Positions 1-64,000 of a DNA stretch of 64,000 bases are shown in pieces; position 1 is the first letter of the stretch; each line of letters begins with the position of its first letter. Origin of the DNA: Saccharopolyspora soli (GTDB lineage: Bacteria > Actinomycetota > Actinomycetes > Mycobacteriales > Pseudonocardiaceae); NCBI RefSeq assembly GCF_022678645.1, contig NZ_JALBWV010000045.1, forward strand, positions 1 through 64,000. Direction: 5' to 3'. The notes below the pieces were generated by a model. The model was not told the DNA's origin, made no database searches, and worked only from the letters and a program-made list of their open reading frames with translations. Position numbers and translations under genes: made by a program.

Positions 1-80
1 ACGTCCGGGGTAGCGGCCGCGGTGCCCCTATTTCCTCCCCATTGGCCCGTACTAACCCTGTATCTCACCACGGCCCGGTG

Positions 81-107
81 GCGGGGTGGGGGGGGCCCCA
101 CCCCCGC
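81..107 (-). terminator. GC-rich hairpin, probable terminator
   Basis: The arms GCGGGGTGGGG and CCCCACCCCCGC pair around a short G-rich loop. The hairpin lies just past the stop of the minus-strand oxidoreductase gene, where a terminator is expected. There is no clear U-tract, which is common in high-GC actinobacteria. Confidence 0.5.
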
Positions 108-122
108 AACGGGTCTGCTGGG

Positions 123-947
123 TCAGGTGTGGCGCTTGGCGAGTTCGGTGAATTCGTCGAGCGTGCGCAGCGTTTCGTCGCGCGGTTGGGTCGGCAGGAA
201 GAACAGCGTGCGGTCCACCCCGGCCGCGGCGTAGGACTCGATGACCGCCGGATCGCGCCGCGCCGCGTAGACGGTGACGGGCACCCGCCAACCGGCCCGG
301 TCGCGCACCTTCGCCACCAGATCGCCGAGGTTCTCGACGTTGCCGCGCGGCAGCCAGCCGCCGCCGTACTCGGCGACCCGCGCGATGGCCCGCTCGCTCT
401 CCCCTCCGACGTAGATCGGCGGGTGCGGCTGCTGCACCGGCTTCGGCCACGCGTAGATCGGGTCGAAATCGACGTACTCGCCGTGGAACTCCGCCGTCTC
501 GGCGGTCCAGATCTCCCGCATCGCCCGGATCCGCTCGTCCATCAGCGCGCCGCGGGTGGCCGGGTCCGTGCCGTGGTTGCGCATCTCCTCGCGGTTCCAA
601 CCGGCGCCGACGCCGAAGACCATCCGGCCGCCGGAGATCAGGTCCAGGCTGGCGACCTCCTTGGCGGTGGTGATCGGATCCCGCTCGATGACCAGCGCGA
701 TGCCGGTGGCCACCACCAGCCGCTCGGTGACCGCCGCCACCGCGGTGAGCGCGACGAACGGATCCAGCGTGCGGTAGTAGATCCGGGGCAGCTCGCCGCC
801 GCCCGGATAGGGCGTTTCGCGGCTGGCCGGAATGTGCGTGTGCTCGGCGATGAACAGCGCGTCGAAGTCGCGTTCCTCCAGCGCTCGGCCGAGATCCGCC
901 GCCCCGATCCCTTCGTCCGTGATGAACGTGGAAACACCGAATTCCAT
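123..947 (-). CDS. LLM-class F420-dependent oxidoreductase
   Basis: A 274-residue luciferase-like monooxygenase fold protein, probably a soluble cytosolic F420-dependent reductase or dehydrogenase of the TIGR03619 type; the substrate is unknown. Visible family features are the N-terminal EFGVSTF strand, the AEHTHIP segment, the LDLISGGRMVFGVGAGWN block typical of F420-binding members and the PPIYVGGES motif near residue 190. I chose the ATG at 947 because AGGGAGGAAA lies directly upstream; the frame stays open a further 20 codons. It is transcribed alone, away from the sigma-factor gene. The family call is firm, the reaction is not. Confidence 0.9.
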   Translation of the reverse strand: MEFGVSTFITDEGIGAADLGRALEERDFDALFIAEHTHIPASRETPYPGGGELPRIYYRTLDPFVALTAVAAVTERLVVATGIALVIERDPITTAKEVASLDLISGGRMVFGVGAGWNREEMRNHGTDPATRGALMDERIRAMREIWTAETAEFHGEYVDFDPIYAWPKPVQQPHPPIYVGGESERAIARVAEYGGGWLPRGNVENLGDLVAKVRDRAGWRVPVTVYAARRDPAVIESYAAAGVDRTLFFLPTQPRDETLRTLDEFTELAKRHT

Positions 948-1276
948 CGGTTTCCTCCCTAGGCGTGCTTGCACCACAGGCGTACATCGCTGAGCGGTGG
1001 ACGGCAAGATTTCGCTCGGAGCGGTTGCTTACCCCGATCGCGCCAGGCGGTGGTGCGGTGGGGCTGACCGGGCATGATCCATCTGGCGGCAGGGAATGCG
1101 CAGGAGATCATCGGTGCGCCGCGCGCCGGTAAACTTCGCCGCCGCTGGGACGCTGCCGATTGATAACGAGTGGAATCCGGCCGCAACCAAGGAGGGGGTC
1201 TTGGGCGTCGTGCAGAGATGTGACGGTGTCGATCGCATTGCCCGTGACCGCCTGGCCGGGCGACGGGCTGGCGGCA
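948..1276. other. Divergent intergenic region
   Basis: About 330 bases separate the minus-strand oxidoreductase from the plus-strand sigma factor and must hold both promoters. I see no RNA gene or clear operator. The strongest purine-rich site, AAGGAGGGGG near 1190, suggests that translation of the sigma factor could begin upstream of the ATG chosen here. Confidence 0.5.
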
Positions 1277-1768
1277 ATGGATGAACTGACGAGCAAGCTG
1301 ACCGACCTCTACCAGGAGCATTACAAGCAACTGCTGCGCATCGCGGTCCTGCTGGTGGACGACCTCGCCACCGCCGAGGACATCGTGCAGGACGCCTACG
1401 TGCGCGTCTTCGACTCCCGCGCCCGGCTGCGAGATCCGGACAAGGCGCTGGCCTTCCTGCGCCAGGCGGTGCTCAACCGCGCCCGTTCGATGCTGCGGCG
1501 CCGGTTGATCGCCAAGAAGTACCAGCCGAAGCTCGCCACCCAGGACAGCCAGCCGGACGACACCGGACGTGAGATCGACCGCGCCGTGCTGACCGCCGCG
1601 CTGGCGCAATTGCCCCGACGGCAGCGGGAGGCCGTCGTGCTGCGCTACTACGCGGACCTCAGCGAGTCGCGCACCGCCGAGGTGATGGGCTGCAGCCAGG
1701 GCGCGGTGAAGTCGTACTGCTCGCGCGGTGTGTCGCGGCTGTCGGATCTGTTGGGGGAGCGGGTGTGA
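1277..1768 (+). CDS. ECF (SigE-like) RNA polymerase sigma factor
   Basis: A 163-residue group 4 sigma factor. Region 2 is seen in the LYQEHYKQLLRIAVLL helix and the ATAEDIVQDAYVRVF core. Region 4 is the C-terminal LPRRQREAVVLRYYADLS segment followed by the helix-turn-helix EVMGCSQGAVKSYCSRG. This matches the actinobacterial SigE-like (TIGR02983) subgroup. The ATG at 1277 gives the usual length, but its ribosome site is weak and GTG codons upstream in frame are alternatives. Its stop overlaps the GTG of the next gene (GTGA), so the two are co-translated and the partner may control sigma activity. Confidence 0.93.
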   Translation: MDELTSKLTDLYQEHYKQLLRIAVLLVDDLATAEDIVQDAYVRVFDSRARLRDPDKALAFLRQAVLNRARSMLRRRLIAKKYQPKLATQDSQPDDTGREIDRAVLTAALAQLPRRQREAVVLRYYADLSESRTAEVMGCSQGAVKSYCSRGVSRLSDLLGERV

Positions 1769-2790
1769 AGGACGGCAACAGCGCTCGGGACGTGGACCTG
1801 GTGCGCGCGCAGCTGCACCGGTTGGTCGAGGACGTCGAACCCCGGCCCGACGCCCTGCCTCGGCTGCTCGCCAACGCGCGTCGGCGGAAGTCCCCGCGTC
1901 GCCCGCTGCTCGTCGTGGCCGCGGTGGCCTCAGCGGCGGCGGCGTTCGTGGTGGCGATGCTGGCGTTGCCCGGTCAGCAGGAGCCCGAACCGGTCAGCGT
2001 CCAGCCCAACAGCTACCTCGCCGCTCCCCGATCCGGGGTGATCGCGTCGTTCGACGTGCTGTCCGGGCGGGAGAACCACGAGGTGGCCCGCGTGTCCGGA
2101 GCCGACACCGCGGTCTTGGCCGCCGACCGCGATCGCGTCTACACCCTGGTATCCACTGTGGACGGACGTCGGGTGGTCGAGGTGGCGCTCAGCGGTGGGC
2201 AGCAGGTGCTGCCCGGCGACGTCGGCGACGGCCGGTTGCTGGCCGCGGGTGGCGGGCGCATCGCCTACCTCGACGGAACCGCTGTGGTCGTCGTGCACGG
2301 CCAGCAGCAACGACGAATCCCGATCCCGGCCGAACTGCGGGTGGACGACCTGGCGCTGGCCGACGACGGTCGACTGGCGGTGCTGGCCGGGCAGCAGGGC
2401 AGCGACCACGTGCTGTTGCTGCCGCCAGATGCGAACTCGCTGGCCGGGCACGTCGAGGCGGTGCCCGACGGGCCCTGCGGGCCGGTGGCGATCACCTGGT
2501 CCGGGCGCGATCTCGCGGCGCTGCAACCGGTCGACTGCACCGCCGAGCAGGCTCGGGTGGCGACCTTCGCCGCCGACACCGGGCGCAAGATCGGTGCCGG
2601 GGCGCCGTTTCGAACTCCGCCGCTGGTCGCGGGCCGGACGCGATTGTCCGCGGATCCGCTGGGTCGCTTCCTGGTGTCCACCGACGGGCAGGGGCAGTGG
2701 CTCGTGGACGGCTCCGTGATCCGCCCGATCCCACCGGCCTGCACGACCGACGGAGTTTGCGCGCCGGGACCCGGCACGTTCTGGAGTTGA
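1765..2790 (+). CDS. Membrane protein coupled to ECF sigma factor
   Basis: A 341-residue protein with a basic N-terminal region, one transmembrane segment at about residues 46-67 (LLVVAAVASAAAAFVVAMLA) and a long extracytoplasmic part rich in short beta-strand repeats resembling a beta-propeller (repeated DG.LLA and DGR.AVLA patterns). The GTG overlaps the sigma-factor stop by four bases. The N-in, one-TM layout and the gene order are those of anti-sigma factors or sensor partners. However, I see no HxxxCxxC zinc motif of the ZAS family, so that role is inferred from context only. Confidence 0.8.
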   Translation: MKDGNSARDVDLVRAQLHRLVEDVEPRPDALPRLLANARRRKSPRRPLLVVAAVASAAAAFVVAMLALPGQQEPEPVSVQPNSYLAAPRSGVIASFDVLSGRENHEVARVSGADTAVLAADRDRVYTLVSTVDGRRVVEVALSGGQQVLPGDVGDGRLLAAGGGRIAYLDGTAVVVVHGQQQRRIPIPAELRVDDLALADDGRLAVLAGQQGSDHVLLLPPDANSLAGHVEAVPDGPCGPVAITWSGRDLAALQPVDCTAEQARVATFAADTGRKIGAGAPFRTPPLVAGRTRLSADPLGRFLVSTDGQGQWLVDGSVIRPIPPACTTDGVCAPGPGTFWS

Positions 2791-2893
2791 TCACGCTCCG
2801 CAGTGCGGACACGCCCCTGATCTGATCAATGCCGGGCTTGATCATCGCGGCGCCCGGACCATCGTCAGCGGCTTCCGGTGCCCGAGGACAGGG

Positions 2894-3574
2894 GTGGACG
2901 TGCAGGCGCAACAACGAGAATTGGCGCGGCTGTACCACGTCGCGCTGAACCGGCCGCGGTGGCAGCAGGCCGTCGCGTTCGTGGTGTCGCTGTGGACGCT
3001 GGCGTGGATCATCGGCCAATTCCTCGCTCCGCAGGACGGGCCGACGGCGCTGGGCGTGCTCGGCCAGCTCGCCGCGCGGCTCGGACTCACCGGCGGCACG
3101 TGGGCCGAGCGGCTCACCGAGACCTGGCAGAGCAGCGGCGGCGGTTTCGCGGTGCTGGGCGGCCTGCTGTGGGCGGCCACCACAGAGCGCGGCCAACTGC
3201 CCGCGCTGCTCGGTTGGATCGCGGTGATGCTGGGATCGGAGCGACTGGGCTACCAGCCCGCGATCCTGTTCGCGGTGGAGACCATGGCGGGCTTCGTGGT
3301 CGTGCTCTGGCTGGCGGCGTTGACCAGCGGCCGGTTCGTGGACCGCCGGAGCACCCTGCTGCCACGCGACGTGGTGCGGGCGGGTGTCACCGCGGCGGCG
3401 CTGTCGGCCGTCGTCCCGCTGTTCGCCCCGGTGTTCTTCCTGACCCGCTTGGGAAATCCGTACGTCACGAAGGCGCCGCGCCGCCTGCTCGACCGCACCC
3501 CCGGACGCGGCGGCTGGTCGAGGATCCCCGAACAAGCCAAACCGGACGACGTCCCAGAACCCGAGCAGTCGTGA
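2894..3574 (+). CDS. Multi-pass membrane protein, unknown function
   Basis: A 226-residue protein with hydrophobic stretches near residues 28-45, 80-105, 118-138 and 155-175, so probably four transmembrane helices, and a polar, basic C-terminal tail. The start is GTG after GAGGACAGGG. It follows the sigma-factor pair after about 100 bases in the same direction and could be read from the same transcript. I do not recognise a family. Confidence 0.7.
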   Translation: MDVQAQQRELARLYHVALNRPRWQQAVAFVVSLWTLAWIIGQFLAPQDGPTALGVLGQLAARLGLTGGTWAERLTETWQSSGGGFAVLGGLLWAATTERGQLPALLGWIAVMLGSERLGYQPAILFAVETMAGFVVVLWLAALTSGRFVDRRSTLLPRDVVRAGVTAAALSAVVPLFAPVFFLTRLGNPYVTKAPRRLLDRTPGRGGWSRIPEQAKPDDVPEPEQS

Positions 3575-3611
3575 CCCCGTCCAGGTGAGGGGTGAGGACG
3601 GTTCGATCTGC

Positions 3612-4886
3612 TCACGGCTGGGGTGTCAGGCGCAGCCCGCGTTCGGCCAGCGCGCGCAGCCCCACGTCCTCCGGTGTCGAGGCTCGTTGCCGCCAGACGG
3701 TTTGCACGATGCGCACCTGGTTGCCGTCCTGCTGCACGGCCTGCGCCGCGTTGTCGAACCCGTCCGGACCGCCCGGCCAGCCCAGTCCCTCGGTGACCAG
3801 ATCGGTGACGCCACCAGTGCCGACGGAGTCGGCGACCACCCGCAGTTCGCTCGCCGCCTGCTGGTCGGGCAGTTCGACGATGGCGACCGACACCGCGGCG
3901 GGTCGACCGGAGACCTGGGCCTCGAAGACCGCGCGGGTCAGGCTCCGGCACGGCCGCTGCTCGAACCAGCGCTGCACGTCACCGAAGGAATGCCGGGCGC
4001 AGTCGGTCTCCCGGGTGGTCACCTGTTGCACGAACTCGACGCCGTCCACCCGCTGGATCGGCGCGGCCCGCGGCGGAGGGCTGGCGGCCGGTCGGTCGAG
4101 CGTCAACCACACCCCGACGACCCCGCAGATCAGCACCAGTGCCGCCACCGCCGCGATCAGCTTGGTGCGCGGGGAAAAGCGCGACAGCGAAGAAGAGACG
4201 CGCGACAGCGGCAGTCGGTCTGCGGACTTCTCCGTGTACTTCGGGATCAGCATGGTGTCCACGGTGGCCAGATCCGTGCCGTCGGATTCCGGGAAGCCCT
4301 CGTCGGCCAGTTCGGCGACGCTGAGCTCGCATTCCTCGTCGAGCACCCGCAACAACCGCTGCACGGGTTCGATCGGGCAGGGGCGTTCGTAGGTGGCCAG
4401 CTCGCGGGCGGCCGCGAGGATGGTCGTCGTGTTCGGCGAAACCACCCGCACGCCCCGGTGCAGGTCGGTGGTGGGCTGCGTGACCTGCCCGGCATACGGG
4501 CCGACCACCACGATCGCGGCCACCGGCAACGGCTCCAGCCCGCGCGACTGCAGGCTGCGGGCCAGCGCCGCGGCGGATTCGAGCCCTTCCAGACCGGGGT
4601 TGACCGCTCCCTCGGTGCGCACCAGCGGCCAGCCGTCGATCGTCCACGGGGTCTGCAGCGGCGCGTCGACCTTCAGCGCGGGTTCGGGCAGGTCGATGCC
4701 GAGCACCACGATCACCCCGCGGGGCAGCACGATCACCGCGTCCAGCGGGCGCGGACTGCCCGGCGGGCGGCAGCCGAACACGGCGACCCCGCCGAGCACC
4801 GAACCACCGACACCCCACGCGGAGATGGCCGCTCGGATGTCGGTGCCGACCTGCGTCGGTTCCGCACCGAGCCGCACCAGTCGCAT
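3612..4886 (-). CDS. Single-pass membrane protein, NERD-like N-terminus
   Basis: A 424-residue protein in two halves. Residues 1 to about 240 look soluble and contain alternating strands such as DAVIVLPRGVIVVLGIDLP, loosely like nuclease-related (NERD) folds. A transmembrane helix at about 250-270 (LIAAVAALVLICGVVGVWLTL) follows, then an extracellular domain with paired cysteines (TDCARHSF, RPCRSL). GGAGGTGGTC before the ATG at 4886 supports this start. Function is unknown; the NERD resemblance is weak. Confidence 0.75.
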   Translation of the reverse strand: MRLVRLGAEPTQVGTDIRAAISAWGVGGSVLGGVAVFGCRPPGSPRPLDAVIVLPRGVIVVLGIDLPEPALKVDAPLQTPWTIDGWPLVRTEGAVNPGLEGLESAAALARSLQSRGLEPLPVAAIVVVGPYAGQVTQPTTDLHRGVRVVSPNTTTILAAARELATYERPCPIEPVQRLLRVLDEECELSVAELADEGFPESDGTDLATVDTMLIPKYTEKSADRLPLSRVSSSLSRFSPRTKLIAAVAALVLICGVVGVWLTLDRPAASPPPRAAPIQRVDGVEFVQQVTTRETDCARHSFGDVQRWFEQRPCRSLTRAVFEAQVSGRPAAVSVAIVELPDQQAASELRVVADSVGTGGVTDLVTEGLGWPGGPDGFDNAAQAVQQDGNQVRIVQTVWRQRASTPEDVGLRALAERGLRLTPQP

Positions 4887-5276
4887 GACCACCTCCAATG
4901 TCCGGCGGGCGTCGCGTTCGCGGCGATCACGCACCTGTTCGAGCAGAGACGTTAGCCGGCGTGGTCAAGTATTGTCGCTGGGTTCTTTCATTCCTCCGTT
5001 CGAGTGGTATCCGCCACTCGTCCGCCGCTGCCGCGTTGGTGCGTTCGAGCGACGCGGAAAACCCGTGACAACGCCCCGGATCTGCGATTTCCGCTATTCG
5101 GAGCAGTCGCTGGCGGATACCGCTGGGCAGGCCGAGCGTACTGTGATCCGTCGTGAATGACGCCGTTCTGGTGGCGGAGTGATCCGTCCGCAATGCAGAA
5201 TGGCGCCGCACCTGTTGATCGCCGGTACGCGAGGTCGTAGGGGAAGACGTCCCTCGTCGAACAGCGGAGGTCAGCA
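4887..5276. other. Divergent intergenic region with inverted repeats
   Basis: A 390-base region between two divergent genes. It holds a 7-bp hairpin (CGAGTGG at 5001-5007, CCACTCG at 5014-5020) and a longer-range 11-bp inverted repeat, GGTATCCGCCA at 5006-5016 against TGGCGGATACC at 5111-5121. These could be regulator sites for either promoter. No coding signal is visible. Confidence 0.45.
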
Positions 5277-5792
5277 GTGAGCACCCGTGGCAGCGACCGT
5301 GGCCCCACCTCCGGTGTGGTCTACGTTCACTCGTCGCCGTCTGCGGTCTGCCCGCACGTCGAGTGGGCGATCTCTGGCGCACTCGGCACCCGGACGGATC
5401 TCCGCTGGACGGCACAACCGGCAGCCCCTGGGCAACTCCGCGCGGAGTGCAACTGGTCGGGGGAGCCGGGCACCGGCGCACGTTTGGTCACCGCGCTACG
5501 CGCGTGGCCGATGCTGCGCTTCGAAGTCACCGAAGACCCCAGCCCAGGGGTGGACGGGCAGCGGTTCTGCCACGCCCCCGGACTGGGCCTGTGGCGCGCT
5601 TGCACCAGCGCCAACGGCGACATCATGGTCAGCGAGGACCAGTTGCGGACGCTCGCGGCCAACGCCAAGGGGCCGGAGGCGTTCAGCCACCGAGTGGACC
5701 AATTGCTCGGTGCGGCGTGGGACGACGCCCTCGAACCGTTCCGCCGCGCTGGCGACGGCGCCCCGGTGACCTGGCTGCACCGCGTCGGCTGA
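5277..5792 (+). CDS. DUF3145 family protein
   Basis: A 171-residue protein with the hallmark opening GVVYVHSSPSAVCPHVEWA of the actinobacterial DUF3145 family; the tryptophan-rich middle (LRAECNWSGEPGTGARL) and conserved length agree. The family is conserved in actinomycetes, often close to fatty-acid synthesis genes as here, but has no established activity. The GTG at 5277 follows CGGAGGTCAGCA. Confidence 0.93.
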   Translation: MSTRGSDRGPTSGVVYVHSSPSAVCPHVEWAISGALGTRTDLRWTAQPAAPGQLRAECNWSGEPGTGARLVTALRAWPMLRFEVTEDPSPGVDGQRFCHAPGLGLWRACTSANGDIMVSEDQLRTLAANAKGPEAFSHRVDQLLGAAWDDALEPFRRAGDGAPVTWLHRVG

Positions 5793-5857
5793 GAGCCGGG
5801 GCGGCCGATCCCTGGAGACGCCTGCTGGCGTTGATCGCGGTGTGCGAAGCTGACGCC

Positions 5858-6430
5858 GTGCGTTCCTGGTTGAAATGGGGTCTACCACTCGCCCTCGTCG
5901 TGCTGCTCGGCGCTGCTGGCGGTGGGGTCTTGCTGGCCCAGTACGTCTACCGCGACCCGCAGTCCCAGCAGCAGCCCTCGACCCTGGGCCAGCCCGCCGC
6001 GGCGGTCACGTCGCCGTTGGGCATCGTCTACACCTCGGACGCCGCGGCGCATCCCGATTACCAGGCGGTGCAAGCCCTGCTGGACCAGCACTTCGACTCG
6101 ATCAACCGGCAGCAGTACGAACGCTGGCAGGACACCGTGGTCCCTGCCAAGTGGAAGGAGCTGCCGAAGGGCGAGTGGCTGAATGCCTACGACACCACCC
6201 GCGACGAAGGCTGGACCGTGCAGCGGATCGACCCCGGCCCGGACGATTCGCTGCTGGTGCTGCTGACCTTCCGGAGCAACCAGGCCATCGAGGACGCGCC
6301 GCCGCAGCTCAAGGCGACGTGCGTGCTCTGGAACGTGGTGTACCCGGTGGTGGTGGACGCCGGGACGAGCAGCGGACTTCGCCTGGACACCGGCAAGCTG
6401 CCCAACAGCGCCCTGTTCAGGCGCTGCTAG
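5858..6430 (+). CDS. Membrane-anchored exported protein, unknown
   Basis: A 190-residue protein with an N-terminal signal anchor at about residues 4-26 (LKWGLPLALVVLLGAAGGGVLL) followed by a Gln/Pro-rich linker and a soluble outer domain of the NTF2-like or Mce-associated type (YQAVQALLDQHFDSINRQQY resembles their first helix). The GTG start lies 66 bases after the DUF3145 stop, so the pair may be co-transcribed. It converges on accD. No catalytic motif is visible. Confidence 0.72.
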   Translation: MRSWLKWGLPLALVVLLGAAGGGVLLAQYVYRDPQSQQQPSTLGQPAAAVTSPLGIVYTSDAAAHPDYQAVQALLDQHFDSINRQQYERWQDTVVPAKWKELPKGEWLNAYDTTRDEGWTVQRIDPGPDDSLLVLLTFRSNQAIEDAPPQLKATCVLWNVVYPVVVDAGTSSGLRLDTGKLPNSALFRRC

Positions 6431-6458
6431 GCGTGAGGGGCCTCTGCTGCTCAGGCGG

Positions 6459-7895
6459 TCACAGCGGGATGTTGCCGTGCGAACCGCGGCCCGCGGGGGC
6501 GGCGGCGAGCGCCTCAGCGATGCGGCGGCGCGTGGTGGACGGGTCGATGACCTCGTCGACCACGCCGATCGACATCGCCCGGCCGACGCCGCCCGCGACC
6601 CGCTCGTGCTCCTCGGTGAGCTTGGCCTGCAACGCTTCCCGCTCTTCCTCGGGTGCGGCGGCCAGCGCCTTGCGGTGCAGGATCCCGACCGCGGCCTTGG
6701 CGCCCATCACCGCGACCTCGGCCTCCGGCCAGGCGAACACGGTCGTCGCACCAAGAGAGCGGGCGTTCATCGCGATGTAGGCGCCGCCGTAGGACTTGCG
6801 GGTCACCAGCGTCACCCGCGGCACCACGGCCTCGCCGAAGGCGTGCAGCAGTTTCGCGCCGCGCCGCACCACGCCGCCCCACTCCTGGCCGACGCCAGGC
6901 AGGTAGCCGGGCACGTCGACCAGCACCAGCAGCGGCACGCCGAACGAGTCGCACATCCGCACGAATCGGGCGGCCTTCTCCGCCGACAGCGAGTCCAGGC
7001 AGCCGCCCTTGCGCAGCGGGTTGTTGGCGATCACGCCGATGCTGCGGCCACCGAGCCGACCGAGGCCGACCACGATGTTCGGCGCCCATTTGGCTTGCAG
7101 TTCCTCGAAGTCCGCTGTTCCGTCGGCACGGGTGTCCAGGATGCCGCGGATCACCGGCTTGACGTCGTAAGCGCGCTGCGGGCGGTCCGGCAGCAGCGCG
7201 CGCAGGTCGGCCTCGTCCTGCACTGAGTGCAGGTCGAACAGACCGGGCTTGGCGAACAATCCGGTCAGCCGCCGCGCCCGCAGGTACGCGTCGGCCTCGC
7301 CGTCGGCGACCACGTGCACCACACCGGACTTCTCGCCGTGCGCGGAGATGCCGCCGAGCCCTTCCTGGTCGATCTGCTCGCCGGTGACGCTGCGGACCAC
7401 GTCCGGGCCGGTGACGAACACCCGACCGGCCGGGGACATGATGACCACGTCGGTCAGCGCCGGGCCGTAGGCGGCGCCACCGGCGGCCGGGCCCACCACC
7501 ACGGAGATCTGCGGCACCCGGCCGGAGGCGCGGATCATCGCCGCGAACATCTGGCCCATGCCGTCCAGCGACTCCACGCCCTCCGGGATGCGGGCGCCGC
7601 CGGAGTGCCAGACGCCGATCACCGGGCAGCGTTCGCGCACCGCCATGTCGATGGCGTCCACGATGTGCCCGCAGCCCTCGGAACCCAGCGCACCGCCCAT
7701 CTTGGTGGCGTCGCTGCAGTAGACGATCACCTTCGTGCCGTCGATGCGGCCGCGCACCGCGTGCATGCCGCTGTTGTCGCGGGGGTGCAGCGGCTCGATC
7801 GACTCCGCGTCGAGCAGCTGGTCCAGCCGCACCTCGGGGTCGCGCAGATCCCGCTGTGCCTGCTCGCTTTCCGGTCGGGTGGCCAGTGCGGTCAT
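6459..7895 (-). CDS. accD: Acyl-CoA carboxylase carboxyltransferase beta subunit
   Basis: A 478-residue biotin-dependent carboxyltransferase that moves CO2 from carboxybiotin to acetyl- or propionyl-CoA. Both crotonase-like halves are present: GGARIPEGVESLDGMGQ with GPAAGGAAYGPAL in the N-terminal half, and VDVPGYLPGVGQEWGGVVRRGAK plus KSYGGAYIAM in the C-terminal half. Being the last gene of the fab operon it is the counterpart of mycobacterial accD6, which supplies malonyl-CoA. The ATG at 7895 follows GGAGGAATCG; a 150-base gap separates it from fabF. Confidence 0.94.
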   Translation of the reverse strand: MTALATRPESEQAQRDLRDPEVRLDQLLDAESIEPLHPRDNSGMHAVRGRIDGTKVIVYCSDATKMGGALGSEGCGHIVDAIDMAVRERCPVIGVWHSGGARIPEGVESLDGMGQMFAAMIRASGRVPQISVVVGPAAGGAAYGPALTDVVIMSPAGRVFVTGPDVVRSVTGEQIDQEGLGGISAHGEKSGVVHVVADGEADAYLRARRLTGLFAKPGLFDLHSVQDEADLRALLPDRPQRAYDVKPVIRGILDTRADGTADFEELQAKWAPNIVVGLGRLGGRSIGVIANNPLRKGGCLDSLSAEKAARFVRMCDSFGVPLLVLVDVPGYLPGVGQEWGGVVRRGAKLLHAFGEAVVPRVTLVTRKSYGGAYIAMNARSLGATTVFAWPEAEVAVMGAKAAVGILHRKALAAAPEEEREALQAKLTEEHERVAGGVGRAMSIGVVDEVIDPSTTRRRIAEALAAAPAGRGSHGNIPL

Positions 7896-8046
7896 CGATT
7901 CCTCCGGAAGTTCGGTGTCAGGAAGGGCCGCCGTGCGGCGGAAAGACCGCCCAGTGCGACCGACCAGATGCGGCTGTCCTACCGCGGAGCACTCGGGGAC
8001 GGGTTGAGCGACGGTCCACCCAGCCCGGCCCCGATGCGCCGCCGAG

Positions 8047-9291
8047 TCATGCCTTCGTGAAAGCGAGCGCGACGTTGTGCCCACCGAAGCCGAAGGCGTT
8101 GTTGATCGCTGCGGTCTGCTCGACGTGCCGCGGCTTGTCGGCCACCACGTCGAGCTCGACCTTCGGGTCGATCGTTTCCAGGTTCCGGGTCGCCGGGATG
8201 AGGCCGTGGTGCAGCGAGAGGACTGTGATGATGCTCTCCACCGCACCGGCCCCGCCGACCAGGTGCCCGAGCGCTCCCTTCGGCGCGGTGACGGCCACCT
8301 GGTCGCCGAGCGCCTTGCGCACCGAGTTCGCCTCGCCCACGTCACCGACCACAGTGGACGTCGCGTGCGCGTTGACGTGCCCGATGTCCGAGACCTGCAG
8401 TTCCGCGGTGCGCAGTGCCCGCTGCATCGCGTTGATCTGGCCGATGCCGTCCGGGTGGCTGCCGGTGATGTGGTAGGCGTCCGAGGTGATGCCCACGCCC
8501 GCCAGTCGACCGTAGATCCGCGCGCCGCGCGCCTTGGCGTGCTCCGCGCTTTCCAGGACCATCACCCCGGCACCCTCGCCCAGCACGAACCCGTCGCGGT
8601 CGACGTCGAACGGGCGGGAGGCCCGTTCCGGTTCGTCGTTGCGGGTGCTCAGGGTGCGGGCCTGGGCGAACCCGGCGACGGTGATCGGGTGGATGCAGGA
8701 CTCCGCGCCACCGGCCACCACCACGTCGGCCAGGCCTTGCCGGATCATGTCCCAGCCTTTGGCCAAACCCTCCGCGCCCGAGGCGCAGGCCGATGCCGGG
8801 GAGTGCACCCCGGCGCGGGCCCGCACGTCCAGGCTGACCATCGCGGCAGGCCCGTTGGGCATCAGCATCGGCACGGTCAGCGGCGAGACCTTGCGCAGCC
8901 CTTCGCCCTCCAGCAGGTCGTCCTGCTGCAACAGGGTCAGCGGACCGCCGATGCCGGTGCCCAGCGACACCCCGAGCCGGTCCGGGTCGACCGATTCGGT
9001 GTCGTCGGTCGGCAGCTCGAAACCGGCGTCCGCCCACGCCTCGCGGGCGGCGATCACGGCGATCGCCTCGCAGCGGTCCATCCGCCGCAGCTGCACGCGG
9101 GGCAGCACCTCGCTCGGCTCGACCAGCAGCGGCGAACCGATCTTGGCCGGTAGCTCGAACCGGTCCACCCACTCGGCCTCCAGGCGGCGGATGCCGCTGG
9201 CGCCGTTGACGATTCCGTCCCAGGTGGACGCCACGTCACCGCCGAGCGGTGTCGTGGCGCCCAGCCCGGTGATCACGACATCGGTGGTCAT
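8047..9291 (-). CDS. fabF: Beta-ketoacyl-ACP synthase II
   Basis: A 414-residue elongating condensing enzyme of type II fatty acid synthesis, extending acyl-ACP with malonyl-ACP in the cytosol. The nucleophile is Cys169 in SPASACASGAEG. The two catalytic histidines are in NAHATST (near residue 305) and LGHLVGGAGAVE (near 345), and the C-terminal FGFGGHN glycine loop is intact. The ATG overlaps the acpP stop by four bases, giving coupled translation of the synthase and its carrier protein. Confidence 0.97.
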   Translation of the reverse strand: MTTDVVITGLGATTPLGGDVASTWDGIVNGASGIRRLEAEWVDRFELPAKIGSPLLVEPSEVLPRVQLRRMDRCEAIAVIAAREAWADAGFELPTDDTESVDPDRLGVSLGTGIGGPLTLLQQDDLLEGEGLRKVSPLTVPMLMPNGPAAMVSLDVRARAGVHSPASACASGAEGLAKGWDMIRQGLADVVVAGGAESCIHPITVAGFAQARTLSTRNDEPERASRPFDVDRDGFVLGEGAGVMVLESAEHAKARGARIYGRLAGVGITSDAYHITGSHPDGIGQINAMQRALRTAELQVSDIGHVNAHATSTVVGDVGEANSVRKALGDQVAVTAPKGALGHLVGGAGAVESIITVLSLHHGLIPATRNLETIDPKVELDVVADKPRHVEQTAAINNAFGFGGHNVALAFTKA

Positions 9292-9527
9292 GCGTTCTTC
9301 GTGATGTAGTCCACCGCATCACCGACGGTCTTGAGGTTGGCCAGCTCGTCGTCCGGGATCTTGACCCCGAACTTGTCCTCCGCCTGCACGGCGATCTCCA
9401 CCATGGACAGCGAGTCGATGTCCAGGTCGTCGACGAACGACTTGTCGATGGTCACGTCAGCGGCGTCGACACCGGCGACCTCCTCGACGATGGCGGCGAG
9501 ACCGGTGGTGATTTCCTCGTTCGACAC
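9288..9527 (-). CDS. acpP: Acyl carrier protein
   Basis: A 79-residue acidic carrier protein of fatty acid synthesis. The phosphopantetheine is attached to Ser39 in the motif DLDIDSLSMVE; the four-helix pattern and KIPDDELANLKTVGD helix III region match the family. It sits between fabH and fabF, as in Streptomyces. Confidence 0.97.
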   Translation of the reverse strand: MSNEEITTGLAAIVEEVAGVDAADVTIDKSFVDDLDIDSLSMVEIAVQAEDKFGVKIPDDELANLKTVGDAVDYITKNA

Positions 9528-9595
9528 GGGTAGTTCCTTCCTAGTTCTTGCGTTCTCGCCGCGGACCGCTGGCCCGCGGCAGCTTGGGGGTTCGC

Positions 9596-10576
9596 TCAGG
9601 GGCAGACGGCGACCTGGGCGGCGTAGGACAGCCCAGCTCCGAAGCCCACGAGCAGCATCACGGCACCGCTGGGGATTTCACCCGCCGCCCGCATGTGGTC
9701 GATGGCCAGCGGGATGGACGCCGACGACGTGTTGCCGGAGTAGACGATGTCACGCGCGACCACCAAGTCGTCACGGGCACCCTTGCTCTGCAGCTTCTTG
9801 CCGATGGCCTCGACGATCCGCAGATTCGCCTGGTGCGGCACCAGGACGTCCACATCGGAGAGCTGCAGTCCGGCCGCCTCGACCGCGCGGATCGCCACCG
9901 GGGCGATCTGGGTGGTGGCCCACCGGAAGACCGTCTGGCCCTCCTGGTGGATGTACTTGTTGTCGCGCAGGTGGATGGTGTCCGCCAGATCACCTGCGTT
10001 GCCCAGCACACCCGGACCGAGCTCCGGTTCCTCGGCCGGACCGACCACTGCCGCACCGGCGCCGTCGGCGAAGATGATGCAGTTCGCCCGGTCCTCCCAG
10101 TCCAGCCACTCCTGGAACCGCTCCGAGCCGATCACCAGCACGTTGCGGGCCGAACCAGCGCGCACCGCGTCCGAGGCGGCGGACAGCGCGTAGACGAAAC
10201 CGGCGCAGCAGGCGTTGAGGTCGTAGGCGCTCTTGGCCTTGATACCGATCTGGTCGGCGACCTGGGCGGCGGCGTTGGGAATGCCGCCCTGCATCGTGCA
10301 GGTGGCGACGACCACCTGGTCCACTTCGGACGGCGCCAGGCCGGAGTTGGCGATCGCCTTCGCACCCGCCTCGACCGCCATGCTGACCACGGTCTGGTCG
10401 TCATCGCCCAGCCGCCGGTGGATGATGCCGACGCGCTGCCGGATCCACTCGTCGTTGGTGTCCACGATCTTGGCGAGATCGTCGTTGGTGACGATCCGGT
10501 TGCCCTGCGTGCTGCCGAAGCCGAGCAACCGGGTGGCGGCTGGCATGGCGGTTTGCGCAATGCGGGGTCGGGTCAC
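9596..10576 (-). CDS. fabH: Beta-ketoacyl-ACP synthase III
   Basis: A 326-residue initiating condensing enzyme that joins an acyl-CoA starter to malonyl-ACP. The catalytic triad is visible: Cys124 in NACCAGFVYAL, His in VPHQANLRI and Asn in YSGNTSSASIP. The start overlaps the fabD stop by four bases. Actinobacterial FabH usually accepts branched starters; specificity cannot be read from the sequence. Confidence 0.97.
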   Translation of the reverse strand: MTRPRIAQTAMPAATRLLGFGSTQGNRIVTNDDLAKIVDTNDEWIRQRVGIIHRRLGDDDQTVVSMAVEAGAKAIANSGLAPSEVDQVVVATCTMQGGIPNAAAQVADQIGIKAKSAYDLNACCAGFVYALSAASDAVRAGSARNVLVIGSERFQEWLDWEDRANCIIFADGAGAAVVGPAEEPELGPGVLGNAGDLADTIHLRDNKYIHQEGQTVFRWATTQIAPVAIRAVEAAGLQLSDVDVLVPHQANLRIVEAIGKKLQSKGARDDLVVARDIVYSGNTSSASIPLAIDHMRAAGEIPSGAVMLLVGFGAGLSYAAQVAVCP

Positions 10577-11493
10577 GCGTCGCTCCCAAGCAGGTCGGTG
10601 ACCTTGTCCAGGTCATCAGGGGTCTTCAGGGCAACGGACTTGACGCCCTTGAGCTCGCGGCGCACCAGGCCGCTCAGGGTGCCCGCGGGCGGGAACTCCA
10701 CGACCCCGGTCACCCCGCGGTCGGCCAGCGCGGCCATGCAACTGTCCCAGCGCACCGGGCTGGTCACCTGGGCGACCAGGCGGCGCAGGATTTCGGCGGC
10801 CGCGGTGACCACCGAACCGTCCGCATTGGACAGCAGCGGCAGCGCGGCATCGCTCGCGGTCACCTTTTCCGCGTGCTTGGCCAGGGTTTCCTGGGCGGGT
10901 GCCATGAATCGGGTGTGGAACGCACCGGCCACCGGCAGCGGGCGGACCCGTGCGTCGGCGGGCGGTTCCTCGGCGAGCTGCGCCAATGCGGGCAGCCGAC
11001 CAGCAGCGACGATCTGACCCGCGCCGTTGCGGTTCGCCGGGTCGAGACCGAGGAGGTCGAGGTGGTTGACGACGGTGTCCGGGTCGCCGCCGAGCACGGC
11101 GGACATGCCGGTCGGCTCCAGCGCGCATGCCGCGGCCATCTCCCGGCCGCGCACGGCGGCCAGCACGACCGCGTCGTCGAAGGTCAGGACACCGGCCACC
11201 GCCGCGGCGGCCAGTTCGCCGACGGAGTGCCCGGCGACCGGGGTGTCAGCCGGGATCGTCACGCGGCGACGCAGTTCGTCGGCGGCGATCAGCGACAGCG
11301 CCACCACCAGCGGTTGGGTGACCGCGGTGTCCTTGATCTCGTCCGCCTCGGCGGTGGTGCCGAGGCGGATCAGGTCCAGGCTGGTGAGCTCGGACCAGGC
11401 GCCGAGGCGTTCGGCGACCCCGTCCAGTTCGAGCCAGGGGTTGAGCATCCCAGGGGCCTGCGACCCCTGTCCGGGGGCTAGAAGCGCGATCAC
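10573..11493 (-). CDS. fabD: Malonyl-CoA:ACP transacylase
   Basis: A 306-residue enzyme transferring malonyl from CoA to ACP. It starts with the LLAPGQGSQ oxyanion motif and has the active serine (Ser90) in AGHSVGELAAAA and the catalytic histidine in VAGAFHTRFM. I chose GTG at 11493 because GQGSQ should be at about residue 8-12; the frame is open further upstream but without family similarity. It is the first structural gene of the operon, behind a 196-base leader. Confidence 0.95.
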   Translation of the reverse strand: MIALLAPGQGSQAPGMLNPWLELDGVAERLGAWSELTSLDLIRLGTTAEADEIKDTAVTQPLVVALSLIAADELRRRVTIPADTPVAGHSVGELAAAAVAGVLTFDDAVVLAAVRGREMAAACALEPTGMSAVLGGDPDTVVNHLDLLGLDPANRNGAGQIVAAGRLPALAQLAEEPPADARVRPLPVAGAFHTRFMAPAQETLAKHAEKVTASDAALPLLSNADGSVVTAAAEILRRLVAQVTSPVRWDSCMAALADRGVTGVVEFPPAGTLSGLVRRELKGVKSVALKTPDDLDKVTDLLGSDA

Positions 11494-11553
11494 GCTTGCT
11501 ACTGAACACGTCCCGAGGCGATCGACGTGATGTCGACGGAGACGAAGTCCGGA

Positions 11554-11567
11554 CCACAAAGTTGTGG
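11554..11567. promoter_or_regulatory. Palindrome in the fabD promoter region
   Basis: CCACAA-AG-TTGTGG is a perfect 6-2-6 inverted repeat 60 bases upstream of the fabD start. Its place between the regulator gene and the operon it presumably controls makes it a candidate operator for the PucR-type protein. No published consensus is invoked. Confidence 0.4.
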
Positions 11568-11634
11568 AGTGTCTACAAGCCAGCCGGTAGCGGGGCGGTG
11601 TCAGGACGTGAATTGTTGTTGGCTGTGTCCGGTT

Positions 11635-11672
11635 GGTGACCGATCAGTGAACACCGGTGAAGATCGGTCACC
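11635..11672. terminator. Stem-loop between fasR-like gene and fabD
   Basis: GGTGACCGAT and ATCGGTCACC form a perfect 10-bp stem with an 18-base loop that itself contains CACCGGTG. It lies 18 bases past the regulator stop, so it may end or attenuate that transcript, or act as a second operator. Confidence 0.45.
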
Positions 11673-11689
11673 GCGGGTGATCGCGGCGG

Positions 11690-12904
11690 TCACCAGAGAC
11701 CTCGGGCCTTGGCGAGCCGCCCCACCGCCAGGCCGATGCGCAGGACGTGCGCGTCGCGGGCGTTGGACGGGATGCGGCCGGTGAGTTCCGCGACCCGGCG
11801 CAGCCGGTAACGGACGGTGTTCGGGTGCACGTACAGCTGCCGCGCGCAGTTCTCCAGCACGCCGCCGACCTCCAGGTACGTGTCGACGGTCTCCATCAGC
11901 GAGCCACCGGCGTCCACCAGCGGCAGCACGATCCGCTCGACCAGCTGCCGCTCGGCCTCCGGGTCACCCGCCAACGCCCGCTCCGGCAGCAAGTCGCCGG
12001 AGGGCACCGGGCGCGGCGCGGTCGGCCACGCCACCACGGCCCGCAGCGCGGACATCGCGTCGCCAGCCGACCGGTGCGCCTCGGCCAGGCTCGGCACGGT
12101 CGGCCCGACCACGACCGGACCGTCGTCGAATGCCTCGGCCAGCCGCTTCGCGGCTTCCTGGTTGGCGCGTTCGTCGTCCGGACCGCCGAAGACCACCACC
12201 AGCCGACTGCCCTGCACCCCGAGCAGCACCGGGCAGCCGACCCGCGCCGCGCGGCTGCGCACCTGGTAGACGATGGTAGGCGGGTCGTCCGAGGGGGCGT
12301 TGCCGACCAGCACGGTCGCCTCCGAGGACGGCTCCCAGCCCAGCGCGGCGGCGCGGGACAGCAGCGACTCCTCGGCGTCGCCACGCACGATGCCGTCCAC
12401 CACCAGCGCTTCCAACCGCGCGTCCCACGCGCCGCGGGCCTCCGCGGCGGCGGCGTAGGAGGTGGCCGCGGCGAAGGCGATCTCCCGCGTGTAGCGCAGG
12501 ATCGACTCGGTCAGCATGGTGCGTTCGTGCTCTTCGTCGGCCAGCTCGGGCAGGCGCTGCTCGAAGACGTCGATCGCGACCCGCACCAGTTCCAGGGTCT
12601 GCCGCAGGCTGACCCACCGGGACAGGTCTCGGGGCGCGGCGCGGAACGCCTCGGCGGTCAACCGGATCGCCTCGGTCGGGTCCTGCAGCCACGCCACGAA
12701 GTTGGCGACCCCGGTCTGGGTCACCAGCAGCACGCTGGCCCGCTGGTCGGCGGGCAACCGCCGGAACCACGGCAGCCGCTGCTCCATCGCGCTGATGCTG
12801 GCGCTGGCCAGCCCCCCGGAACCACGTTCCAGGCGGCGCAGAGTGCCCGCGGAGATCTGCCGCTGCGTACCGGTATCCCGCTCACCTGCGCGTTCGGTAC
12901 TCAT
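11690..12904 (-). CDS. fasR: PucR-family transcriptional regulator (FasR-like)
   Basis: A 404-residue regulator with a long sensory region and a C-terminal PucR-type helix-turn-helix (ENCARQLYVHPNTVRYRLRR at about 360-380). A PucR/CdaR-type protein directly upstream of fabD-fabH-acpP-fabF is the arrangement of Streptomyces FasR, an activator of the fatty-acid operon; the role here is inferred from this synteny. The ATG at 12904 follows CTGGAGGC. Confidence 0.88.
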   Translation of the reverse strand: MSTERAGERDTGTQRQISAGTLRRLERGSGGLASASISAMEQRLPWFRRLPADQRASVLLVTQTGVANFVAWLQDPTEAIRLTAEAFRAAPRDLSRWVSLRQTLELVRVAIDVFEQRLPELADEEHERTMLTESILRYTREIAFAAATSYAAAAEARGAWDARLEALVVDGIVRGDAEESLLSRAAALGWEPSSEATVLVGNAPSDDPPTIVYQVRSRAARVGCPVLLGVQGSRLVVVFGGPDDERANQEAAKRLAEAFDDGPVVVGPTVPSLAEAHRSAGDAMSALRAVVAWPTAPRPVPSGDLLPERALAGDPEAERQLVERIVLPLVDAGGSLMETVDTYLEVGGVLENCARQLYVHPNTVRYRLRRVAELTGRIPSNARDAHVLRIGLAVGRLAKARGLW

Positions 12905-13115
12905 GCCTCCAGAATCGCACGCCACCGATCAGCCCCGGCGGGCAGCAGTGGTCGACCGGGCGGACGCGCAGCGGTTCGGGAATCGACGAATGTCATCTCA
13001 TCGAATTAATTGAAACGCTCTTTCGGGCTGCCTGTCGCGGTTGCTGCTCGTCGCGGCCGCAGGAAACGATCTCCGGCACACGCGAATTCGCAGCTGTTTC
13101 GTCGAGGGGAAAATA

Positions 13116-13856
13116 GTGGGAACTCTCCAGCAGGGATTGGCGCAGGCATGGGTCGCGGTCGCGACCTTCGTCCCGAAACTGGTCGTATTCATCATCATCG
13201 CGCTGGTCGGCTGGCTGATCGCGAAGGCGGTCGCCAAGGGGATCCAGATCGTGTTCGCCCGGCTCGGATTCAACCGGCTGCTGGCCAGATCCGGGCTCGG
13301 CGAACTCACGTCGAAATCGAACATCGACGTGGCCAGCGTGTTGGTGAAACTGGTCCACTACTTCATCCTGCTCATTTTCGTCCAGCTCGCGCTGGGCGTT
13401 TTCGGGCCGAATGCGATCAAGGACCTCATCGACGTCGTGCTGCTGTTCCTGCCGCGGATCGTGGTGGCCATCGTGCTGGTGCTGATCGCCGCGGCGATCG
13501 GTCGGGCGGTCGCCGACCTGGTGCGCGGCGCGCTGGGCAACCGGGCGATCGGCTCGGCGCTGGCCAAGATCACCTTCGGGTTCATCGTCGCGCTCGGCGT
13601 GATCGCCGCGCTGAACCAGATCGGCATCGCCCTCACCGTCACGACGCCGGTGCTGATCGCGGCACTGGCCGCGGTGGCGGGCGTGATCGTCGTCGGAGTT
13701 GGCGGCGGTCTGATCCAGCCGATGCAGCAGCGCTGGAGCCGGTGGCTGGACAACGCCGAGGCGCAGTTCACCGGCGGTTCGCCGGATGCGGCCTCGAACG
13801 GCGCGAAGCCCAGCAAGGCCCAGGCCGAAGACGTCCGGGTGGAAGGCCACGCGTGA
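13116..13856 (+). CDS. Conserved TM-helix (MscS-related) membrane protein
   Basis: A 246-residue protein with at least four hydrophobic helices (about residues 16-38, 66-85, 97-120 and 158-195) and a glycine-rich last pore-like helix (AAVAGVIVVGVGGGL). The pattern, including a repeated LAKITFGFIVALGVIAALNQ-type segment, fits the conserved TM-helix repeat family related to small mechanosensitive channels. The start is a GTG after GAGGGGAAAA. The C-terminus is polar and Ala/Lys-rich. Ion-channel function is not shown. Confidence 0.8.
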   Translation: MGTLQQGLAQAWVAVATFVPKLVVFIIIALVGWLIAKAVAKGIQIVFARLGFNRLLARSGLGELTSKSNIDVASVLVKLVHYFILLIFVQLALGVFGPNAIKDLIDVVLLFLPRIVVAIVLVLIAAAIGRAVADLVRGALGNRAIGSALAKITFGFIVALGVIAALNQIGIALTVTTPVLIAALAAVAGVIVVGVGGGLIQPMQQRWSRWLDNAEAQFTGGSPDAASNGAKPSKAQAEDVRVEGHA

Positions 13857-13991
13857 CCACGTGTCGCCAGCAACGACGATCGGGGCTCACCCGGTGGGTG
13901 GGTCCCGACTTTTTCACGCACTTGGCCGTGGTCGCCCACGCCTTGGCACGACACTATGAGGGAACGGATCAAGCCGGGAGAGTGATCAGCA

Positions 13992-14876
13992 GTGGCCTTG
14001 CCCCTCGTCTGGCTCGCCGACGTGTTGCGCGCAGCCGGGTTGACGGTGGTCGAAACCGATGGTTGGCGGGATCGGACCGCGACGTCGGGATCGCAACCGG
14101 CACCCGTCGGCGTGCTCGAACACCACACCGCGACGCCTGCGTCTTATGAGAACCCCGCGCCCAGCGTGCAGCTGTGCATCGACGGCCGCCCCGACCTGGC
14201 CGGTCCGCTGTGCCACGCGGTGATCGGATTCGACGGCGTCTTGCACCTGATCGCCGCCGGGCGGGCCAACCACGCCGGGAAGGCGAAGGCATCGGGCCCG
14301 AACCCGGAGGGCGACGGCAACACCCTCTACGTCGGTTTCGAATGGGACTACCAGGGCGTGGACCAGGGGCCGAGCCCGGAGCAGTACAGCGCGGCGCTGC
14401 GGGCCACCACGGCGGTGCTCAACCACCTGGGCCGCCCGATGGACGCCGCACGCGGTCACAAGGAGACGAGCGTCACCGGCAAGATCGACCCCGGTCACGT
14501 GGACATGGACCAGTTCCGCGCCGAACTCGGAAAAAAGGAGCAGGAGGACGACATGACCCCGGAACAGGACGCGATTCTGCGGCGTCTGGAGCACGAACTG
14601 CTCGGCCCGCGCGGGCCGCAGGGCGAGATCCAGGGCTGGCAGACCGAGGTCGGTCCGCGCACGATCGTCGCGATGCTCGTCGACCTGGTCAACGGGCTGG
14701 TGGCGAACCAGCAGAGTTCGGCCGTTCCGGCGCAGGGGCTCGACGGGGCAGCGATCAAGGCGGCTTTCCAAGCCCTGCCACCAGATCAGGCCGCGCCGCT
14801 GCTGGCCGAACTGGTCCGCATCCAGCAAGCCCGCCAGCTCACCCCCGAGCAGCAGGCCGAGCGCTCCCAGCAGTAG
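13992..14876 (+). CDS. Phage-type peptidoglycan amidase on the chromosome
   Basis: A 294-residue protein with a PGRP/amidase_2 domain at residues 1-178: zinc ligands in EHHTATP (His44/45) and ARGHKETS, with the GKIDPGHVDM motif after it. Residues 1-178 are closely similar to the prophage endolysin at 52050-53000, with long identical runs such as LIAAGRANHAGKAKASGPNP. The C-terminal half differs and has the LEHELLGPRGPQGE segment seen in actinophage lysins. It has no visible signal peptide and no holin beside it. It lies 5.7 kb outside the prophage, among host genes, so it is either a relic or a domesticated lysin. Confidence 0.9.
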   Translation: MALPLVWLADVLRAAGLTVVETDGWRDRTATSGSQPAPVGVLEHHTATPASYENPAPSVQLCIDGRPDLAGPLCHAVIGFDGVLHLIAAGRANHAGKAKASGPNPEGDGNTLYVGFEWDYQGVDQGPSPEQYSAALRATTAVLNHLGRPMDAARGHKETSVTGKIDPGHVDMDQFRAELGKKEQEDDMTPEQDAILRRLEHELLGPRGPQGEIQGWQTEVGPRTIVAMLVDLVNGLVANQQSSAVPAQGLDGAAIKAAFQALPPDQAAPLLAELVRIQQARQLTPEQQAERSQQ

Positions 14877-14928
14877 CGGCGGTGCCGAATCCCGTCCGGC
14901 CTGCCGGGTCGGGCGGGATTCGTCGGGT

Positions 14929-15162
14929 TCAGCTCTCCCGTGCGGCGCGGTGCTGGGCCCGTTGGTCGCGGCGGCGCTGGAGGCGTTTGACCAGGGTCGG
15001 CTGCTGCCGCAGCGCCTCCGGTTCGTCCAGCAACCGGTTCAGCCGCTGGTAGTAGCGGGTGGGGGAGAACCCGAACCGTTCCTGGATGATCCGTTCCTTG
15101 TTGCCCTGGTAGTGCCAGTGCTCCTGCTCGAAGGCGAGGATGGCGCGGTCCATGTCGTTCAC
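14929..15162 (-). CDS. DUF3263 family protein
   Basis: A 77-residue basic protein of the actinobacterial DUF3263 family, recognised by AILAFEQEHWHYQGNKE and RFGFSPTRYYQRLNRLLD, which resembles a helix-turn-helix. The GTG at 15162 follows GAGGAGGGAC. It may bind DNA; function is unknown. Confidence 0.88.
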   Translation of the reverse strand: MNDMDRAILAFEQEHWHYQGNKERIIQERFGFSPTRYYQRLNRLLDEPEALRQQPTLVKRLQRRRDQRAQHRAARES

Positions 15163-15370
15163 CGGCGTCCCTCCTCGGTTGTCGATCAGCAGTCGATCAG
15201 AGTCTACCGACAGGGGCACGGGTGTTCGATCGGCCATCCGGGCCGAAGTCAGCGGCCCGGCCAGGTCACCAGGTCGATCGGCATGACCCGATCGAGGCTG
15301 TGATCCATCCCACGTGTCGGTGTCGGAACAGATCCGCGGACGCACGATGTTGACCAGGTCGAACAGAAGT

Positions 15371-15506
15371 CGTGCGCTCCGGGGCTCGGTGCAAATCCGA
15401 ACCGGCGGTGAAAGTCCGCGAACCGGCGTCGCCAGGTGGCAGACGTCGGCCGATCCGGTGAAATTCCGGGACCGACGGTGAAAGTCCGGATGGGAGGCAG
15501 CGCACG
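15371..15506 (+). ncRNA. FMN riboswitch (RFN element)
   Basis: The conserved RFN blocks are all present: GGGCTCGGTG with AAATCCGAACCGGCGGTGAA early, then CCGATCCGGTGAAATTCC and GACGGTGAAAGTCCGGATG late. The closing P1 helix is perfect: CGTGCGCT at 15371-15378 pairs with AGCGCACG at 15499-15506. It binds FMN and lies 98 bases upstream of the transporter gene, so high FMN should shut off riboflavin uptake. Confidence 0.95.
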
Positions 15507-15523
15507 GGCGGCCGCAAGCCGGT

Positions 15524-15544
15524 CGTCGGCGTGCCGCGCCGACG
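15524..15544 (+). promoter_or_regulatory. Hairpin in riboswitch expression platform
   Basis: CGTCGGCG and CGCCGACG form a perfect 8-bp stem around TGCCG, 18 bases after the aptamer. There is no U-run, so it may act by blocking translation or through Rho rather than as an intrinsic terminator. This reading is inferential. Confidence 0.45.
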
Positions 15545-15604
15545 GTCGTCGGCTCGAGCTGCTCGCGTACCCCGGTGCGTTCGTGGCCGGTGGGAGGAGC
15601 GGGC

Positions 15605-16246
15605 GTGCGGGCTGTCGCGGAATGGGTGCTCGGCAACGGGATCACCGTGCTGGGGCAACAGATCTCCTGGGCGGAACTGGTCGGGCAGTTGTGCGCGCTC
15701 GCCGTGGTCTTCCTCGCGCAACGCCGAACGTTGGCGACCTGGCCGGTGCAGGTGTCCGCGACGGTGCTGCTGTTCGCCGTCTACGCCTCCGCCCACCTGG
15801 GCGGCCTGGCCATCCGGCAGGTGGTGATCCTGCTGATCTCCATCTACGGCTGGTGGGCCTGGAACCGCCGCAGCGACCCGGTTTACGGCGTCGCGGTGCG
15901 CAAGGCCCGCGGCGTGGAACGGCTGGCGCTGATCGCCCTGCTGCTCGTCGGCACGGCCGCGTTCGCACTGCTGCTCACCGCGCTGGACGCCTCGTGGGCG
16001 CCGTGGCCGGACGCCTGGATCTTCATCGGCACCCTGGTCGCGTTCTGGGCGCAGGGGCGCGGTCTCGTCGAGTTCTGGCTGGTCTGGCTGGCCGTCGACG
16101 CGGTCGGCGTCCCGCTGCAGATCGCCTCCGGCCTCTACTTCAGCGCGGCGATCTACGTGATCTTCGCCGCGCTGGTCATCCACGGCTGGTGGAGCTGGAA
16201 CCGCACCGCCAAAATCCAACGAACCCGCGAATCCGCCGCGACCTGA
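15605..16246 (+). CDS. ribM: Riboflavin transporter, PnuC/RibM family
   Basis: A 213-residue membrane protein with about seven hydrophobic helices and the PnuC signatures ISIYGWWAWNRR and LVIHGWWSWNR. PnuC proteins take up nicotinamide riboside, but members under an FMN riboswitch (RibM/PnuX of corynebacteria and streptomycetes) import riboflavin, and the riboswitch just upstream makes that the better call. The GTG at 15605 follows GGGAGGAGC. Confidence 0.9.
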   Translation: MRAVAEWVLGNGITVLGQQISWAELVGQLCALAVVFLAQRRTLATWPVQVSATVLLFAVYASAHLGGLAIRQVVILLISIYGWWAWNRRSDPVYGVAVRKARGVERLALIALLLVGTAAFALLLTALDASWAPWPDAWIFIGTLVAFWAQGRGLVEFWLVWLAVDAVGVPLQIASGLYFSAAIYVIFAALVIHGWWSWNRTAKIQRTRESAAT

Positions 16247-16260
16247 CCCGTTCGGGGAGG

Positions 16261-16309
16261 AGTGAAGGGCACCTTTGACCGGCTTACCCGGTTAAAGGTG
16301 CCCTTCACT
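16261..16309. terminator. Bidirectional terminator hairpin
   Basis: AGTGAAGGGCACCTTT at the left is perfectly complementary to AAAGGTGCCCTTCACT at the right, and the stem continues with ACCGG/CCGGT around CTTAC. Placed between the convergent ribM and aceE genes, it can terminate both. This AGTGAAGGG-type hairpin is of a kind I associate with Pseudonocardiaceae genomes. Confidence 0.85.
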
Positions 16310-16336
16310 CAGTCTCTGGTGCGCTCGCGAGCGGTG

Positions 16337-19105
16337 TCAGGCGACGCCGGGGTCTGAGGTCTGCGGACCAGCGGCCCGGACGTCGTCCAAGCGGTACCGG
16401 CGGGTCGCCTCGACGACCGTGGCCTTGTCCACCTCCCCGGCGCGCGCTAGCGCGGCCAACGTCGCGACCACTGTGGACTCCGCGTCCACCAGGAACACCC
16501 GTCGCGCGGCGGGCCTGGTGTCGGAGAACCCGAATCCGTCGGCACCGAGGCTGACCATGTCGCCGGGGACCCACGGCCGGATCAGGTCCGGTACCGCGCG
16601 CATCCAGTCGCTGACCGCTACCACCGGCCCGGCGGCCTGCGACAAGGCCCGCGTCACGTACGGCACCTGCGGCTCGGCCTCCGGGTGCAGCAGGTTGTGC
16701 CGGTCGGCGGCTTCGGCTTCGCGTCGCAGCTGCGACCAGGACGTGGCCGACCACACGTCGGCCTGCACGCCCCACTCGTCGGCCAGCAGCTGCTGCGCCC
16801 GCAGGGCCAGCGGCATGATCACGCCAGACGCGAGGAGCTGGGCACGCGGCCCCGCGCCACCGGGCGCGGCCTGGTAGCGGTACAGGCCGCGCAGCAGCCC
16901 GGCGATGTCCAGGTCTTCCGGCTCGGCTGGTTGCTGGTAGGGCTCGTTGTAGACGGTCAGGTAGTAGAAGACGTTCTCGGCGTCCTCGCCGTACATCCGC
17001 CGCAGCCCGTCCTTGACGATGTGCGCCACTTCGAACGCCCACGCCGGGTCGTAGGCGATCACCGCCGGGTTCGTCGCGGCGATCAGCTGCGAGTGGCCGT
17101 CGGCGTGCTGCAGGCCCTCACCGGTCAGCGTGGTCCGCCCGGCGGTCGCGCCGAGCACGAAGCCGCGGGCCATCTGGTCGGCGGCGGCCCAGAAGCTGTC
17201 GCCGGTGCGCTGGAAGCCGAACATCGAGTAGAAGATGTAGACTGGGATCATCGGCTCGCCGTGCGTGGCGTAGCTGGTACCGGCCGCGGTGAACGACGAG
17301 GTCGATCCGGCCTCGTTGATGCCCTCGTGCAGGATCTGGCCCTGCTCGCTCTCCCGGTAGGCCAGCATCAGCTGGTAGTCCACCGGCGTGTAGAGCTGGC
17401 CGAGCGGGTTGTAGATCTTCTGCGACGGGAACATCGAGTCCATGCCGAAGGTGCGGGCCTCGTCCGGGATGATCGGCACGATCCGCGGCCCGATCTCGCG
17501 ATCCTTGGCGAGGTCCTTGAGCAGCCGGACGAAGGCCATCGTGGTGGCGACCTCCTGCCTGCCGGAGCCGCGTCGGATCACCTCGTAGACCTTGTCGCCG
17601 GGCAGCACCAGCGGCTTGGCCTTCACCCGGCGCTCCGGCAGGTAGCCGCCCAACTGCCGACGCCGTTCCTGCAGGTATTGGATCTCCGCCGAGTCCTGGC
17701 CCGGGTGGTAGTACGGCGGCAGGTAGGGGTCGAGGTCCTGGTCGCTGATCGGGATCCGCAGGCTGTCCCGGAACAGCTTCAGGTCGTCCAGGGTCAGCTT
17801 CTTCATCTGGTGGGTGGCGTTGCGGCCCTCGAAGTGCGGCCCGAGCCCGTAACCCTTGATCGTCTTGGCCAGGATGACGGTCGGCTGGCCGTGGTGCTCG
17901 GTGGCCGCCTTGTACGCCGCGTAGAGCTTGCGGTAGTCGTGACCACCGCGGCGCAGGCCCCAGATCTGGTCGTCGGTGAGGTGCTTGACCATCTCCTTGG
18001 TGCGCGGGTCGCGGCCGAAGAAGTGCTCCCGGACGAAGGCCCCGTCGTTGGCCTTGTAGGTCTGGTAGTCACCGTCCGGGGTGGTGTTCATCAGGTTCAC
18101 CAGCGCGCCGTCGCGGTCGGCGTGCAGCAAGGCGTCCCATTCGCGGCCCCAGATCACCTTGATGACGTTCCAGCCAGCGCCCCGGAAGAACGCCTCCAAC
18201 TCCTGGATGATCTTGCCGTTGCCGCGGACCGGGCCGTCCAGCTGCTGCAGGTTGCAGTTGATCACGAACGTGAGGTTGTCCAGACCCTCGTTGGCCGCGA
18301 CGTGCAGCAGGCCGCGCGACTCGGGCTCGTTCATCTCGCCGTCGCCGAGGAACGCCCAGACGCGCTGTTGGCTGGTGTCCTTGATGCCGCGATCGTGCAG
18401 GTAGCGGTCGAACCGGGCCTGGAAGATCGCGTTCATCGGCCCCAACCCCATGGACACGGTGGGGAACTCCCAGAACTCCGGCATCAGCCGGGGGTGCGGG
18501 TAGGACGGCAGACCGCCGCCGGGCCCGGCGTGCGAGTACTCCTGGCGGAACCCGTCGAGCTGGTCGGCGGACAGGCGGCCTTCCAGGAACGCGCGGGCGT
18601 AGATGCCGGGGGAGGCGTGGCCTTGGATGTAGAGGTGATCACCGCCGCCGGGGTTGTCCTTGCCGCGGAAGAACCAGTTGAAGCCGACCTCGTAGAGGCT
18701 GGCCGAGGACGCGAATGACGAGATGTGGCCGCCCACGCCGATGCCGGGGCGCTGCGCGCGGTGCACCATCATCGCGGCGTTCCACCGCATCCAGGCGCGG
18801 TACCGGCGTTCGGTCTCCTCGTCGCCGGGGAACCACGGCTCCTGCTCGGTGGGGATGGTGTTGACGTAGTCCGTGCTGGTCAGTGACGGAACACCGACGC
18901 CGCTTTCGCGGGCGCGCTGGAGCAACCGCAGCATCAGGTAGCGGGCGCGCTGCTGCCCGTTCGCCGACAGCACCGAGTCGAAGGACTGCAGCCACTCCTC
19001 GGTCTCCTGCGGATCGATGTCCGGCAGGTGGGAGGCGAGACCATCCCGGATGACCCGCACCCGCTGAGTGGGCGCGGCGTCGGCGTCGTTGTTGAGCGGG
19101 GACAA
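16337..19105 (-). CDS. aceE: Pyruvate dehydrogenase E1 component, homodimeric
   Basis: A 922-residue thiamine-diphosphate enzyme that decarboxylates pyruvate and acetylates the E2 lipoyl group. The N-terminal region ([29 protein letters not shown]-like), the ThDP-binding [12 protein letters not shown] loop with [16 protein letters not shown], and the transketolase-like EGINEAGS segment are all present, at family length. I chose the TTG at 19105 with GAGGAG upstream; the frame is open to 19198. It is divergent from the DUF3052 gene. Confidence 0.95.
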
Positions 19106-19397
19106 GGGAACTCCTCGACTACGTCGTGGATGTGGCAGGGTGTCGAAGTGATGTCCGACACTCTCATGGTCCCCCATCTCGCCTGCCGATGCGTACACCG
19201 GCGGCAGGACCAGCGCGCATCAGGCTGTTGGCGCGGTGCTACCCGGTCTACAGTCGAGTCTCAACGCGTTGCTACGGCGTGTCGTGCCGTTAGCAGTTGC
19301 GCCGGTGGCGGTTCGCAGTGTTCGCTATCGGCCAGATCTGGAAGGTGTGCGGCGCCGAACGGTCGTCGCACCGGTGCATTGGAGGAGTGAGCAAACC

Positions 19398-19832
19398 GTG
19401 GTCGCCGCGGGAGACGCCGGTAAAGGCGAAGCCGACGTCGCCGAGAGGCTCGACATCGAGCCGGAGATGGTTGTCCAGGAACTCGGCTGGGATGAGGACG
19501 TCGATGACGACGTCCGGGCCGCGATCGAGGAGCGTTGCGGGAGCGATCTGCTCGACGAAGATGCCGACGAAGTGGTCGATGTCGTGCTGCTGTGGTGGCG
19601 CGAAGATGATGGCGACCTGACGGACACGCTTCTCGATGCCATGACGCCACTGTCCGATGACGGGGTCATCTGGGTGCTGACCCCGAAGACCGGCCGGGAC
19701 GGCTACGTCGAACCGGCTGACATCGCGGAGGCGGCATCGACGGCGAACCTGGCCCAGACGGCCAACGTCAGCCTCGGTGAAGGCTGGATGGGTACCAGGT
19801 TGGCCTACCGCCGGGCCAAGGCCCGGCGCTGA
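19398..19832 (+). CDS. DUF3052 family protein
   Basis: A 144-residue acidic protein of the actinobacterial DUF3052 family, seen in MVVQELGWDEDVDDDVR, CGSDLLDEDADEVVDVVLLWWR and GVIWVLTPKTGRDG. The GTG at 19398 follows GGAGGAGTGA. It is usually found near aceE in actinomycetes; no activity is established. Confidence 0.92.
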   Translation: MVAAGDAGKGEADVAERLDIEPEMVVQELGWDEDVDDDVRAAIEERCGSDLLDEDADEVVDVVLLWWREDDGDLTDTLLDAMTPLSDDGVIWVLTPKTGRDGYVEPADIAEAASTANLAQTANVSLGEGWMGTRLAYRRAKARR

Positions 19833-19868
19833 TCGGCCGGTCGCAAGTCGCTGTGTGCATGGTCCACC

Positions 19869-19902
19869 CCGTGGGCACCGGTTTCCGCATCGGTGCCCAC
19901 GG
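19869..19902 (+). terminator. Terminator hairpin after DUF3052 gene
   Basis: CCGTGGGCACCG and CGGTGCCCACGG form a perfect 12-bp stem around a 10-base loop, 36 bases past the stop. Confidence 0.75.
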
Positions 19903-19961
19903 TGGTGTGGTCGGTGTAGGTTCGGCGATGACAAGGTCATGTCGAACAGAAGGGTGTGCTC

Positions 19962-20426
19962 ATGGCGGTTGAGGTCGGTGCACAGGCGCCGGACTTCACG
20001 TTGTCGGACTACAACAAGCAGAAGGTCTCGCTGGCCGACTTCCGGGGCGAGAAGAACGTGCTGCTGGTCTTCTACCCGTTCGCGTTCAGCGGGACCTGCC
20101 AGGGCGAGCTCTGCCAGGTCCGGGATGACATCGGAGAGTTCCAGAACGACAAGGTCCAGGTGGTCGGCGTGTCGGTCGACTCCCCCTTCGCGCTCAAGGC
20201 GTGGGCGGACCAGCAGGGCTACACCTTCCCGCTGCTGTCGGACTTCTGGCCGCACGGCGAGGTGGCCAAGGCGTACGGCGTGTTCAACGAGAAGGCCGGG
20301 ATGGCCAACCGGGGCACGTTCCTGATCGACACCGAGGGCAAGGTCCGCTTCGCCGAGGTGAACCAGCCGGGCGAAGCCCGCGACCAGAACGTCTGGAAGA
20401 AGGCGCTGGCCGATCTGACGGCGTGA
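19962..20426 (+). CDS. AhpE-like peroxiredoxin
   Basis: A 154-residue thioredoxin-fold peroxidase. The peroxidatic Cys46 lies in PFAFSGTCQGELCQVRDD, close to the mycobacterial AhpE motif, but a second cysteine five residues later (Cys51) gives the CX4C spacing of PrxQ/BCP enzymes, so it could work as an atypical two-cysteine enzyme. It reduces hydroperoxides in the cytosol. The ATG at 19962 is favoured over the GTG six bases upstream. Confidence 0.92.
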   Translation: MAVEVGAQAPDFTLSDYNKQKVSLADFRGEKNVLLVFYPFAFSGTCQGELCQVRDDIGEFQNDKVQVVGVSVDSPFALKAWADQQGYTFPLLSDFWPHGEVAKAYGVFNEKAGMANRGTFLIDTEGKVRFAEVNQPGEARDQNVWKKALADLTA

Positions 20427-20428
20427 CG

Positions 20429-20445
20429 CACCGCCCAAGGCGGTG
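20429..20445 (+). terminator. Short hairpin after peroxiredoxin gene
   Basis: CACCGCC-CAA-GGCGGTG is a 7-bp stem with a three-base loop starting two bases past the stop codon. Likely a terminator. Confidence 0.55.
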
Positions 20446-20531
20446 GTGGCCGACCACGTACCGAGGACGCCGCGAAACCCCGGTAGGGTGGCCGAGGTGA
20501 TCCGATCGGCGGAACGGCTCGGCCACCAACA

Positions 20532-20606
20532 GGGCGCATAGCTCAGCGGAAGAGCACTTGCCTTACAAGCAAGGGGTCGTAGGTTCGAACCCTACTGCGC
20601 CCACCA
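20532..20606 (+). tRNA. tRNA-Val (anticodon TAC)
   Basis: Acceptor arms GGGCGCA and TGCGCCC pair perfectly. The anticodon stem CTTGC/GCAAG encloses CTTACAA with anticodon TAC (codon GTA). The T-arm GTAGG-TTCGAAC-CCTAC is intact and CCA is encoded. The gene lies directly beside the phage integrase, which makes its 3' half the probable attachment site. Confidence 0.97.
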
Positions 20607-20615
20607 GAGAAGGGC

Positions 20616-20646
20616 TGACCAGCACAAACAGCCTTTGTGTTGGTCA
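20616..20646 (+). terminator. Hairpin between tRNA and integrase
   Basis: TGACCAGCACAAA pairs with TTTGTGTTGGTCA over 13 positions with one mismatch around CAGCC. It probably stops tRNA transcription from entering the integrase gene, and is phage-derived DNA if the attachment site is the tRNA 3' end. Confidence 0.6.
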
Positions 20647-20691
20647 TCGACTTCGTTGCACAGCGCACCGCGACACGATAACTTAGCTCCC

Positions 20692-21597
20692 ATGCGGGAG
20701 CAATGGGACGGGCTGATCCGTGACTTCAGCAAGGCTTTGAAGCGCGAGAACAAGTCGGCGAACACCATCGAGATCTACACCTCGTCAGCGCGGCGGTTCG
20801 TCGACTGGCTGGAGTCCCACGACCGGCTGCACGCGGTTGCCGAGGTCACCCGCCGCGACGTCGGCGACTGGATCACCGAGCTGCTGGAGACCCGTAAACC
20901 AGCCACGGCCAACGGCAGGTACCGGGCTCTGCAACAGTTCTTCAACTTCCTGGTCGACGAGGACGAGCTGGAGTCCTCGCCGATGCAGCGAATGAAACCG
21001 CCGCACGTGCCCGAAACCCCGGTGCCGGTGGTGCCGCTGGAAACGATCAAGGATCTGCTGAAGCAGTGCGATGGCAAGGACCTCATCTCCCGCCGCGACA
21101 CTGCGATCATTCGCCTGCTCATCGACACAGGTGGTCGGCTCTCCGAGGTCGCCAAGATCACCGTGGAGGACCTGGACCTCGACCAGGACCAGGTCATGGT
21201 GATGGGTAAGGGATCCCGGCCGAGGATGCTGCCCATTGGATCCAACACATCGCTGGCGCTCTCCCGCTATGTGCGGGTGCGCGCCAAGGAGAAGTTTGCC
21301 AAGGCTCCGCAGCTTTGGCTGGGGGAGAAGAACCGTGGACCGTTGGGTGACAACGGCATCAAGCTCATGCTGCGTCGGCGGGGCCGCGCGCTGACGCCGC
21401 CGATCGACAACCTGCACGCCCACCAGTTCCGGCACACCGCCGCGCATGAATGGCTGGCCGCTGGGGGCAACGAATCCGACCTGATGCGGCTGATGGGCTG
21501 GCGCTCGCCGCAGATGCTGCGCCGCTACGGTGCCTCGCTGGCCGACGAGCGGGCCCGCAACGCGCACCGCAAGCTCGCGCTCGGCGACCGCGTCTAG
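20692..21597 (+). CDS. int: Tyrosine site-specific recombinase (integrase)
   Basis: A 301-residue recombinase with an N-terminal SAM-like core-binding domain (residues 5-95) and a catalytic domain carrying Arg149 (TGGRLSEVA), Lys173 (MGKGSRPR), His244 and Arg247 (HAHQFRH), Trp270 and nucleophile Tyr279 (RRYGAS). It integrates and excises the prophage. Starting 86 bases from the tRNA and reading away from it is typical of tRNA-targeting elements. The 3' end overlaps the convergent next gene by four bases. Confidence 0.95.
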
Positions 21598-22331
21598 AGG
21601 AGCGCCCCGACCAGCTTGCCGACCTTCACGAGGCAGGCACCTGGGGCGATCGTGGGAGTGGGCAGCACCCTCAGACACGTTATTGGCCGATGCCCGTTGC
21701 CCCGTGGTGGTTCATTCGGCCCGATCTCGTCGGTTTCCTCGCGCGGGGGCACCTCCGCCGCGGGGGATTCGCCGCCAGGGGGAAGGGATTCGGGGTCGGG
21801 TTCTGGGGATGGCTGGCCGGGCGTCGGTGTCGACGCGCTGGGGCGCGTGTGGTCGGGCGGTCCAGCTGTGCGCGTCGCCGGAGGCGCCGGTTCGGGTTGC
21901 CCTGCGAACGCGACTGTCCAGGTGGGTGTCGGTGCGGCTGGCGGGGTAATGGCGGCCGGAAGCGGCGTGACGATGACCGGCGGCGGCGTGAGTGTGACCG
22001 GCGAGGGTGCGGCGTCACTATGGTGCGGCCGGTCGCGTGTGGGCGGAACGACCACGAGCACGATCGCCACGGCCACGGTGACCGCCGCGCCTGCGGTCGC
22101 CGACCATGCGGTCACTCTCGGGCGTCGGAGCGCCCACGACGCGGCAGCGAGGATTCCGGCCGCAGCGAGCAGGCCACCCTTGAGCAGGGCGAGGTGGCGT
22201 TTCCCCCGGATCATTGTTTTCTCAACCTGGCTGCGCTCGGCGTCGTCGTTCGCCGCGATGTGGGCTAACTGTGCGTCGATGCGCCCCCGAAGCCGTTCCA
22301 GGGTCATGCGCCAGTGGGACGGTGTGATCAT
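21594..22331 (-). CDS. Membrane protein with proline-rich tail
   Basis: A 245-residue protein. A short cytoplasmic N-terminus ([19 protein letters not shown], probably helical) is followed by two transmembrane helices at about residues 50-67 and 79-95 and then a Pro/Thr-rich stretch of roughly 110 residues (about 98-210) that probably lies outside the membrane. It sits between integrase and repressor, a usual place for lysogenic-conversion or superinfection-exclusion genes, and is read in the repressor direction, so it may be expressed in the lysogen. Function unknown. Confidence 0.7.
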
Positions 22332-22423
22332 CGATCATCCTGGTTGAACGATCTAGTAGGAACGCTTGATCGTAAAACTCGATGTCCATTTTGAACAGTC
22401 AGTAACTGCCCATTAGCGCCGCG

Positions 22424-22921
22424 TCACCCGAATGCGCGCTTTTCTCCTGGCTCGTGTCCGGCCTCGCCGAGTTGGGCGAGCAGCGCTTCGACCTCGGTCA
22501 CCAACTGTTCTCGCTGGGACTCGTCGGTGACCTCGCCGCGGTCCAGCCGCGCCAGTTCCTCGTTGATGCGGTCGCGCATCTGGTACAGCGCCACCTGTTG
22601 ACGCAGCCGTTCGAGCTCGGCGCGCTCGTCGTCGGCCGGGGCCGACGCTGCGGCCTGGCTGGCCTGGCCATCGATTTGCCGGTCGAGTGTGGCTTCGTCG
22701 CCCGTGTCCAGAAATACGGAGATGGCACTTTCGGTCCAGCCGAGCCCGCCCTCGATCGCCAGGAACACGCTCTGGCCGACGCGTTCGTCGCCAATCTCGG
22801 CTCGCGCCACGCTGTTCTCGCTGACCCCGATTGCCTCGGCGAACGACTTCTGACTGCGGTAGCCCGCACCCAAGCGCGCACGCTTGATGCGTCTCCCGAG
22901 CGTCTTCCGTCGGCCCTCCAT
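22424..22921 (-). CDS. cI-like XRE-family repressor
   Basis: A 165-residue protein with an N-terminal helix-turn-helix (SQKSFAEAIGVSENSVARAE at about 23-42) and a coiled-coil C-terminal half (ELERLRQQVALYQMRDRINE), probably for dimerisation; there is no LexA-type protease domain. It is divergent from a cro-like gene across a 168-base region, the layout of a lysogeny switch. Confidence 0.85.
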   Translation of the reverse strand: MEGRRKTLGRRIKRARLGAGYRSQKSFAEAIGVSENSVARAEIGDERVGQSVFLAIEGGLGWTESAISVFLDTGDEATLDRQIDGQASQAAASAPADDERAELERLRQQVALYQMRDRINEELARLDRGEVTDESQREQLVTEVEALLAQLGEAGHEPGEKRAFG

Positions 22922-23089
22922 GCGGCCAGAGTATCCCAGAGATTTACAGGAATTGATGCCCCTACCTAGGGGTTTTCCGAGCCTCGTTAGCACTCGCATG
23001 TCCAGGAAAGTACAGATAAATCCAGCATCATGCATCCTGCTAGCGGACTAGCTTTGACTTTTCTGTAAGAGTCTGGAAATCTCTTGACC
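22922..23089. promoter_or_regulatory. Lysogeny-switch operator region
   Basis: Three copies of a CTGTA-type half site appear: ATTTACAGGAAT at 22942-22953 (complement strand), AGTACAGATAA at 23009-23019 (complement strand) and CTTTTCTGTAAG at 23058-23069. They are spaced about 67 and 50 bases apart between repressor and cro-like gene. A perfect CCCCTA-CC-TAGGGG inverted repeat followed by TTTT is at 22959-22972. I take these as candidate repressor sites. Confidence 0.5.
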
Positions 23090-23431
23090 ATGCCACCTGT
23101 CAACGCAACCCGGCTCCGAGACCGCCGCGACGAGCTTGACCTCACCAACACCGAGCTCGCGCGCCGTGTCGGAACGTCGCAGGGGTACGTCGAGAACATC
23201 CTCTGTGGCGCCGACGCGCCCTCGAAACGCGTGATCTACCGCCTGAGCCGGGTCCTCGACCTGCCCGTGGACGAGATCGAGGCCGGGCGGCGTACGCCGC
23301 AGGGCGATCCGTCCGAGCCGCCCGTGCAGCCGCCCAACGCGCCTACGCACCCGCCCCGTCGGCAGGACCACGAACCGGGGAAGACCAGCCCCCAGCGCGT
23401 CACCAGCTCCGCCCGCGGAACTGCGGCATGA
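23090..23431 (+). CDS. Cro-like XRE helix-turn-helix protein
   Basis: A 113-residue protein with an N-terminal helix-turn-helix (TNTELARRVGTSQGYVENIL at about 18-37) and a proline-rich, disordered C-terminal tail. It is the first gene of the rightward early operon. ATG at 23090 is preferred to the TTG six bases before it. Confidence 0.82.
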   Translation: MPPVNATRLRDRRDELDLTNTELARRVGTSQGYVENILCGADAPSKRVIYRLSRVLDLPVDEIEAGRRTPQGDPSEPPVQPPNAPTHPPRRQDHEPGKTSPQRVTSSARGTAA

Positions 23432-23679
23432 CCCCCGAGCAGCGTGCCCTGCGGGCCCGCATCGGGGCACACGTGTCGTGGTCGCAGACCGAAGACCGCG
23501 CCGCCCGTACGTCGGCCGCCCGGCAGCGGTTCCTCGACCGCTGCGAACGCGAAGTCGACCCCGGCGGGGTGCTGCCGATGCAGGAGCGCGCCTACCGCGC
23601 CGAGCACGCCCGGAAGGCGTACTTCGCGCGTCTGGCCATGCGATCCGCTGCGGCGCGACGCGCACGAAAGTCCGCCTGA
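23428..23679 (+). CDS. Small basic protein, early region
   Basis: An 83-residue Arg/Ala-rich, probably helical protein coupled to the cro-like gene by an ATGA overlap. I recognise no family. Confidence 0.6.
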   Translation: MTPEQRALRARIGAHVSWSQTEDRAARTSAARQRFLDRCEREVDPGGVLPMQERAYRAEHARKAYFARLAMRSAAARRARKSA

Positions 23680-23755
23680 CCCAACAAAAACGCGGGTCGC
23701 CGCCCTTCCGCCAAGAACCGGCAACGACCCGCTGACCAGAGAGGACAGAGCTCTC

Positions 23756-24061
23756 ATGGCTACTAACGAGCCTATCCCACCAGCTGAAAACCCTTGTGAG
23801 CGGACCGAATGGTCGATGGACATGGCAGCCGTGCTGAACAGCATGTTGACCAGCGATGTGGCGCTGTTGGAGCAGGACAGCCGGGCGTGGTTGGCGCTGC
23901 CTGGTCGCGGCTGCGACGGCGGCCGTCTGCGTCCCTGTACTCGCGACGGGGCGTGGCATTTGCGGGATCACGGCAACGACGTGTTCTGCATCCAGCATGC
24001 CGCGCTGTTGCTGCGCGTCGAGGACTGGACGGCCGAAGGCCCCGAGGCGGTGACCGAGTGA
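23756..24061 (+). CDS. Early-region protein with Cys/His motif
   Basis: A 101-residue protein. The middle has PGRGCDGGRLRPCTRDGAWHLRD then VFCIQHAALLL, so Cys and His residues (C..C...H...C..H) that could bind a metal. The TGATG overlap couples it to the next gene. Unknown function. Confidence 0.6.
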   Translation: MATNEPIPPAENPCERTEWSMDMAAVLNSMLTSDVALLEQDSRAWLALPGRGCDGGRLRPCTRDGAWHLRDHGNDVFCIQHAALLLRVEDWTAEGPEAVTE

Positions 24062-24249
24062 TGCCGCGCGTTGTTCTTGTGATGTTGCCGCTGCTGGGTG
24101 CCCCGTGCGCCGTCTGCGCCCATCCAGCACGCCATGTCGATGCCGACCGGCACGTGATCCACGTCGATCTCCGGCTACGGCCGTGCTTGCTCCCGCCGGT
24201 CCCCGCCGCGCCTGCGGTGTCCTCCGATCTCGCCGAGGTGACCCCATGA
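24061..24249 (+). CDS. Small early protein with CxxC-H pattern
   Basis: A 62-residue product beginning with a hydrophobic stretch and GAPCAVCAHPARHV, possibly a small metal site. It is coupled at both ends (TGATG upstream, ATGA downstream), which is the main support that it is translated. Confidence 0.5.
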   Translation: MPRVVLVMLPLLGAPCAVCAHPARHVDADRHVIHVDLRLRPCLLPPVPAAPAVSSDLAEVTP

Positions 24250-24641
24250 CGACCACGGAAACCGTCAGCAACGACCTGCTCGCCACCTTCGACCGCCTCG
24301 TGGGAGCGGGTGAGAACGCGCCGCTGGCCGAGTTGAAGAAGCGGTTCGCCGACGCCGAGTACTTCCGGTACCGGGATCACCAGCTCTACAAGACGTTGAT
24401 CGAGCTGCCGGTGACCGTCGCCATGATCACGGGCGACACTTCGACCGCCGTGCGCAAGATCCTTGACGGTCTGCGTGAACTCCACGGTGATGATCTGCTG
24501 TTCAGCTTCGAGGGACGCGGCGACCAGGTCACCTTGCAGGTCCGGATCTGGCGTGACGAGACCGCGCTGCGGGCCCTGTGGCGCGAATACGCCGAAGACG
24601 AGTACAAGTCCACGGTTCTCGCGGGCGGCGGTGCGGCGTGA
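24246..24641 (+). CDS. Early-region protein, unknown
   Basis: A 131-residue mixed alpha/beta protein, acidic at the N-terminus, ending in a Gly/Ala tail. Overlaps both neighbours by four bases. No recognisable domain. Confidence 0.6.
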   Translation: MTTTETVSNDLLATFDRLVGAGENAPLAELKKRFADAEYFRYRDHQLYKTLIELPVTVAMITGDTSTAVRKILDGLRELHGDDLLFSFEGRGDQVTLQVRIWRDETALRALWREYAEDEYKSTVLAGGGAA

Positions 24642-25258
24642 GCGACCGACTGGACGAGATCAAGGCTCGCGCCAAAGCTGCGTCGGCAGGCCCCTGGCAC
24701 TGGGCGGGAAACACCGACGCAGGAGACCCCTACCTAGCCAACTGGCGGCCCGGCTACGGCCGATGCACGGTCATGGGCCACGTGCACGTCGAGCGCACCA
24801 GCAACGACCGCGCCCTGGTCGACGGGCTCTGTGATGTGCCCGACGAGGACCGGGCCGACGTCATCGACAACTACCTGCACGACGCCTACGGGGAGCCGCG
24901 CCACGACGAACGGCTGGCGTTCCCCCTCGACCTGTGGATGAAGCCCGCCCGCGACATGGCCGTGTACCAGGTCGCTCCGCAGGCAACCAGCCGCGACGAC
25001 GAGCGGGTCTACCGGGCCGACATCAAGGGCATCCGCCACCCCGATGCCGAGTTCATCGCTCACAGCCGCGCTGACATCGATTGGCTTGTGGCCGAGGTCG
25101 AACGGTTGCGCGCGGAAGTGTCCGCTGTGCGGGAGCTGCACCGCCCGGACGAGGACGGCGACTGCACCGCGTGCGGCGTCGACACGTACGAGGAGCCGAT
25201 CCCGTGGCCCTGCGTCACCGTGCGGGCTGTCGATGACGCCTCGGCGGTGACCGCGTGA
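24638..25258 (+). CDS. Ead/Ea22-like phage protein
   Basis: A 206-residue protein with the typical beginning DEIKARAKAASAGPWHW and later EFIAHSRADIDWLVAEVERL, which recur in Ead/Ea22-like proteins of actinophages and lambdoid phages. The C-terminus carries DCTACGVDT. The family is accessory, with no defined activity. GTG start overlaps the upstream stop. Confidence 0.68.
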   Translation: MSDRLDEIKARAKAASAGPWHWAGNTDAGDPYLANWRPGYGRCTVMGHVHVERTSNDRALVDGLCDVPDEDRADVIDNYLHDAYGEPRHDERLAFPLDLWMKPARDMAVYQVAPQATSRDDERVYRADIKGIRHPDAEFIAHSRADIDWLVAEVERLRAEVSAVRELHRPDEDGDCTACGVDTYEEPIPWPCVTVRAVDDASAVTA

Positions 25259-25446
25259 CGGTGTTGGTCGTGGGCTTTGCGCAGCCGGAGGTGTGCCCGC
25301 TGTGTGAGGGCTACCCGGCCCTGGAGGTACAGCCGCTCGATGGGCGGGCCGCCGCTCTCATGCCGTGCCCGCTGTGCGTCACGCCCGATCCGATTCACGA
25401 CTTCCTCAGCGCAAATTTCCTTGCATCGAAAGGCAATCAGGAATGA
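25255..25446 (+). CDS. Small zinc-ribbon-like protein
   Basis: A 63-residue protein with two CPLC knuckles (VCPLCEGY and PCPLCVTP), the layout of a single zinc ribbon. It is coupled by ATGA-type overlaps to both sides and precedes the nuclease gene. Confidence 0.6.
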   Translation: MTVLVVGFAQPEVCPLCEGYPALEVQPLDGRAAALMPCPLCVTPDPIHDFLSANFLASKGNQE

Positions 25447-26249
25447 CCACGATGTCACCTCGTGAGCGCATAGTGCGCGGGATTGTGCGGGTGGACTACC
25501 CGAACTATCACCGCTACAAGATCGACGGCCGGTGGGCGATCGGGGTCACGACCGCGTTGAAGGGCATCCCGAAAGACGACGCCTTGAAGCGGTGGGCAGC
25601 CCGGTTGGTTGCGACGCATGCGGTGGAGAACATCTGGGATCTCAAGCGGATGATCGACGCGGGTGGCAACGGCCCGGCGATCCACTTCCTCAAGGAGTTG
25701 CCGAACCAGCGCCGCAACGAGGCCGCGGTGCGCGGCACCGACGTGCATGCGTTGGCCGAGCGCTACATCAAGGGCGACGAGGTCGAGGTGCCCGAACACC
25801 TCGAACCGTACGTGCGCGGCTACGCCGCCTACATCGAGGATTTCAACCCGACCACCGTCCACGAAGAACTCACCGTCGCCAACCGCACGCACGGCTACGC
25901 CGGAACCCTGGACTCCATCCAGGATATTCCGACGCTCGGTCGGGCGCTGGTGGACTACAAGACCAGCAACGGCGTGTTCGGCGAGCATGCGTTGCAGTGC
26001 ACCGCCTACCGGTACGCCGAGGTCTACCTCGACGCAGGCGGCGACGAGCAGCCGATGATCCCGGTCGACCGCGTGTTCATCCTGCACATCCAGCCCGACG
26101 ACTACCAGCTGATTCCGGTGCAGGCCGATGGCGAGGCGTTCGCCAGTTACCTCGCGGCGCAGGCCAACTACGTGGCCAACGTGCAGTCGCGCAAGCTCGA
26201 CAAGCTGCTCGGCGCCCCGGTGATGCCGCCGGTCGGTGATGCCGCGTGA
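25443..26249 (+). CDS. RecB-like PD-(D/E)XK exonuclease
   Basis: A 268-residue nuclease with the RecB/Cas4-type motifs in order: an early histidine (GTDVHALAERYI), GTLDSI with the motif II aspartate, ALVDYKTSNG with the DxK pair and QCTAYRYAEVY (QxxxY). It probably resects double-stranded ends to feed the ERF annealing protein encoded next (overlap of four bases), a Red-like pair. Confidence 0.85.
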   Translation: MTTMSPRERIVRGIVRVDYPNYHRYKIDGRWAIGVTTALKGIPKDDALKRWAARLVATHAVENIWDLKRMIDAGGNGPAIHFLKELPNQRRNEAAVRGTDVHALAERYIKGDEVEVPEHLEPYVRGYAAYIEDFNPTTVHEELTVANRTHGYAGTLDSIQDIPTLGRALVDYKTSNGVFGEHALQCTAYRYAEVYLDAGGDEQPMIPVDRVFILHIQPDDYQLIPVQADGEAFASYLAAQANYVANVQSRKLDKLLGAPVMPPVGDAA

Positions 26250-26887
26250 ACATCCAGGAAGCCATCACTGCGGTCATGGAAGACGTGCGCTCGATCGAGA
26301 AGGGCGACCACAACGACTTCCACAACTTCGCCTTCCGCGGCATCGACCGCGTCCTGAACCGAGTCGGCCCCGCGCTGCGCTCTCACGGCCTGGTGGTCAC
26401 CCCCGAGTTGCGGTCGCTGGACTCGCGGGACATCACCACCTCCAAGGGCAAGCGCGAGCGGGAGGTCACCGTGACGGTGGCCTACCACTTCCGTGGCCCG
26501 GAGGGCGATTCGCTCGAACCCCCGGTCGTCGTGCCCGGTGAAGCATCCGACGCGGGTGACAAGGCGGTGGCCAAGGCCATGAGCGTTGCGCAGCGCACCG
26601 CCTATATCCAGGCGTTCAACATCCCCACCGGCGAAACCGACCCGGATCAGCACACCATCACCCGCGCCGTTGACCCGCTGGTGAAGGTCAAGACCGAGAT
26701 CTGGGCCCAGGCCGAGAAACGCGGCTGGATCACCGACGACAGCTACCAGCCATTGGCCGACGACTTCGGCCAATGGAGCCAGGGCCGCGACATCACTGAG
26801 GCTGACGAGAAGACGCTGCGCGACTACCTCGCGCACATCCGCCCGAAGCGAACCATGCGCCGCGGCAACGGAGGGCAGCAGTCGTGA
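26246..26887 (+). CDS. erf: ERF-family single-strand annealing protein
   Basis: A 213-residue recombinase of the ERF superfamily, shown by FHNFAFRGIDRVLNRVGPAL, VVTPELRSL and GDKAVAKAMSVAQRTAYIQAF. It anneals complementary single strands during phage replication. It starts with GTG inside the nuclease stop. Confidence 0.92.
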   Translation: MNIQEAITAVMEDVRSIEKGDHNDFHNFAFRGIDRVLNRVGPALRSHGLVVTPELRSLDSRDITTSKGKREREVTVTVAYHFRGPEGDSLEPPVVVPGEASDAGDKAVAKAMSVAQRTAYIQAFNIPTGETDPDQHTITRAVDPLVKVKTEIWAQAEKRGWITDDSYQPLADDFGQWSQGRDITEADEKTLRDYLAHIRPKRTMRRGNGGQQS

Positions 26888-27231
26888 GCGCCGGACAGCT
26901 CGCGCTCGGCTACGTCGACCGGCATGAGGGGCAGGCCGCCGCGCTTGCGGCGGCCACCGCGCCCCAGCGGGGGGACTACCGGCAGCGGTGCGAGGCCGCG
27001 CTTGCCGCGCTCGTGCGCGCCGGTGGTGAGTTCACCGCCGACGACGTGCGGCGACTGGCAGGGCCGCAGGACGGGGCCGGGCGCAACGTGCTGCCGTCGG
27101 TGATCGGTGTCGCCGCACACCCCGATACCGGCATCATCGTGCCCGCTGGGGAGTACCGCAGCAGGCGACGTGAACGCCGCGGCTCCCGCAACCGCGTGTG
27201 GATCGCGCGGCCGAAAGGCGGTGCGGCATGA
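26884..27231 (+). CDS. Early-region protein, winged-helix-like
   Basis: A 115-residue basic protein; the GEFTADDVRRLAGPQ segment and the basic C-terminal hairpin look like a small winged helix. Unknown role, co-transcribed with the recombination genes. Confidence 0.6.
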   Translation: MSAGQLALGYVDRHEGQAAALAAATAPQRGDYRQRCEAALAALVRAGGEFTADDVRRLAGPQDGAGRNVLPSVIGVAAHPDTGIIVPAGEYRSRRRERRGSRNRVWIARPKGGAA

Positions 27232-27593
27232 CAACTCCGGACGCGCCGCTGAACCCGGTGCAGATCGAGCAGAACATCCGCACCTGCGCCGAACGCATCC
27301 ACAAGGGCGTCACGGTCACCACCGACGCCGAGTGCGAGGCTCGACGGGCACGCCGGGAGTACGACGCCGCGGTGGCCCGCGCCTACATGGACCACGAGGG
27401 CCCCGCGCACGAGCGGAAGTACGCCGCCGAGCTGGCCACCCAAACCGAGCGCGAAGCCGCCGAAACCGCCGAGATCACCTACAAGTACGCCGAGCGCACC
27501 GCCAAGGCGGTCGAGGCCGAGTTGCGCGCCTGGCAGTCCGTCGGCGCATCCGTGCGGCTGATGTATGGCGTGGAGACCGGGGTGGGCCGGTGA
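27228..27593 (+). CDS. Helical early protein
   Basis: A 121-residue charged, almost wholly helical protein (residues 40-100 are rich in Ala, Glu and Arg), probably a coiled coil. Coupled to both neighbours. No family recognised. Confidence 0.58.
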   Translation: MTTPDAPLNPVQIEQNIRTCAERIHKGVTVTTDAECEARRARREYDAAVARAYMDHEGPAHERKYAAELATQTEREAAETAEITYKYAERTAKAVEAELRAWQSVGASVRLMYGVETGVGR

Positions 27594-27982
27594 CCATCGA
27601 CTACGACGAGGTGCGGCGCCGTTCCCGCGAGGGTTCCCCGTTCTCCAACGGCACTGAGGGCTACGGCTGGATGGCGGTCTGGTGCGAGATCTGCCTGCGT
27701 GATGCCCCGTTCCGCAACGGCATCAGCGCCACCGGCTGCCCGATCATCCTTGTTGCCCAGCTCGGCCGCACCCCGGCCGAATTCCTCGACGGCCCACGTG
27801 ACGAGCACGGCCGCTACTCGATCGCCCAGCGGTACACCTGCATCGAGTACCGCGCACCCGGCAACGGCGGGGGAGAACCCCGGCCGAAGCCCGAACCGCG
27901 TGGCATGGACGGGCTTTTCGACCGGCCGGAACGCAGCACGCGGATGTTCGTGCCGCCGACGCGAATCGAGGTGTCGGCATGA
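27590..27982 (+). CDS. Early-region protein, unknown
   Basis: A 130-residue protein with two cysteine pairs (WCEICLRDAP and GCPIILV...TCIEY) and a basic C-terminus. It may bind zinc. It overlaps the following HNH gene by four bases. Confidence 0.58.
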   Translation: MTIDYDEVRRRSREGSPFSNGTEGYGWMAVWCEICLRDAPFRNGISATGCPIILVAQLGRTPAEFLDGPRDEHGRYSIAQRYTCIEYRAPGNGGGEPRPKPEPRGMDGLFDRPERSTRMFVPPTRIEVSA

Positions 27983-28353
27983 GCAAAGCCCCGAGTGCCC
28001 GCACTCGCGAAATCGTTGCGCAGCGTGCGGATCGTGGCGGCTGGCCGGTGTGCGAGCGCTGCGGCACTCACCGCGGCGCGAACCTGCATCACCGGCGGCC
28101 CCGGCAGATGAGCGGCAGCACCGACCCAGCCACCAACCTGCCGTCGAACCTGCTGCTGCTGTGCGGCAGCGGTACTACCGGCTGTCACGGGTGGATCGAG
28201 TTACACCGCGCCGTCGGCTACCAGCACGGGTGGCTGCTGCGCTCGTGGCAGGTGCCGATCGATACCCCGGTGCGCATTCACGATCGCGGTCTGGTGGTGC
28301 TGGATGACATCGGCGGGATGACGCCGACCTTGCCTTTGGGAGGCGTGGCGTGA
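27979..28353 (+). CDS. HNH-type nuclease domain protein
   Basis: A 124-residue protein with VCERCG, the LHHRRPRQM core, NLPSNLLLLCGSG and GCHGWIELH, i.e. the His-Asn-His fold with two cysteine knuckles. Probably a DNA nickase or nuclease of the early region. The second HNH gene at 35247 is the packaging-associated one. Confidence 0.78.
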   Translation: MSKAPSARTREIVAQRADRGGWPVCERCGTHRGANLHHRRPRQMSGSTDPATNLPSNLLLLCGSGTTGCHGWIELHRAVGYQHGWLLRSWQVPIDTPVRIHDRGLVVLDDIGGMTPTLPLGGVA

Positions 28354-29765
28354 TCACGTTCACTGACCTGTTTTGCGGTGCGGGTGGTTCGTCGACCGGG
28401 TTGGTCGCTGCGGGGTATGAGCTGCGGCTGGCCGCGAACCATTGGGCGCGTGCCATCGAAACTCACGCCGCGAATCACCGTGACGCCGAGCATTTGTGTG
28501 CGGATATCAACAACTACGACATGCGGCGTCTGCCGCCCACCGATGTGTTGTGGGCGTCGCCGATCTGCACGGAGATCTCGCCCGCCGGCGGTCGGCGCCG
28601 TACCAAGGGGCAGCTGGCGTTGCTGGAGTACGGGAGTGTCGACAAGGCTGGGTGGGAACGCACTCGCGCCACCGCGTATGACGTGATCCGTGCGACCGAG
28701 GTCCATCGATACAAGGCGATCATCTGCGAAAACGTCGTCGAGTTCGCCACCGACTGGGAGTTGTTCGACTGGTGGCGCCACGCCATCGAGCTGCTGGGTT
28801 ACGAGTCGCAGGTGGTGTCCGTCTCGGCGGCCCACATCGGCGGGGACGGCAACGACTACGCCCCGCAGTGGCGGGACCGTATCTACGTCGTCTTCACCCG
28901 CCGCGGGATCAGGAAACCTGATCTGCGGCCCCTCCCGCTGGCATGGTGCGCCGAGTGCGGCGAGGACGTGCGCGCCAGGCAGGCGTGGCGCAACGGGAGG
29001 CGTGTCGGGAAATACCGGCAGCAGTACGACTACCGTTGCCCGAACAGCCGTTGCCGTCACGCGCTGGTCGAGCCGTACGTGCGGCCCGCTGCGTCCATTA
29101 TCGACTGGTCGGATCCCGGCCAGCGCATCGGCGACCGCACGAGGCCGCTCGTCGCGAACACGGTGCGCCGCATCGAGGCCGGACTGACAATGCTCGGCGA
29201 GCAACGCATGGTGCTGACTGTCAACCACAGTGGACACGAGCGCACGGTGAAAATCGGTGACGCGCTGCTGGTTCCCACTGGCGGCACCTGGAACAGCACG
29301 GCCACAACCACCACCGAGCCCATGCGCACGCGCATGGCCAACCCCAAGGGTTTCGAGGCGCTGGTCACCCCGCCGCAGGCCGACGACTCGTTCATCGTGA
29401 CCCTGCGCCGCAACGGCACCGCCCGCCCGGTGTCACAGCCGGTGGCCACCGTCACCGCCGAGGGACGGCATCACTGGTTGGTCATCCCCTACCGCAACGC
29501 CGCCACCAAAACCGTCGAGGAGCCGCTGCACACGCTCGGCACACGGGATTCCGCCGGGCTACTCGCCGCCGCCCCGGCATTGGAGGACTGCCACTACCGG
29601 ATGGTGCAGCCCCGAGAACAGCTGTGCGCGCAGCGGTTCCCGCACGACTACATCGTGCACGGCAACAAAGGCGAGCAGACCATGCAGGCAGGCAACTCGG
29701 TTGCCGTCAACGTCGCCCAGTGGATCGCCGGAGGAGTCGCGACCTCCCTGGACGGCACCACATGA
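28350..29765 (+). CDS. Phage DNA C5-cytosine methyltransferase
   Basis: A 471-residue methyltransferase. Motif I is TDLFCGAGGSSTGL at residues 5-18. The catalytic Cys73 lies in ASPICTEISPAG, where most enzymes have PCQ. Motif VI is ICENVVEF and motif VIII QWRDRIYVV. A zinc-ribbon insertion (WCAECGED ... RCPNSRCRHA) precedes the target-recognition part. The C-terminal QAGNSVAVNVAQW is motif X. It probably protects phage DNA from host restriction. Fully coupled in the early operon. Confidence 0.92.
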   Translation: MITFTDLFCGAGGSSTGLVAAGYELRLAANHWARAIETHAANHRDAEHLCADINNYDMRRLPPTDVLWASPICTEISPAGGRRRTKGQLALLEYGSVDKAGWERTRATAYDVIRATEVHRYKAIICENVVEFATDWELFDWWRHAIELLGYESQVVSVSAAHIGGDGNDYAPQWRDRIYVVFTRRGIRKPDLRPLPLAWCAECGEDVRARQAWRNGRRVGKYRQQYDYRCPNSRCRHALVEPYVRPAASIIDWSDPGQRIGDRTRPLVANTVRRIEAGLTMLGEQRMVLTVNHSGHERTVKIGDALLVPTGGTWNSTATTTTEPMRTRMANPKGFEALVTPPQADDSFIVTLRRNGTARPVSQPVATVTAEGRHHWLVIPYRNAATKTVEEPLHTLGTRDSAGLLAAAPALEDCHYRMVQPREQLCAQRFPHDYIVHGNKGEQTMQAGNSVAVNVAQWIAGGVATSLDGTT

Positions 29766-29989
29766 AACCCGACCTACGGCCGCTGACGGGCCGCGACACC
29801 TACCGGTCGTGCCTGCTCGGCAAGCAACCCGCCGAAATCCTCGACACCACGGCTCGTGAGCGCCTGGTCGCCGAGCTGCATGCGCTCGGCTGGACCGACG
29901 CCGAGATCGCCGCCCACTGCCGCATGACCACCTACACGACGGGCCGAATCCGGGAACGCCTCGGACTCGCGCCGAACTTTGGAGCGTGA
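29762..29989 (+). CDS. Small helix-turn-helix protein
   Basis: A 75-residue protein; residues 35-68 (VAELHALGWTDAEIAAHCRM then TGRIRERLGL) form a clear helix-turn-helix. Possibly a local regulator or replication accessory protein. Confidence 0.65.
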   Translation: MKPDLRPLTGRDTYRSCLLGKQPAEILDTTARERLVAELHALGWTDAEIAAHCRMTTYTTGRIRERLGLAPNFGA

Positions 29990-29992
29990 CCC

Positions 29993-30832
29993 ATGACCTT
30001 CTTCCCGCTCCCCGACGAGTTCCACTCCATGCCCGAATTCCTCGGCGCTTCCGATGCCGCCGTGGCCCTGTATGCGCGCGCCGCGTCGTGGTCCGCCTGC
30101 CATCTCACCGATGGGCACGTGCCGACCGCCGCGCTGCCGTTGTTCACGGCCAACCACGAGCAGGCATCGGCAGAACTGGTGGAACGCAAGGTATGGCGTC
30201 GTGCTCGCGGTGGCTTCCAGTTCGCCGACTGGCCGAAACAGGCCAGCCGCGCCTATGTGGAAGCGAAACGGGAAGCCTGGCGACTTCGTCAGCAGAAAAC
30301 CCGCAGCTCACAAGGGGGAATGTCACGGCGTGACACACACGTGACTCACGCAGGAGTCACATCCGGAGTCCCTGACGAGTCACAGCGTCCCTATTCCACT
30401 TCCAGTTCCAAGAAGGAATCTCCTAACGGAGATTCCTATAAGGGCCGCAACAGCGCCGAGCTGGCCCCGCAGTCTCGCCTCGACGTCGAACAGCTCTGCT
30501 CGCACATGCTTGACCGGCTCACGGCGAACGGCGTCCGAGCGTCGATCACGAAGCAGTGGCGCGACGACGCGCGACGCCTGCTCGACAACGACAAGCGCGA
30601 CCTGCACCAGGCGCTCAGACTGATCGACTGGGCCACCGCTCACCGCTTCTGGTCGGCGAACATCCACAGCATCCCGAAGTTCCGCAAGCAGTACGACAAG
30701 CTGCGCATGCAAGCCGAACGGGAAAACACCCCACGGTCCACGACGAAAGCCGACCGGATCGACGCCCTCGACGCGTTCCTGGTGCCCGACGCCGAGCCCC
30801 ACCTCCGCGCACTGCCCGGCGGTGTGGCATGA
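29993..30832 (+). CDS. Phage replication initiation-like protein
   Basis: A 279-residue protein whose N-terminus (DAAVALYARAASWSACHLTDGHVP ..., about residues 20-95) is of the winged-helix type found at the start of many phage replication proteins. A Ser-rich linker follows, then a C-terminal helical domain (RRLLDNDKRDLHQALRLIDW). The position just before SSB supports a replication role. Confidence 0.72.
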   Translation: MTFFPLPDEFHSMPEFLGASDAAVALYARAASWSACHLTDGHVPTAALPLFTANHEQASAELVERKVWRRARGGFQFADWPKQASRAYVEAKREAWRLRQQKTRSSQGGMSRRDTHVTHAGVTSGVPDESQRPYSTSSSKKESPNGDSYKGRNSAELAPQSRLDVEQLCSHMLDRLTANGVRASITKQWRDDARRLLDNDKRDLHQALRLIDWATAHRFWSANIHSIPKFRKQYDKLRMQAERENTPRSTTKADRIDALDAFLVPDAEPHLRALPGGVA

Positions 30833-31359
30833 GCCTCACACAGAACGAGATCGTCGGCGTGCTCAAGGTCGCCACGGCCTACGACGGCCGCCAGCGCGGC
30901 GAGGCCGATGTCATGGCCTGGATGGACTCCGCAGCCCGCGCAGGGTGGACCTACACCGAAGCGCTCGAAGCCGTGAAGGAGCACTTCGCGTTCGATGGCA
31001 GCTGGATCGGCCCGGCGGTGGTCACCAAGCGCATCCACGCCGCGCGTGAGTCCGCCGAGCGTGCCCGGCTGGCTGAACTCGGTGCGGCCAAGCGCGCCGA
31101 ACTCGAATCCGGTGGCGACGCGACCGCCGACCCCGAGCGCGCGCACCGGTTCTTCGAGGCGATCGCCGACCGGTTCGGCTGGCAGCACAAGCCCAAAGCC
31201 GCCGCCCCGGCGCTCGCCGTCGCCTGCCCACACTGCCAGGCCGCCCCCGGCCGCCCCTGCGCCCGCGTCATCCGCCGCGGCCACCGCGAAGGCGAATTCG
31301 TGCCCCTGTCCAACGTCCACGACTCCCGCGTGGCCGCCTCCAAGAACGGAGCCCACTGA
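30829..31359 (+). CDS. Zinc-finger early protein (replication-associated)
   Basis: A 176-residue protein. The helical N-terminal part is followed by CPHCQAAPGRPCARV...H...H, a zinc finger common in actinophage proteins next to replication genes. Coupled to the replication-like gene upstream. Confidence 0.65.
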   Translation: MSLTQNEIVGVLKVATAYDGRQRGEADVMAWMDSAARAGWTYTEALEAVKEHFAFDGSWIGPAVVTKRIHAARESAERARLAELGAAKRAELESGGDATADPERAHRFFEAIADRFGWQHKPKAAAPALAVACPHCQAAPGRPCARVIRRGHREGEFVPLSNVHDSRVAASKNGAH

Positions 31360-31361
31360 CC

Positions 31362-31817
31362 ATGTCCCTTCCCAAGATCAACGGCGAGGTTGCCCGGTTG
31401 TGGGCTGAACCGGAACTGCGCTGGACCCCGTCCGGCAAGGCGGTGGTGACGGTGCCGCTGGTGTTCACCAAGCGCAAACGCACCGACGCCGGGGAATGGG
31501 AAGACGCCGGAACCATGTTCGTCCGCGCCCAAGCGTGGGAACAGTTCGCCGAGAACATCAGCGAGTCCCTGGCCAAAGGCGACGAGGTCGTGGTCACCGG
31601 CGAGCTGTCCGTGCGCGACTACGAACGCCAGGACGGCAGCAAAGGCCAGAGCCTCGAACTCACCCTGTACGCGATCGGCCCGAACCTCAAACGCCACATG
31701 GCCAAAACACTGCGCATCGACCGCCAAGACGCCCCTGCGTCGGCGAACTCGCCTGACCCATGGGGCAGCGCCCCGCCGTCCAACTCCAACGGTTTCAGCG
31801 ACGAACCGCCGTTCTGA
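31362..31817 (+). CDS. ssb: Single-stranded DNA-binding protein
   Basis: A 151-residue SSB with an OB fold over residues 1-110 (MFVRAQAWEQFAENISESLAKGDEVVV) and the acidic interaction tip DEPPF at the C-terminus. It protects single-stranded DNA during phage replication and recombination with ERF. Confidence 0.95.
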   Translation: MSLPKINGEVARLWAEPELRWTPSGKAVVTVPLVFTKRKRTDAGEWEDAGTMFVRAQAWEQFAENISESLAKGDEVVVTGELSVRDYERQDGSKGQSLELTLYAIGPNLKRHMAKTLRIDRQDAPASANSPDPWGSAPPSNSNGFSDEPPF

Positions 31818-31881
31818 TCCGGCTTCCCCGCTGACCGGACGAGCCCGAAACGCGCGCACGCGCGAGACCCGAAAGGCCACG

Positions 31882-32265
31882 ATGACTGCGCCGACCACGT
31901 ACCGGCTCGTGCTGCCGTACCTCCGGCCGCCGTTGACCGCGAACCAGCGCCAGCACTGGGCCCGGAAAGCCAAGCTGACCCGCGCTGTCCGGCACACCAC
32001 GGCGACCCTCGCCCGCGCCGAGCGCATTCCCCCGCTCGGACGTTGCACGGTCAGTCTGGTGTGGACCGTCACCAACCGACGCCGCCGCGACGCCGACAAC
32101 CTCGTGCCCACGCTCAAGGCATGCGCCGACGGCCTCGTCGACGCCGAGATCGTCGCCGACGACGTACCTGAGCTGATGACCAAGCAGATGCCCGAGATCG
32201 TGCTTGGCGAGCGCGTCGGCCTGGTGCTCATTGTCGAACCGCTCGCCCTGGAGGTGCCCGCGTGA
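31882..32265 (+). CDS. rusA: RusA-like Holliday junction resolvase
   Basis: A 127-residue protein with PYLRPPLTANQRQHW near the start and the acidic catalytic block RRRDADNLVPTLKACADGL followed by IVADDV, the RusA signature. It resolves recombination junctions before packaging. Confidence 0.88.
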   Translation: MTAPTTYRLVLPYLRPPLTANQRQHWARKAKLTRAVRHTTATLARAERIPPLGRCTVSLVWTVTNRRRRDADNLVPTLKACADGLVDAEIVADDVPELMTKQMPEIVLGERVGLVLIVEPLALEVPA

Positions 32266-32453
32266 CCACCATTCCGCCGCAGCTCGACAAACGCCGTCTG
32301 GCCGCAGGCGTCGTCAAAGCCAACACCCCCAGCGAACGCCGCCGCGCCACCCTCTACGTTGCCGGACGCGCCCGCGACGCCACAGACCTCGCCCAGGTCC
32401 TCGACGCGCTCGGCCTCACCCCAGCCGACACCCGACAGGAGGTCCCCGCGTGA
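32262..32453 (+). CDS. Small early protein
   Basis: A 63-residue protein, basic and helical (LAAGVVKANTPSERRRATLY), ending in a segment that looks like a helix-turn-helix. Four-base overlaps on both sides. Confidence 0.6.
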   Translation: MTTIPPQLDKRRLAAGVVKANTPSERRRATLYVAGRARDATDLAQVLDALGLTPADTRQEVPA

Positions 32454-33115
32454 ACGCCACCGACACCCAGCCGTGCACGATCGGCCGCTGCCAGCGTGCC
32501 GCCGAGCTCGGGCGCTACACCTGCCCGCAGTGCGCCGAGCTGATGCGCCGGTGGCTGTGCGAGATCGAGGAGTACACCGCAGCCCTCAACCCACGACCGT
32601 CACGCGGTGGCAACACCGGTCGCTGCTCACCCGGTTACGGTTCTCGGCCACCGGCCCGGCTCGACGTGATCGCCGCCCTCGACCCGCGTTCGGTGCCGCA
32701 TGCTGTCGGCCCCGACGACATCGACGGCGATGTGTGGTCGATCCTCGGCACGCTGGCCGGTATCGCCAAATGGGTCGCCGACGAGCGCCGCAGACTCGGT
32801 GAACCGCCGGAACCGTCGCGGACACCCACCATCGCCGGTGAGGTGCGCTATCTGCTGGGCCGCATCGACTGGTGCACCCGACAGCCCTGGGTGGACGACC
32901 TCGCCGCGGACCTGCGCGGCCTTCACCGCCAGGTGGTGGGTCTTGCTGGGAACTCCACGCAGCCGTTGGCTCCTTGCCTGGACTGCGGGGGACCGCTGTG
33001 GCCGAGGGGTAACGCCGAGGTGCTGGGGGTGCGATGCGGAGTGTGCGGGGCCACGTTCGATGGTCTTGAGCTGCTGCGGCTGGGCGCAGCCTTCGCCGAC
33101 AGGGGAGCGGCATGA
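32450..33115 (+). CDS. Zinc-ribbon protein of the early region
   Basis: A 221-residue protein with zinc-binding motifs at both ends (CTIGRCQRA...YTCPQCAELM near the start and CLDCGGPLW...RCGVCGATF near the end) and a helical middle. Such proteins recur in actinophage early operons; function unknown. Confidence 0.68.
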   Translation: MNATDTQPCTIGRCQRAAELGRYTCPQCAELMRRWLCEIEEYTAALNPRPSRGGNTGRCSPGYGSRPPARLDVIAALDPRSVPHAVGPDDIDGDVWSILGTLAGIAKWVADERRRLGEPPEPSRTPTIAGEVRYLLGRIDWCTRQPWVDDLAADLRGLHRQVVGLAGNSTQPLAPCLDCGGPLWPRGNAEVLGVRCGVCGATFDGLELLRLGAAFADRGAA

Positions 33116-33339
33116 GCGTTGAAGCGATGACGATCGCTTTGTTCGTCGGATCGGTTGTTCTGCTGTGTGTTTCGGTGTATCTCGCATGGCGTACTCGGCG
33201 GGTCTACAAGGAAGCTCGGGAGGTCATGCGTCAAGCCGAAGACGTGCTGACCACCACGGAGAAGGACCTCGAACGCGTCAAGCAGGTTCACACCGACCAG
33301 CAGTTCTGGGAGATTGCCGCTCGCGAGGACATGCCGTGA
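33112..33339 (+). CDS. Small membrane protein with coiled coil
   Basis: A 75-residue protein with one transmembrane helix (about residues 6-27) followed by a charged coiled-coil helix to the end. Could be a membrane-anchored early factor. Confidence 0.65.
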   Translation: MSVEAMTIALFVGSVVLLCVSVYLAWRTRRVYKEAREVMRQAEDVLTTTEKDLERVKQVHTDQQFWEIAAREDMP

Positions 33340-33527
33340 ACCGCGTTCCCGCGCAGCTGGCGTTGTTGGCGTTGCGCTACAGCGGCCACGCGGTGACCGG
33401 CTCGGCGTTGCGCAACTGGGTGCACCGTGGCCACATCCGGCGCTACCACGATGGTTATGACCTTGCCGAGATCGTCGCGTATCTCGACCGACGAAAAACC
33501 AGACACGGCACGCTGACGGCTGCTTGA
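33336..33527 (+). CDS. MerR-like helix-turn-helix protein
   Basis: A 63-residue protein resembling a MerR/excisionase winged helix (ALRYSGHAVTGSALRNWVHR, then DGYDLAEIVAYLDRR). Last gene of the early operon; the terminator at 33604 follows. It may serve as a recombination directionality factor or a late-gene regulator. Confidence 0.68.
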   Translation: MNRVPAQLALLALRYSGHAVTGSALRNWVHRGHIRRYHDGYDLAEIVAYLDRRKTRHGTLTAA

Positions 33528-33603
33528 TCGTTGTCCCAGGTCAGGTGTAGTGTGCCGCTTTGAGGCGGTACTCCCTACCCAAAAGCAGGTTGAGACGCCG
33601 GTT

Positions 33604-33641
33604 CGAGGCCCCCGACGATCACACCGATCGCGGGGGCCTCG
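33604..33641 (+). terminator. Strong terminator ending the early operon
   Basis: CGAGGCCCCCG and CGGGGGCCTCG form an 11-bp perfect stem that continues with CGATC/GATCG after a one-base bulge, followed by GTGCTTCTT. It separates the early operon from the cargo genes. Confidence 0.85.
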
Positions 33642-33724
33642 TGCTTCTTAGACCGGCCTTCAGCGGGTAGGAGTGTGTCTACTTGCAGTCCTTTTCCGCC
33701 AGCCAGCATGGCTAAACTTGCATC

Positions 33725-34366
33725 ATGGCGGCACGAATCTGTTGGCGATGTGGTACCAAAGCCCACCACACGATGCGCGGTGATCCGATCTGCACATCAC
33801 GCGACGGCTACTTATGGTCAGCGTCTTTCCAGTGCGATGAATGCCTCGCTGTGAGCACCGGGACCGTCACGTGGGCGGTATCAAGCGTAGTCGAGGCCAG
33901 ACGCAGATTCGACGAGCCTGGAGCCGAAACAAGTTGGCAACCACAGCAGGCGTTAGGACGCTACTATCCCTATGTGCCCGCTCACATCGCGGAAGCCGCA
34001 TCCGAGGCGCACGAATGCCACAGCATCGGCGCCAATCGGGCCGCCATCCTAATGGCGCGATCCGTTCTGGAAGCCACCGCGAAGGACTGCGGTGCTACAA
34101 AGGGCAACTTGCAGGACAAGATCGACACTCTACACGTGAACGAGAAGATCGGGCGCTTCGTGCGCGAGCAAGCCCACGAGATTCGATACTTCGGAAACGA
34201 CATGGCCCACGGCGATTTCGTTGTCCCCGTCACAGAGGAAGAGGCCAGCGAAATCCTTGGCCTGATGGCGGTTGTCCTCAACGAAGTGTATGAAGCTCCC
34301 GCAAAGCTAGAGGAGCTGCGACAGGCACGCCTTGCACGTAAGGAAGCAGTGCAAGGTGAAAACTGA
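33725..34366 (+). CDS. DUF4145 (HEPN-like) protein with N-terminal zinc ribbon
   Basis: A 213-residue protein. Residues 6-40 hold two cysteine pairs (CWRCG and CDEC). Residues 95-195 form a helical DUF4145 domain with the family signature HEIRYFGNDMAHGDF (Arg154, Asn158, His162). DUF4145 belongs to the HEPN superfamily and is often found in restriction and other defence loci. It has its own unit after a terminator and converges on another HEPN-like gene, which suggests a lysogen-expressed cargo module. Codon use is less GC-biased than the neighbours. Confidence 0.8.
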   Translation: MAARICWRCGTKAHHTMRGDPICTSRDGYLWSASFQCDECLAVSTGTVTWAVSSVVEARRRFDEPGAETSWQPQQALGRYYPYVPAHIAEAASEAHECHSIGANRAAILMARSVLEATAKDCGATKGNLQDKIDTLHVNEKIGRFVREQAHEIRYFGNDMAHGDFVVPVTEEEASEILGLMAVVLNEVYEAPAKLEELRQARLARKEAVQGEN

Positions 34367-34488
34367 GCGTTCAGGCGTGGTCTTGAATGAAGCCCACCCC
34401 GACCACCGTCTCGGATCGGGCTCGCGTCTGAGAACTTCGCGCAGGGCAAGACCCGCAACCGCATCGCATGAGCCTTGGCTTTTGCAGG

Positions 34489-35097
34489 CTAAGAGAGGGG
34501 AATGGTCTTGAGCTGATCGATAGCGTCTGAAGCTGTCAGGACGTACAGCGCGGCACGTGCGGGAGTTACTTCCCCTGTACCGTGTACCACTTCATTGCGG
34601 AGATGACGCAGATTATGAAGTGTGCTGGCAAGTTGAAAACCAATTAGCTCTTCCGACTGAGCCGTCTGGATTGCCTTGGCCATGGTCCACGACCACCCGC
34701 CACGTGGTTGAATTCCCTTCTCTCTCAGGAGCTCCGATAGCTCGTGTTCGAGATTCTTCGACGTCTTGATGACCGCTGCCTCGGGGGCTTTCGACGCAAA
34801 CTCCAGAACTTCCTGCAGCTGGGGATCCGTGACTTGGCTGTCAGCGCCCGGTTTACGCTCACCGTCGGTGCTGCTGGCAGCCTCATGCTGGGCTTGGTCG
34901 AGCTTCTCCCACTCCGCTTCGGCCGGGCCAAGCTTGAGCCGCTGCAACCGCCGACCGCCCACGGTTCCTGAAACGAGACTTCCGATCGGCTTCCTGAACA
35001 GAAATAGCCCCACAACGGTGGCTAGCGGCCACGCCAACGAGTTGGCGAGGTTCGCGACGAACTGAAGAACAGACACGCTAGGTGATCGTAGTGTCAC
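34489..35097 (-). CDS. Membrane-anchored HEPN-like protein
   Basis: A 202-residue protein with a transmembrane helix at about residues 17-35, a charged linker and a helical C-terminal domain (100-200). This ends in LHNLRHLRNEVVHGTGE, whose RNEVVH (Arg167, His172) is an Rx4H motif as in HEPN ribonucleases. It is the only minus-strand gene in the lytic block, so it is probably expressed from its own promoter in the lysogen. The GTG at 35097 lacks a clear ribosome site and the GTG seven codons later is an alternative start. Confidence 0.75.
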   Translation of the reverse strand: MTLRSPSVSVLQFVANLANSLAWPLATVVGLFLFRKPIGSLVSGTVGGRRLQRLKLGPAEAEWEKLDQAQHEAASSTDGERKPGADSQVTDPQLQEVLEFASKAPEAAVIKTSKNLEHELSELLREKGIQPRGGWSWTMAKAIQTAQSEELIGFQLASTLHNLRHLRNEVVHGTGEVTPARAALYVLTASDAIDQLKTIPLS

Positions 35098-35246
35098 TCG
35101 ATCCAGTGCGGGGGCGTTTGGAAGATCGGACCGCGCGACTCGGTGGCCGGAAGGTCGCGATTGGCCACGCGTTCCGGCGGGCCGTCCGACTGTCTATCGG
35201 AGGACGAGCGCGGGCTGTTAGGAGTCCTCTTGGCGAGAGGATTGCA

Positions 35247-35519
35247 GTGGCTCCGTCGGGTATGAGCGGTCACCGTTGGCGGAAGCTTGTTGCGAGTTTG
35301 CGGAAGCCGGGCGCGGTGTGCTGGATCTGCGGGCATGGCATCGACATCAGGTTGAAGTTTCCGGATCCGGGGAGCTTCACGGTGCACCACCGGGTACCGC
35401 GATCCAAGGGTGGCGATGTGCTGGATCCGGCCAACGCTGTGCCTGCGCACCTGAGGTGCAACTCCAGTCTTGGCAATAGGCCGCTGGTTCGACGTCGCAG
35501 AACCTCGCGGCGCTGGTAG
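35247..35519 (+). CDS. HNH endonuclease, packaging-associated
   Basis: A 90-residue HNH protein: CWICGHGID, then HHRVPRSKGG, NAVPAHLRCNSSLG. The small HNH gene next to terminase is needed for cleavage and packaging in many HK97-type phages. I chose the GTG at 35247, preceded by GCGAGAGG; the frame is open to 35082. Confidence 0.82.
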   Translation: MAPSGMSGHRWRKLVASLRKPGAVCWICGHGIDIRLKFPDPGSFTVHHRVPRSKGGDVLDPANAVPAHLRCNSSLGNRPLVRRRRTSRRW

Positions 35520-35893
35520 CCACACTCGCACCGCCCCTGCCCGGCATGGCGGTCGGCGCACAGTCCTGAGCACGACAGCTCGCAGTACATCACCACTACA
35601 CACACCTACCTGTGATGGCCAGAGCGAACTGTCGATGTGCTCACCAGGTGGCACGCCACCCAGGCCAGCGGTCAGCCCAACGCCACCGACGTGCTCGATG
35701 CCTCGATCACTGGTCAGCGATCACTCACGCAGTCGATTGCGATTCACGCTTCGATCATCAGCAGCGATGACCGTCGGGCGCCGGTGGGTGGCCGGGGTGG
35801 GTAGGGGGCGGGGGTGGTGCGTGTGAGCTGGGGGTAGGTGACCCCGCTGCCTTCGTCTCCCTTTCTCCCCCCGCGCGAATTCTTGGAGGGGTG
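35520..35893. other. Non-coding stretch before the late operon
   Basis: A 374-base stretch between the HNH gene and terminase small subunit. It has no convincing reading frame and no strong hairpin. It ends in TTGGAGGGG, the ribosome site of the terminase gene, and is the natural place for a late promoter or packaging (cos/pac) site, though neither can be recognised directly. Confidence 0.4.
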
Positions 35894-36394
35894 ATGGCTG
35901 AGTCGGCTGCGGAGAGGCAGCGTCGCTATCGCCGTCACAAGGCTGGTGACCACGGGCTTTGCATTCCTGGGCGGTGTGCGGCGGTGACTCCGACCGTGAC
36001 GCGTAACGCCGAGCCCGAAGGCGTGACGCTCGGCCCGTCGGGGCAGCGGTTGTGGGCGGCGATGACCGAGGGCGGGCAGCTTGCGCCGATGCAGGCGGTG
36101 CTGCTGCTGGAGGCGTGCCGGATCGCTGACCGGCTGGACAAGCTCGACGCCCAGTTGCGCGGCGAGGACTGGCTGCGGTTCGAAGCGAGCGAGGACGGGC
36201 CCGAGGTCACAGTGATCGTCGACCGCGCGCTGTCCGAGGCACGCCAGCAGGCCACCGCGCTCAAGCAGATCGTCGCCGAACTTCGCCAGACCACGAGCCG
36301 CGGCAAGCAGAAACCGGCCGCTGACGCGAAGGGGGCGGGCATTGCTGATCTCACCGCCCGGATCGCTGCACGGCGCGCGTCGCCCTCGGCTTGA
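35894..36394 (+). CDS. Terminase small subunit
   Basis: A 166-residue helical protein; residues 45-140 (SGQRLWAAMTEGGQL, LLLEACRIADRLDKLDAQL, ALKQIVAELRQTT) match the P27/terS family, which binds phage DNA at the packaging site. ATG at 35894 follows GGAGGGG. Confidence 0.82.
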   Translation: MAESAAERQRRYRRHKAGDHGLCIPGRCAAVTPTVTRNAEPEGVTLGPSGQRLWAAMTEGGQLAPMQAVLLLEACRIADRLDKLDAQLRGEDWLRFEASEDGPEVTVIVDRALSEARQQATALKQIVAELRQTTSRGKQKPAADAKGAGIADLTARIAARRASPSA

Positions 36395-37859
36395 GGTCGC
36401 GCCGCCGTACTCCTACAGCCTGGGTCAGGAGGCGATCGAGCTGGCCCGGCGTGCGGGTCTGGTCCTGGATTTCTGGCAGCAGCAGGCGTTGGACTTGATG
36501 CTGGCTGTTCGGGAGGACGGCCGGTGGGCGTGTTTCGAGTACGCGGAGATCGTGGCTCGGCAGAACGGTAAGGGCAGTCTTCTGGAGGCTCGCGCCCTGG
36601 CCGGTCTGTTCCTGCTCGGTGAGCGGTTGATCATGTGGTCGGCGCACGAGTACAAGACCGCGATGGAGGGCTTCCGCCGTTTCCGGGACCTGTTGAAGAA
36701 CCTGGGAGAGTCGGTCAACGACAACCTGATCGACGTCGGCGGGGTGCTGGTCAAGGTCTCGAACACCAACGGTGAGGAGTCGTTCGAGCGGCTGGATACG
36801 GGGCAGCGGGTCAAGTTCATCGCCCGCAGCAAGGGTTCCGGCCGCGGGTTTAGCGGTGACGTGAACTTTATCGACGAGGCGTTCGCGTACACGCCGGATC
36901 AGCATGCGGCGTTGATGCCGACGATGTCGGCTCGGCCGAATCCGCAGATCATCTACACCTCGTCGCCGCCGCTGACGGGCGACACCGGCGAAACCCTGTA
37001 CGCGCTGCGGGAACGCGCCGAAGCGGGCGGCGATGACTCGCTGGGCTTTCGGGATTGGGGCGCGGCGGGCGACCTCGACCACCTCGACGGACTCAACCTC
37101 GACGACCGCGAGCTGTGGGCGGCGACGAATCCCGCGCTTGGGGTGCGTATCACTGAAGAAACCATCGCCCGCGAACGCCGATCGATGACCGCCCTCGACT
37201 TCGCCCGCGAACGCCTCGGCGTGTGGCCGCACAAGATCGCAGGTGGCGGCGCGATCGACGTCAAGCAGTTCGCGAAGCTCACCGACCCGGACTCGCAGGC
37301 CGGTGCCGACGTCGTGTTCGCCGTCGAGGTGGCCTACGACCGCAGCTCGTCGACCATCGCCGCATGGTCAGTACGCGCCGACGAGCTCGGCCACGCCGAG
37401 ATCATCGACCAACGGCCGGGAACCGACTGGGTCGTCAAGCGGCTGGTGGAGCTACGGGACCGGTGGAATCCGGTGGCCTTCGGTCTCGACGGCAAAGGTC
37501 CGGCGCTGTCGCTGGCCTTCGACCTCGAAGCCGCGGGCATCAAACGCTCGGAAGACCCCGAGAAACCGGTGCGCGGTGACCTGGTGGTGTTGTCGTTGCC
37601 GGAGATGGCGGCGGCGTGCGGGCAGCTGCTCGACGCGATCACCCAGGAGTCCTTCCGGCATCTCGACGACCCGGACCTGAATGCGGCTGTGGCGGGCGCG
37701 AAAACCCGCCCAGTGGGGGATGTCGAGGTCTGGGGACGCCGCAACGCCGCCGCCGAGATCAGCCCGCTGACGGCCGTGACGGTGGCGCGGCGGGTGTATG
37801 TGACCCGGATCGATGCGATCAACAAGCCCCAGCGGAAACCGCTGGCGGCATGGGCATGA
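36342..37859 (+). CDS. Terminase large subunit
   Basis: A roughly 500-residue packaging motor. The ATPase domain has the Walker A-like VARQNGKGSLLEARAL and Walker B VNFIDEAFA. The C-terminal RNase H-like nuclease starts at VVFAVEVAYDRSSST with FGLDGKGP following. The start is uncertain: the TTG at 36342 overlaps the small subunit by 53 bases and is the only common start upstream of the conserved region. Confidence 0.93.
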   Translation: MLISPPGSLHGARRPRLEVAPPYSYSLGQEAIELARRAGLVLDFWQQQALDLMLAVREDGRWACFEYAEIVARQNGKGSLLEARALAGLFLLGERLIMWSAHEYKTAMEGFRRFRDLLKNLGESVNDNLIDVGGVLVKVSNTNGEESFERLDTGQRVKFIARSKGSGRGFSGDVNFIDEAFAYTPDQHAALMPTMSARPNPQIIYTSSPPLTGDTGETLYALRERAEAGGDDSLGFRDWGAAGDLDHLDGLNLDDRELWAATNPALGVRITEETIARERRSMTALDFARERLGVWPHKIAGGGAIDVKQFAKLTDPDSQAGADVVFAVEVAYDRSSSTIAAWSVRADELGHAEIIDQRPGTDWVVKRLVELRDRWNPVAFGLDGKGPALSLAFDLEAAGIKRSEDPEKPVRGDLVVLSLPEMAAACGQLLDAITQESFRHLDDPDLNAAVAGAKTRPVGDVEVWGRRNAAAEISPLTAVTVARRVYVTRIDAINKPQRKPLAAWA

Positions 37860-38026
37860 CGGGAGGGCCGATGGGCAAGACCGAACTCGCTCTTCTCGTT
37901 GTGCTGCTGGTGGCGTGCGGGCTGGTCGTCACCGGTGTGGCGATGTTGGCGGTCCCGGCGGCGTTCATCCTCGCTGGGCTGCTCACTGCGGCGTTGGGGT
38001 TTTTCTTCCTGGCTGAGGTGCGCTGA
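37856..38026 (+). CDS. Small two-helix membrane protein
   Basis: A 56-residue protein that is almost all membrane helix (two segments, about 9-30 and 33-53). It sits between terminase and portal with overlaps at both ends. An internal ATG at 37871 with GGGAGG before it is an alternative start. Unknown function. Confidence 0.6.
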   Translation: MTGGPMGKTELALLVVLLVACGLVVTGVAMLAVPAAFILAGLLTAALGFFFLAEVR

Positions 38027-39399
38027 TGAGGCTGTCGCAGCGGTTCACCCGTGGTCGCAAGAGTTGGTCCGAACCGCCGTTCTGGTCGTTGGACCGGTTG
38101 CCGATGCTGGGTTCGGCGGGTGTGCTGCCGGACCGGGAGCAGGTCGGGAACAACTTCCTCGGCTACGTGCAGGGCGCCTACAAGTCCAACGGGATCGTGT
38201 TCGCCTGCATCCTCGCCCGGCAGTTGGTGTTCTCCGAGGCCCGGTTCCAGTGGCAACACATGGAGTCCGGCCGTCCCGGTGATCTGTTCGGCGACGCTGC
38301 TGATCTGGCACTGCTGCAAGCCCCGTGGCCGGGAGCCACGACGGGAGATCTGCTGGCGTGGATGGAAGCGGACGTCAGCCTGGCGGGGAACTTCTACGCC
38401 ACCACCGCCGACGACAACGGCCGCTACGGCAGGGCGGCGACCGGGCCGGGTCGGCGGATCGTTCGGATGCGTCCGGACTGGGTGACGATCGTGCTGGACT
38501 CACGTTCGCATGATCCGTATGCGCTGGATACCAGGATCGTCGGTTACATCTACGAGCCGCCCAGCACTGTCGGCAGGTCGGAGCCGGTGACGCTGCTGGC
38601 CGATGAGGTGTGCCATTACAGCCCGATTCCGGATCCGGAGGCGCGGTTTCGGGGGATGTCGTGGTTGACGCCGGTGTTGCGGGAGATCGAGGCGGACAAG
38701 GCCACCACCCGCCACAAGCAGAAGTTTTTCGAGAACGGTGCGACGCCGCAGGTGATCGTCAGTCTCGATGTCGACGATGAGGACGCGTTCTCCAAGTTCG
38801 TGGAGATGTTCCGCCGCAACCACCGGGGCCCGGACAAGGCCGGGGAAACCCTGTTCTTGGCCAACGGCGCGGACGCCAAAGTCGTCGGCGCGGACCTGAA
38901 GCAGTTGGACTTCAAGAACACCCAGGGCGCCGGGGAAACCCGCATCGCGGCGGCGGCCAGTGTGCCGCCGGTGATCGCGGGGTTCTCCGAAGGCTTGCAG
39001 GCCGCCACGTATTCCAACTACGGGCAGGCTCGTCGCAGGTTCGCGGACGGCACGATCTATCCGCTGTGGCGGTCGGCCGCGGGCAGCTTGCAGACACTGC
39101 TGCCGCCGCCGGAGGGTGCGCGGCTGTGGTTCGACGCCTCCGATGTGGCGTTCCTGCGCGAGGACCGCAAGGACGTCGCTGAGATCCAGCAGGCCCAGGC
39201 CATGACGATCCGGCAGCTCGTCGACGCCGGGTACGACGCGGCGAGCGTGGTCGCTGCGGTGAAGGCCGAGGACTTCAGCCTGCTGCGGCACACCGGTCTG
39301 TTCTCCGTGCAGCTGCAACCGCCCGGCACCGCACAGGGCACCGCCGAGCAGGACGCCCCCGAGCAGGGCACCCCCGGATTTGAACAGGAGGCGACGTGA
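38026..39399 (+). CDS. Phage portal protein
   Basis: A 457-residue HK97-type portal, the dodecameric ring through which DNA enters. Seen in ACILARQLVFSEARFQW, the FRGMSWLTPVLREIEADK block, KQKFFENGATPQVIVSLD and the clip/crown segment near GAGETRIAAAASVPPVIAG. The disordered Gln/Glu-rich tail is usual. Confidence 0.93.
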   Translation: MRLSQRFTRGRKSWSEPPFWSLDRLPMLGSAGVLPDREQVGNNFLGYVQGAYKSNGIVFACILARQLVFSEARFQWQHMESGRPGDLFGDAADLALLQAPWPGATTGDLLAWMEADVSLAGNFYATTADDNGRYGRAATGPGRRIVRMRPDWVTIVLDSRSHDPYALDTRIVGYIYEPPSTVGRSEPVTLLADEVCHYSPIPDPEARFRGMSWLTPVLREIEADKATTRHKQKFFENGATPQVIVSLDVDDEDAFSKFVEMFRRNHRGPDKAGETLFLANGADAKVVGADLKQLDFKNTQGAGETRIAAAASVPPVIAGFSEGLQAATYSNYGQARRRFADGTIYPLWRSAAGSLQTLLPPPEGARLWFDASDVAFLREDRKDVAEIQQAQAMTIRQLVDAGYDAASVVAAVKAEDFSLLRHTGLFSVQLQPPGTAQGTAEQDAPEQGTPGFEQEAT

Positions 39400-40112
39400 T
39401 GGACACCAAGCGCCTGCACGTCGAGGTGAAGGACGCCGACGACCGGGGCGAGGTGACCGCCGTGTTCTCGACGTTCAACGTCAAGGATTCCGACCAGGAC
39501 GTCACCCTGCCCAGTGCCTTTCAGGATGGCGCTCCGGCGTTGATCTCCGCCTACGGACACACCTCGTGGACGGGGCTGCTGCCCGTCGGCAAAGGCACGA
39601 TCACCACGACCTCGACCGAGGCCGTGTTCCAGGGGCAATTCTTCATGGACACCCAGCACGGCGCGGATACGTTCCGCACCGTCAAGCACACTGGCGAGTT
39701 GCAGGAGTGGTCCTACGGCTACGACCCGGTCGAGTTCTCCTACGGAGACCACGAGGGCGAACGCGTCCGGTTCCTCAAGCAGGTCAAGGTGCATGAGGTG
39801 TCCCCGGTGATGCTCGGTGCCGGTGTGGGTACCCGCACGCTCGCGGCGAAATCCGCCGCAGGCATGAAGTTTTCCGACGAGGCGCACGCGGTCATGGCCG
39901 CGGTGAGCGCGCTCGCGGATCGAGCCGCGGACGTCTTGGCGAAGCGGCAGCACAAGGGCAAGGGGCTGGGCGCCGAATCCACGGCGCTGCTGGGCACCGT
40001 TGAGGCCGAGTTGAAGCGGCTCGGTGAACTGCTGGCCACCGAACCCGAACCCGATGTGGCAGTCGACGCGCGCCGCGAGTTCCTGCGGTTCCTGCGCGCC
40101 ACACGGGGCTGA
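39399..40112 (+). CDS. HK97-family prohead protease
   Basis: A 237-residue maturation protease of the U35 family, seen in EVTAVFSTFNVKDSDQDV, ISAYGHTSW with the catalytic His, and FLKQVKVHEVSPVMLGAG with the active Ser. The C-terminal helical part may act as scaffold. ATG at 39399 gives the better spacing from AGGAGG; the GTG three bases earlier is possible. Confidence 0.92.
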   Translation: MDTKRLHVEVKDADDRGEVTAVFSTFNVKDSDQDVTLPSAFQDGAPALISAYGHTSWTGLLPVGKGTITTTSTEAVFQGQFFMDTQHGADTFRTVKHTGELQEWSYGYDPVEFSYGDHEGERVRFLKQVKVHEVSPVMLGAGVGTRTLAAKSAAGMKFSDEAHAVMAAVSALADRAADVLAKRQHKGKGLGAESTALLGTVEAELKRLGELLATEPEPDVAVDARREFLRFLRATRG

Positions 40113-40145
40113 CCGACCAAACCCATTCGTCCCAAGGAGGACACC

Positions 40146-41369
40146 GTGGCATTTCCCGCGTTGAAGGAGGCGGAAGACCGCCTTGCGGCCAAGCAGACCG
40201 AGCTGGCCACGATCTTCGCCGAGGCAGGCGACGAGCTGAATATGGACAACGTCAAGTCCATCGATGGCGACTCGCAGGCCAAGGTCGACTACATCCGCAC
40301 GCTCAACGAAGAGCTCGACGGGCTCGGGAAGAAGCGCGACGACCTGCTGGTGGTCGCCAAGGCCGCTGAGCGGGCCCGCCAGGTCTCGGAGCAGAGCGAG
40401 ACCGGCGCCGAGACCGGCGAGCGTAAGGGCCGCCCGGTTGAACGGACGTCGGTGGGTGAGCTGTTCACCGCGTCGCAGGCGTACAAGGGCAAGAAGGGTT
40501 CGACAGGTCCCGAGGCGCACCTCGACATCGAGCTGAAGACCCTTTTCCAGACGACCGCGGGGTGGGCGCCGGAAACCACCCGCACCGGCCGCGTGGTGGA
40601 TTTCGCCACCCGTCCGATTCAGGTCACCGACCTGATCCCGCAGACCACCACCGGGCAGGCCGCCGTGGTCTACATGGAAGAGACCACGTTCACCAACACC
40701 GCGGCGGAAACCGCCGAGGGCGGCGCCTACCCCGAGGCGGCGCTGGCGCTGACCGAGCAGTCCAGCCCGGTCCGCAAGATCGCCGTATTCCTCCCGGTCA
40801 CGGATGAGCAGTTGGAGGACGAGCAGCAGGCGTCCGGTTACATCAACAACCGGCTGCCGTTCATGCTGCGCCAGCGTCTGGATTCGCAGATCCTCGTCGG
40901 CAACGGCACCGCACCGAACCTCCGCGGCATCCTCAACGTGGCCGGGATCCAGACCCAGGCCAAAGGCACCGACCCCACGCCGGACGCCGTGTACAAGGCC
41001 ATCGTCAAGACCCGCGTGACCGGCCGGGCGATGCCCAACGCGGTGATCATGCACCCCAACGACTGGCAGGACGTCCGCCTGCTGCGCACCAGCGACGGCG
41101 TCTACATCTGGGGCTCGCCCTCGGAAGCCGGACCCGCTCGCATCTGGGGTCTGCCGGTCGCCGAGGCCGACGCCATCACCGAGAACACCGCGCTGGTCGG
41201 CGACTTCGCCAACTTCAGCGAACTGTCGGTGCGGCGCGGCATCGACGTGCAGGTGTCCAACTCGCACGCCGACTACTTCGTCAACGGCAAGCAAGCGGTG
41301 CGCGCGGACCTGCGCACCGCGCTGGTCATCTACCGCCCGGCCGCGTTCTGCACCGTCACCGGCATCTGA
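40146..41369 (+). CDS. Major capsid protein, HK97 fold
   Basis: A 407-residue coat protein. Residues 1-110 form a helical delta/scaffold domain (AKQTELATIFAEAGDELN...). The mature fold begins near GWAPETTRTGRVVDFATRP, with the E-loop and P-domain segments AVFLPVTDEQLEDEQQ, QILVGNGTAPNLRGIL and MHPNDWQDVRLLR. The protease would remove the N-terminal part. Confidence 0.95.
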   Translation: MAFPALKEAEDRLAAKQTELATIFAEAGDELNMDNVKSIDGDSQAKVDYIRTLNEELDGLGKKRDDLLVVAKAAERARQVSEQSETGAETGERKGRPVERTSVGELFTASQAYKGKKGSTGPEAHLDIELKTLFQTTAGWAPETTRTGRVVDFATRPIQVTDLIPQTTTGQAAVVYMEETTFTNTAAETAEGGAYPEAALALTEQSSPVRKIAVFLPVTDEQLEDEQQASGYINNRLPFMLRQRLDSQILVGNGTAPNLRGILNVAGIQTQAKGTDPTPDAVYKAIVKTRVTGRAMPNAVIMHPNDWQDVRLLRTSDGVYIWGSPSEAGPARIWGLPVAEADAITENTALVGDFANFSELSVRRGIDVQVSNSHADYFVNGKQAVRADLRTALVIYRPAAFCTVTGI

Positions 41370-41381
41370 ACCATCCACATC

Positions 41382-41410
41382 GGGCAGGCGTCCGAAGTGG
41401 ACGCCTGCCC
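41382..41410 (+). terminator. Terminator after the capsid gene
   Basis: GGGCAGGCGTCC and GGACGCCTGCCC form a perfect 12-bp stem with a five-base loop, 12 bases past the capsid stop. It probably gives a capsid-terminated transcript in excess over the connector and tail genes. Confidence 0.85.
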
Positions 41411-41433
41411 GTGACAAATGGGAGGAGTCCCAC

Positions 41434-41655
41434 ATGGCCACGATTCGAGGCGGCAAGGTCATCGAGGGCAGCGGGCTCGGGTCTCCGCTGCTGAACGCGG
41501 GCGCGCCCACGTCAGGCGCCGGGGGCACGTACGCGGGTACCGCGGTGGTGGGGTCGCTGCTGATCGACACCGCCAACGGTGCGCTCTACATCTGCACCAA
41601 CGCGACAGTGGGCGCGTCGTTCGCGTGGACGCAGCTGGCCCCGGCGGGTGCCTGA
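41434..41655 (+). CDS. Small head (decoration-like) protein
   Basis: A 73-residue Gly/Ala/Thr-rich protein of probable beta structure (GSLLIDTANGALYICTNAT), similar to the short repeat found in phage head fibres and tail proteins. Lies between capsid and connector genes, so a capsid-surface or head role is likely. Confidence 0.62.
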   Translation: MATIRGGKVIEGSGLGSPLLNAGAPTSGAGGTYAGTAVVGSLLIDTANGALYICTNATVGASFAWTQLAPAGA

Positions 41656-41936
41656 TGGCGCTGGAGATCAACGCCCAGCACACCGGCGTGTTGGTCGAGG
41701 TCGACGCCAAGCTGTGGCTCACCGCCGACCGCGACCGCCTGGTGCCCGACGGACATCCGGATGCGGCGTTTCTGTACTGCACGCCCGGCATGCAGGTCCC
41801 GCGCGACGAGGCCGAACGCTACGGCCTGCTCGGCGGCACGCCGACCGCCGAGCCCGAAGCCGAGGCAGACCTCGAACCCGAGGGCAAGGCAGTGCAGGCC
41901 CCGCCGAACAAAGCCCGCAGCTCGCGACGCAAGTAG
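41655..41936 (+). CDS. Head-region protein, unknown
   Basis: A 93-residue protein with an ordered N-terminal half (TADRDRLVPDGHPDAAFLY) and an acidic Pro/Glu tail. It overlaps the stop of the previous gene. Position suggests a minor head component. Confidence 0.6.
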   Translation: MALEINAQHTGVLVEVDAKLWLTADRDRLVPDGHPDAAFLYCTPGMQVPRDEAERYGLLGGTPTAEPEAEADLEPEGKAVQAPPNKARSSRRK

Positions 41937-41951
41937 GCCGGAGGTGAGCAC

Positions 41952-42582
41952 GTGGAGACTCTGGACGTGCTGACTCGCCGAGGCGAAAGCCGCGCTGAAC
42001 ATCGGTGCCACCGTCGCGCAGGACGGCGAGCTGGCGGGATTCATCACGGCCGTGTCGCAACGGCTGGACCGGCTTGTGGGGCCCGTTGTCGTGCGCACCG
42101 TCACCGAGGAGGCGCACGACGGCGGGCACTCTGAGGTGTTCCTGGAGCTCTTCCCCGTTCGCTCGATCACAGCGGTGGTTGAGTTTGCCGACGGCACCGC
42201 GGTGCCGCTGGCGGCCGAGACGCACACGGACCGGCCCGCGGCGGCGTACCTGGCGGGTCGGTACAAGCCGGACCGGTCCCTGATGTCGCAACGGTTGTGG
42301 CGCCGCAGCGGTGGCGCCGACGCGGTGTTCGCGGCGGGCCGCAGCAACATCGTCGTGTCGTACGAGGCGGGCCGGTTCGACAGCACCGACGACGTAGCCC
42401 AGAAGTACAAGAACGCGGCAGAGCTGATCCTGATCAACTTGTGGCGATCGCAGCAGGACAGCGTCGGCGCGGTCAGCGAATACGACGTGCCCGCATCGAG
42501 CTTCCCCGCCTTCGCGGTACCGCGCGCAGCACGGGACATGCTCCTCGGCGAGATTCAGGAATCGCGGGTGATGCTGGCATGA
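41952..42582 (+). CDS. Head-tail connector (gp6-like), frame broken near its start
   Basis: The ribosome site GGAGGTGAGC precedes GTG at 41952, which begins METLDVLT. The usual continuation LAEAKAALNIGATVAQDGE, typical of head-tail connector proteins, is found in the +1 frame from 41974 to the stop at 42582. One extra base (about A41973) would explain it. The long product (about 200 residues) has the DPT-type connector body (VFLELFPVRSITAVVEF...). The shift may be an error, a mutation or programmed. Confidence 0.75.
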
Positions 42583-43031
42583 GCATCGGAACCACCCTGC
42601 CCACCGTCAAACGGGCACTCGTCGACGCCCTGTCAGCGCGGCCCGGCTTGGCTGGTGTGCAGGTCGTCTACGAACTGCCGCAGCGCGGGCTGCTCACCGA
42701 GGCGATCTGGTTCGGTGAGGACACCGAAACCGAGAACACCATCCCCGTCATGCGCGCCGGAACCAAGAAGGTGGACGAGACCTACGCGCTGCCGCTGGTG
42801 GTGCAGGTGCTCATCACCGACGGCCGCGACGCCGAAACCGCCGACCAGCGCGCCGCCACGCTGCTCGGCCAGGTTCAGCAGTGCCTCGCCGAGAACCCCC
42901 GCCTGACACCCGAAATCCAGTGGGCCGAGCTGGGCGGCTGGTCGCACCGCGTCGGCCCCATCGGCGACGGCAGCTCACGCGGTAGCCGGTTCGACGCGCT
43001 GGTGCGCGTGCAGGCCCGCCTGTTCCCGTAA
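42579..43031 (+). CDS. Tail terminator / head-tail joining protein
   Basis: A 150-residue protein: TVKRALVDALSARPGLAGVQVVYELP, VQVLITDGRDAETADQRAA and C-terminal FDALVRVQARLFP resemble tail terminator proteins that cap the tail tube. It follows the connector with a four-base overlap. Confidence 0.65.
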   Translation: MSIGTTLPTVKRALVDALSARPGLAGVQVVYELPQRGLLTEAIWFGEDTETENTIPVMRAGTKKVDETYALPLVVQVLITDGRDAETADQRAATLLGQVQQCLAENPRLTPEIQWAELGGWSHRVGPIGDGSSRGSRFDALVRVQARLFP

Positions 43032-43061
43032 CCCGTTCCCGTATCAAGGAGAAGAAGACCC

Positions 43062-43247
43062 GTGCGCATCGTCTACACGGGCCCGTTCGAAGCTATCGAC
43101 GTGCCGTCGCTCGGGCTCACCGCCCGGCGCGACGTACCGATCGAGGCCCCGGACGAGGCCGCCGCGCGCCTGCTGGAACAGGCCACGATCTGGGCCGAGG
43201 CCAAGCCACCGAAGCCCACCACCAAGACCAGCAAGGAGGGCGAGTAA
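43062..43247 (+). CDS. Small structural-region protein
   Basis: A 61-residue protein with a compact N-terminal beta region (YTGPFEAIDVPSLGLTARR) and a Lys/Thr-rich tail; overlaps the tail tube gene by one base. Likely a minor joining protein. Confidence 0.6.
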   Translation: MRIVYTGPFEAIDVPSLGLTARRDVPIEAPDEAAARLLEQATIWAEAKPPKPTTKTSKEGE

Positions 43248-44233
43248 TGGCCATCCCGAGCGGGCTCGACGCCCAGCTGATGACCGGAGAAGAGAGCACC
43301 TACGGCACCGCCGTGACCGTGGATCGCGGCTACGAGTTCCGGTCTGAGGCGCTGTCGCTGGAGGCCCAGCGCATCGAGTCCTCGGCGATCCGGCCCGGCA
43401 AACGCGTCCTGCGCTCCAACCGGTGGTTCCAGGGGCAGCGGTCGGTCGGCGGTGAGATCACGATGGAACTCGGCACGGTGTCGTTCGGCCGCTGGTTCAA
43501 GCACTGCTTCGGCACCGTGACCACCGCACAGCCCGACGCCACCAACGCTCCGACGGTCTACCAGCACACCTTCACACCCGGCCCACTACCGCCCGGCCTG
43601 ACCGTGCAGGTGGGCCGCCCGGACACCGCGGGCACGGTGCACCCCTTCACCTACACCGGCTGCAAGATCGCATCGTGGACGCTGTCGAGCGCCATCGGCG
43701 AGATCGTCACCTTCGCCCCCACGATCCTCGGCCGCGACGAAACCACCGCCACCGAGCTCGCCACGGCCAGTTACCCGGCGAACCTGTCGCTGCTGACGTT
43801 CGTCGAGGGCTCGCTGACGCTCGGCGGCAGTGTGTATGAGATGCGGTCGGTCAGCCTGCAGGGCACCAACGGCATCGCTGATGATCGCTACGTCCACGGT
43901 TCCCGGCTGCGCAACGAGCCACTGGAGATCGGCTCCGAAGGTTCGCAGGCCCGGGTGTATTCCGGGACGATCGAGGGCGAGTTCACCAACCTCGCGGCCT
44001 ACAACCGGTTCGTCAACGGCGACGAGGCCGAGATGGTGCTGTTGTTCGCCGGAGCGAATATCGCCAGCACCTACGACTTCGAGGTGCGGATCACCGCGAA
44101 CGTCAGGTTTGACGGGACCACGCCGAACGTGCCGGATGCCAACATCGTCATGCAGACGTTGCCGATCAAGGCCATCGACAATGGCACCACGTCGATTCGG
44201 TTGGAGTATCAGACCACCGACGCGACGGTGTGA
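43247..44233 (+). CDS. Major tail (tube) protein
   Basis: A 328-residue beta-rich protein; IPSGLDAQLMTGEESTYGTAV, GRWFKHCFGT, YTGCKIASWTLSS and the later VRITANVRFDG match actinophage major tail proteins. It forms the tail tube between connector and chaperone genes. Confidence 0.85.
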   Translation: MAIPSGLDAQLMTGEESTYGTAVTVDRGYEFRSEALSLEAQRIESSAIRPGKRVLRSNRWFQGQRSVGGEITMELGTVSFGRWFKHCFGTVTTAQPDATNAPTVYQHTFTPGPLPPGLTVQVGRPDTAGTVHPFTYTGCKIASWTLSSAIGEIVTFAPTILGRDETTATELATASYPANLSLLTFVEGSLTLGGSVYEMRSVSLQGTNGIADDRYVHGSRLRNEPLEIGSEGSQARVYSGTIEGEFTNLAAYNRFVNGDEAEMVLLFAGANIASTYDFEVRITANVRFDGTTPNVPDANIVMQTLPIKAIDNGTTSIRLEYQTTDATV

Positions 44234-44236
44234 TCG

Positions 44237-44803
44237 ATGCCTGCGCGCATTGAGATCCGGGGTACTCAGGATTTCCGGCGTGCGGCGGCGGAGGTGAAAG
44301 CTGCGGGTGATGGGCGGTTGCGTCGGGAGATGGGCCGCCAGATGCGGACCGCCGCGCAACCGGCCGTTGATGCCGCGCAGAGCAACGTGCGCTCGGTCGC
44401 GTCGGCTGCGACTCGTGGCGGGGGTGGGCAGGCTCGGCGTGAATTCGCCTTGTCCCGTACCCGTTCTCGTACCGAGCGCGCCCGCCGCCAGGCGTACGAG
44501 GGCCGCGGGCTACGGGCCACGATTGCGCGTGCGGTGCGGGTGCAGATGTCCACCGGTGGCCGGTCGGCGTCGGTGCGCATCCGCACGCAAACCCGCTTCC
44601 TCCCCGAAGACCAACGCACGCTGCCCTCGCACCTGAACGACGGCCGGTGGCGGCACCCCGTGTTCGGCAACCGCGACCGCTGGGTGATGCAGACCGCGCG
44701 TCCGGCTGGGTGGTTCGAGTCCGCCATGCGCCGCCACGGCCCGAGGGGCCGGGACGGCGCGGTGAAAGCCGTCAACGACATCATCACCAAACTTGCGAAA
44801 TGA
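44237..44803 (+). CDS. Minor tail / HK97 gp10-like protein
   Basis: A 188-residue, strongly basic protein (long Arg-rich run 70-115) with the C-terminal GWFESAMRRHGPRGRDGAVKA helix seen in HK97-gp10-type tail completion proteins. Confidence 0.62.
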   Translation: MPARIEIRGTQDFRRAAAEVKAAGDGRLRREMGRQMRTAAQPAVDAAQSNVRSVASAATRGGGGQARREFALSRTRSRTERARRQAYEGRGLRATIARAVRVQMSTGGRSASVRIRTQTRFLPEDQRTLPSHLNDGRWRHPVFGNRDRWVMQTARPAGWFESAMRRHGPRGRDGAVKAVNDIITKLAK

Positions 44804-44810
44804 GGTAACC

Positions 44811-45173
44811 GTGCCGCGTGCCGAGTTCGAGTTCCGTGTGGGCGAGTCCAGGTGGGTGCTGGATTTCGCCGATATCACCATGTCCGAGTCCGTCCAGCTG
44901 GAAAAGCTGACCGGCCGCGACATCCCCGGCATCACGTTCCCGCGGCTGGCCGCGCTGTTCACCGCGCAGTCCGCGTTGGCGCGGCGCGCGTTCTTCTGGC
45001 TGGCGCGGGTGAAGTCCGGCGAGACCGTCGATTACGACTCGCCGGTGCTCGACGTCAAGTGGTCCGAACTGATCGTGAACTACCTCGGCGAGGACGCCGA
45101 CGAGCAGACCGCGGCGACGCCGGACCCTACCCAGGAGACGCCCCGGACAGCGTCTCCTACCGCGAGCAGCTGA
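44811..45173 (+). CDS. Tail assembly chaperone, upstream frame (gpG-like)
   Basis: A 120-residue acidic protein; EFEFRVGESRWVLDFADITM and a Thr/Pro tail precede the stop. GAGGTAACC before the GTG sets the start. The next frame (-1) continues with SYREQLTRYKPWFLHLW, the typical gpG/gpGT layout in which a fraction of ribosomes shift to make the fused chaperone. Confidence 0.78.
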   Translation: MPRAEFEFRVGESRWVLDFADITMSESVQLEKLTGRDIPGITFPRLAALFTAQSALARRAFFWLARVKSGETVDYDSPVLDVKWSELIVNYLGEDADEQTAATPDPTQETPRTASPTASS

Positions 45174-45325
45174 CCCGCTACAAGCCCTGGTTCCTGCACC
45201 TCTGGCACATGCACCCCGCCGACGTCGGCCGGTTGACCGTTGACGACTTCTGGATGTGCGCCGGGCTGGTCGAGGAACACAAACGCGCCCGCAGTGAGGC
45301 GCCACCGATGCCAAGGGGGCGATGA
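45121..45325 (+). CDS. Tail assembly chaperone, downstream frame (gpT-like)
   Basis: The segment unique to the -1 frame runs to TGA at 45323-45325 and reads PDSVSYREQLTRYKPWFLHL...LTVDDFWMCAGLVEEHKR. It has no start of its own. The left boundary given is approximate because the exact slip site is not obvious: no canonical XXXYYYZ heptamer stands out. The stop overlaps the tape measure ATG. Confidence 0.7.
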
Positions 45326-47712
45326 TGGCAGGCAGCACCCGCGACCTGGTGTTCACCGTTCTGGGCATCGACCGGGCGTCGAAGACGTTCGACAAGGTCG
45401 GCGACTCGATCGACCGCATGGGCAACCGCGCCACGGTCGCGCTCGCAGGGGTGACCGCCGGTTCGGCTGCTGCGTCGGCCGGTGTCGCCGCAGCCGTCGG
45501 CGCCCTACCGCTGGCGTTCATCGGACTCGGCGCCGTCGCGCTGCGCGAGAACACCGCGGTGCGCGGCAGTTTCGAGGACCTGTCCGAAACCGTCCGCACG
45601 GGACTGACGGCCGACGCGGCGCCGCTGGAAGCGGCATTCGTCGGCGCGGCCGAGGACATGGGCGTGGCCTACGAGGAACTGCGCCCGTTGATGCGGGACG
45701 CCTTCGCCGCCTCCGTGCCCTACGTCGACACCCTGACCCAAGGCGTGATCGGCTTCGCCCGCAATGCCATGCCCGGCATGGTCACCTCGGTCGAGCGCGC
45801 CGGGCCGGTCGTCGATGCGCTGGCGTTGACGATGGAAGACGCCGGAGTCGGAGTCGGCGACTTCTTCGAGATCGTCTCGACCGGCTCGGAGGACGCCGGG
45901 GTCGGTATCGAGCACTTGGGGCAGCTGGTGCGCGGCGTGCTGCCGGGTATCGGCGGCACGCTGGTCGGTCTCACCGGGGTCTGGGCCGAACACGGTGACG
46001 AGGTCGCCGACGTCGTGACCCGCATCATCGGCGTGATCAACGACCTCTCCGGCGGTGCGCTGCCGGTCATGTCCTCCGCGGTCGGTGTCGCCCTCGACGT
46101 GCTCTCCGGCGTGCTCAACGTGATCGAGCCGCTGTCGGGCGCGCTCGGGCCGTTGATCGGGCTGTGGCTGTCGCTGGCGACCGCGATGCGCGGTATCCGC
46201 GCCGTCCGGGAAGTCGTCGCCGGGGCCGCCACGTCGATGATCCAGTTCAACGACAACGCGCGCCGCGCCGCCGGAGGCGGAAACATTCTGGCGACCGCCG
46301 GGCGCGGCATGCTCGGTGTCCTCGGCGGCCCGTTCGGCGCCGCGTTGGCCGCCGCATCGGTCGGACTCGCCCTGTTCGGGTCGGCCAGCCAAAGCGCTGA
46401 AGGCGACCAGCGGTCGCTGTCGTCGGCGCTACGGGATTCTGCCGGGGCGTTTGATGCCAACGCGCGGTCGGCGTTGATGCAGTCCGAGCAGTACCAGGAC
46501 ATCGCCGACTCCGTGGAAGCCGCCGGGCTCTCGCACGAGGAGTACATCAACGCCCTGATCTCCGGTGGTCCCGCGCTGGACAACCTCAAGGCACGGTTAC
46601 AGCAGCAAGTGCAGACCGCGTTCGAGGCGCAGGGCTCGTTCACCGGCGTGACCGGGTCGCTGCGGGGCCAGGCCGACGCCTCGACTGCGCTGCTGCTGGC
46701 CACCGACGGTCTGCGCGGCACGGTCGTGGGCGCGATCGATGATCAGCGGCAGTACAACGACGCGGTGTTCGGCGCCGGATCGGCCATGACTCAAACGATC
46801 CCCGGCACCGACTCGCTGCGCGAGGCCATCACCACGCTCGGGGATTCCACTGCGGACACCGCGGATCGGGTGGATGCGCTGAATACGGCGTGGCAACAGC
46901 TGTTCGGGATCCAGATCAGCATGGACGAGGCCACCGCCGGGTTCGAGGAAGGGCTCGACACTCTGCGGGAATCCCTCGATGGTGTGCGGGGCGGTACCGC
47001 GAACTGGCAGGCCGCGCTGTTCTCGGCCGACGGGCAGATCAACCTCACTACCGAAGAGGGCCGGGAGCTGCACGACAACCTGGTCCAGCAGGGCGAGCAG
47101 TACCGGACGCTGGCGCAAACCGCCTACGACACCGCGCTACGCCAAGGCCAGTCACAGCAGCAGGCCACCGCCACGGCGGTCGCGGCAACCGAGCAGCGCC
47201 GTGCGCAGTTCATCGCCGAGGCGCAGCAGATGGGGTTCACCGCCGACCAGGCCCAACGGCTGGCTGACCGGTATTTCGGGATCCCCCGCGACGTGTCCAC
47301 GCTGATCACGACTCCGGGCGCGTGGGAGGCAATGCGGGCTGCCGACGGCGTGCGCGACGCGGTGAACAACATCCCCCGAAACCGAGTCATCGACATCATC
47401 TTTCGGTCGTCCGGGTCGGGCCAGTCCAACCCCGGTTCGGGTATCCCGCTGCCGTTTCGGGCCCACGGCGGCCCGATCGCCTCACAACGCCCAGTGCTCG
47501 TCGGCGAACAGGGCCCCGAGCTTCTGGTCCCGTCCGGGCCGGGGCGGGTGCTGCCAGCACACGAGACACGGCGGCTGTTGGCGCAGTCCGGTCCGTCCCG
47601 TGAACCGCAGTCGCGTGCCACGGTCAACATCGGCACGTTCGTGGCCCAGCCCAACCAGTCGCCATACGACATCGCCGCCGATCTCGACTGGTTCGCCCGT
47701 GGAGGTGGGTAA
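45322..47712 (+). CDS. Tape measure protein
   Basis: A 796-residue, largely helical and Ala-rich protein with several hydrophobic helices (residues 40-75 and 200-345). The C-terminal FRAHGGPIASQRPVLVGEQGPE motif is the usual tape-measure hallmark. Its length predicts a tail of roughly 120 nm by the 0.15 nm per residue rule. Confidence 0.93.
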   Translation: MMAGSTRDLVFTVLGIDRASKTFDKVGDSIDRMGNRATVALAGVTAGSAAASAGVAAAVGALPLAFIGLGAVALRENTAVRGSFEDLSETVRTGLTADAAPLEAAFVGAAEDMGVAYEELRPLMRDAFAASVPYVDTLTQGVIGFARNAMPGMVTSVERAGPVVDALALTMEDAGVGVGDFFEIVSTGSEDAGVGIEHLGQLVRGVLPGIGGTLVGLTGVWAEHGDEVADVVTRIIGVINDLSGGALPVMSSAVGVALDVLSGVLNVIEPLSGALGPLIGLWLSLATAMRGIRAVREVVAGAATSMIQFNDNARRAAGGGNILATAGRGMLGVLGGPFGAALAAASVGLALFGSASQSAEGDQRSLSSALRDSAGAFDANARSALMQSEQYQDIADSVEAAGLSHEEYINALISGGPALDNLKARLQQQVQTAFEAQGSFTGVTGSLRGQADASTALLLATDGLRGTVVGAIDDQRQYNDAVFGAGSAMTQTIPGTDSLREAITTLGDSTADTADRVDALNTAWQQLFGIQISMDEATAGFEEGLDTLRESLDGVRGGTANWQAALFSADGQINLTTEEGRELHDNLVQQGEQYRTLAQTAYDTALRQGQSQQQATATAVAATEQRRAQFIAEAQQMGFTADQAQRLADRYFGIPRDVSTLITTPGAWEAMRAADGVRDAVNNIPRNRVIDIIFRSSGSGQSNPGSGIPLPFRAHGGPIASQRPVLVGEQGPELLVPSGPGRVLPAHETRRLLAQSGPSREPQSRATVNIGTFVAQPNQSPYDIAADLDWFARGGG

Positions 47713-48579
47713 ATGGCCGCTGGCGACCTGATCACCACCGACGGACAAATCGAATGGCGCGGCGCGCTGCTGGGCGTCGACACCGCGTACGGCCTGGTGC
47801 AGCTGGAAGGCTGGCAAGACCTACCCGACATGCGTGATGGTGACGCCGAGTTGGACAACCAGCACGGCTACCAGCCTGGGAAGCTGCTGGCTGATCGGCG
47901 GATCGTCACGTTGTCGTTCGAGCTGGGGGAACGATCCGAAGCGGACTTTCGGGCCGCCGAGCTCGAACTCCGGCGCATCACCGCACCGGACGAAAATCCC
48001 GCCGAGGAACCCCTCGTGGTGCAGTGGCAGGGCATCAAGGCGATGGTCATGGCCCGCTGCACCGGCAGGTTGATCCCGACCCCGGTGGAGTACTTCTACG
48101 GGCTCACCCGCGGCACGATCCAATGGCGCGCCACCAACCCCCGGTTGTTGCACCTCCCGCAGCAATCGTCCACTACGTCGCCACCGGCTGCCGGTGGCGG
48201 CGGCCTGATGTGGCCGCTTCAGTGGCCGTTGGCGTGGGGTGCGGCGCAATCCGGCGGCGAGATCGTGCTCACCAATACCGGCAATGCCCACGCCCAACCG
48301 GTCTGGCGCATCACCGGGTCCTGCACGCGGCCGGTGGTCCGCAACGCCGACACCGGAGACCAACTGGCGTTCGACGACACGTTCACGCTGCCCGCCGGGC
48401 AAACGGTCGTGCTGACCACCCAGGACAAGTCCGTGCTGCTGACCACCGGTGTCAGCCGTAGCAACCGGTTGGCCCGGCGGCAGTGGTTCACCCTGCCGCC
48501 CGGCCCGACGCGGATCCGGTTCGAGACCAGCGACGGCGGCGGCCAACTCGAATGCCATTACCACCACACGAGTTTCTGA
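47713..48579 (+). CDS. Distal tail protein (Dit)
   Basis: A 288-residue protein; WQDLPDMRDGDAELDNQHG, ELGERSEADFRAAELEL and the later galectin-like beta domain (GGEIVLTNTGNAHAQPVWRI) match siphovirus Dit (PF05709). It forms the hub between tail tube and baseplate. Confidence 0.85.
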   Translation: MAAGDLITTDGQIEWRGALLGVDTAYGLVQLEGWQDLPDMRDGDAELDNQHGYQPGKLLADRRIVTLSFELGERSEADFRAAELELRRITAPDENPAEEPLVVQWQGIKAMVMARCTGRLIPTPVEYFYGLTRGTIQWRATNPRLLHLPQQSSTTSPPAAGGGGLMWPLQWPLAWGAAQSGGEIVLTNTGNAHAQPVWRITGSCTRPVVRNADTGDQLAFDDTFTLPAGQTVVLTTQDKSVLLTTGVSRSNRLARRQWFTLPPGPTRIRFETSDGGGQLECHYHHTSF

Positions 48580-48591
48580 GATCGGAGCATC

Positions 48592-49836
48592 ATGGCTGAG
48601 CGCCATTCGTGGGCCGTGCAACAGATTGACGACCTCGGGCAGCAGACCGTCGAAGACGGCCGGATCACCGTCGCCGCGCTCGCCACGCCAGACGGGCAGA
48701 TCACCTCCCGCACCGGACTGTTGCCCGCAGCTGCCGCACCGGGTGCGGTGACCGCCACCAACCCGACCCCGGACGGGTTCGTGCACGTCGCCCCATTCCG
48801 CGCAGTACTGCAATCCCAGCGCGGCGGCGGCGCCTACCTGCTGTGCCTGGATGCCATCAAGGACATCGACGTCCTCGGCACCGCACCCGCCGACGCCTCC
48901 AACCCGCGCAACGACCTGATCGTGGCCCAACAGTCCGACGCCTACTTCAGCGACACGAACTCCGACATGGTCGTGCGGCACCTCGTCGGCACCCCGGCCG
49001 CGACCCCGGTCGACCCGACCGTAGACGGCAGCCCCGACTACCTACCGCTGGCACGCATCGTGGTCCCGGCCAACGCCGAGACCATCACCACCGCCGACAT
49101 CCAGTCGTTCGATGTACCGCGCACCGTCGCCGCGGGCGGCATCCTCCCGGTCACCGACGCCACCGCGCGCAGCGGCATCGCGGCCCCGTACGCCGGGCAG
49201 GCCGTGTACCGGGTCGACACCCACCGCGTCGAGGTGCACGACGGCACCGACTGGCGTGTGCCCGGAATCCCGGTCGTCGCCGCCACTTCCGAGATCAGCA
49301 ACCCCTATCCGGGGCAGCTGGTCGTGTTGTCGACGACGAACATCGTCCTGCGCTGGAGCGGAACGACGTGGGTGGACTCCTACCCGATCGGTGGCACTAC
49401 CGACGCTACCCGCCACGAGGCGCGCTACTACCGGTCCGCCGTGCAGACCATCCCGAACAACGTGGATCAGCGTGTGCATTTGCCGGACTGGGATTACCTC
49501 TCCGACGACGTGAGCACGGCCGCGGTCAGCAACGGCACCGAGTTCACTCTGAACCGGGCCGGGTTGTGGCAATTGGAGGCGAACATTCGGTTCGTGAGCA
49601 CCGGATCCGCCGCCGAACGCGCGGTGGCGATCGCCGGGTCGCCGACCGGGAGCCGGTACGCGCAGGCGGCCAGCGATCAGACCGGGGAGCCGTGCTCGCT
49701 GTCGTGCTCGACCACCCGCCGGTTCACCGCAGGTTCGAAGTTGAGCATGTGGGCGTACCAGAACACCGGCGCCTCGGTGAACCTCGACCCACTCGGCGGC
49801 GGCATCAACTTCGCCTTGACCTGGCTGCGAGGCTGA
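48592..49836 (+). CDS. Baseplate or fibre protein with C1q-like end
   Basis: A 414-residue protein. The N-terminal part (residues 1-190) resembles baseplate-upper-type proteins of actinophages (GFVHVAPFRAVLQSQRGGGA). The C-terminal 110 residues (AGLWQLEANIRFVSTGSAAE...LSMWAYQNTGASVNL) are of a C1q/TNF-like jelly-roll kind used in receptor binding. Confidence 0.65.
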   Translation: MAERHSWAVQQIDDLGQQTVEDGRITVAALATPDGQITSRTGLLPAAAAPGAVTATNPTPDGFVHVAPFRAVLQSQRGGGAYLLCLDAIKDIDVLGTAPADASNPRNDLIVAQQSDAYFSDTNSDMVVRHLVGTPAATPVDPTVDGSPDYLPLARIVVPANAETITTADIQSFDVPRTVAAGGILPVTDATARSGIAAPYAGQAVYRVDTHRVEVHDGTDWRVPGIPVVAATSEISNPYPGQLVVLSTTNIVLRWSGTTWVDSYPIGGTTDATRHEARYYRSAVQTIPNNVDQRVHLPDWDYLSDDVSTAAVSNGTEFTLNRAGLWQLEANIRFVSTGSAAERAVAIAGSPTGSRYAQAASDQTGEPCSLSCSTTRRFTAGSKLSMWAYQNTGASVNLDPLGGGINFALTWLRG

Positions 49837-49837
49837 C

Positions 49838-50971
49838 GTGGCGCTGCCGGTCTACACCTACGCCATCGCTGACCTGCGCACCAACACCCTGCTGGAAGAG
49901 GTCCCGCTATCCGGGGTGCGGTTCAACAAGCCCCTGAACAGCAGCGGACGGTTCAGCGGCACGTGGAAGCTCGACGAGCGCTCGACCTACCTTGACCCGT
50001 ACGACTTGACGATGCCTACCCGGCGGGTGATCTACGCGTTCCGGGATGCGCGGCCGATGTGGGGCGGGCTGATCTGGTCCCGCGCCTACAACTCGGCCGA
50101 GGACACCGTGGAGATCGGTGCGGGCGAGTGGTGGTCGTACTTCGACCACCGCAAAGTCCTGCCGGTACTGCCGGTGAACCCGGACCTCACCACAGTGGCC
50201 GGACTATCGACCGCGTACGACAACGTGGATCAAAACGAGATCGCCCGTCGCCTGGTGGTGCTGGCCCAGCAGCACGCGGGTGGGGATATCGGTATCGAGT
50301 TCGACGACTCGGTCTCGAACTTCGTGCGGGATCGCACCTACCAGGGCTACGACCTCACCGACGTCGGTGAGGCACTGCGGAACCTGACCAACGTCGAGGG
50401 CGGTCCCGACATGGTCTTCGACGTCATCCCCGCCCCCAGCGGCATCGGGGCGCCGCGGCGGATCCTGCGCATCGGAACCCCCTGGCTCGGCCAACAAGGC
50501 TCAAGCCACGTGTGGGAGATCGGCGGCAACGCCATCCGCTACACCTGGCCCACCGACGGCACCCGCATGGCCACCCGCGCCTACGCCACCGGCGAAGGCG
50601 TCGACCTCGGCACCCCGATCGCCGTGGCAGAGCAGCCCGAACGCTACGACCAAGGATTCCCGCTGCTGGAGCTGGAAACCAACTACTCCGGCGCCGAAAC
50701 CGAAGCCACCTTGGCCGGTCACGCCGAAGCCGACCAGCAGGCCGCCCGGATGCCGGTGGTGCTGCCCACCATCGAGGTGCGCGGCGACATCCCACCCACC
50801 GCCGCCGAGGTCAACCGCGGCGACGACGGCTGGCTGGTCATCGCACCAGATCGGTTCCACCGCAACGGATTCGAAGGACCCGTGCGGGTCATCGACATGG
50901 ACTTCGCGCCCTCGGCCGACGCCGAACGGGTCACGTTGACGCTCGCGCCGCTGCTCGACGGCGTCGCCTAG
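49838..50971 (+). CDS. Tail hub (Tal-like) protein
   Basis: A 377-residue protein. AIADLRTNTLLEEVPLSGVRF, FSGTWKLDERSTYLDPYDL and the PMWGGLIWSRAY block are typical of the siphovirus baseplate hub. No separate lysozyme or peptidase domain is visible. GTG start. Confidence 0.72.
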   Translation: MALPVYTYAIADLRTNTLLEEVPLSGVRFNKPLNSSGRFSGTWKLDERSTYLDPYDLTMPTRRVIYAFRDARPMWGGLIWSRAYNSAEDTVEIGAGEWWSYFDHRKVLPVLPVNPDLTTVAGLSTAYDNVDQNEIARRLVVLAQQHAGGDIGIEFDDSVSNFVRDRTYQGYDLTDVGEALRNLTNVEGGPDMVFDVIPAPSGIGAPRRILRIGTPWLGQQGSSHVWEIGGNAIRYTWPTDGTRMATRAYATGEGVDLGTPIAVAEQPERYDQGFPLLELETNYSGAETEATLAGHAEADQQAARMPVVLPTIEVRGDIPPTAAEVNRGDDGWLVIAPDRFHRNGFEGPVRVIDMDFAPSADAERVTLTLAPLLDGVA

Positions 50972-50984
50972 GGGAGGACCGGGC

Positions 50985-51710
50985 ATGCAGGTCAACCAGC
51001 CGTCCAACCTCTTGGATCGCATCAAGCGCGCCGAGCAGCAGCTGCAACGGCTCTGGAAAGCGGTGGGCCTGGCCTCGGCGACCATCTCCCGTGGCGGGCT
51101 GACCCTGCTGCAGGACGCGTTCCTGCGGATGGTCGACGACAACGACACCGAGATCTTGTACTTCGGGCCGGACACCGACGGACACCAGGTCATGCGCATC
51201 CGCCGCGAAGACGGATCTCAGATCATGTTCACCGGGCAGGCCGCTGGCGGCCGGGACTTCTGGGCGCTCTCTGATTCCACTGGTCGCATCGTTGCCTCCG
51301 ACGACGCCGCATCTGGCGTTGGCCTTGCGCGGCCGTGGTTGTCGGTGCCGATGTATCCGTTGTTCACCATCCAGGGCGGCGACGTCGTGGCCTACATGTC
51401 GCTGCCCGTCAGCGAGCTCACCGGCGCCACCATCTGGGAAGGCCGGGCGTCGATCTCGCACCCCTACATCACCGTCGACGGCCAGTGGGGTGAGGCAAGC
51501 GGCGACAACACCACCACCTACAGACTGCTTATCAACGGCAACCAAGTTGGCAGCTGGACACCGGAGTTCTCGACGGCCACGTTCGGCCCGTTCGACGTCG
51601 CCCCGTATATCGGGCTCGACTGGTGCTCGGTGCGCATCACCGCCACCGCAAGCGGCACCGGCGCGGTCGCCGTGCAGCTGCTCGGCTGCTACCTCCACCA
51701 AACCCTCTAA
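50985..51710 (+). CDS. Tail fibre / receptor-binding protein
   Basis: A 241-residue protein: a helical N-terminal segment with the GFNL-like LLDRIKRAEQQLQRLW trimerisation helix, then a beta-rich body and a C-terminal domain with WTPEFSTATFGPFDVAPYIG. Position at the end of the tail module fits a fibre. Confidence 0.65.
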   Translation: MQVNQPSNLLDRIKRAEQQLQRLWKAVGLASATISRGGLTLLQDAFLRMVDDNDTEILYFGPDTDGHQVMRIRREDGSQIMFTGQAAGGRDFWALSDSTGRIVASDDAASGVGLARPWLSVPMYPLFTIQGGDVVAYMSLPVSELTGATIWEGRASISHPYITVDGQWGEASGDNTTTYRLLINGNQVGSWTPEFSTATFGPFDVAPYIGLDWCSVRITATASGTGAVAVQLLGCYLHQTL

Positions 51711-51723
51711 CCCCGGACACGTG

Positions 51724-52047
51724 ATGACGCCTGAAACACCAGCGGACGTCGCGCTGCACTACGTCCGCGAGGAACTGTCGACCTTGCGAGCAACCATGCA
51801 TGACGAGCTGGCCGCCGTGCGCGCGGACATCTCCGAGCTGGCCGCCACCCTCCGCGGCCACATGAACGACCTCGGCCCGCGCATCGCCGTGCTGGAGCAC
51901 CGGATTGGCGAGTCCGAAAAGGACATCGCCGAAATCAAGTCGGAACGGGATTCCGACCGGTCGAAGCGGTGGACCGTCTGGATCGCCCTGCTGGCATCGG
52001 TCCTCAGCTTCGTCGGATCACTCGTGCTGAATTTCATGGGGAGTTGA
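51724..52047 (+). CDS. Coiled-coil protein with C-terminal membrane helix
   Basis: A 107-residue protein with a heptad-rich helix (LRATMHDELAAVRADISELA) and one transmembrane segment at the end (VWIALLASVLSFVGSLVLNF). Next to endolysin and holin, it is likely a lysis-module accessory (a spanin- or holin-like role cannot be distinguished). Confidence 0.65.
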   Translation: MTPETPADVALHYVREELSTLRATMHDELAAVRADISELAATLRGHMNDLGPRIAVLEHRIGESEKDIAEIKSERDSDRSKRWTVWIALLASVLSFVGSLVLNFMGS

Positions 52048-52049
52048 CT

Positions 52050-53000
52050 ATGGCTCTGCCTCTCATATGGCTCGCCGACGTGCTACGCGGCACGGGCCTG
52101 CACGTCGTGGAAACCTACGGCTGGCGCGAGCGCACCGCCAGCGGCCCCCAGCCAAGGCCCGTCGGCGTGCTGGAACACCACACCGCCACCCCCACGAGCT
52201 ACCAGCGACCGGCGCCGACGGTGCAGCTGTGCATCGATGGCCGCCCCGACCTTGATGGGCCGCTGTGCCACGGCGTCATCGGCTACGACGGCGTGATCCA
52301 CCTGATCGCCGCCGGACGCGCGAATCACGCCGGAAAAGCCAAGGCGTCCGGGCCGAACCCGGCAGGCGACGGGAACACGCTCTACGTCGGGTTCGAATGG
52401 GACTACCAGGGCGTGGATCAAGGCCCGTCGCCGGAGCAGTACGACGCCGCAGTGCGCGCCACCCGCGCCGTGCTCGACCACCTCGGCCGTCCAGCGGACG
52501 CGGCGCGCGGCCACAAGGAAACCAGCGTCACCGGCAAGATCGATCCGGGGCGCGTCGACATGAACCTTTTCCGAGCCGCTGTCGCCAGCGGAGAACAGGA
52601 CCTCGACATGGCCACCGTCAACGAGCTTTTCGAACTCGTCCGCCGATACTCCGGCGGTGACTCCGCCTACGGCTACACCATCCCCCGCTCGCCAGAGCGA
52701 GTGCGCAGGTTTGCCGCAGCCATCCCCCCGAAGATGGGCCGGGTCACCGGAAACGACGGCGAACTGTTCGTGTCCCTCGTTGCTGGCGAGAACGTCGAGG
52801 TGCGCGAGATCTACGCCTGCGAGGACTGGCAGGCCGACGGCAAACCCGGCCGCAAATACGGGCTTCAAGGGCCCTACACGCTGGTCGCGAACGACCGGCA
52901 GTCGTTCCCGGTGCCGGGCGCGGCGACTCAGGTCTGCGTGGTCTACCGCTCCGACTGCGACCTGTCCCTGTCCGTCGAGATCGACGCCAAGTGGAAGTGA
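52050..53000 (+). CDS. Phage endolysin, N-acetylmuramoyl-L-alanine amidase
   Basis: A 316-residue lysin with a PGRP/amidase_2 domain over residues 1-178 (zinc His43/44 in EHHTATP and a second site in ARGHKETS, with GKIDPGRVDM) and a separate C-terminal cell-wall-binding-like domain (KMGRVTGNDGELFVSLVAGE). It cuts peptidoglycan after the holin opens the membrane. Closely related to the chromosomal amidase at 13992. Confidence 0.93.
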   Translation: MALPLIWLADVLRGTGLHVVETYGWRERTASGPQPRPVGVLEHHTATPTSYQRPAPTVQLCIDGRPDLDGPLCHGVIGYDGVIHLIAAGRANHAGKAKASGPNPAGDGNTLYVGFEWDYQGVDQGPSPEQYDAAVRATRAVLDHLGRPADAARGHKETSVTGKIDPGRVDMNLFRAAVASGEQDLDMATVNELFELVRRYSGGDSAYGYTIPRSPERVRRFAAAIPPKMGRVTGNDGELFVSLVAGENVEVREIYACEDWQADGKPGRKYGLQGPYTLVANDRQSFPVPGAATQVCVVYRSDCDLSLSVEIDAKWK

Positions 53001-53005
53001 TCCCG

Positions 53006-53278
53006 ATGTCCGACAAGCTCACCGCGTGGTTGCGCACGGTCGTGCCCGGCCTGTGGGCCGCGCTGATCACCTGGCTGCTGTCCCTCGGCCTGCCCGCGTC
53101 GATCGGCGACTTGCTCGCCGGTGGCGAGGAGTTCGTCATGGCCGCCGTGCTCGCCGCGGTCTACGCCGGGCTGCGCTGGCTTGAACCACGCATGCCCGCG
53201 TGGCTGACCCGCATCCTGCTGGGCTCCAACACCCCACCCACCTACGAGCCGACAGCCGACGCACCGCATCGCAGCTGA
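53006..53278 (+). CDS. Holin
   Basis: A 90-residue protein with two transmembrane segments (WAALITWLLSLGLPAS and EEFVMAAVLAAVYAGLRW) and a short polar tail, directly after the endolysin. A partial copy of this gene is at 54211-54369. Confidence 0.85.
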   Translation: MSDKLTAWLRTVVPGLWAALITWLLSLGLPASIGDLLAGGEEFVMAAVLAAVYAGLRWLEPRMPAWLTRILLGSNTPPTYEPTADAPHRS

Positions 53279-53293
53279 TCGTCACCAACACGA

Positions 53294-53341
53294 AGCGCCC
53301 CGCACCGCGACCCTTCGAAGAGGTCCGCGGCGCGGGGCGCT
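53294..53341 (+). terminator. Terminator after the lysis genes
   Basis: AGCGCCCCGCACCGCGACC pairs with GGTCCGCGGCGCGGGGCGCT through most of its length around CTTCGAAGA. Ends the late transcript. No U-tract. Confidence 0.75.
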
Positions 53342-53527
53342 CGTGGCTGTTCCGGGCACTTCCTTACGCCGGGCTGCATTGCGTGCTGCCGGGCACGGCC
53401 GCCACCGGCTGCGAGAACTGTTCGACGAGCGTGGCCTCCGCGCTCGGGCTAGATTCGGTTGAATGGCTACGTCGACTGACCGCCGAGTCAACAAGGGCGG
53501 AACCAGTGCCCACGCGTGAGGTAACAG

Positions 53528-54196
53528 ATGGTCCACTTCGTGATCGAGCCGCGGCAGGCGGTGCTCCTCGTAGTCGACATGCAACGCTGCTTCGTCGGCG
53601 ACTCTCCCATCGCGGCGCCCGACGCGCAGCCCGTTGCTCGACGGCTCAACGCGCTGGTGCGAGTGTGCCGGTCCGCAGCCATGCCGGTGATCTGGACGCG
53701 CCACGTCGTGCGACCGGACGGGAGCAACGCCGGGCTGCTGGCGCGGATGGTGCCCCTGGTGTCGGACGGGATCATCGACGCGGACTCCCCCTCGGCGGCC
53801 CTGCACGAAGTCATGGAGATCAGCGAGAACGACATCGTCATCGACAAGCCGCACTTCGGCGGCTTCGTCGGCACGGACCTGGAGACGATTCTCAGGTCGC
53901 GAGGCGCCAACACGATCATCCTCGGTGGGATCAACACGAACATGTGCGTCGACACGACCGCGCGTGAGGCTGCTGCGCGGGAGTTCCAGGTCATCTTTCT
54001 CAGCGACGGCACGGCCAACTTCGATCTGCCCGACGGTGGTCTCGGTCCAGCGAGTGCCGAGGACCTGCAACGCACCGCGTGTGCCGTGATGGCCTTCGGG
54101 TTCGCGGAGGTGCTCACTGTGGCCGAGGCCATCGAACGCATCGAGGGTGCCACCCAGGGAGCCGGCGCGCGTACGACTGGCTCGTCATTCGTCTAG
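53528..54196 (+). CDS. Isochorismatase-family cysteine hydrolase
   Basis: A 222-residue hydrolase with catalytic Asp18 (VVDMQRCF), Lys107 (VIDKPHFGGF) and Cys140 (GINTNMCVDTTAREA), the complete isochorismatase triad. Such enzymes cleave vinyl ether or amide substrates (isochorismate, nicotinamide, biuret); the substrate here is not known. It is not a phage structural gene and sits between the holin and a truncated holin copy, so it looks like acquired cargo. GTGAGGTAACAG precedes the ATG. Confidence 0.9.
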   Translation: MVHFVIEPRQAVLLVVDMQRCFVGDSPIAAPDAQPVARRLNALVRVCRSAAMPVIWTRHVVRPDGSNAGLLARMVPLVSDGIIDADSPSAALHEVMEISENDIVIDKPHFGGFVGTDLETILRSRGANTIILGGINTNMCVDTTAREAAAREFQVIFLSDGTANFDLPDGGLGPASAEDLQRTACAVMAFGFAEVLTVAEAIERIEGATQGAGARTTGSSFV

Positions 54197-54210
54197 CAAC
54201 TCGCTTCAGG

Positions 54211-54369
54211 CTGATCACCTGGCTGAGCTCCCTCGGACTACCGACGTCGGTCGGCGACCTGCTCGCCGGTGGTGAGGAGTTCGTCATGGCCGCCGTCTTG
54301 GCTGCGGTGTATGCCGGGCTGCGCTGGCTGGAACCGCGCATGCCCGCTTGGTTGGCCCGGATCCTGCTG
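54211..54369 (+). pseudogene. Truncated second copy of the holin gene
   Basis: These 159 bases align without gaps to 53063-53221 of the holin; identical segments include GAGGAGTTCGTCATGGCCGC and GCCGGGCTGCGCTGGCT. The translation keeps LITWLSSLGLPTS...EEFVMAAVLAAVYAGLRWLEP, but there is no start codon and the 5' end is missing. It begins 15 bases past the isochorismatase stop, so it marks a recombination junction with a related phage. Confidence 0.88.
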
Positions 54370-54623
54370 GTTCTGCCCGGCCGCCCACTTATGCCACGGA
54401 TTCGGGCTCGGCCGTCGGGTAGCCGCCCGCGTGCTGGATGTAATCGCCCCGTCTGTTCGGTTTCACCGGTTGGGTGCGAGAGCTTGCCCACAAGGGCCGA
54501 GCTGAGGGCTTGTTATTCGGGCGAGGAGCGCGGACGGTGAACGGTGAGCGTGCCCGTCTGACCTGCAAGAACATGGGTGCGTGGGCCTGGTGAGGCGTCG
54601 GGGCCTCGCCAGAAATCAGGGAA

Positions 54624-54654
54624 GGGTGGGCGACCGACGGGGGGTCGCCCACCC
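54624..54654. promoter_or_regulatory. Stem-loop upstream of small unit
   Basis: GGGTGGGCGACC and GGTCGCCCACCC form a perfect 12-bp stem around GACGGGG, 23 bases before the GTG of the small reading frame at 54678. It may insulate that unit from upstream transcription. The 308 bases from 54370 to 54677 contain nothing else I recognise. Confidence 0.6.
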
Positions 54655-54677
54655 GACACCGAGAAACGGGGGGTTCT

Positions 54678-54866
54678 GTGTTCCGAGACGACCAGCCGCA
54701 AGACGCCGCAGCGCAGCCCACCGGCGGCGTGCGCATCTCTCGCCGGGCCAGCACGGCCGACGTGCTGCGCCGCGCGATCGCCCTGGAAGCACGCGCACTG
54801 CTACACCGGGCTCACCTTCGCTTGCGAACCCAGCACACCGTGAATCCCATCGCAATGCCGCGGTGA
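54678..54866 (+). CDS. Small hypothetical protein
   Basis: A 62-residue Arg/Ala-rich, mostly helical peptide (ISRRASTADVLRRAIALEA) after GGGGGG and a GTG start. It is bracketed by hairpins at 54624-54654 and 54878-54914, which is the main sign that it is a transcribed unit. No family recognised. Confidence 0.42.
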   Translation: MFRDDQPQDAAAQPTGGVRISRRASTADVLRRAIALEARALLHRAHLRLRTQHTVNPIAMPR

Positions 54867-54877
54867 TCGTCTCGACC

Positions 54878-54914
54878 AGGCGCCCCCAGGGTTAGTGAAC
54901 CTCGGGGGCGCCTT
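54878..54914 (+). terminator. Terminator hairpin after small unit
   Basis: AGGCGCCCCC pairs with GGGGGCGCCT, extended by AGG/CCT near the loop, and is followed by TTCGTTTGT, a fairly good intrinsic terminator for this GC content. Confidence 0.8.
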
Positions 54915-54983
54915 CGTTTGTCAGCGCGGGCGAGCGGGACCTTCTGTTCTGCTGCGCTCTCGGTGAACTGTCCACCATCGGGC

Positions 54984-55080
54984 GTGCCGGGAGACCGGCA
55001 CAAGGCTTGCCCGAGGCGGAAGGACCTAACCCCTTGGGGTCCGTCAGTCCATGGCCATCGACGATGACCCGCCTCGGGCA
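54984..55080 (+). ncRNA. Candidate structured RNA
   Basis: Two helices lie in tandem. GTGCCGG-GAGA-CCGGCAC (54984-55001) is a 7-bp hairpin closed by a GNRA tetraloop. TGCCCGAGGCGG (55008-55019) pairs perfectly with CCGCCTCGGGCA (55069-55080) and encloses CCCCTTGGGG and ATGGCCAT palindromes. The 354 bases from 54867 to 55220 hold no supported gene. The strand and function are uncertain. Confidence 0.4.
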
Positions 55081-55220
55081 CGCCCACAACACACCCGTGG
55101 AAGCGACGGCGCCCGGGACGTGGTCGCGGACTGCACGGCAGCGATGGCCTTGGTGCGGGGCACTCTCGGAGCACACTCCGCTGTGCGATCGCGATCGTTC
55201 GGCGTGCTTCCGACGAATGC

Positions 55221-55586
55221 GTGCGGTCGGAGCACACGACCCCCATACTAGAACTCGTGTTCGACAACGTCTACCCGGAGCCACCACCGTGGAAGCGCGG
55301 CGACGATCGAAAGGTCCACCCGCCTCGGCCGGTGTGGGTAGATCTCGCCCGCCTCTACCCAGCACCGGAGGAGATCCGCCCAAACCGGCAAGGGTGGGAC
55401 GTGCAGGACGTTGTCCCCGGCGAGCTCACCGCCTGGCTGCGCACCACCACCGGAGCATGGATCGCCGAAGTCCAGTACCGCATCCGGCGCGGCGACGGCA
55501 GCGAAGGCGTACGGCAGCACGGGTGGCTACCAGCCGACGCCGTCGAACCCCGCAACGACGCACTCGCGCGCAAAGACCAGCATTGA
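55221..55586 (+). CDS. Hypothetical protein
   Basis: A 121-residue protein with Trp/Pro-rich core (YPEPPPWKRGDDRKVHPPRP, VDLARLYPAPEEIRPNRQG, QHGWLPADAVEPR). Codon use is consistent with coding. The GTG at 55257 is a second possible start. Ends before the terminator at 55618. No family recognised. Confidence 0.6.
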   Translation: MRSEHTTPILELVFDNVYPEPPPWKRGDDRKVHPPRPVWVDLARLYPAPEEIRPNRQGWDVQDVVPGELTAWLRTTTGAWIAEVQYRIRRGDGSEGVRQHGWLPADAVEPRNDALARKDQH

Positions 55587-55617
55587 ACGCCCCGCACGCC
55601 GTGATGGCGGGTTCTAG

Positions 55618-55660
55618 CGATCCTCGCAACACCCTGGATTTCAGGGAGTTGCGAGGATCG
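55618..55660. terminator. Bidirectional terminator hairpin
   Basis: CGATCCTCGCAAC and GTTGCGAGGATCG form a perfect 13-bp stem, with CCCT/AGGG pairing inside the loop. It lies between two convergent genes and can end both transcripts, including the candidate peptide operon. Confidence 0.85.
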
Positions 55661-55754
55661 TGGTTTCTGGGGAGTTGAGGGCTCGGTTCGTCGAGTGCCT
55701 GTGCGCGGGATTGCCACCCGATGTCGAGCTGAGCCGTCATGGCCACTCGCAAGG

Positions 55755-56561
55755 CTATGCCCGATGGTGCTTGGCCCAGGCGCGGGCGGTCGCTGCCATG
55801 GTCGTTGCCCAGGGACTCGGGTGATCCCGCTCGATCTCGTTCCACATGCTCATGTTCGCGCGGGCGAACACGGCAACATGCTCAGGATCAGCAGCGGCAT
55901 AGGCGGGAAGTCGTGCGGCGATGGTCTCGGCTTGCTGAATGGTGTGCCCGCGGGCAACGAGTCGTAGCACCCAGAATGCCGGGTCGGTCCAGGATTGCGC
56001 CGGGGTCGCCCATGCCCAGTCGATCAGCCATGCCTGGCCTTGGGAGATCAGGATGTTATCCGGCATCCAGTCCGTGTGGGTCAGCGATTGCCCTGCGAAG
56101 GCCAAGGCGTCGGCGGGATCATCGACGTAGGTGCGAAACCGCGTCTCTATCGGCTTCCACGGGCCTGGACCAGGCGGGATCTCGATGGCGCTCAGGGCTT
56201 CCATGAGCTCGATCACCAAATCAATGTCAGGCGAGTCTGGCCGGTAGTCCGCTGACCGGCCGTCGATATGCTCGAATCCCAGAACGTTCCACCCGTCTTC
56301 GTCGAACTGCCACAGCAGTTCCGGGGAAATCCCTTTGACGAGCGGCGCGGCGGCGGCCTCGCGAGCCTGGGTGATGACCATCCGGTGATCAGACGGCAGC
56401 CCCTTGACGAATACCTTGCCGTCGCGGGTCTCCAGTACGGCGGCCAGTGGCGAGTTCTGCCCGTCGGTCACGGCGTGGCCCGAGGTGATCGGCCCTGTGC
56501 GGGCACTGATCGACTCGATGAGAGATTCGGGTAGATCGGCCCACTGGATACGTTCTGCCAA
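55755..56561 (-). CDS. APH-like phosphotransferase in peptide cluster
   Basis: A 268-residue protein-kinase-fold phosphotransferase of the aminoglycoside/choline type. KVFVKG holds the ATP-binding Lys, THTDWMPDNIL is the catalytic loop (HxDxxxxN) and LIDWAWA the metal-binding Asp. The preceding genes are a small peptide (69 bases upstream) and a radical SAM enzyme, so I infer that it modifies the peptide, confers immunity, or acts on a small-molecule partner, rather than being a true antibiotic-resistance enzyme. Confidence 0.87.
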   Translation of the reverse strand: MAERIQWADLPESLIESISARTGPITSGHAVTDGQNSPLAAVLETRDGKVFVKGLPSDHRMVITQAREAAAAPLVKGISPELLWQFDEDGWNVLGFEHIDGRSADYRPDSPDIDLVIELMEALSAIEIPPGPGPWKPIETRFRTYVDDPADALAFAGQSLTHTDWMPDNILISQGQAWLIDWAWATPAQSWTDPAFWVLRLVARGHTIQQAETIAARLPAYAAADPEHVAVFARANMSMWNEIERDHPSPWATTMAATARAWAKHHRA

Positions 56562-56630
56562 CGGTAGTCCTTACTGGACAGTGCGGACGGCCCGGCCTGG
56601 CGTGATTACCGGGCCGCCCGCGACGGTCGA

Positions 56631-56789
56631 TTACTGGTAGGGGGCGTCGCTGGACGAGCTGCACGCGCACATCGTCATGAGGCCATCGGTGTCAGCGGCG
56701 AGTTCCACGGCATCGGGGTCCAGCACGTCGGACTCCAGCGTGTCAGCCTCCGGCGGAGCCGGGAGCAGTTCGAGGGCAACAGCGGTCAT
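56631..56789 (-). CDS. Candidate RiPP precursor peptide, 52 residues
   Basis: A 52-residue reading frame. The acidic leader (TAVALELLPAPPEADTLES, then DVLDPDAVELAADTDG) is followed by a Cys/Ser-rich C-terminus, LMTMCACSSSSDAPYQ, with Cys41 and Cys43. The ATG overlaps the stop of the radical SAM gene (ATGA), which ties its translation to that enzyme. The leader/core division, length and context are those of radical-SAM-modified peptides. I know no described family with this core. Confidence 0.8.
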   Translation of the reverse strand: MTAVALELLPAPPEADTLESDVLDPDAVELAADTDGLMTMCACSSSSDAPYQ

Positions 56790-57931
56790 GATTCACCCCC
56801 TTTCGCGCTCGCAGACAGTGGGCCACTACTGCTGTGCTGGCAGTAGAGCTCCAGCGGGGCCTTTGCCTGCCGGTACAAATTGGCCAGCGGCATACATGTC
56901 CCGCAGGTCTTCTGGAGAGCGCAGCCCGAGCACCCGCCGTGACGGGTGGTGAGCCGATCGCCGATCACAGCGAGTTTCCGCAGACCGTCCACACCTTCGT
57001 CGAGCAGGTTGATCTGTTCCTCGCGTCCGATCTTGCAGATGCTGGCCATCCCGTGGGGGTCGGCGTGGAAGTGCGTGATGCCTGCGTTGCACCCGGTGTA
57101 GGGGTCGTGCTTGCGCAGCACTTCGCGGGCCTGGCTGGGCAGCACCTCGCCGCCGCCACTGAACGTCGGCGTGATGTTGGTGTACTCGAAGCTCGGGACA
57201 CCGAAGCGGTCGGCGATCGCCGTCATCTCATCGCGCTCGTGCGCGTTGTGCCTGCTCACAACGATATTGATGCGCATCGTGAGCCCGACCTCATGGGCGG
57301 CGGCAAGCCCGCGCATGAACCTCTTGAACGCGCCCCGGCTCCGGGTCATCCCGTCGTAAGACTCTTCCGTCGCCCCGTAGAGGCTGAGCGTCAACCGGTA
57401 CGGCCGGTAGGTGGCCAGGAGGTCCAGTGTCTTCTGTTGGTGCAAGCGCGACCCGTTGGAGGAGATCTGAATCATCATCCCCAACTGGGTCGCGTAGGCG
57501 AGCGTTTCCGCGAACAGGGGATCGATCAACGGCTCACCCCCGGTGAGCTGAAGCCAGAGAACCCCGGCCTCGGCCATGATGTCCAGAAGCCGTTCACGGC
57601 CTGGCCATTGCATGCCTGCGAACAGCTTCTCGCCGAGATAGCAGTGCTCACAGTCGTAATTGCAGCCGAGATTCAGCTCATACGAGGCGCGGGCGTAGCC
57701 GTACGGGCTGTCCGGTCGCACCATGATCGTGTCCCCAGCCGTCTTCTCGGTCACGTCCATGCCCCACTGGGCGCGGGCGGCAACGGCCAGCCAGTCAGGC
57801 ACTACAGCGGTGATCGCGGCGTCCCGCAGCTCGGCGTACTTGTTCACGCCGAGCTTGATCCCTCCCTCCCGGCCAGGACTGACGACCAGGTGGCCATCGG
57901 GGTAAGGACTGGCGATGAGCTGGTAAGTCAT
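56786..57931 (-). CDS. Radical SAM/SPASM peptide-modifying enzyme
   Basis: A 381-residue enzyme. Residues 85-98 have CNYDCEHCYLGEK, i.e. CX3CX2C at Cys90, 94 and 97 for the SAM [4Fe-4S] cluster, followed by LQLTGGEPLID. The C-terminal SPASM domain has at least seven further cysteines, in GCNAGITHF, SICKIG, GGCSGCALQKTCGTCMP and LYCQH. The N-terminal 80 residues could bind the leader. The ATG at 57931 follows GGACGGAGGTCTCC. It probably installs thioether, C-C or similar crosslinks on the peptide encoded immediately downstream. Confidence 0.93.
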   Translation of the reverse strand: MTYQLIASPYPDGHLVVSPGREGGIKLGVNKYAELRDAAITAVVPDWLAVAARAQWGMDVTEKTAGDTIMVRPDSPYGYARASYELNLGCNYDCEHCYLGEKLFAGMQWPGRERLLDIMAEAGVLWLQLTGGEPLIDPLFAETLAYATQLGMMIQISSNGSRLHQQKTLDLLATYRPYRLTLSLYGATEESYDGMTRSRGAFKRFMRGLAAAHEVGLTMRINIVVSRHNAHERDEMTAIADRFGVPSFEYTNITPTFSGGGEVLPSQAREVLRKHDPYTGCNAGITHFHADPHGMASICKIGREEQINLLDEGVDGLRKLAVIGDRLTTRHGGCSGCALQKTCGTCMPLANLYRQAKAPLELYCQHSSSGPLSASAKGGES

Positions 57932-58055
57932 GGAGACCTCCGTCCATCCGGTCGTGACGTGGATGCCCGGCCGGTGACCATCGGGGCAGGTCACCGACCG
58001 GGCGCGGCGTTGGTGTCGGTTCGGGGGCACGGCACCAGCGCCGGGTCTGGGCGGT

Positions 58056-58132
<77 letters not shown>

Positions 58133-58186
58133 GCGCAGGTGGCTCGGTGCCGGTCCTGGGGGACGTCATCCGGCACCGAGCCGGGC

Positions 58187-58519
58187 CTACATGCGCCGCA
58201 TGCCCGCGAGCAGGCGATGCAGCGTCAGGCGACGGCGTCCAGGGTCGTCGGGGTGGGCCGTCTGAATCTCGGCTGGCAGCGGCAGAATCCGCGTCTCCAC
58301 CTCGGCGAGGTCGTCGGCGAGGTCACCGCGGATCGTGACCATTCCGCGGAGCTGGTGACGGCCGCCGCCGCGGGTTTCGGTCTCGACCCGCGCGACCAGA
58401 CGCCCCACGCTCGCCCCGCCTGCACCTGCCGTGTGCCGTGGCCGGGGCAGGTAGTAGCGGCCTGCAAGTAACACGACGAACGCGACGGTGGCGACTCCGA
58501 AAACGACACCCCAGATCAT
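58187..58519 (-). CDS. Small membrane protein, unknown
   Basis: A 110-residue protein with an N-terminal transmembrane helix (residues 2-21, WGVVFGVATVAFVVLLAG) and a basic soluble domain (RGDLADDLAEVETRILPLPA). Third gene of a coupled minus-strand trio upstream of the peptide operon. No family recognised. Confidence 0.65.
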   Translation of the reverse strand: MIWGVVFGVATVAFVVLLAGRYYLPRPRHTAGAGGASVGRLVARVETETRGGGRHQLRGMVTIRGDLADDLAEVETRILPLPAEIQTAHPDDPGRRRLTLHRLLAGMRRM

Positions 58520-58719
58520 CGGTCCGCCCTCTTCGAATCAACGCGCACCAGCTCAGGGTTGGCCGTCGCGCGCAGCGCTGCGGACAGCTCGTCGAGTCCG
58601 GCCGCTAGCGGTAAGCAGTCGGCGGGTGTCCACCGGTCGCGCTCGATGTCGTCGACCGCGGAGGCGAGCATCACGATCGACATCCGCATCAGCCGCGCCA
58701 GCCGAGCGCGATCGCTCAT
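58516..58719 (-). CDS. Small helical protein
   Basis: A 67-residue helical protein (LMRMSIVMLASAVDDIERDRW). It overlaps both neighbours by four bases in the minus-strand trio, so it is probably translated. Function unknown. Confidence 0.6.
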   Translation of the reverse strand: MSDRARLARLMRMSIVMLASAVDDIERDRWTPADCLPLAAGLDELSAALRATANPELVRVDSKRADR

Positions 58720-58847
58720 CGCGCACCTGCCATCGGCACGCCCGCGAGCGCGTGGGCTTCGACGTTGCAGCCGGGGCAGGTCTCCCACAACCAGGCGAGT
58801 GGGGAGTTGTCCACATGAACTTTCTCCCCGCACAGCACGGTGATCAC
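58716..58847 (-). CDS. Small CxxC protein
   Basis: A 43-residue protein with TCPGCNVEAH and an early TVLCGEKVH, so three Cys and two His that could form a zinc knuckle. The GTG follows CGGACGGAGGC. First gene of the trio. Confidence 0.55.
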   Translation of the reverse strand: MITVLCGEKVHVDNSPLAWLWETCPGCNVEAHALAGVPMAGAR

Positions 58848-58888
58848 GCCTCCGTCCGGCCAGCCGCCAGGGGGCAGCCGCTCGGAGC

Positions 58889-59294
58889 TTGCGTGCCGGG
58901 GTCGAGGAGCAGCTGACGCGAGCTCGCAGAGGAACTTGCGGGCGAGTCCGAGGACCACGGCAGCGAGGAGGCCCCGATCGATTACGACCGGTGGCCGTTC
59001 GCAGCGCGGATGAACAAATCGCTCGCCAGCGGCGAGGTGCGCGCCTTCTGCCTGGGGATGGGTGTCGACCCACTTACCTACGCGACCGATCTCTTGACCG
59101 CGGTGGTCATCGAGGCCCCGGTGTTCGACGAACTCTTCGGCACCGTCGCAGCAACGAACGAGGAAGGTCGGGTGCTCGACGCGAAGCCCTTCGACGAGCA
59201 ACTCGTGATGAAGATCGTTCAGCACGAACGGCTGCAGGCGGCTGGCGCCGCAACGCTCGCGCTAGCAGTTGAGGCGCGGACGCACTTGCTCTGA
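58889..59294 (+). pseudogene. Frame-broken plus-strand gene
   Basis: From 58920 the frame reads ELAEELAGESEDHGSEEAPI then DYDRWPFAARMNKSLASGEV and continues to LAVEARTHLL at 59294, a convincing protein. But the frame hits TGA at 58914 and the only start inside is ATG at 59010. The neighbouring frame before 58914 reads VEEQLT, which would continue it if one base were removed. Most likely a mutated gene, or a shorter product starting at 59010 (94 residues). Confidence 0.5.
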
Positions 59295-59398
59295 TTTACA
59301 ACCGCCAGTTGTACAACCGCCGCTTGTTAGCCGGAGACGGCAGCGACGGGTGATTCTTCAGATGTCAGCAGTTGATGCTGAGGTCTGAGGAGCAAGTC

Positions 59399-59551
59399 AT
59401 GGCAGGAGAGACCAACGAGTCGACGCCGCAAGGGCGTAATGAGTCAGTGTCCACGCAGGACGTAGACGCACTGATCGAGGCTGTTCAAACGCTCAGGGCC
59501 GCTCGGCTTCGTCAGCTCGCTGCTTCTCGAGAGCAGCAACCCGGTCCCTGA
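59399..59551 (+). CDS. Small hypothetical protein
   Basis: A 50-residue reading frame (AGETNESTPQGRNESVSTQD, then DVDALIEAVQTLRAARLRQL) with GAGGAGCAAGTC before its ATG. Its 3' end overlaps the convergent repressor gene by 59 bases. The good ribosome site is its main support. Confidence 0.4.
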   Translation: MAGETNESTPQGRNESVSTQDVDALIEAVQTLRAARLRQLAASREQQPGP

Positions 59552-59852
59552 GTTCCTGCAGTTCATCCAGGACGGCGTCCAGCTTGCGTAGGACTGGATC
59601 TTCCGCTTCTTCGGCGTGCGGTTCTAGCGTCTCGCCGTGAAGAACGCGCTCGAGGTAGGGGGACGGCCATCCGAGAGCTTCGGAGATCGCAGCGAGGGTC
59701 CGTGGCTGGCGCTTACGTGCATTGATGTTGTGCTGCAGTTCGCGGAGGGTCGTCAGCGACACACCGGCCTTTGATGCGACGTCCATCTGGGTCATGCGTG
59801 TCTCGGCGAGTCGATCGCTGATCGCCTTCGCCACGGCGTCCCACCTGTCCAC
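59493..59852 (-). CDS. XRE-family repressor of second element
   Basis: A 119-residue protein with an N-terminal helix-turn-helix (TQMDVASKAGVSLTTLRELQ at about 21-40) and a C-terminal coiled coil (LRKLDAVLDELQELRDRVAA). GTG start. It faces away from the excisionase-like gene across an operator region, the layout of a second lysogeny or maintenance switch. Confidence 0.82.
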   Translation of the reverse strand: MDRWDAVAKAISDRLAETRMTQMDVASKAGVSLTTLRELQHNINARKRQPRTLAAISEALGWPSPYLERVLHGETLEPHAEEAEDPVLRKLDAVLDELQELRDRVAALEKQRADEAERP

Positions 59853-59886
59853 GGCACCTCCTCTGCAGCGTTGTCGCTCAGGCTAG

Positions 59887-59900
59887 TGCCGATATCGGCA
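59887..59900. promoter_or_regulatory. Perfect 14-bp palindrome
   Basis: TGCCGATATCGGCA is a perfect palindrome 34 bases upstream of the repressor start, so a likely autoregulatory operator. Confidence 0.55.
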
Positions 59901-59942
59901 TCAATCGAGAACTCCTGACCAGCGTGGCTTGACATCGACCTC

Positions 59943-59968
59943 GATTGGCATCAATATTGAGGCCAATC
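59943..59968. promoter_or_regulatory. 26-bp near-perfect palindromic operator
   Basis: The outer arms GATTGGC and GCCAATC are perfect, and the inner core TCAATATTGA is also a palindrome; only one pair in 13 mismatches. It lies 25 bases before the excisionase-like start, and GGCATCAAT is shared with the site region at 59897. It probably binds the repressor at 59493. Confidence 0.65.
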
Positions 59969-59993
59969 GAGCACAGAGTTGATGGAGGTGAGC

Positions 59994-60257
59994 ATGAGGC
60001 CACTGTTGAACGCACGGCGAGGCGAGGGGCAGACGCCCGACCCGCCGAAGTTCTACAGCGTTGCTGAGGCGGCGCGGATGTTCCGGACCTCGCAGATGAC
60101 GCTGTATCGCGCGATCGCCGACGGTCAGTTTCCGGCCGTGCGGATCCGAGGACGGTTGATCATCCCGGCGAAGGCCGTCGACGCGATGATCGAGGCCGCG
60201 TTCGACCAGCAGCGCGCCGTCGATGCCGCCGAGTTCGTCCCGAAAGGGGCTGCTTGA
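59994..60257 (+). CDS. xis: Excisionase-like helix-turn-helix protein
   Basis: An 87-residue protein of the HTH_17/excisionase family: FYSVAEAARMFRTSQMTLYR, then GQFPAVRIRGRLIIPAKAVD. ATG at 59994 follows GGAGGTGAGC. Likely a recombination directionality factor of the second element or a small DNA-binding regulator. Confidence 0.78.
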   Translation: MRPLLNARRGEGQTPDPPKFYSVAEAARMFRTSQMTLYRAIADGQFPAVRIRGRLIIPAKAVDAMIEAAFDQQRAVDAAEFVPKGAA

Positions 60258-60330
60258 TGTCGGCGACCAATTGGCTGTGGCTTTTCTCCGCTGCGCTGCG
60301 ACCGCGCTGATTTGAACGACCGAGGAACAC

Positions 60331-61242
60331 ATGAGCCTGAAGGTCATGAACTGGGTCTGGGAGTACTCCCCGGCCAAAGGGACGGAGTTGCTGATGTTGC
60401 TGGCGATCGCCGACAACGCCTCCGACGACGGCACGAACGCGTACCCGTCGGTGAACACCCTTGCTCGCAAGACGCGTCTCGACCAGCGCACGGTTCAGCG
60501 CATCGTCCGGAAGCTCGCTGCTCAAGGCCACCTTGTCGTCGAGGAGCGCGGCGGCCGGGAAGCGAATCGGTACGCCGTCGTGATGCGGGAGGAGTTGTCC
60601 ACACCTCCGGCGAACTGCCACCCCCGGCAAATTGTCACCGGTGGCACGGGTGCCACCCCAGGGGTGGCACAGCTACGTCACCCCACCCCCGGCACAGCTA
60701 TGCCACCCGAACCTCCTAGAACCATCCTTGAACCCTCCTCCCATGTGGACAACGGATTGCGAATCGGGGGATCCGATGTGGAGGAGGGGGAGTCCTTCGA
60801 GGACATCGAGGCCGTGCTCGATGCGCTTGGGCCTGCTTGGCAGTTGACGCCGAAGCAGCGGCATCGGTTGGCGCCGAAGGTGGTCGAAGCGCTGCAGTCC
60901 GGGTGGTCGACGGGTCGGCTGGCTGCACATCTGGCTGCGAACCCGGAGGGCGTGAAGTCGCCAGCCGCGGTGCTGTCGGCGCGGCTCGATGATCTGCCGC
61001 CCGTTACTTCGGCAACTCGCAGGCACTCCGCGAAGCCGGATTGGTGCCAGAAGTGCGACGAGGAGACCCGCAGAGTCGAACGGCCTGACGGCCGTTGGGT
61101 GCGCTGTCCCGACTGCCACCCGCAGAAACGAGACCGGAACTCGGGGCGGCCGAAGCCGCCAAGCACCCGCCGCCCCGAGTCCTCCACCCCAACCGATCAC
61201 CAGACCGGAAGGAGTGCCACCAGTGTCCCCCACAGCGCTTGA
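60331..61242 (+). CDS. HTH_36-type replication-like protein
   Basis: A 303-residue protein. The N-terminal winged helix (residues 17-90: GTELLMLLAIADNAS, YPSVNTLARKTRLDQRTVQR) is of the type at the start of phage and plasmid replication proteins. A low-complexity linker, then a helical domain (LTPKQRHRLAPKVVEALQSG) and a C-terminal zinc ribbon (CQKCDEETRR...CPDCHP) follow. The 3' end overlaps the first conserved stem-loop at 61139-61180. Confidence 0.72.
   Translation: MSLKVMNWVWEYSPAKGTELLMLLAIADNASDDGTNAYPSVNTLARKTRLDQRTVQRIVRKLAAQGHLVVEERGGREANRYAVVMREELSTPPANCHPRQIVTGGTGATPGVAQLRHPTPGTAMPPEPPRTILEPSSHVDNGLRIGGSDVEEGESFEDIEAVLDALGPAWQLTPKQRHRLAPKVVEALQSGWSTGRLAAHLAANPEGVKSPAAVLSARLDDLPPVTSATRRHSAKPDWCQKCDEETRRVERPDGRWVRCPDCHPQKRDRNSGRPKPPSTRRPESSTPTDHQTGRSATSVPHSA
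61139..61180 (+). repeat. Conserved-loop stem-loop, copy 1
   Basis: ACTCGGGGCGG and CCGCCCCGAGT form a perfect 11-bp stem around a loop containing CGAAGCCGCCAAGCACCCG. The same loop recurs at 61526-61562 with a different stem. This copy is inside the 3' end of the replication-like gene. Confidence 0.7.
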
Positions 61243-61510
61243 GCTCAACCACCGGGAGCGCGCGACGCTCCGTGCGGTGGCGGCGGGACGGGTCGAGATG
61301 ACCTGCAGCTGCGAGCCGGACCTGTTCGTCGACGGCGTCAACTTCTCCGACCAGACCACCGCTCACCACCTGGCACACCTCGGCCTTCTCCAGCCCGGTC
61401 GGCGTGGGCGTGCCGGTGCTCGCGTCCCGGCGGTCCTCACCGACGAGGGCGAATTGGTTCTGAGCGCCAAAGCGGAGGCCATGTCGAGGGCAACGCGACC
61501 TACCGCGTGA
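61223..61510 (+). CDS. Small protein, winged-helix-like
   Basis: A 95-residue protein: LELNHRERATLRAVAAGRVE, CSCEPDLFVDG and a C-terminal wing-like VPAVLTDEGELVLS segment. GGAAGGAGTGCCACCA precedes the GTG, which lies in the last codons of the upstream gene. Unknown function. Confidence 0.65.
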   Translation: MSPTALELNHRERATLRAVAAGRVEMTCSCEPDLFVDGVNFSDQTTAHHLAHLGLLQPGRRGRAGARVPAVLTDEGELVLSAKAEAMSRATRPTA

Positions 61511-61525
61511 TCACAGACCGAACCT

Positions 61526-61562
61526 GATCCGGGGTCGAAGCCGCCAAGCACCCGCCCCGATC
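61526..61562 (+). repeat. Conserved-loop stem-loop, copy 2
   Basis: GATC-CGGGG pairs with CCCC-GATC around the same CGAAGCCGCCAAGCACCCG loop as copy 1, here between two genes. Downstream, TCCACC.CAACCGA is shared as well. Confidence 0.7.
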
Positions 61563-61600
61563 CCTCCACCTCAACCGAGACCAGACCTTGGGAGACGAGT

Positions 61601-62170
61601 GTGTTCTCTTCGCAGATCTTCGTGCCCGACGACCGCTACGACTATGAGCACGCCAGCGACTTTCAGTCCCGCTACGGCGCGTACTTGCGGTCCAACACCG
61701 GGCAGTTCCTCGACTACGAGACCAACCGGCTGACGGACAACCCGGTGGATTTCGCCGCTGCCGCGTGGCGGATCGCGCAGTCACCGGTGATGAGTCCGGC
61801 CTACGTCATGGCTCACCCGCGTGTGCTGAGTGCGACGGCGTCGTGGGACCTCGAATACCGGCTCGCTATCACGGTGGCTGTGGCTGCTGGCGTGCCACAC
61901 GAGATTTCGCGCGCGCTTCGCGGCGTGTGGCGTGGATGGAACCGCAGTGGGGTGTGGAGCGAGCCGGAGGACAACGACCTACCGGTTGCCACCACGGTGT
62001 TGCGGCTCCGGGTGCCGATCACGGCCGACGGCTTGCCGACGCCGGTCTACTCGTCGATCGCTGAGCCGTCCACTGAGGTTGCCAAGGCTGCGGTGCAGAC
62101 GATCTGCGGCCGGTTGAACGCCGCGCTCACCAGCGTCTTTTCCAGGCTCGACCGGAAGGAGGTTGCGTGA
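61601..62170 (+). CDS. Hypothetical protein
   Basis: A 189-residue protein with YDYEHASDFQSRYGAYLR near the start and a mainly helical middle (LAITVAVAAGVPHEISRALR). I recognise no domain. It follows stem-loop copy 2 and is coupled to the WhiB gene (GTGATG). Confidence 0.68.
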   Translation: MFSSQIFVPDDRYDYEHASDFQSRYGAYLRSNTGQFLDYETNRLTDNPVDFAAAAWRIAQSPVMSPAYVMAHPRVLSATASWDLEYRLAITVAVAAGVPHEISRALRGVWRGWNRSGVWSEPEDNDLPVATTVLRLRVPITADGLPTPVYSSIAEPSTEVAKAAVQTICGRLNAALTSVFSRLDRKEVA

Positions 62171-62676
62171 TGCGCACCCGTGTTACCGCATTCCTCGCAG
62201 AGCAGTTGGACCGAGCCAGGCGGTTCGCGGACGCTGACGGTTGGAAGCTGCTCGACCTGGTCGACAACACGCCAGAGCGGAACTGCGCGGGCATCCCGGT
62301 CGATTTGTTCTTCCCGTCGCTGGACGAGTTCGGCGACAAGGCGCAGAAGCTGCGTCACCGGGAGAAGATCGCGCAGAAGTGCGAGGGCTGCCCGGTTGCC
62401 GATGAGTGCCTGGCTGGTGCGCTTCTGCGTGGTGAGCGCTATGGCGGTTGGGGCGGCGTTGCCCAGCCCGACTTCCAGGAGCTCGGGCGGATCTGGCGAC
62501 GGGAAAACCCGGCTCACGTCGCGGATCCGAGCGTCGACCGCTCTGGCTGCACCGCCAAGCGGCACGGAGACCGCAGTGCCTATGTCGGCGGCTGCCGCTG
62601 TGAAGACGCGCGCGAGGCAGATCGACGCTACAAGGCCGCGTTGGCCAACGGGCGGGCTCGGTCGGGGGTGGCGTGA
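62170..62676 (+). CDS. WhiB-family iron-sulfur regulator
   Basis: A 168-residue WhiB-like protein with four cluster cysteines (Cys39, 71, 74 and 80; CEGCPVADEC) and the GGWGGVAQPD turn. A C-terminal Cys/His extension (SGCTAKRHGDRSAYVGGCRC) is unusual. Phage WhiB proteins can override host WhiB regulators; that role here is inferred. ATG at 62170 fits GGAGG better than the GTG before it. Confidence 0.88.
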   Translation: MRTRVTAFLAEQLDRARRFADADGWKLLDLVDNTPERNCAGIPVDLFFPSLDEFGDKAQKLRHREKIAQKCEGCPVADECLAGALLRGERYGGWGGVAQPDFQELGRIWRRENPAHVADPSVDRSGCTAKRHGDRSAYVGGCRCEDAREADRRYKAALANGRARSGVA

Positions 62677-63425
62677 TGACCTGGCACGAGCGCGCGATGG
62701 TCGGCTTCGACCTCGAAACCACCGGCGTCGACGTGGAAACCGACCGGATTGTGACTGCTTCGGTTGTCTGGATCGACGTGCAAAGCCGCACTGTCGACGG
62801 CTTGCGGTGGCTGGCGGATACGGGCGTGCCGATTCCAGCGGCTGCTACGGCTGTGCACGGCATCTCCACGGAGTACGCGGTCGAGCACGGCAAGCCTGCG
62901 GGCGACGTGGCTAAGGCCGTCTTCGAGGAGCTCTCGTCGGCCTGGCGTAATGGGATTCCGGTCGTGGTGTTCAACGCGCCGTACGACCTGACTCTGCTCG
63001 ACCGCGAACTGCGCCGCCACCACGGTTACGGAATCGAGTCGGTTGGGCCGGTGGTCGACCCGTTGGTGATCGATCGCGCCGTCGACCGCTACCGCAGGGG
63101 TTCGCGCAAGCTCGCCGATGTCTGCAGGCACTACGGCCTGAATCTCACCGATGACGTCGCGCACACCAGCGACGGTGACGCGCTGGCTGCAGCGCGACTC
63201 GCATGGTGCCTGGCCAATCGGTACCCCGCGGAAGTCGCTCGCGTCGACCTGTACCAGCTCCGGGAACTCCAGCGGCAGTCGTTCGCCACCTGGGCTGCTC
63301 AGTTCGAGGCATATCTGCGCGAGCGCAAAGCCGCGCAGGGCTCCACGCCCGAGGAAATCGAAGCGGTGGCCGTCGACCGCGATTGGCCGCTTCGCCGGTA
63401 CACGAACGCCAAGGAGGTGGCCTGA
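62673..63425 (+). CDS. DnaQ-like 3'-5' exonuclease
   Basis: A 250-residue DEDD-family exonuclease: VGFDLETTGVDV (DxE), FNAPYDLTLLDRE (second Asp) and HTSDGDALAAARL (HxxxxD). It probably acts in repair or replication of the mobile element. Coupled to WhiB by overlap. Confidence 0.9.
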   Translation: MMTWHERAMVGFDLETTGVDVETDRIVTASVVWIDVQSRTVDGLRWLADTGVPIPAAATAVHGISTEYAVEHGKPAGDVAKAVFEELSSAWRNGIPVVVFNAPYDLTLLDRELRRHHGYGIESVGPVVDPLVIDRAVDRYRRGSRKLADVCRHYGLNLTDDVAHTSDGDALAAARLAWCLANRYPAEVARVDLYQLRELQRQSFATWAAQFEAYLRERKAAQGSTPEEIEAVAVDRDWPLRRYTNAKEVA

Positions 63426-63820
63426 TGTCCGCAGTCGCCTTGGTCGAGCTGTCGGATGGGCGGCGGGAGTTCGGACGAATCGAAGACGGGTTGCCGACCT
63501 TTTCGTTCCGGAATGCCCCGGCCGGACTGGCCACCGTGCGGCAGTTGCGCGCGATGGGGCTGCGGCCCAACGGGCAAGATCCGGTCGCGCAAGTCAAGTG
63601 GTGGCGCAAGGGCTGCGGTGTGCAATAGGCAGCCCTGTACCTGATCGAGCGAGCCGCGCCGAAGCGCACCGCGACACCGCGCCAGCACGACGCCATCGAA
63701 CGTGCTCTAGCCGCGCGGCGGCGCTGCTCGCGGTGCGGCCCCGTCGACCACTACGTCCGCACACCCCTGCGGTTGTGCGCGGCCTGCTTTCTCCGCGACG
63801 ACACAGAGGAGGTCGCGTGA
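63425..63820 (+). pseudogene. RRQRL-type zinc-binding protein with in-frame amber
   Basis: The first part (67 residues) has RQLRAMGLRPNGQDPVAQVK, of the RRQRL-motif zinc-binding proteins common in actinobacterial integrative elements. It stops at TAG 63626-63628, but the same frame continues AALYLIERAAPKR...RRRCSRCG...CAACFLRDD, which is the expected zinc-binding second half, to TGA at 63818. So the gene is either inactivated by one nonsense codon or read through. Confidence 0.7.
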
Positions 63821-64000
63821 TGCCGACTCTCGCTGAGATCACCACCGAGACCGGAGCCTGGTTGGTCAAGCGCAACCTGGCCGAATTGCCCGAGATCGTC
63901 ATGGTTCGAATCTCGGATAGCTATGCCGAGACAGTCGAGCTTCAACTCGCACCGTTTGACCACCTGGCCGGACTCGCGGCGTGGGCAGAGCATCTCGTTG
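63820..64000 (+). CDS. Hypothetical protein, partial at window end
   Basis: An ATG overlapping the stop at 63820 opens a frame (PTLAEITTETGAWLVKRNLA) that runs past the window edge. Too little is visible for a family. Confidence 0.55.
   Translation, partial: MPTLAEITTETGAWLVKRNLAELPEIVMVRISDSYAETVELQLAPFDHLAGLAAWAEHLV

Follow-up and report, generated by a model that had tools for sequence, protein, structure and literature searches.

The operon at positions 55755 to 57931 of the analysed window (64,000 nucleotides of Saccharopolyspora soli, contig NZ_JALBWV010000045.1) is one instance of a real and widespread RiPP-type cassette. Comparison across loci indicates that this cassette probably comprises a precursor modified by a radical SAM (rSAM) enzyme, a kinase that phosphorylates a tyrosine of the core and, beside or instead of the kinase in part of the loci, a GNAT acetyltransferase. 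The preliminary description had recognized three minus-strand genes here, for an rSAM/SPASM enzyme, a peptide and a kinase, and all of these open reading frames were present as claimed. The operon has the following features.

56786..57931, minus strand: radical SAM/SPASM enzyme, 381 aa, ATG start behind GGAGG
56631..56789, minus strand: precursor peptide, 52 aa, with an ATGA overlap with the rSAM stop
56634..56669, minus strand: putative core CACSSSSDAPYQ, at the C-terminal end of the peptide, with an inferred boundary
56637-56639, minus strand: Tyr codon of the putative core
55755..56561, minus strand: phosphotransferase of APH/choline-kinase fold, 268 aa, TTG start
55618..55660, minus strand: hairpin downstream of the operon, without a T-run

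The rSAM stop and the peptide ATG share ATGA, and 69 bases separate the peptide stop (56631) from the kinase start (56561), both in agreement with the preliminary description. The 'strong terminator at 55618' was only partly borne out: the hairpin (55660-55618, 13+5 pairs, RNA MFE -34.9 kcal/mol, z -7.5) is strong, but it has no T-run and was not listed by the terminator scan. Upstream of the rSAM gene, 77 bases (58056-58132) consist almost purely of G and C homopolymer runs, perhaps an assembly artefact, which may affect the rSAM promoter region.

Precursor peptide and rSAM/SPASM enzyme

The 52-aa peptide of the window gave zero matches in NCBIfam, Pfam, PADLOC and PHROGs, and the only annotated plasmid record inspected labels the cassette peptide 'hypothetical protein'. 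A matching short open reading frame ending in C...[DE]..P-x lay directly after the rSAM gene in 174 of 183 loci. These loci were distinct rSAM proteins from actinobacteria, plasmids and viral contigs, from which only exact rSAM duplicates had been dropped, so that near-copies remain. The nine unscored loci comprised six at a contig end, one rSAM fragment, one altered peptide end and one variant; the variant peptide of L351 ends in SSDQVYNN. When the same pattern was sought in control stretches, it was found in 1/174 antisense, 4/171 2 kb downstream and 6/171 upstream, which rules out a chance open reading frame as the peptide. The cassette thus pairs a conserved short precursor gene with an adjacent enzyme that modifies peptides, as is typical of RiPP systems. 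Lack of peptide conservation next to homologous rSAM genes had been named as grounds for refutation; the peptide is conserved there, and the proposal of a candidate RiPP system is supported. A search limited to the open-access literature, including the exact motif, found no description of the cassette.

The pattern demanded Cys, an Asp or Glu close by, and Pro before the scored residue, which itself was left free. Since Cys and Pro were required, the Cys in every scored core and the constancy of both residues follow from the pattern itself; the only limit on this is set by three loci in which the pattern was not found (L067, L350 and L351). Two core forms were distinguished. With the scored residue numbered -1, form 1 (126 loci) has Cys at -11 and -9, and form 2 (48 loci) has a single Cys at -7; Asp occupied -4 in 164 of the 174 cores. 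The consensus was C-x-C-x3-D-D-x-P-Y or, in the single-Cys form, G-C-x-D-D-N-P-Y-x, behind an acidic leader. The window core belongs to form 1, with one extra residue (Q) past the Tyr.

CX3CX2C plus SPASM cysteines is the pattern of SPASM radical SAM enzymes, and the window enzyme belongs among these by its cysteines (C90/C94/C97, and SPASM-type cysteines at 281, 299, 334, 337, 343, 346 and 364). These were invariant in 41 aligned rows, C334 nearly so. The enzyme passed Pfam PF04055 with 61.5 bits and reached no curated NCBIfam cut-off among the best 25 of 54 models, where the highest scores were those of MftC (83.5 bits, cut-off 265) and viperin (52.2 bits, cut-off 180). Clustering of the rSAM enzyme with a known non-peptide family had been named as an argument against a RiPP system; no such assignment emerged among these models. 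The mycofactocin precursor ends in Tyr and MftC acts on this terminal Tyr. The likeness to MftC lies in its place as the highest-scoring curated rSAM model and in the Tyr at the end of the precursor; its equivalog score is far under the cut-off and the Tyr here is replaceable by Phe, His or Asn, and mycofactocin was rejected on this score.

An anti-phage enzyme of the viperin type paired with a kinase (pVip) would fit the matches to PADLOC pVip models (61 and 57 bits) and the location of the cassette in phages. The NCBIfam viperin score, however, is lower than that of MftC and well under its own cut-off, and neither the SPASM-type cysteines nor the conserved peptide agree with such an enzyme. 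Viperin defence was rejected on the equivalog score and is, in our estimate, extremely improbable.

The predicted rSAM structure was closest to BlsE, SkfB, SuiB and PqqE; the model was poor (pLDDT under 50) at 90-103, 252-285 and 330-381. The N-terminal 70 aa were modelled as three strands followed by helices (pLDDT 86-97), so that an RRE-like fold is predicted for the N-terminus. By sequence, an RRE gave no Pfam match for three sequences and no PDB profile match. This leader-binding domain is frequent, not universal, in RiPP cassettes.

The kinase and the core tyrosine

The kinase belongs to the APH family by its fold and catalytic residues. K53, E68, H162, D164, N169 and D181 were invariant in 27/27 aligned rows, the window sequence scored under the gathering threshold of Pfam PF01636 (19.5 vs 23.2 bits), and the model built from this alignment had a pLDDT of 95. 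The closest PDB folds were the choline kinase LicA and aminoglycoside phosphotransferases, and corramycin phosphotransferase was also among the best 50 fold neighbours. Relatives with solved structures, sought by sequence, were absent at 0.01. In 130 loci, kinase-profile matches of at least 40 bits lay downstream of the rSAM gene and on its strand; the locus stretches had no such matches at other places. The kinase, put forward earlier as a third component of the operon, thus co-occurs with rSAM and peptide in 130/174 loci.

Kinase-fold proteins can also act as RiPP cyclases that do not phosphorylate, like RosX. Such cyclases exist in lanthipeptide clusters, and RosX and TvaE lack catalytic and Mg-binding residues (PMC12291118). 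With the corresponding residues invariant in the rows aligned here, a non-catalytic cyclase was rejected; we regard this reading as very improbable.

Judging from the aligned loci, the core Tyr does not vary in the presence of the kinase and is free otherwise. The residue after Pro was Tyr in 130/130 kinase loci, whereas in the 44 kinase-less loci it was His in 26, Phe in 12, Tyr in 4 and Asn in 2. A smaller earlier set had given Tyr in 92/92 kinase loci and in 2/26 kinase-less loci. The idea that this residue is necessarily aromatic was dropped, given Asn in two loci. In no fewer than five loci scored as having the kinase (L201, L206, L218, L235 and L239), its gene is split into at least two open pieces while the Tyr is kept, an observation that speaks against the Tyr as kinase substrate. 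Two near relatives differ in the same manner: L064 has a kinase and DNPY, L045 has no kinase and DNPF. The four kinase-less loci that keep Tyr, which likewise count against it, are L052, L053 and L354, with a GNAT gene, and L309, without one. The idea of a kinase elsewhere in the genome was dropped for L052 and L053, the first genome having none and the second weak pieces only. Judged by eye, L309 carries a different kinase-like gene on the opposite strand, 1227-2135 bases past the rSAM stop.

The association of kinase and Tyr had a Fisher p of 3e-35, with descent ignored. On the rSAM tree, the Tyr position showed 0 changes among 128 kinase rows (total branch length 31.3) and 6 changes among 44 kinase-less rows (branch length 10.5). 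In contrast, positions -3, -4 and -5 changed 11, 5 and 11 times in kinase rows vs 0, 0 and 1 times in kinase-less rows. The asymmetry at the Tyr position gave a binomial p of 2.5e-4 by branch length and a Fisher p of 5e-6 against positions -3, -4 and -5, both values resting on parsimony counts over pruned parts of a 'quick' tree. Kinase presence changed 5-6 times on the rSAM tree (6 on the 172-row tree). Because these gains and losses are so few, the sister-pair comparisons were non-significant, and neither sign test was able to reach 0.05: four supported independent pairs on the 172-row tree gave on average 2.5 in the same direction, 0 opposite and 1.5 without difference (p 0.25), and the 116-row tree gave 4 same, 0 opposite and 1 without difference (p 0.125).

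The few independent kinase changes would also suit an arrangement in which kinase and peptide are mere neighbours, the kinase acting elsewhere and Tyr vs His, Phe or Asn being a lineage marker. So would the many kinase relatives outside the cassette. Kinase relatives were found in 65/394 class genomes (1e-15), vs 17/394 for the rSAM enzyme (1e-60), and inspection of 20 kinase-relative sites revealed kinases without an rSAM cassette; the notion of a kinase family exclusive to the cassette was dropped. The absence of any kinase locus without Tyr (0/130) and the opposite behaviour of the Tyr position (0 vs 6 changes) and its neighbouring positions argue against a lineage marker, which we hold to be improbable. 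A constant Tyr with the kinase and a free one without it have as their simplest cause that the Tyr is the substrate residue, and the pattern suggests that the kinase phosphorylates the core Tyr after Pro.

Same-family kinases without rSAM were seen in G152, G432, G205, G447, G334, G301 and other genomes. Some of them are ~50% identical to cassette kinases, and one adjoins, by eye, an XRE and a DUF397-like gene. Nine genomes with a kinase-less cassette were searched for a kinase relative elsewhere; five had one and four had none (1e-10). Like the wide spread of the kinase family, this weighs against the Tyr as kinase substrate.

A gene with a GNAT profile was located downstream in 53/174 loci, usually directly after the peptide, and 11 of these loci also had the kinase. 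Both GNAT examples scanned were above the cut-off of PF00583. GNAT was present in 42/44 kinase-less loci, and kinase, GNAT or both in 172/174 loci. All 53 GNAT loci have Asn before the Pro, a co-variation that may be explained by descent.

The near-universal presence of a kinase or GNAT could also be read as self-protection, with the kinase inactivating a finished antibiotic-like peptide by a phosphate on its Tyr and GNAT giving the protection where the core has no Tyr. Such a role would show an identical dependence on Tyr, the fold neighbours of the kinase are choline kinase and antibiotic phosphotransferases, including that for corramycin (among the best 50), and kinases of the family occur without rSAM, as would be expected of resistance genes. 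Against this, no transporter was noticed by eye, from the first 60 residues, in the first 38-40 gene clusters common to at least three loci. We consider self-protection possible but rather unlikely, and phosphorylation of the core Tyr as a step of the pathway remains the preferred reading.

Phage, island and genome context

The region to the left of the cassette has the following features.

20532..20606, plus strand: tRNA-Val, left border of an integrated island
20635..21597, plus strand: tyrosine integrase beside tRNA-Val (phrog_1, 3.4e-45)
36342..53278, plus strand: prophage genes for packaging, head, tail and lysis, among them terminase at 36342, portal at 38026, major head at 40146, tape measure at 45322 and endolysin at 51969
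52991..53278, plus strand: small membrane protein, holin-like by reading of the sequence

A 46-bp copy of the 3' part of tRNA-Val (91% identical) is found past the end of the window, at contig positions 77350-77395, and the cassette is therefore inside a tRNA-Val-bounded island. The earlier placement in accessory DNA next to a prophage held as to accessory DNA; the place can be refined to near the lysis end of the prophage, within this island. Repressor, HTH_17, replication-initiator-like and exonuclease genes were observed at 59493-64000 and at L368; the genes that follow, as far as the repeat at 77350, were judged by eye only. The prophage runs from the integrase beside tRNA-Val to the lysis genes (20532-53278), with an approximate right end, as the genes past ~59 kb may form another integrated element arranged in tandem with it. 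An isochorismatase-domain gene (53528-54196) is flanked by two like sequences for a small membrane protein (52991-53278 and about 54210-54390), which has the look of an insertion accompanied by duplication of that sequence.

The best explanation of the contexts is that the cassette moves with temperate phages and other accessory actinobacterial DNA. At L196, L353 and L360, a gene for a small membrane protein like that of the window (holin-like by reading) faces it in convergent orientation. In the isolated Streptomyces phage Success, which has a laboratory Streptomyces host and may lysogenise, judging by its recombinase and HTH genes, gp1-gp3 form a complete cassette: an 'oxidoreductase' (the rSAM enzyme, 44% identity), a 38-aa peptide and a 'kinase' (43%), annotated without mention of a RiPP. 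Unlike the window core, the phage peptide ends in TPGCGDDNPYN, which is the single-Cys form. Relatives of the rSAM enzyme were found in 14 IMG/VR contigs at 44-67% identity (16 matches in total, two weak); ten of these contigs were scored, seven with kinase, all Tyr, and three without, having Phe, Tyr and His. Some genomic loci are clearly among chromosomal or plasmid genes.

A scan of genome contigs yielded 50 related loci across many actinobacterial genera. In overlapping genome samples, the rSAM profile was found in 17/394 genomes of the class and 13/200 of the window's family (both at 1e-60, own genome counted), 63/297 of the family of G168 (1e-60), 11/120 of the family of G325 (1e-100) and 46/246 of the genus of G168 (1e-100). 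Genes for XRE-type regulators and HATPase_c-like, NUDIX-like and DUF6415 proteins were recurrent in the upstream DNA of many cassettes (L027, L041, L353, L360 and L068 are examples), the names being judged by eye except for DUF6415.

Proposed pathway and known systems

In the proposed pathway, the rSAM enzyme would bind the leader, perhaps by means of its RRE-like N-terminus, and modify the Cys/Asp part of the core. Its product may be a thioether or similar crosslink, for example from Cys to Asp, a guess that we rate at somewhat less than even. The rSAM reaction should not need the Tyr, because His, Phe or Asn can stand in its place. The kinase would phosphorylate the Tyr hydroxyl before or after the rSAM step, and GNAT may cap the product in another way where the kinase is absent.

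Cys-Asp motifs are known ranthipeptide crosslink sites (PapB, freyrasin). The cassette resembles ranthipeptide and sactipeptide systems in its SPASM rSAM enzyme and short Cys-containing precursor. It differs from them in that no curated cut-off was reached, a kinase and GNAT are added, the crosslink is putative and the two core forms differ from each other in Cys-Asp spacing. Sublancin is a RiPP (glycocin) carried by the prophage SPbeta; carriage by a prophage is common to both systems, whereas the sublancin enzymes are unrelated.

The kinases of paeninodin-type lasso peptides are HPr-like, unlike the APH-fold kinase described here. Genes for a lasso cyclase or protease were not noticed by eye among the gene clusters common to at least three loci. 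The logic of these peptides was the closest found, with a kinase and a conserved C-terminal hydroxyl residue in both; there the target is Ser among lasso genes, and here it would be Tyr beside an rSAM/SPASM enzyme. PadeK, ThcoK and PsmK are kinases encoded beside a lasso precursor that phosphorylate its C-terminal Ser, and the phosphorylated Ser is conserved in the lasso precursors of kinase-bearing clusters (PMC9266682).

As a tentative and rather doubtful extension, the cassette might represent a phage-mobile RiPP class in which an enzyme of antibiotic-kinase type, serving as the dedicated tyrosine kinase of the rSAM-modified peptide, switches it between active and protected states to the advantage of the lysogen, with GNAT as the switch when the Tyr is lost. 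If the proposed pathway is true, it adds a widespread RiPP-type family with sequence-predicted Tyr phosphorylation by an APH-fold kinase. The sequence evidence for the target residue of the kinase is unusually direct, and the cassette gives a hint that antibiotic kinases and acetyltransferases may originate as partners in peptide pathways.
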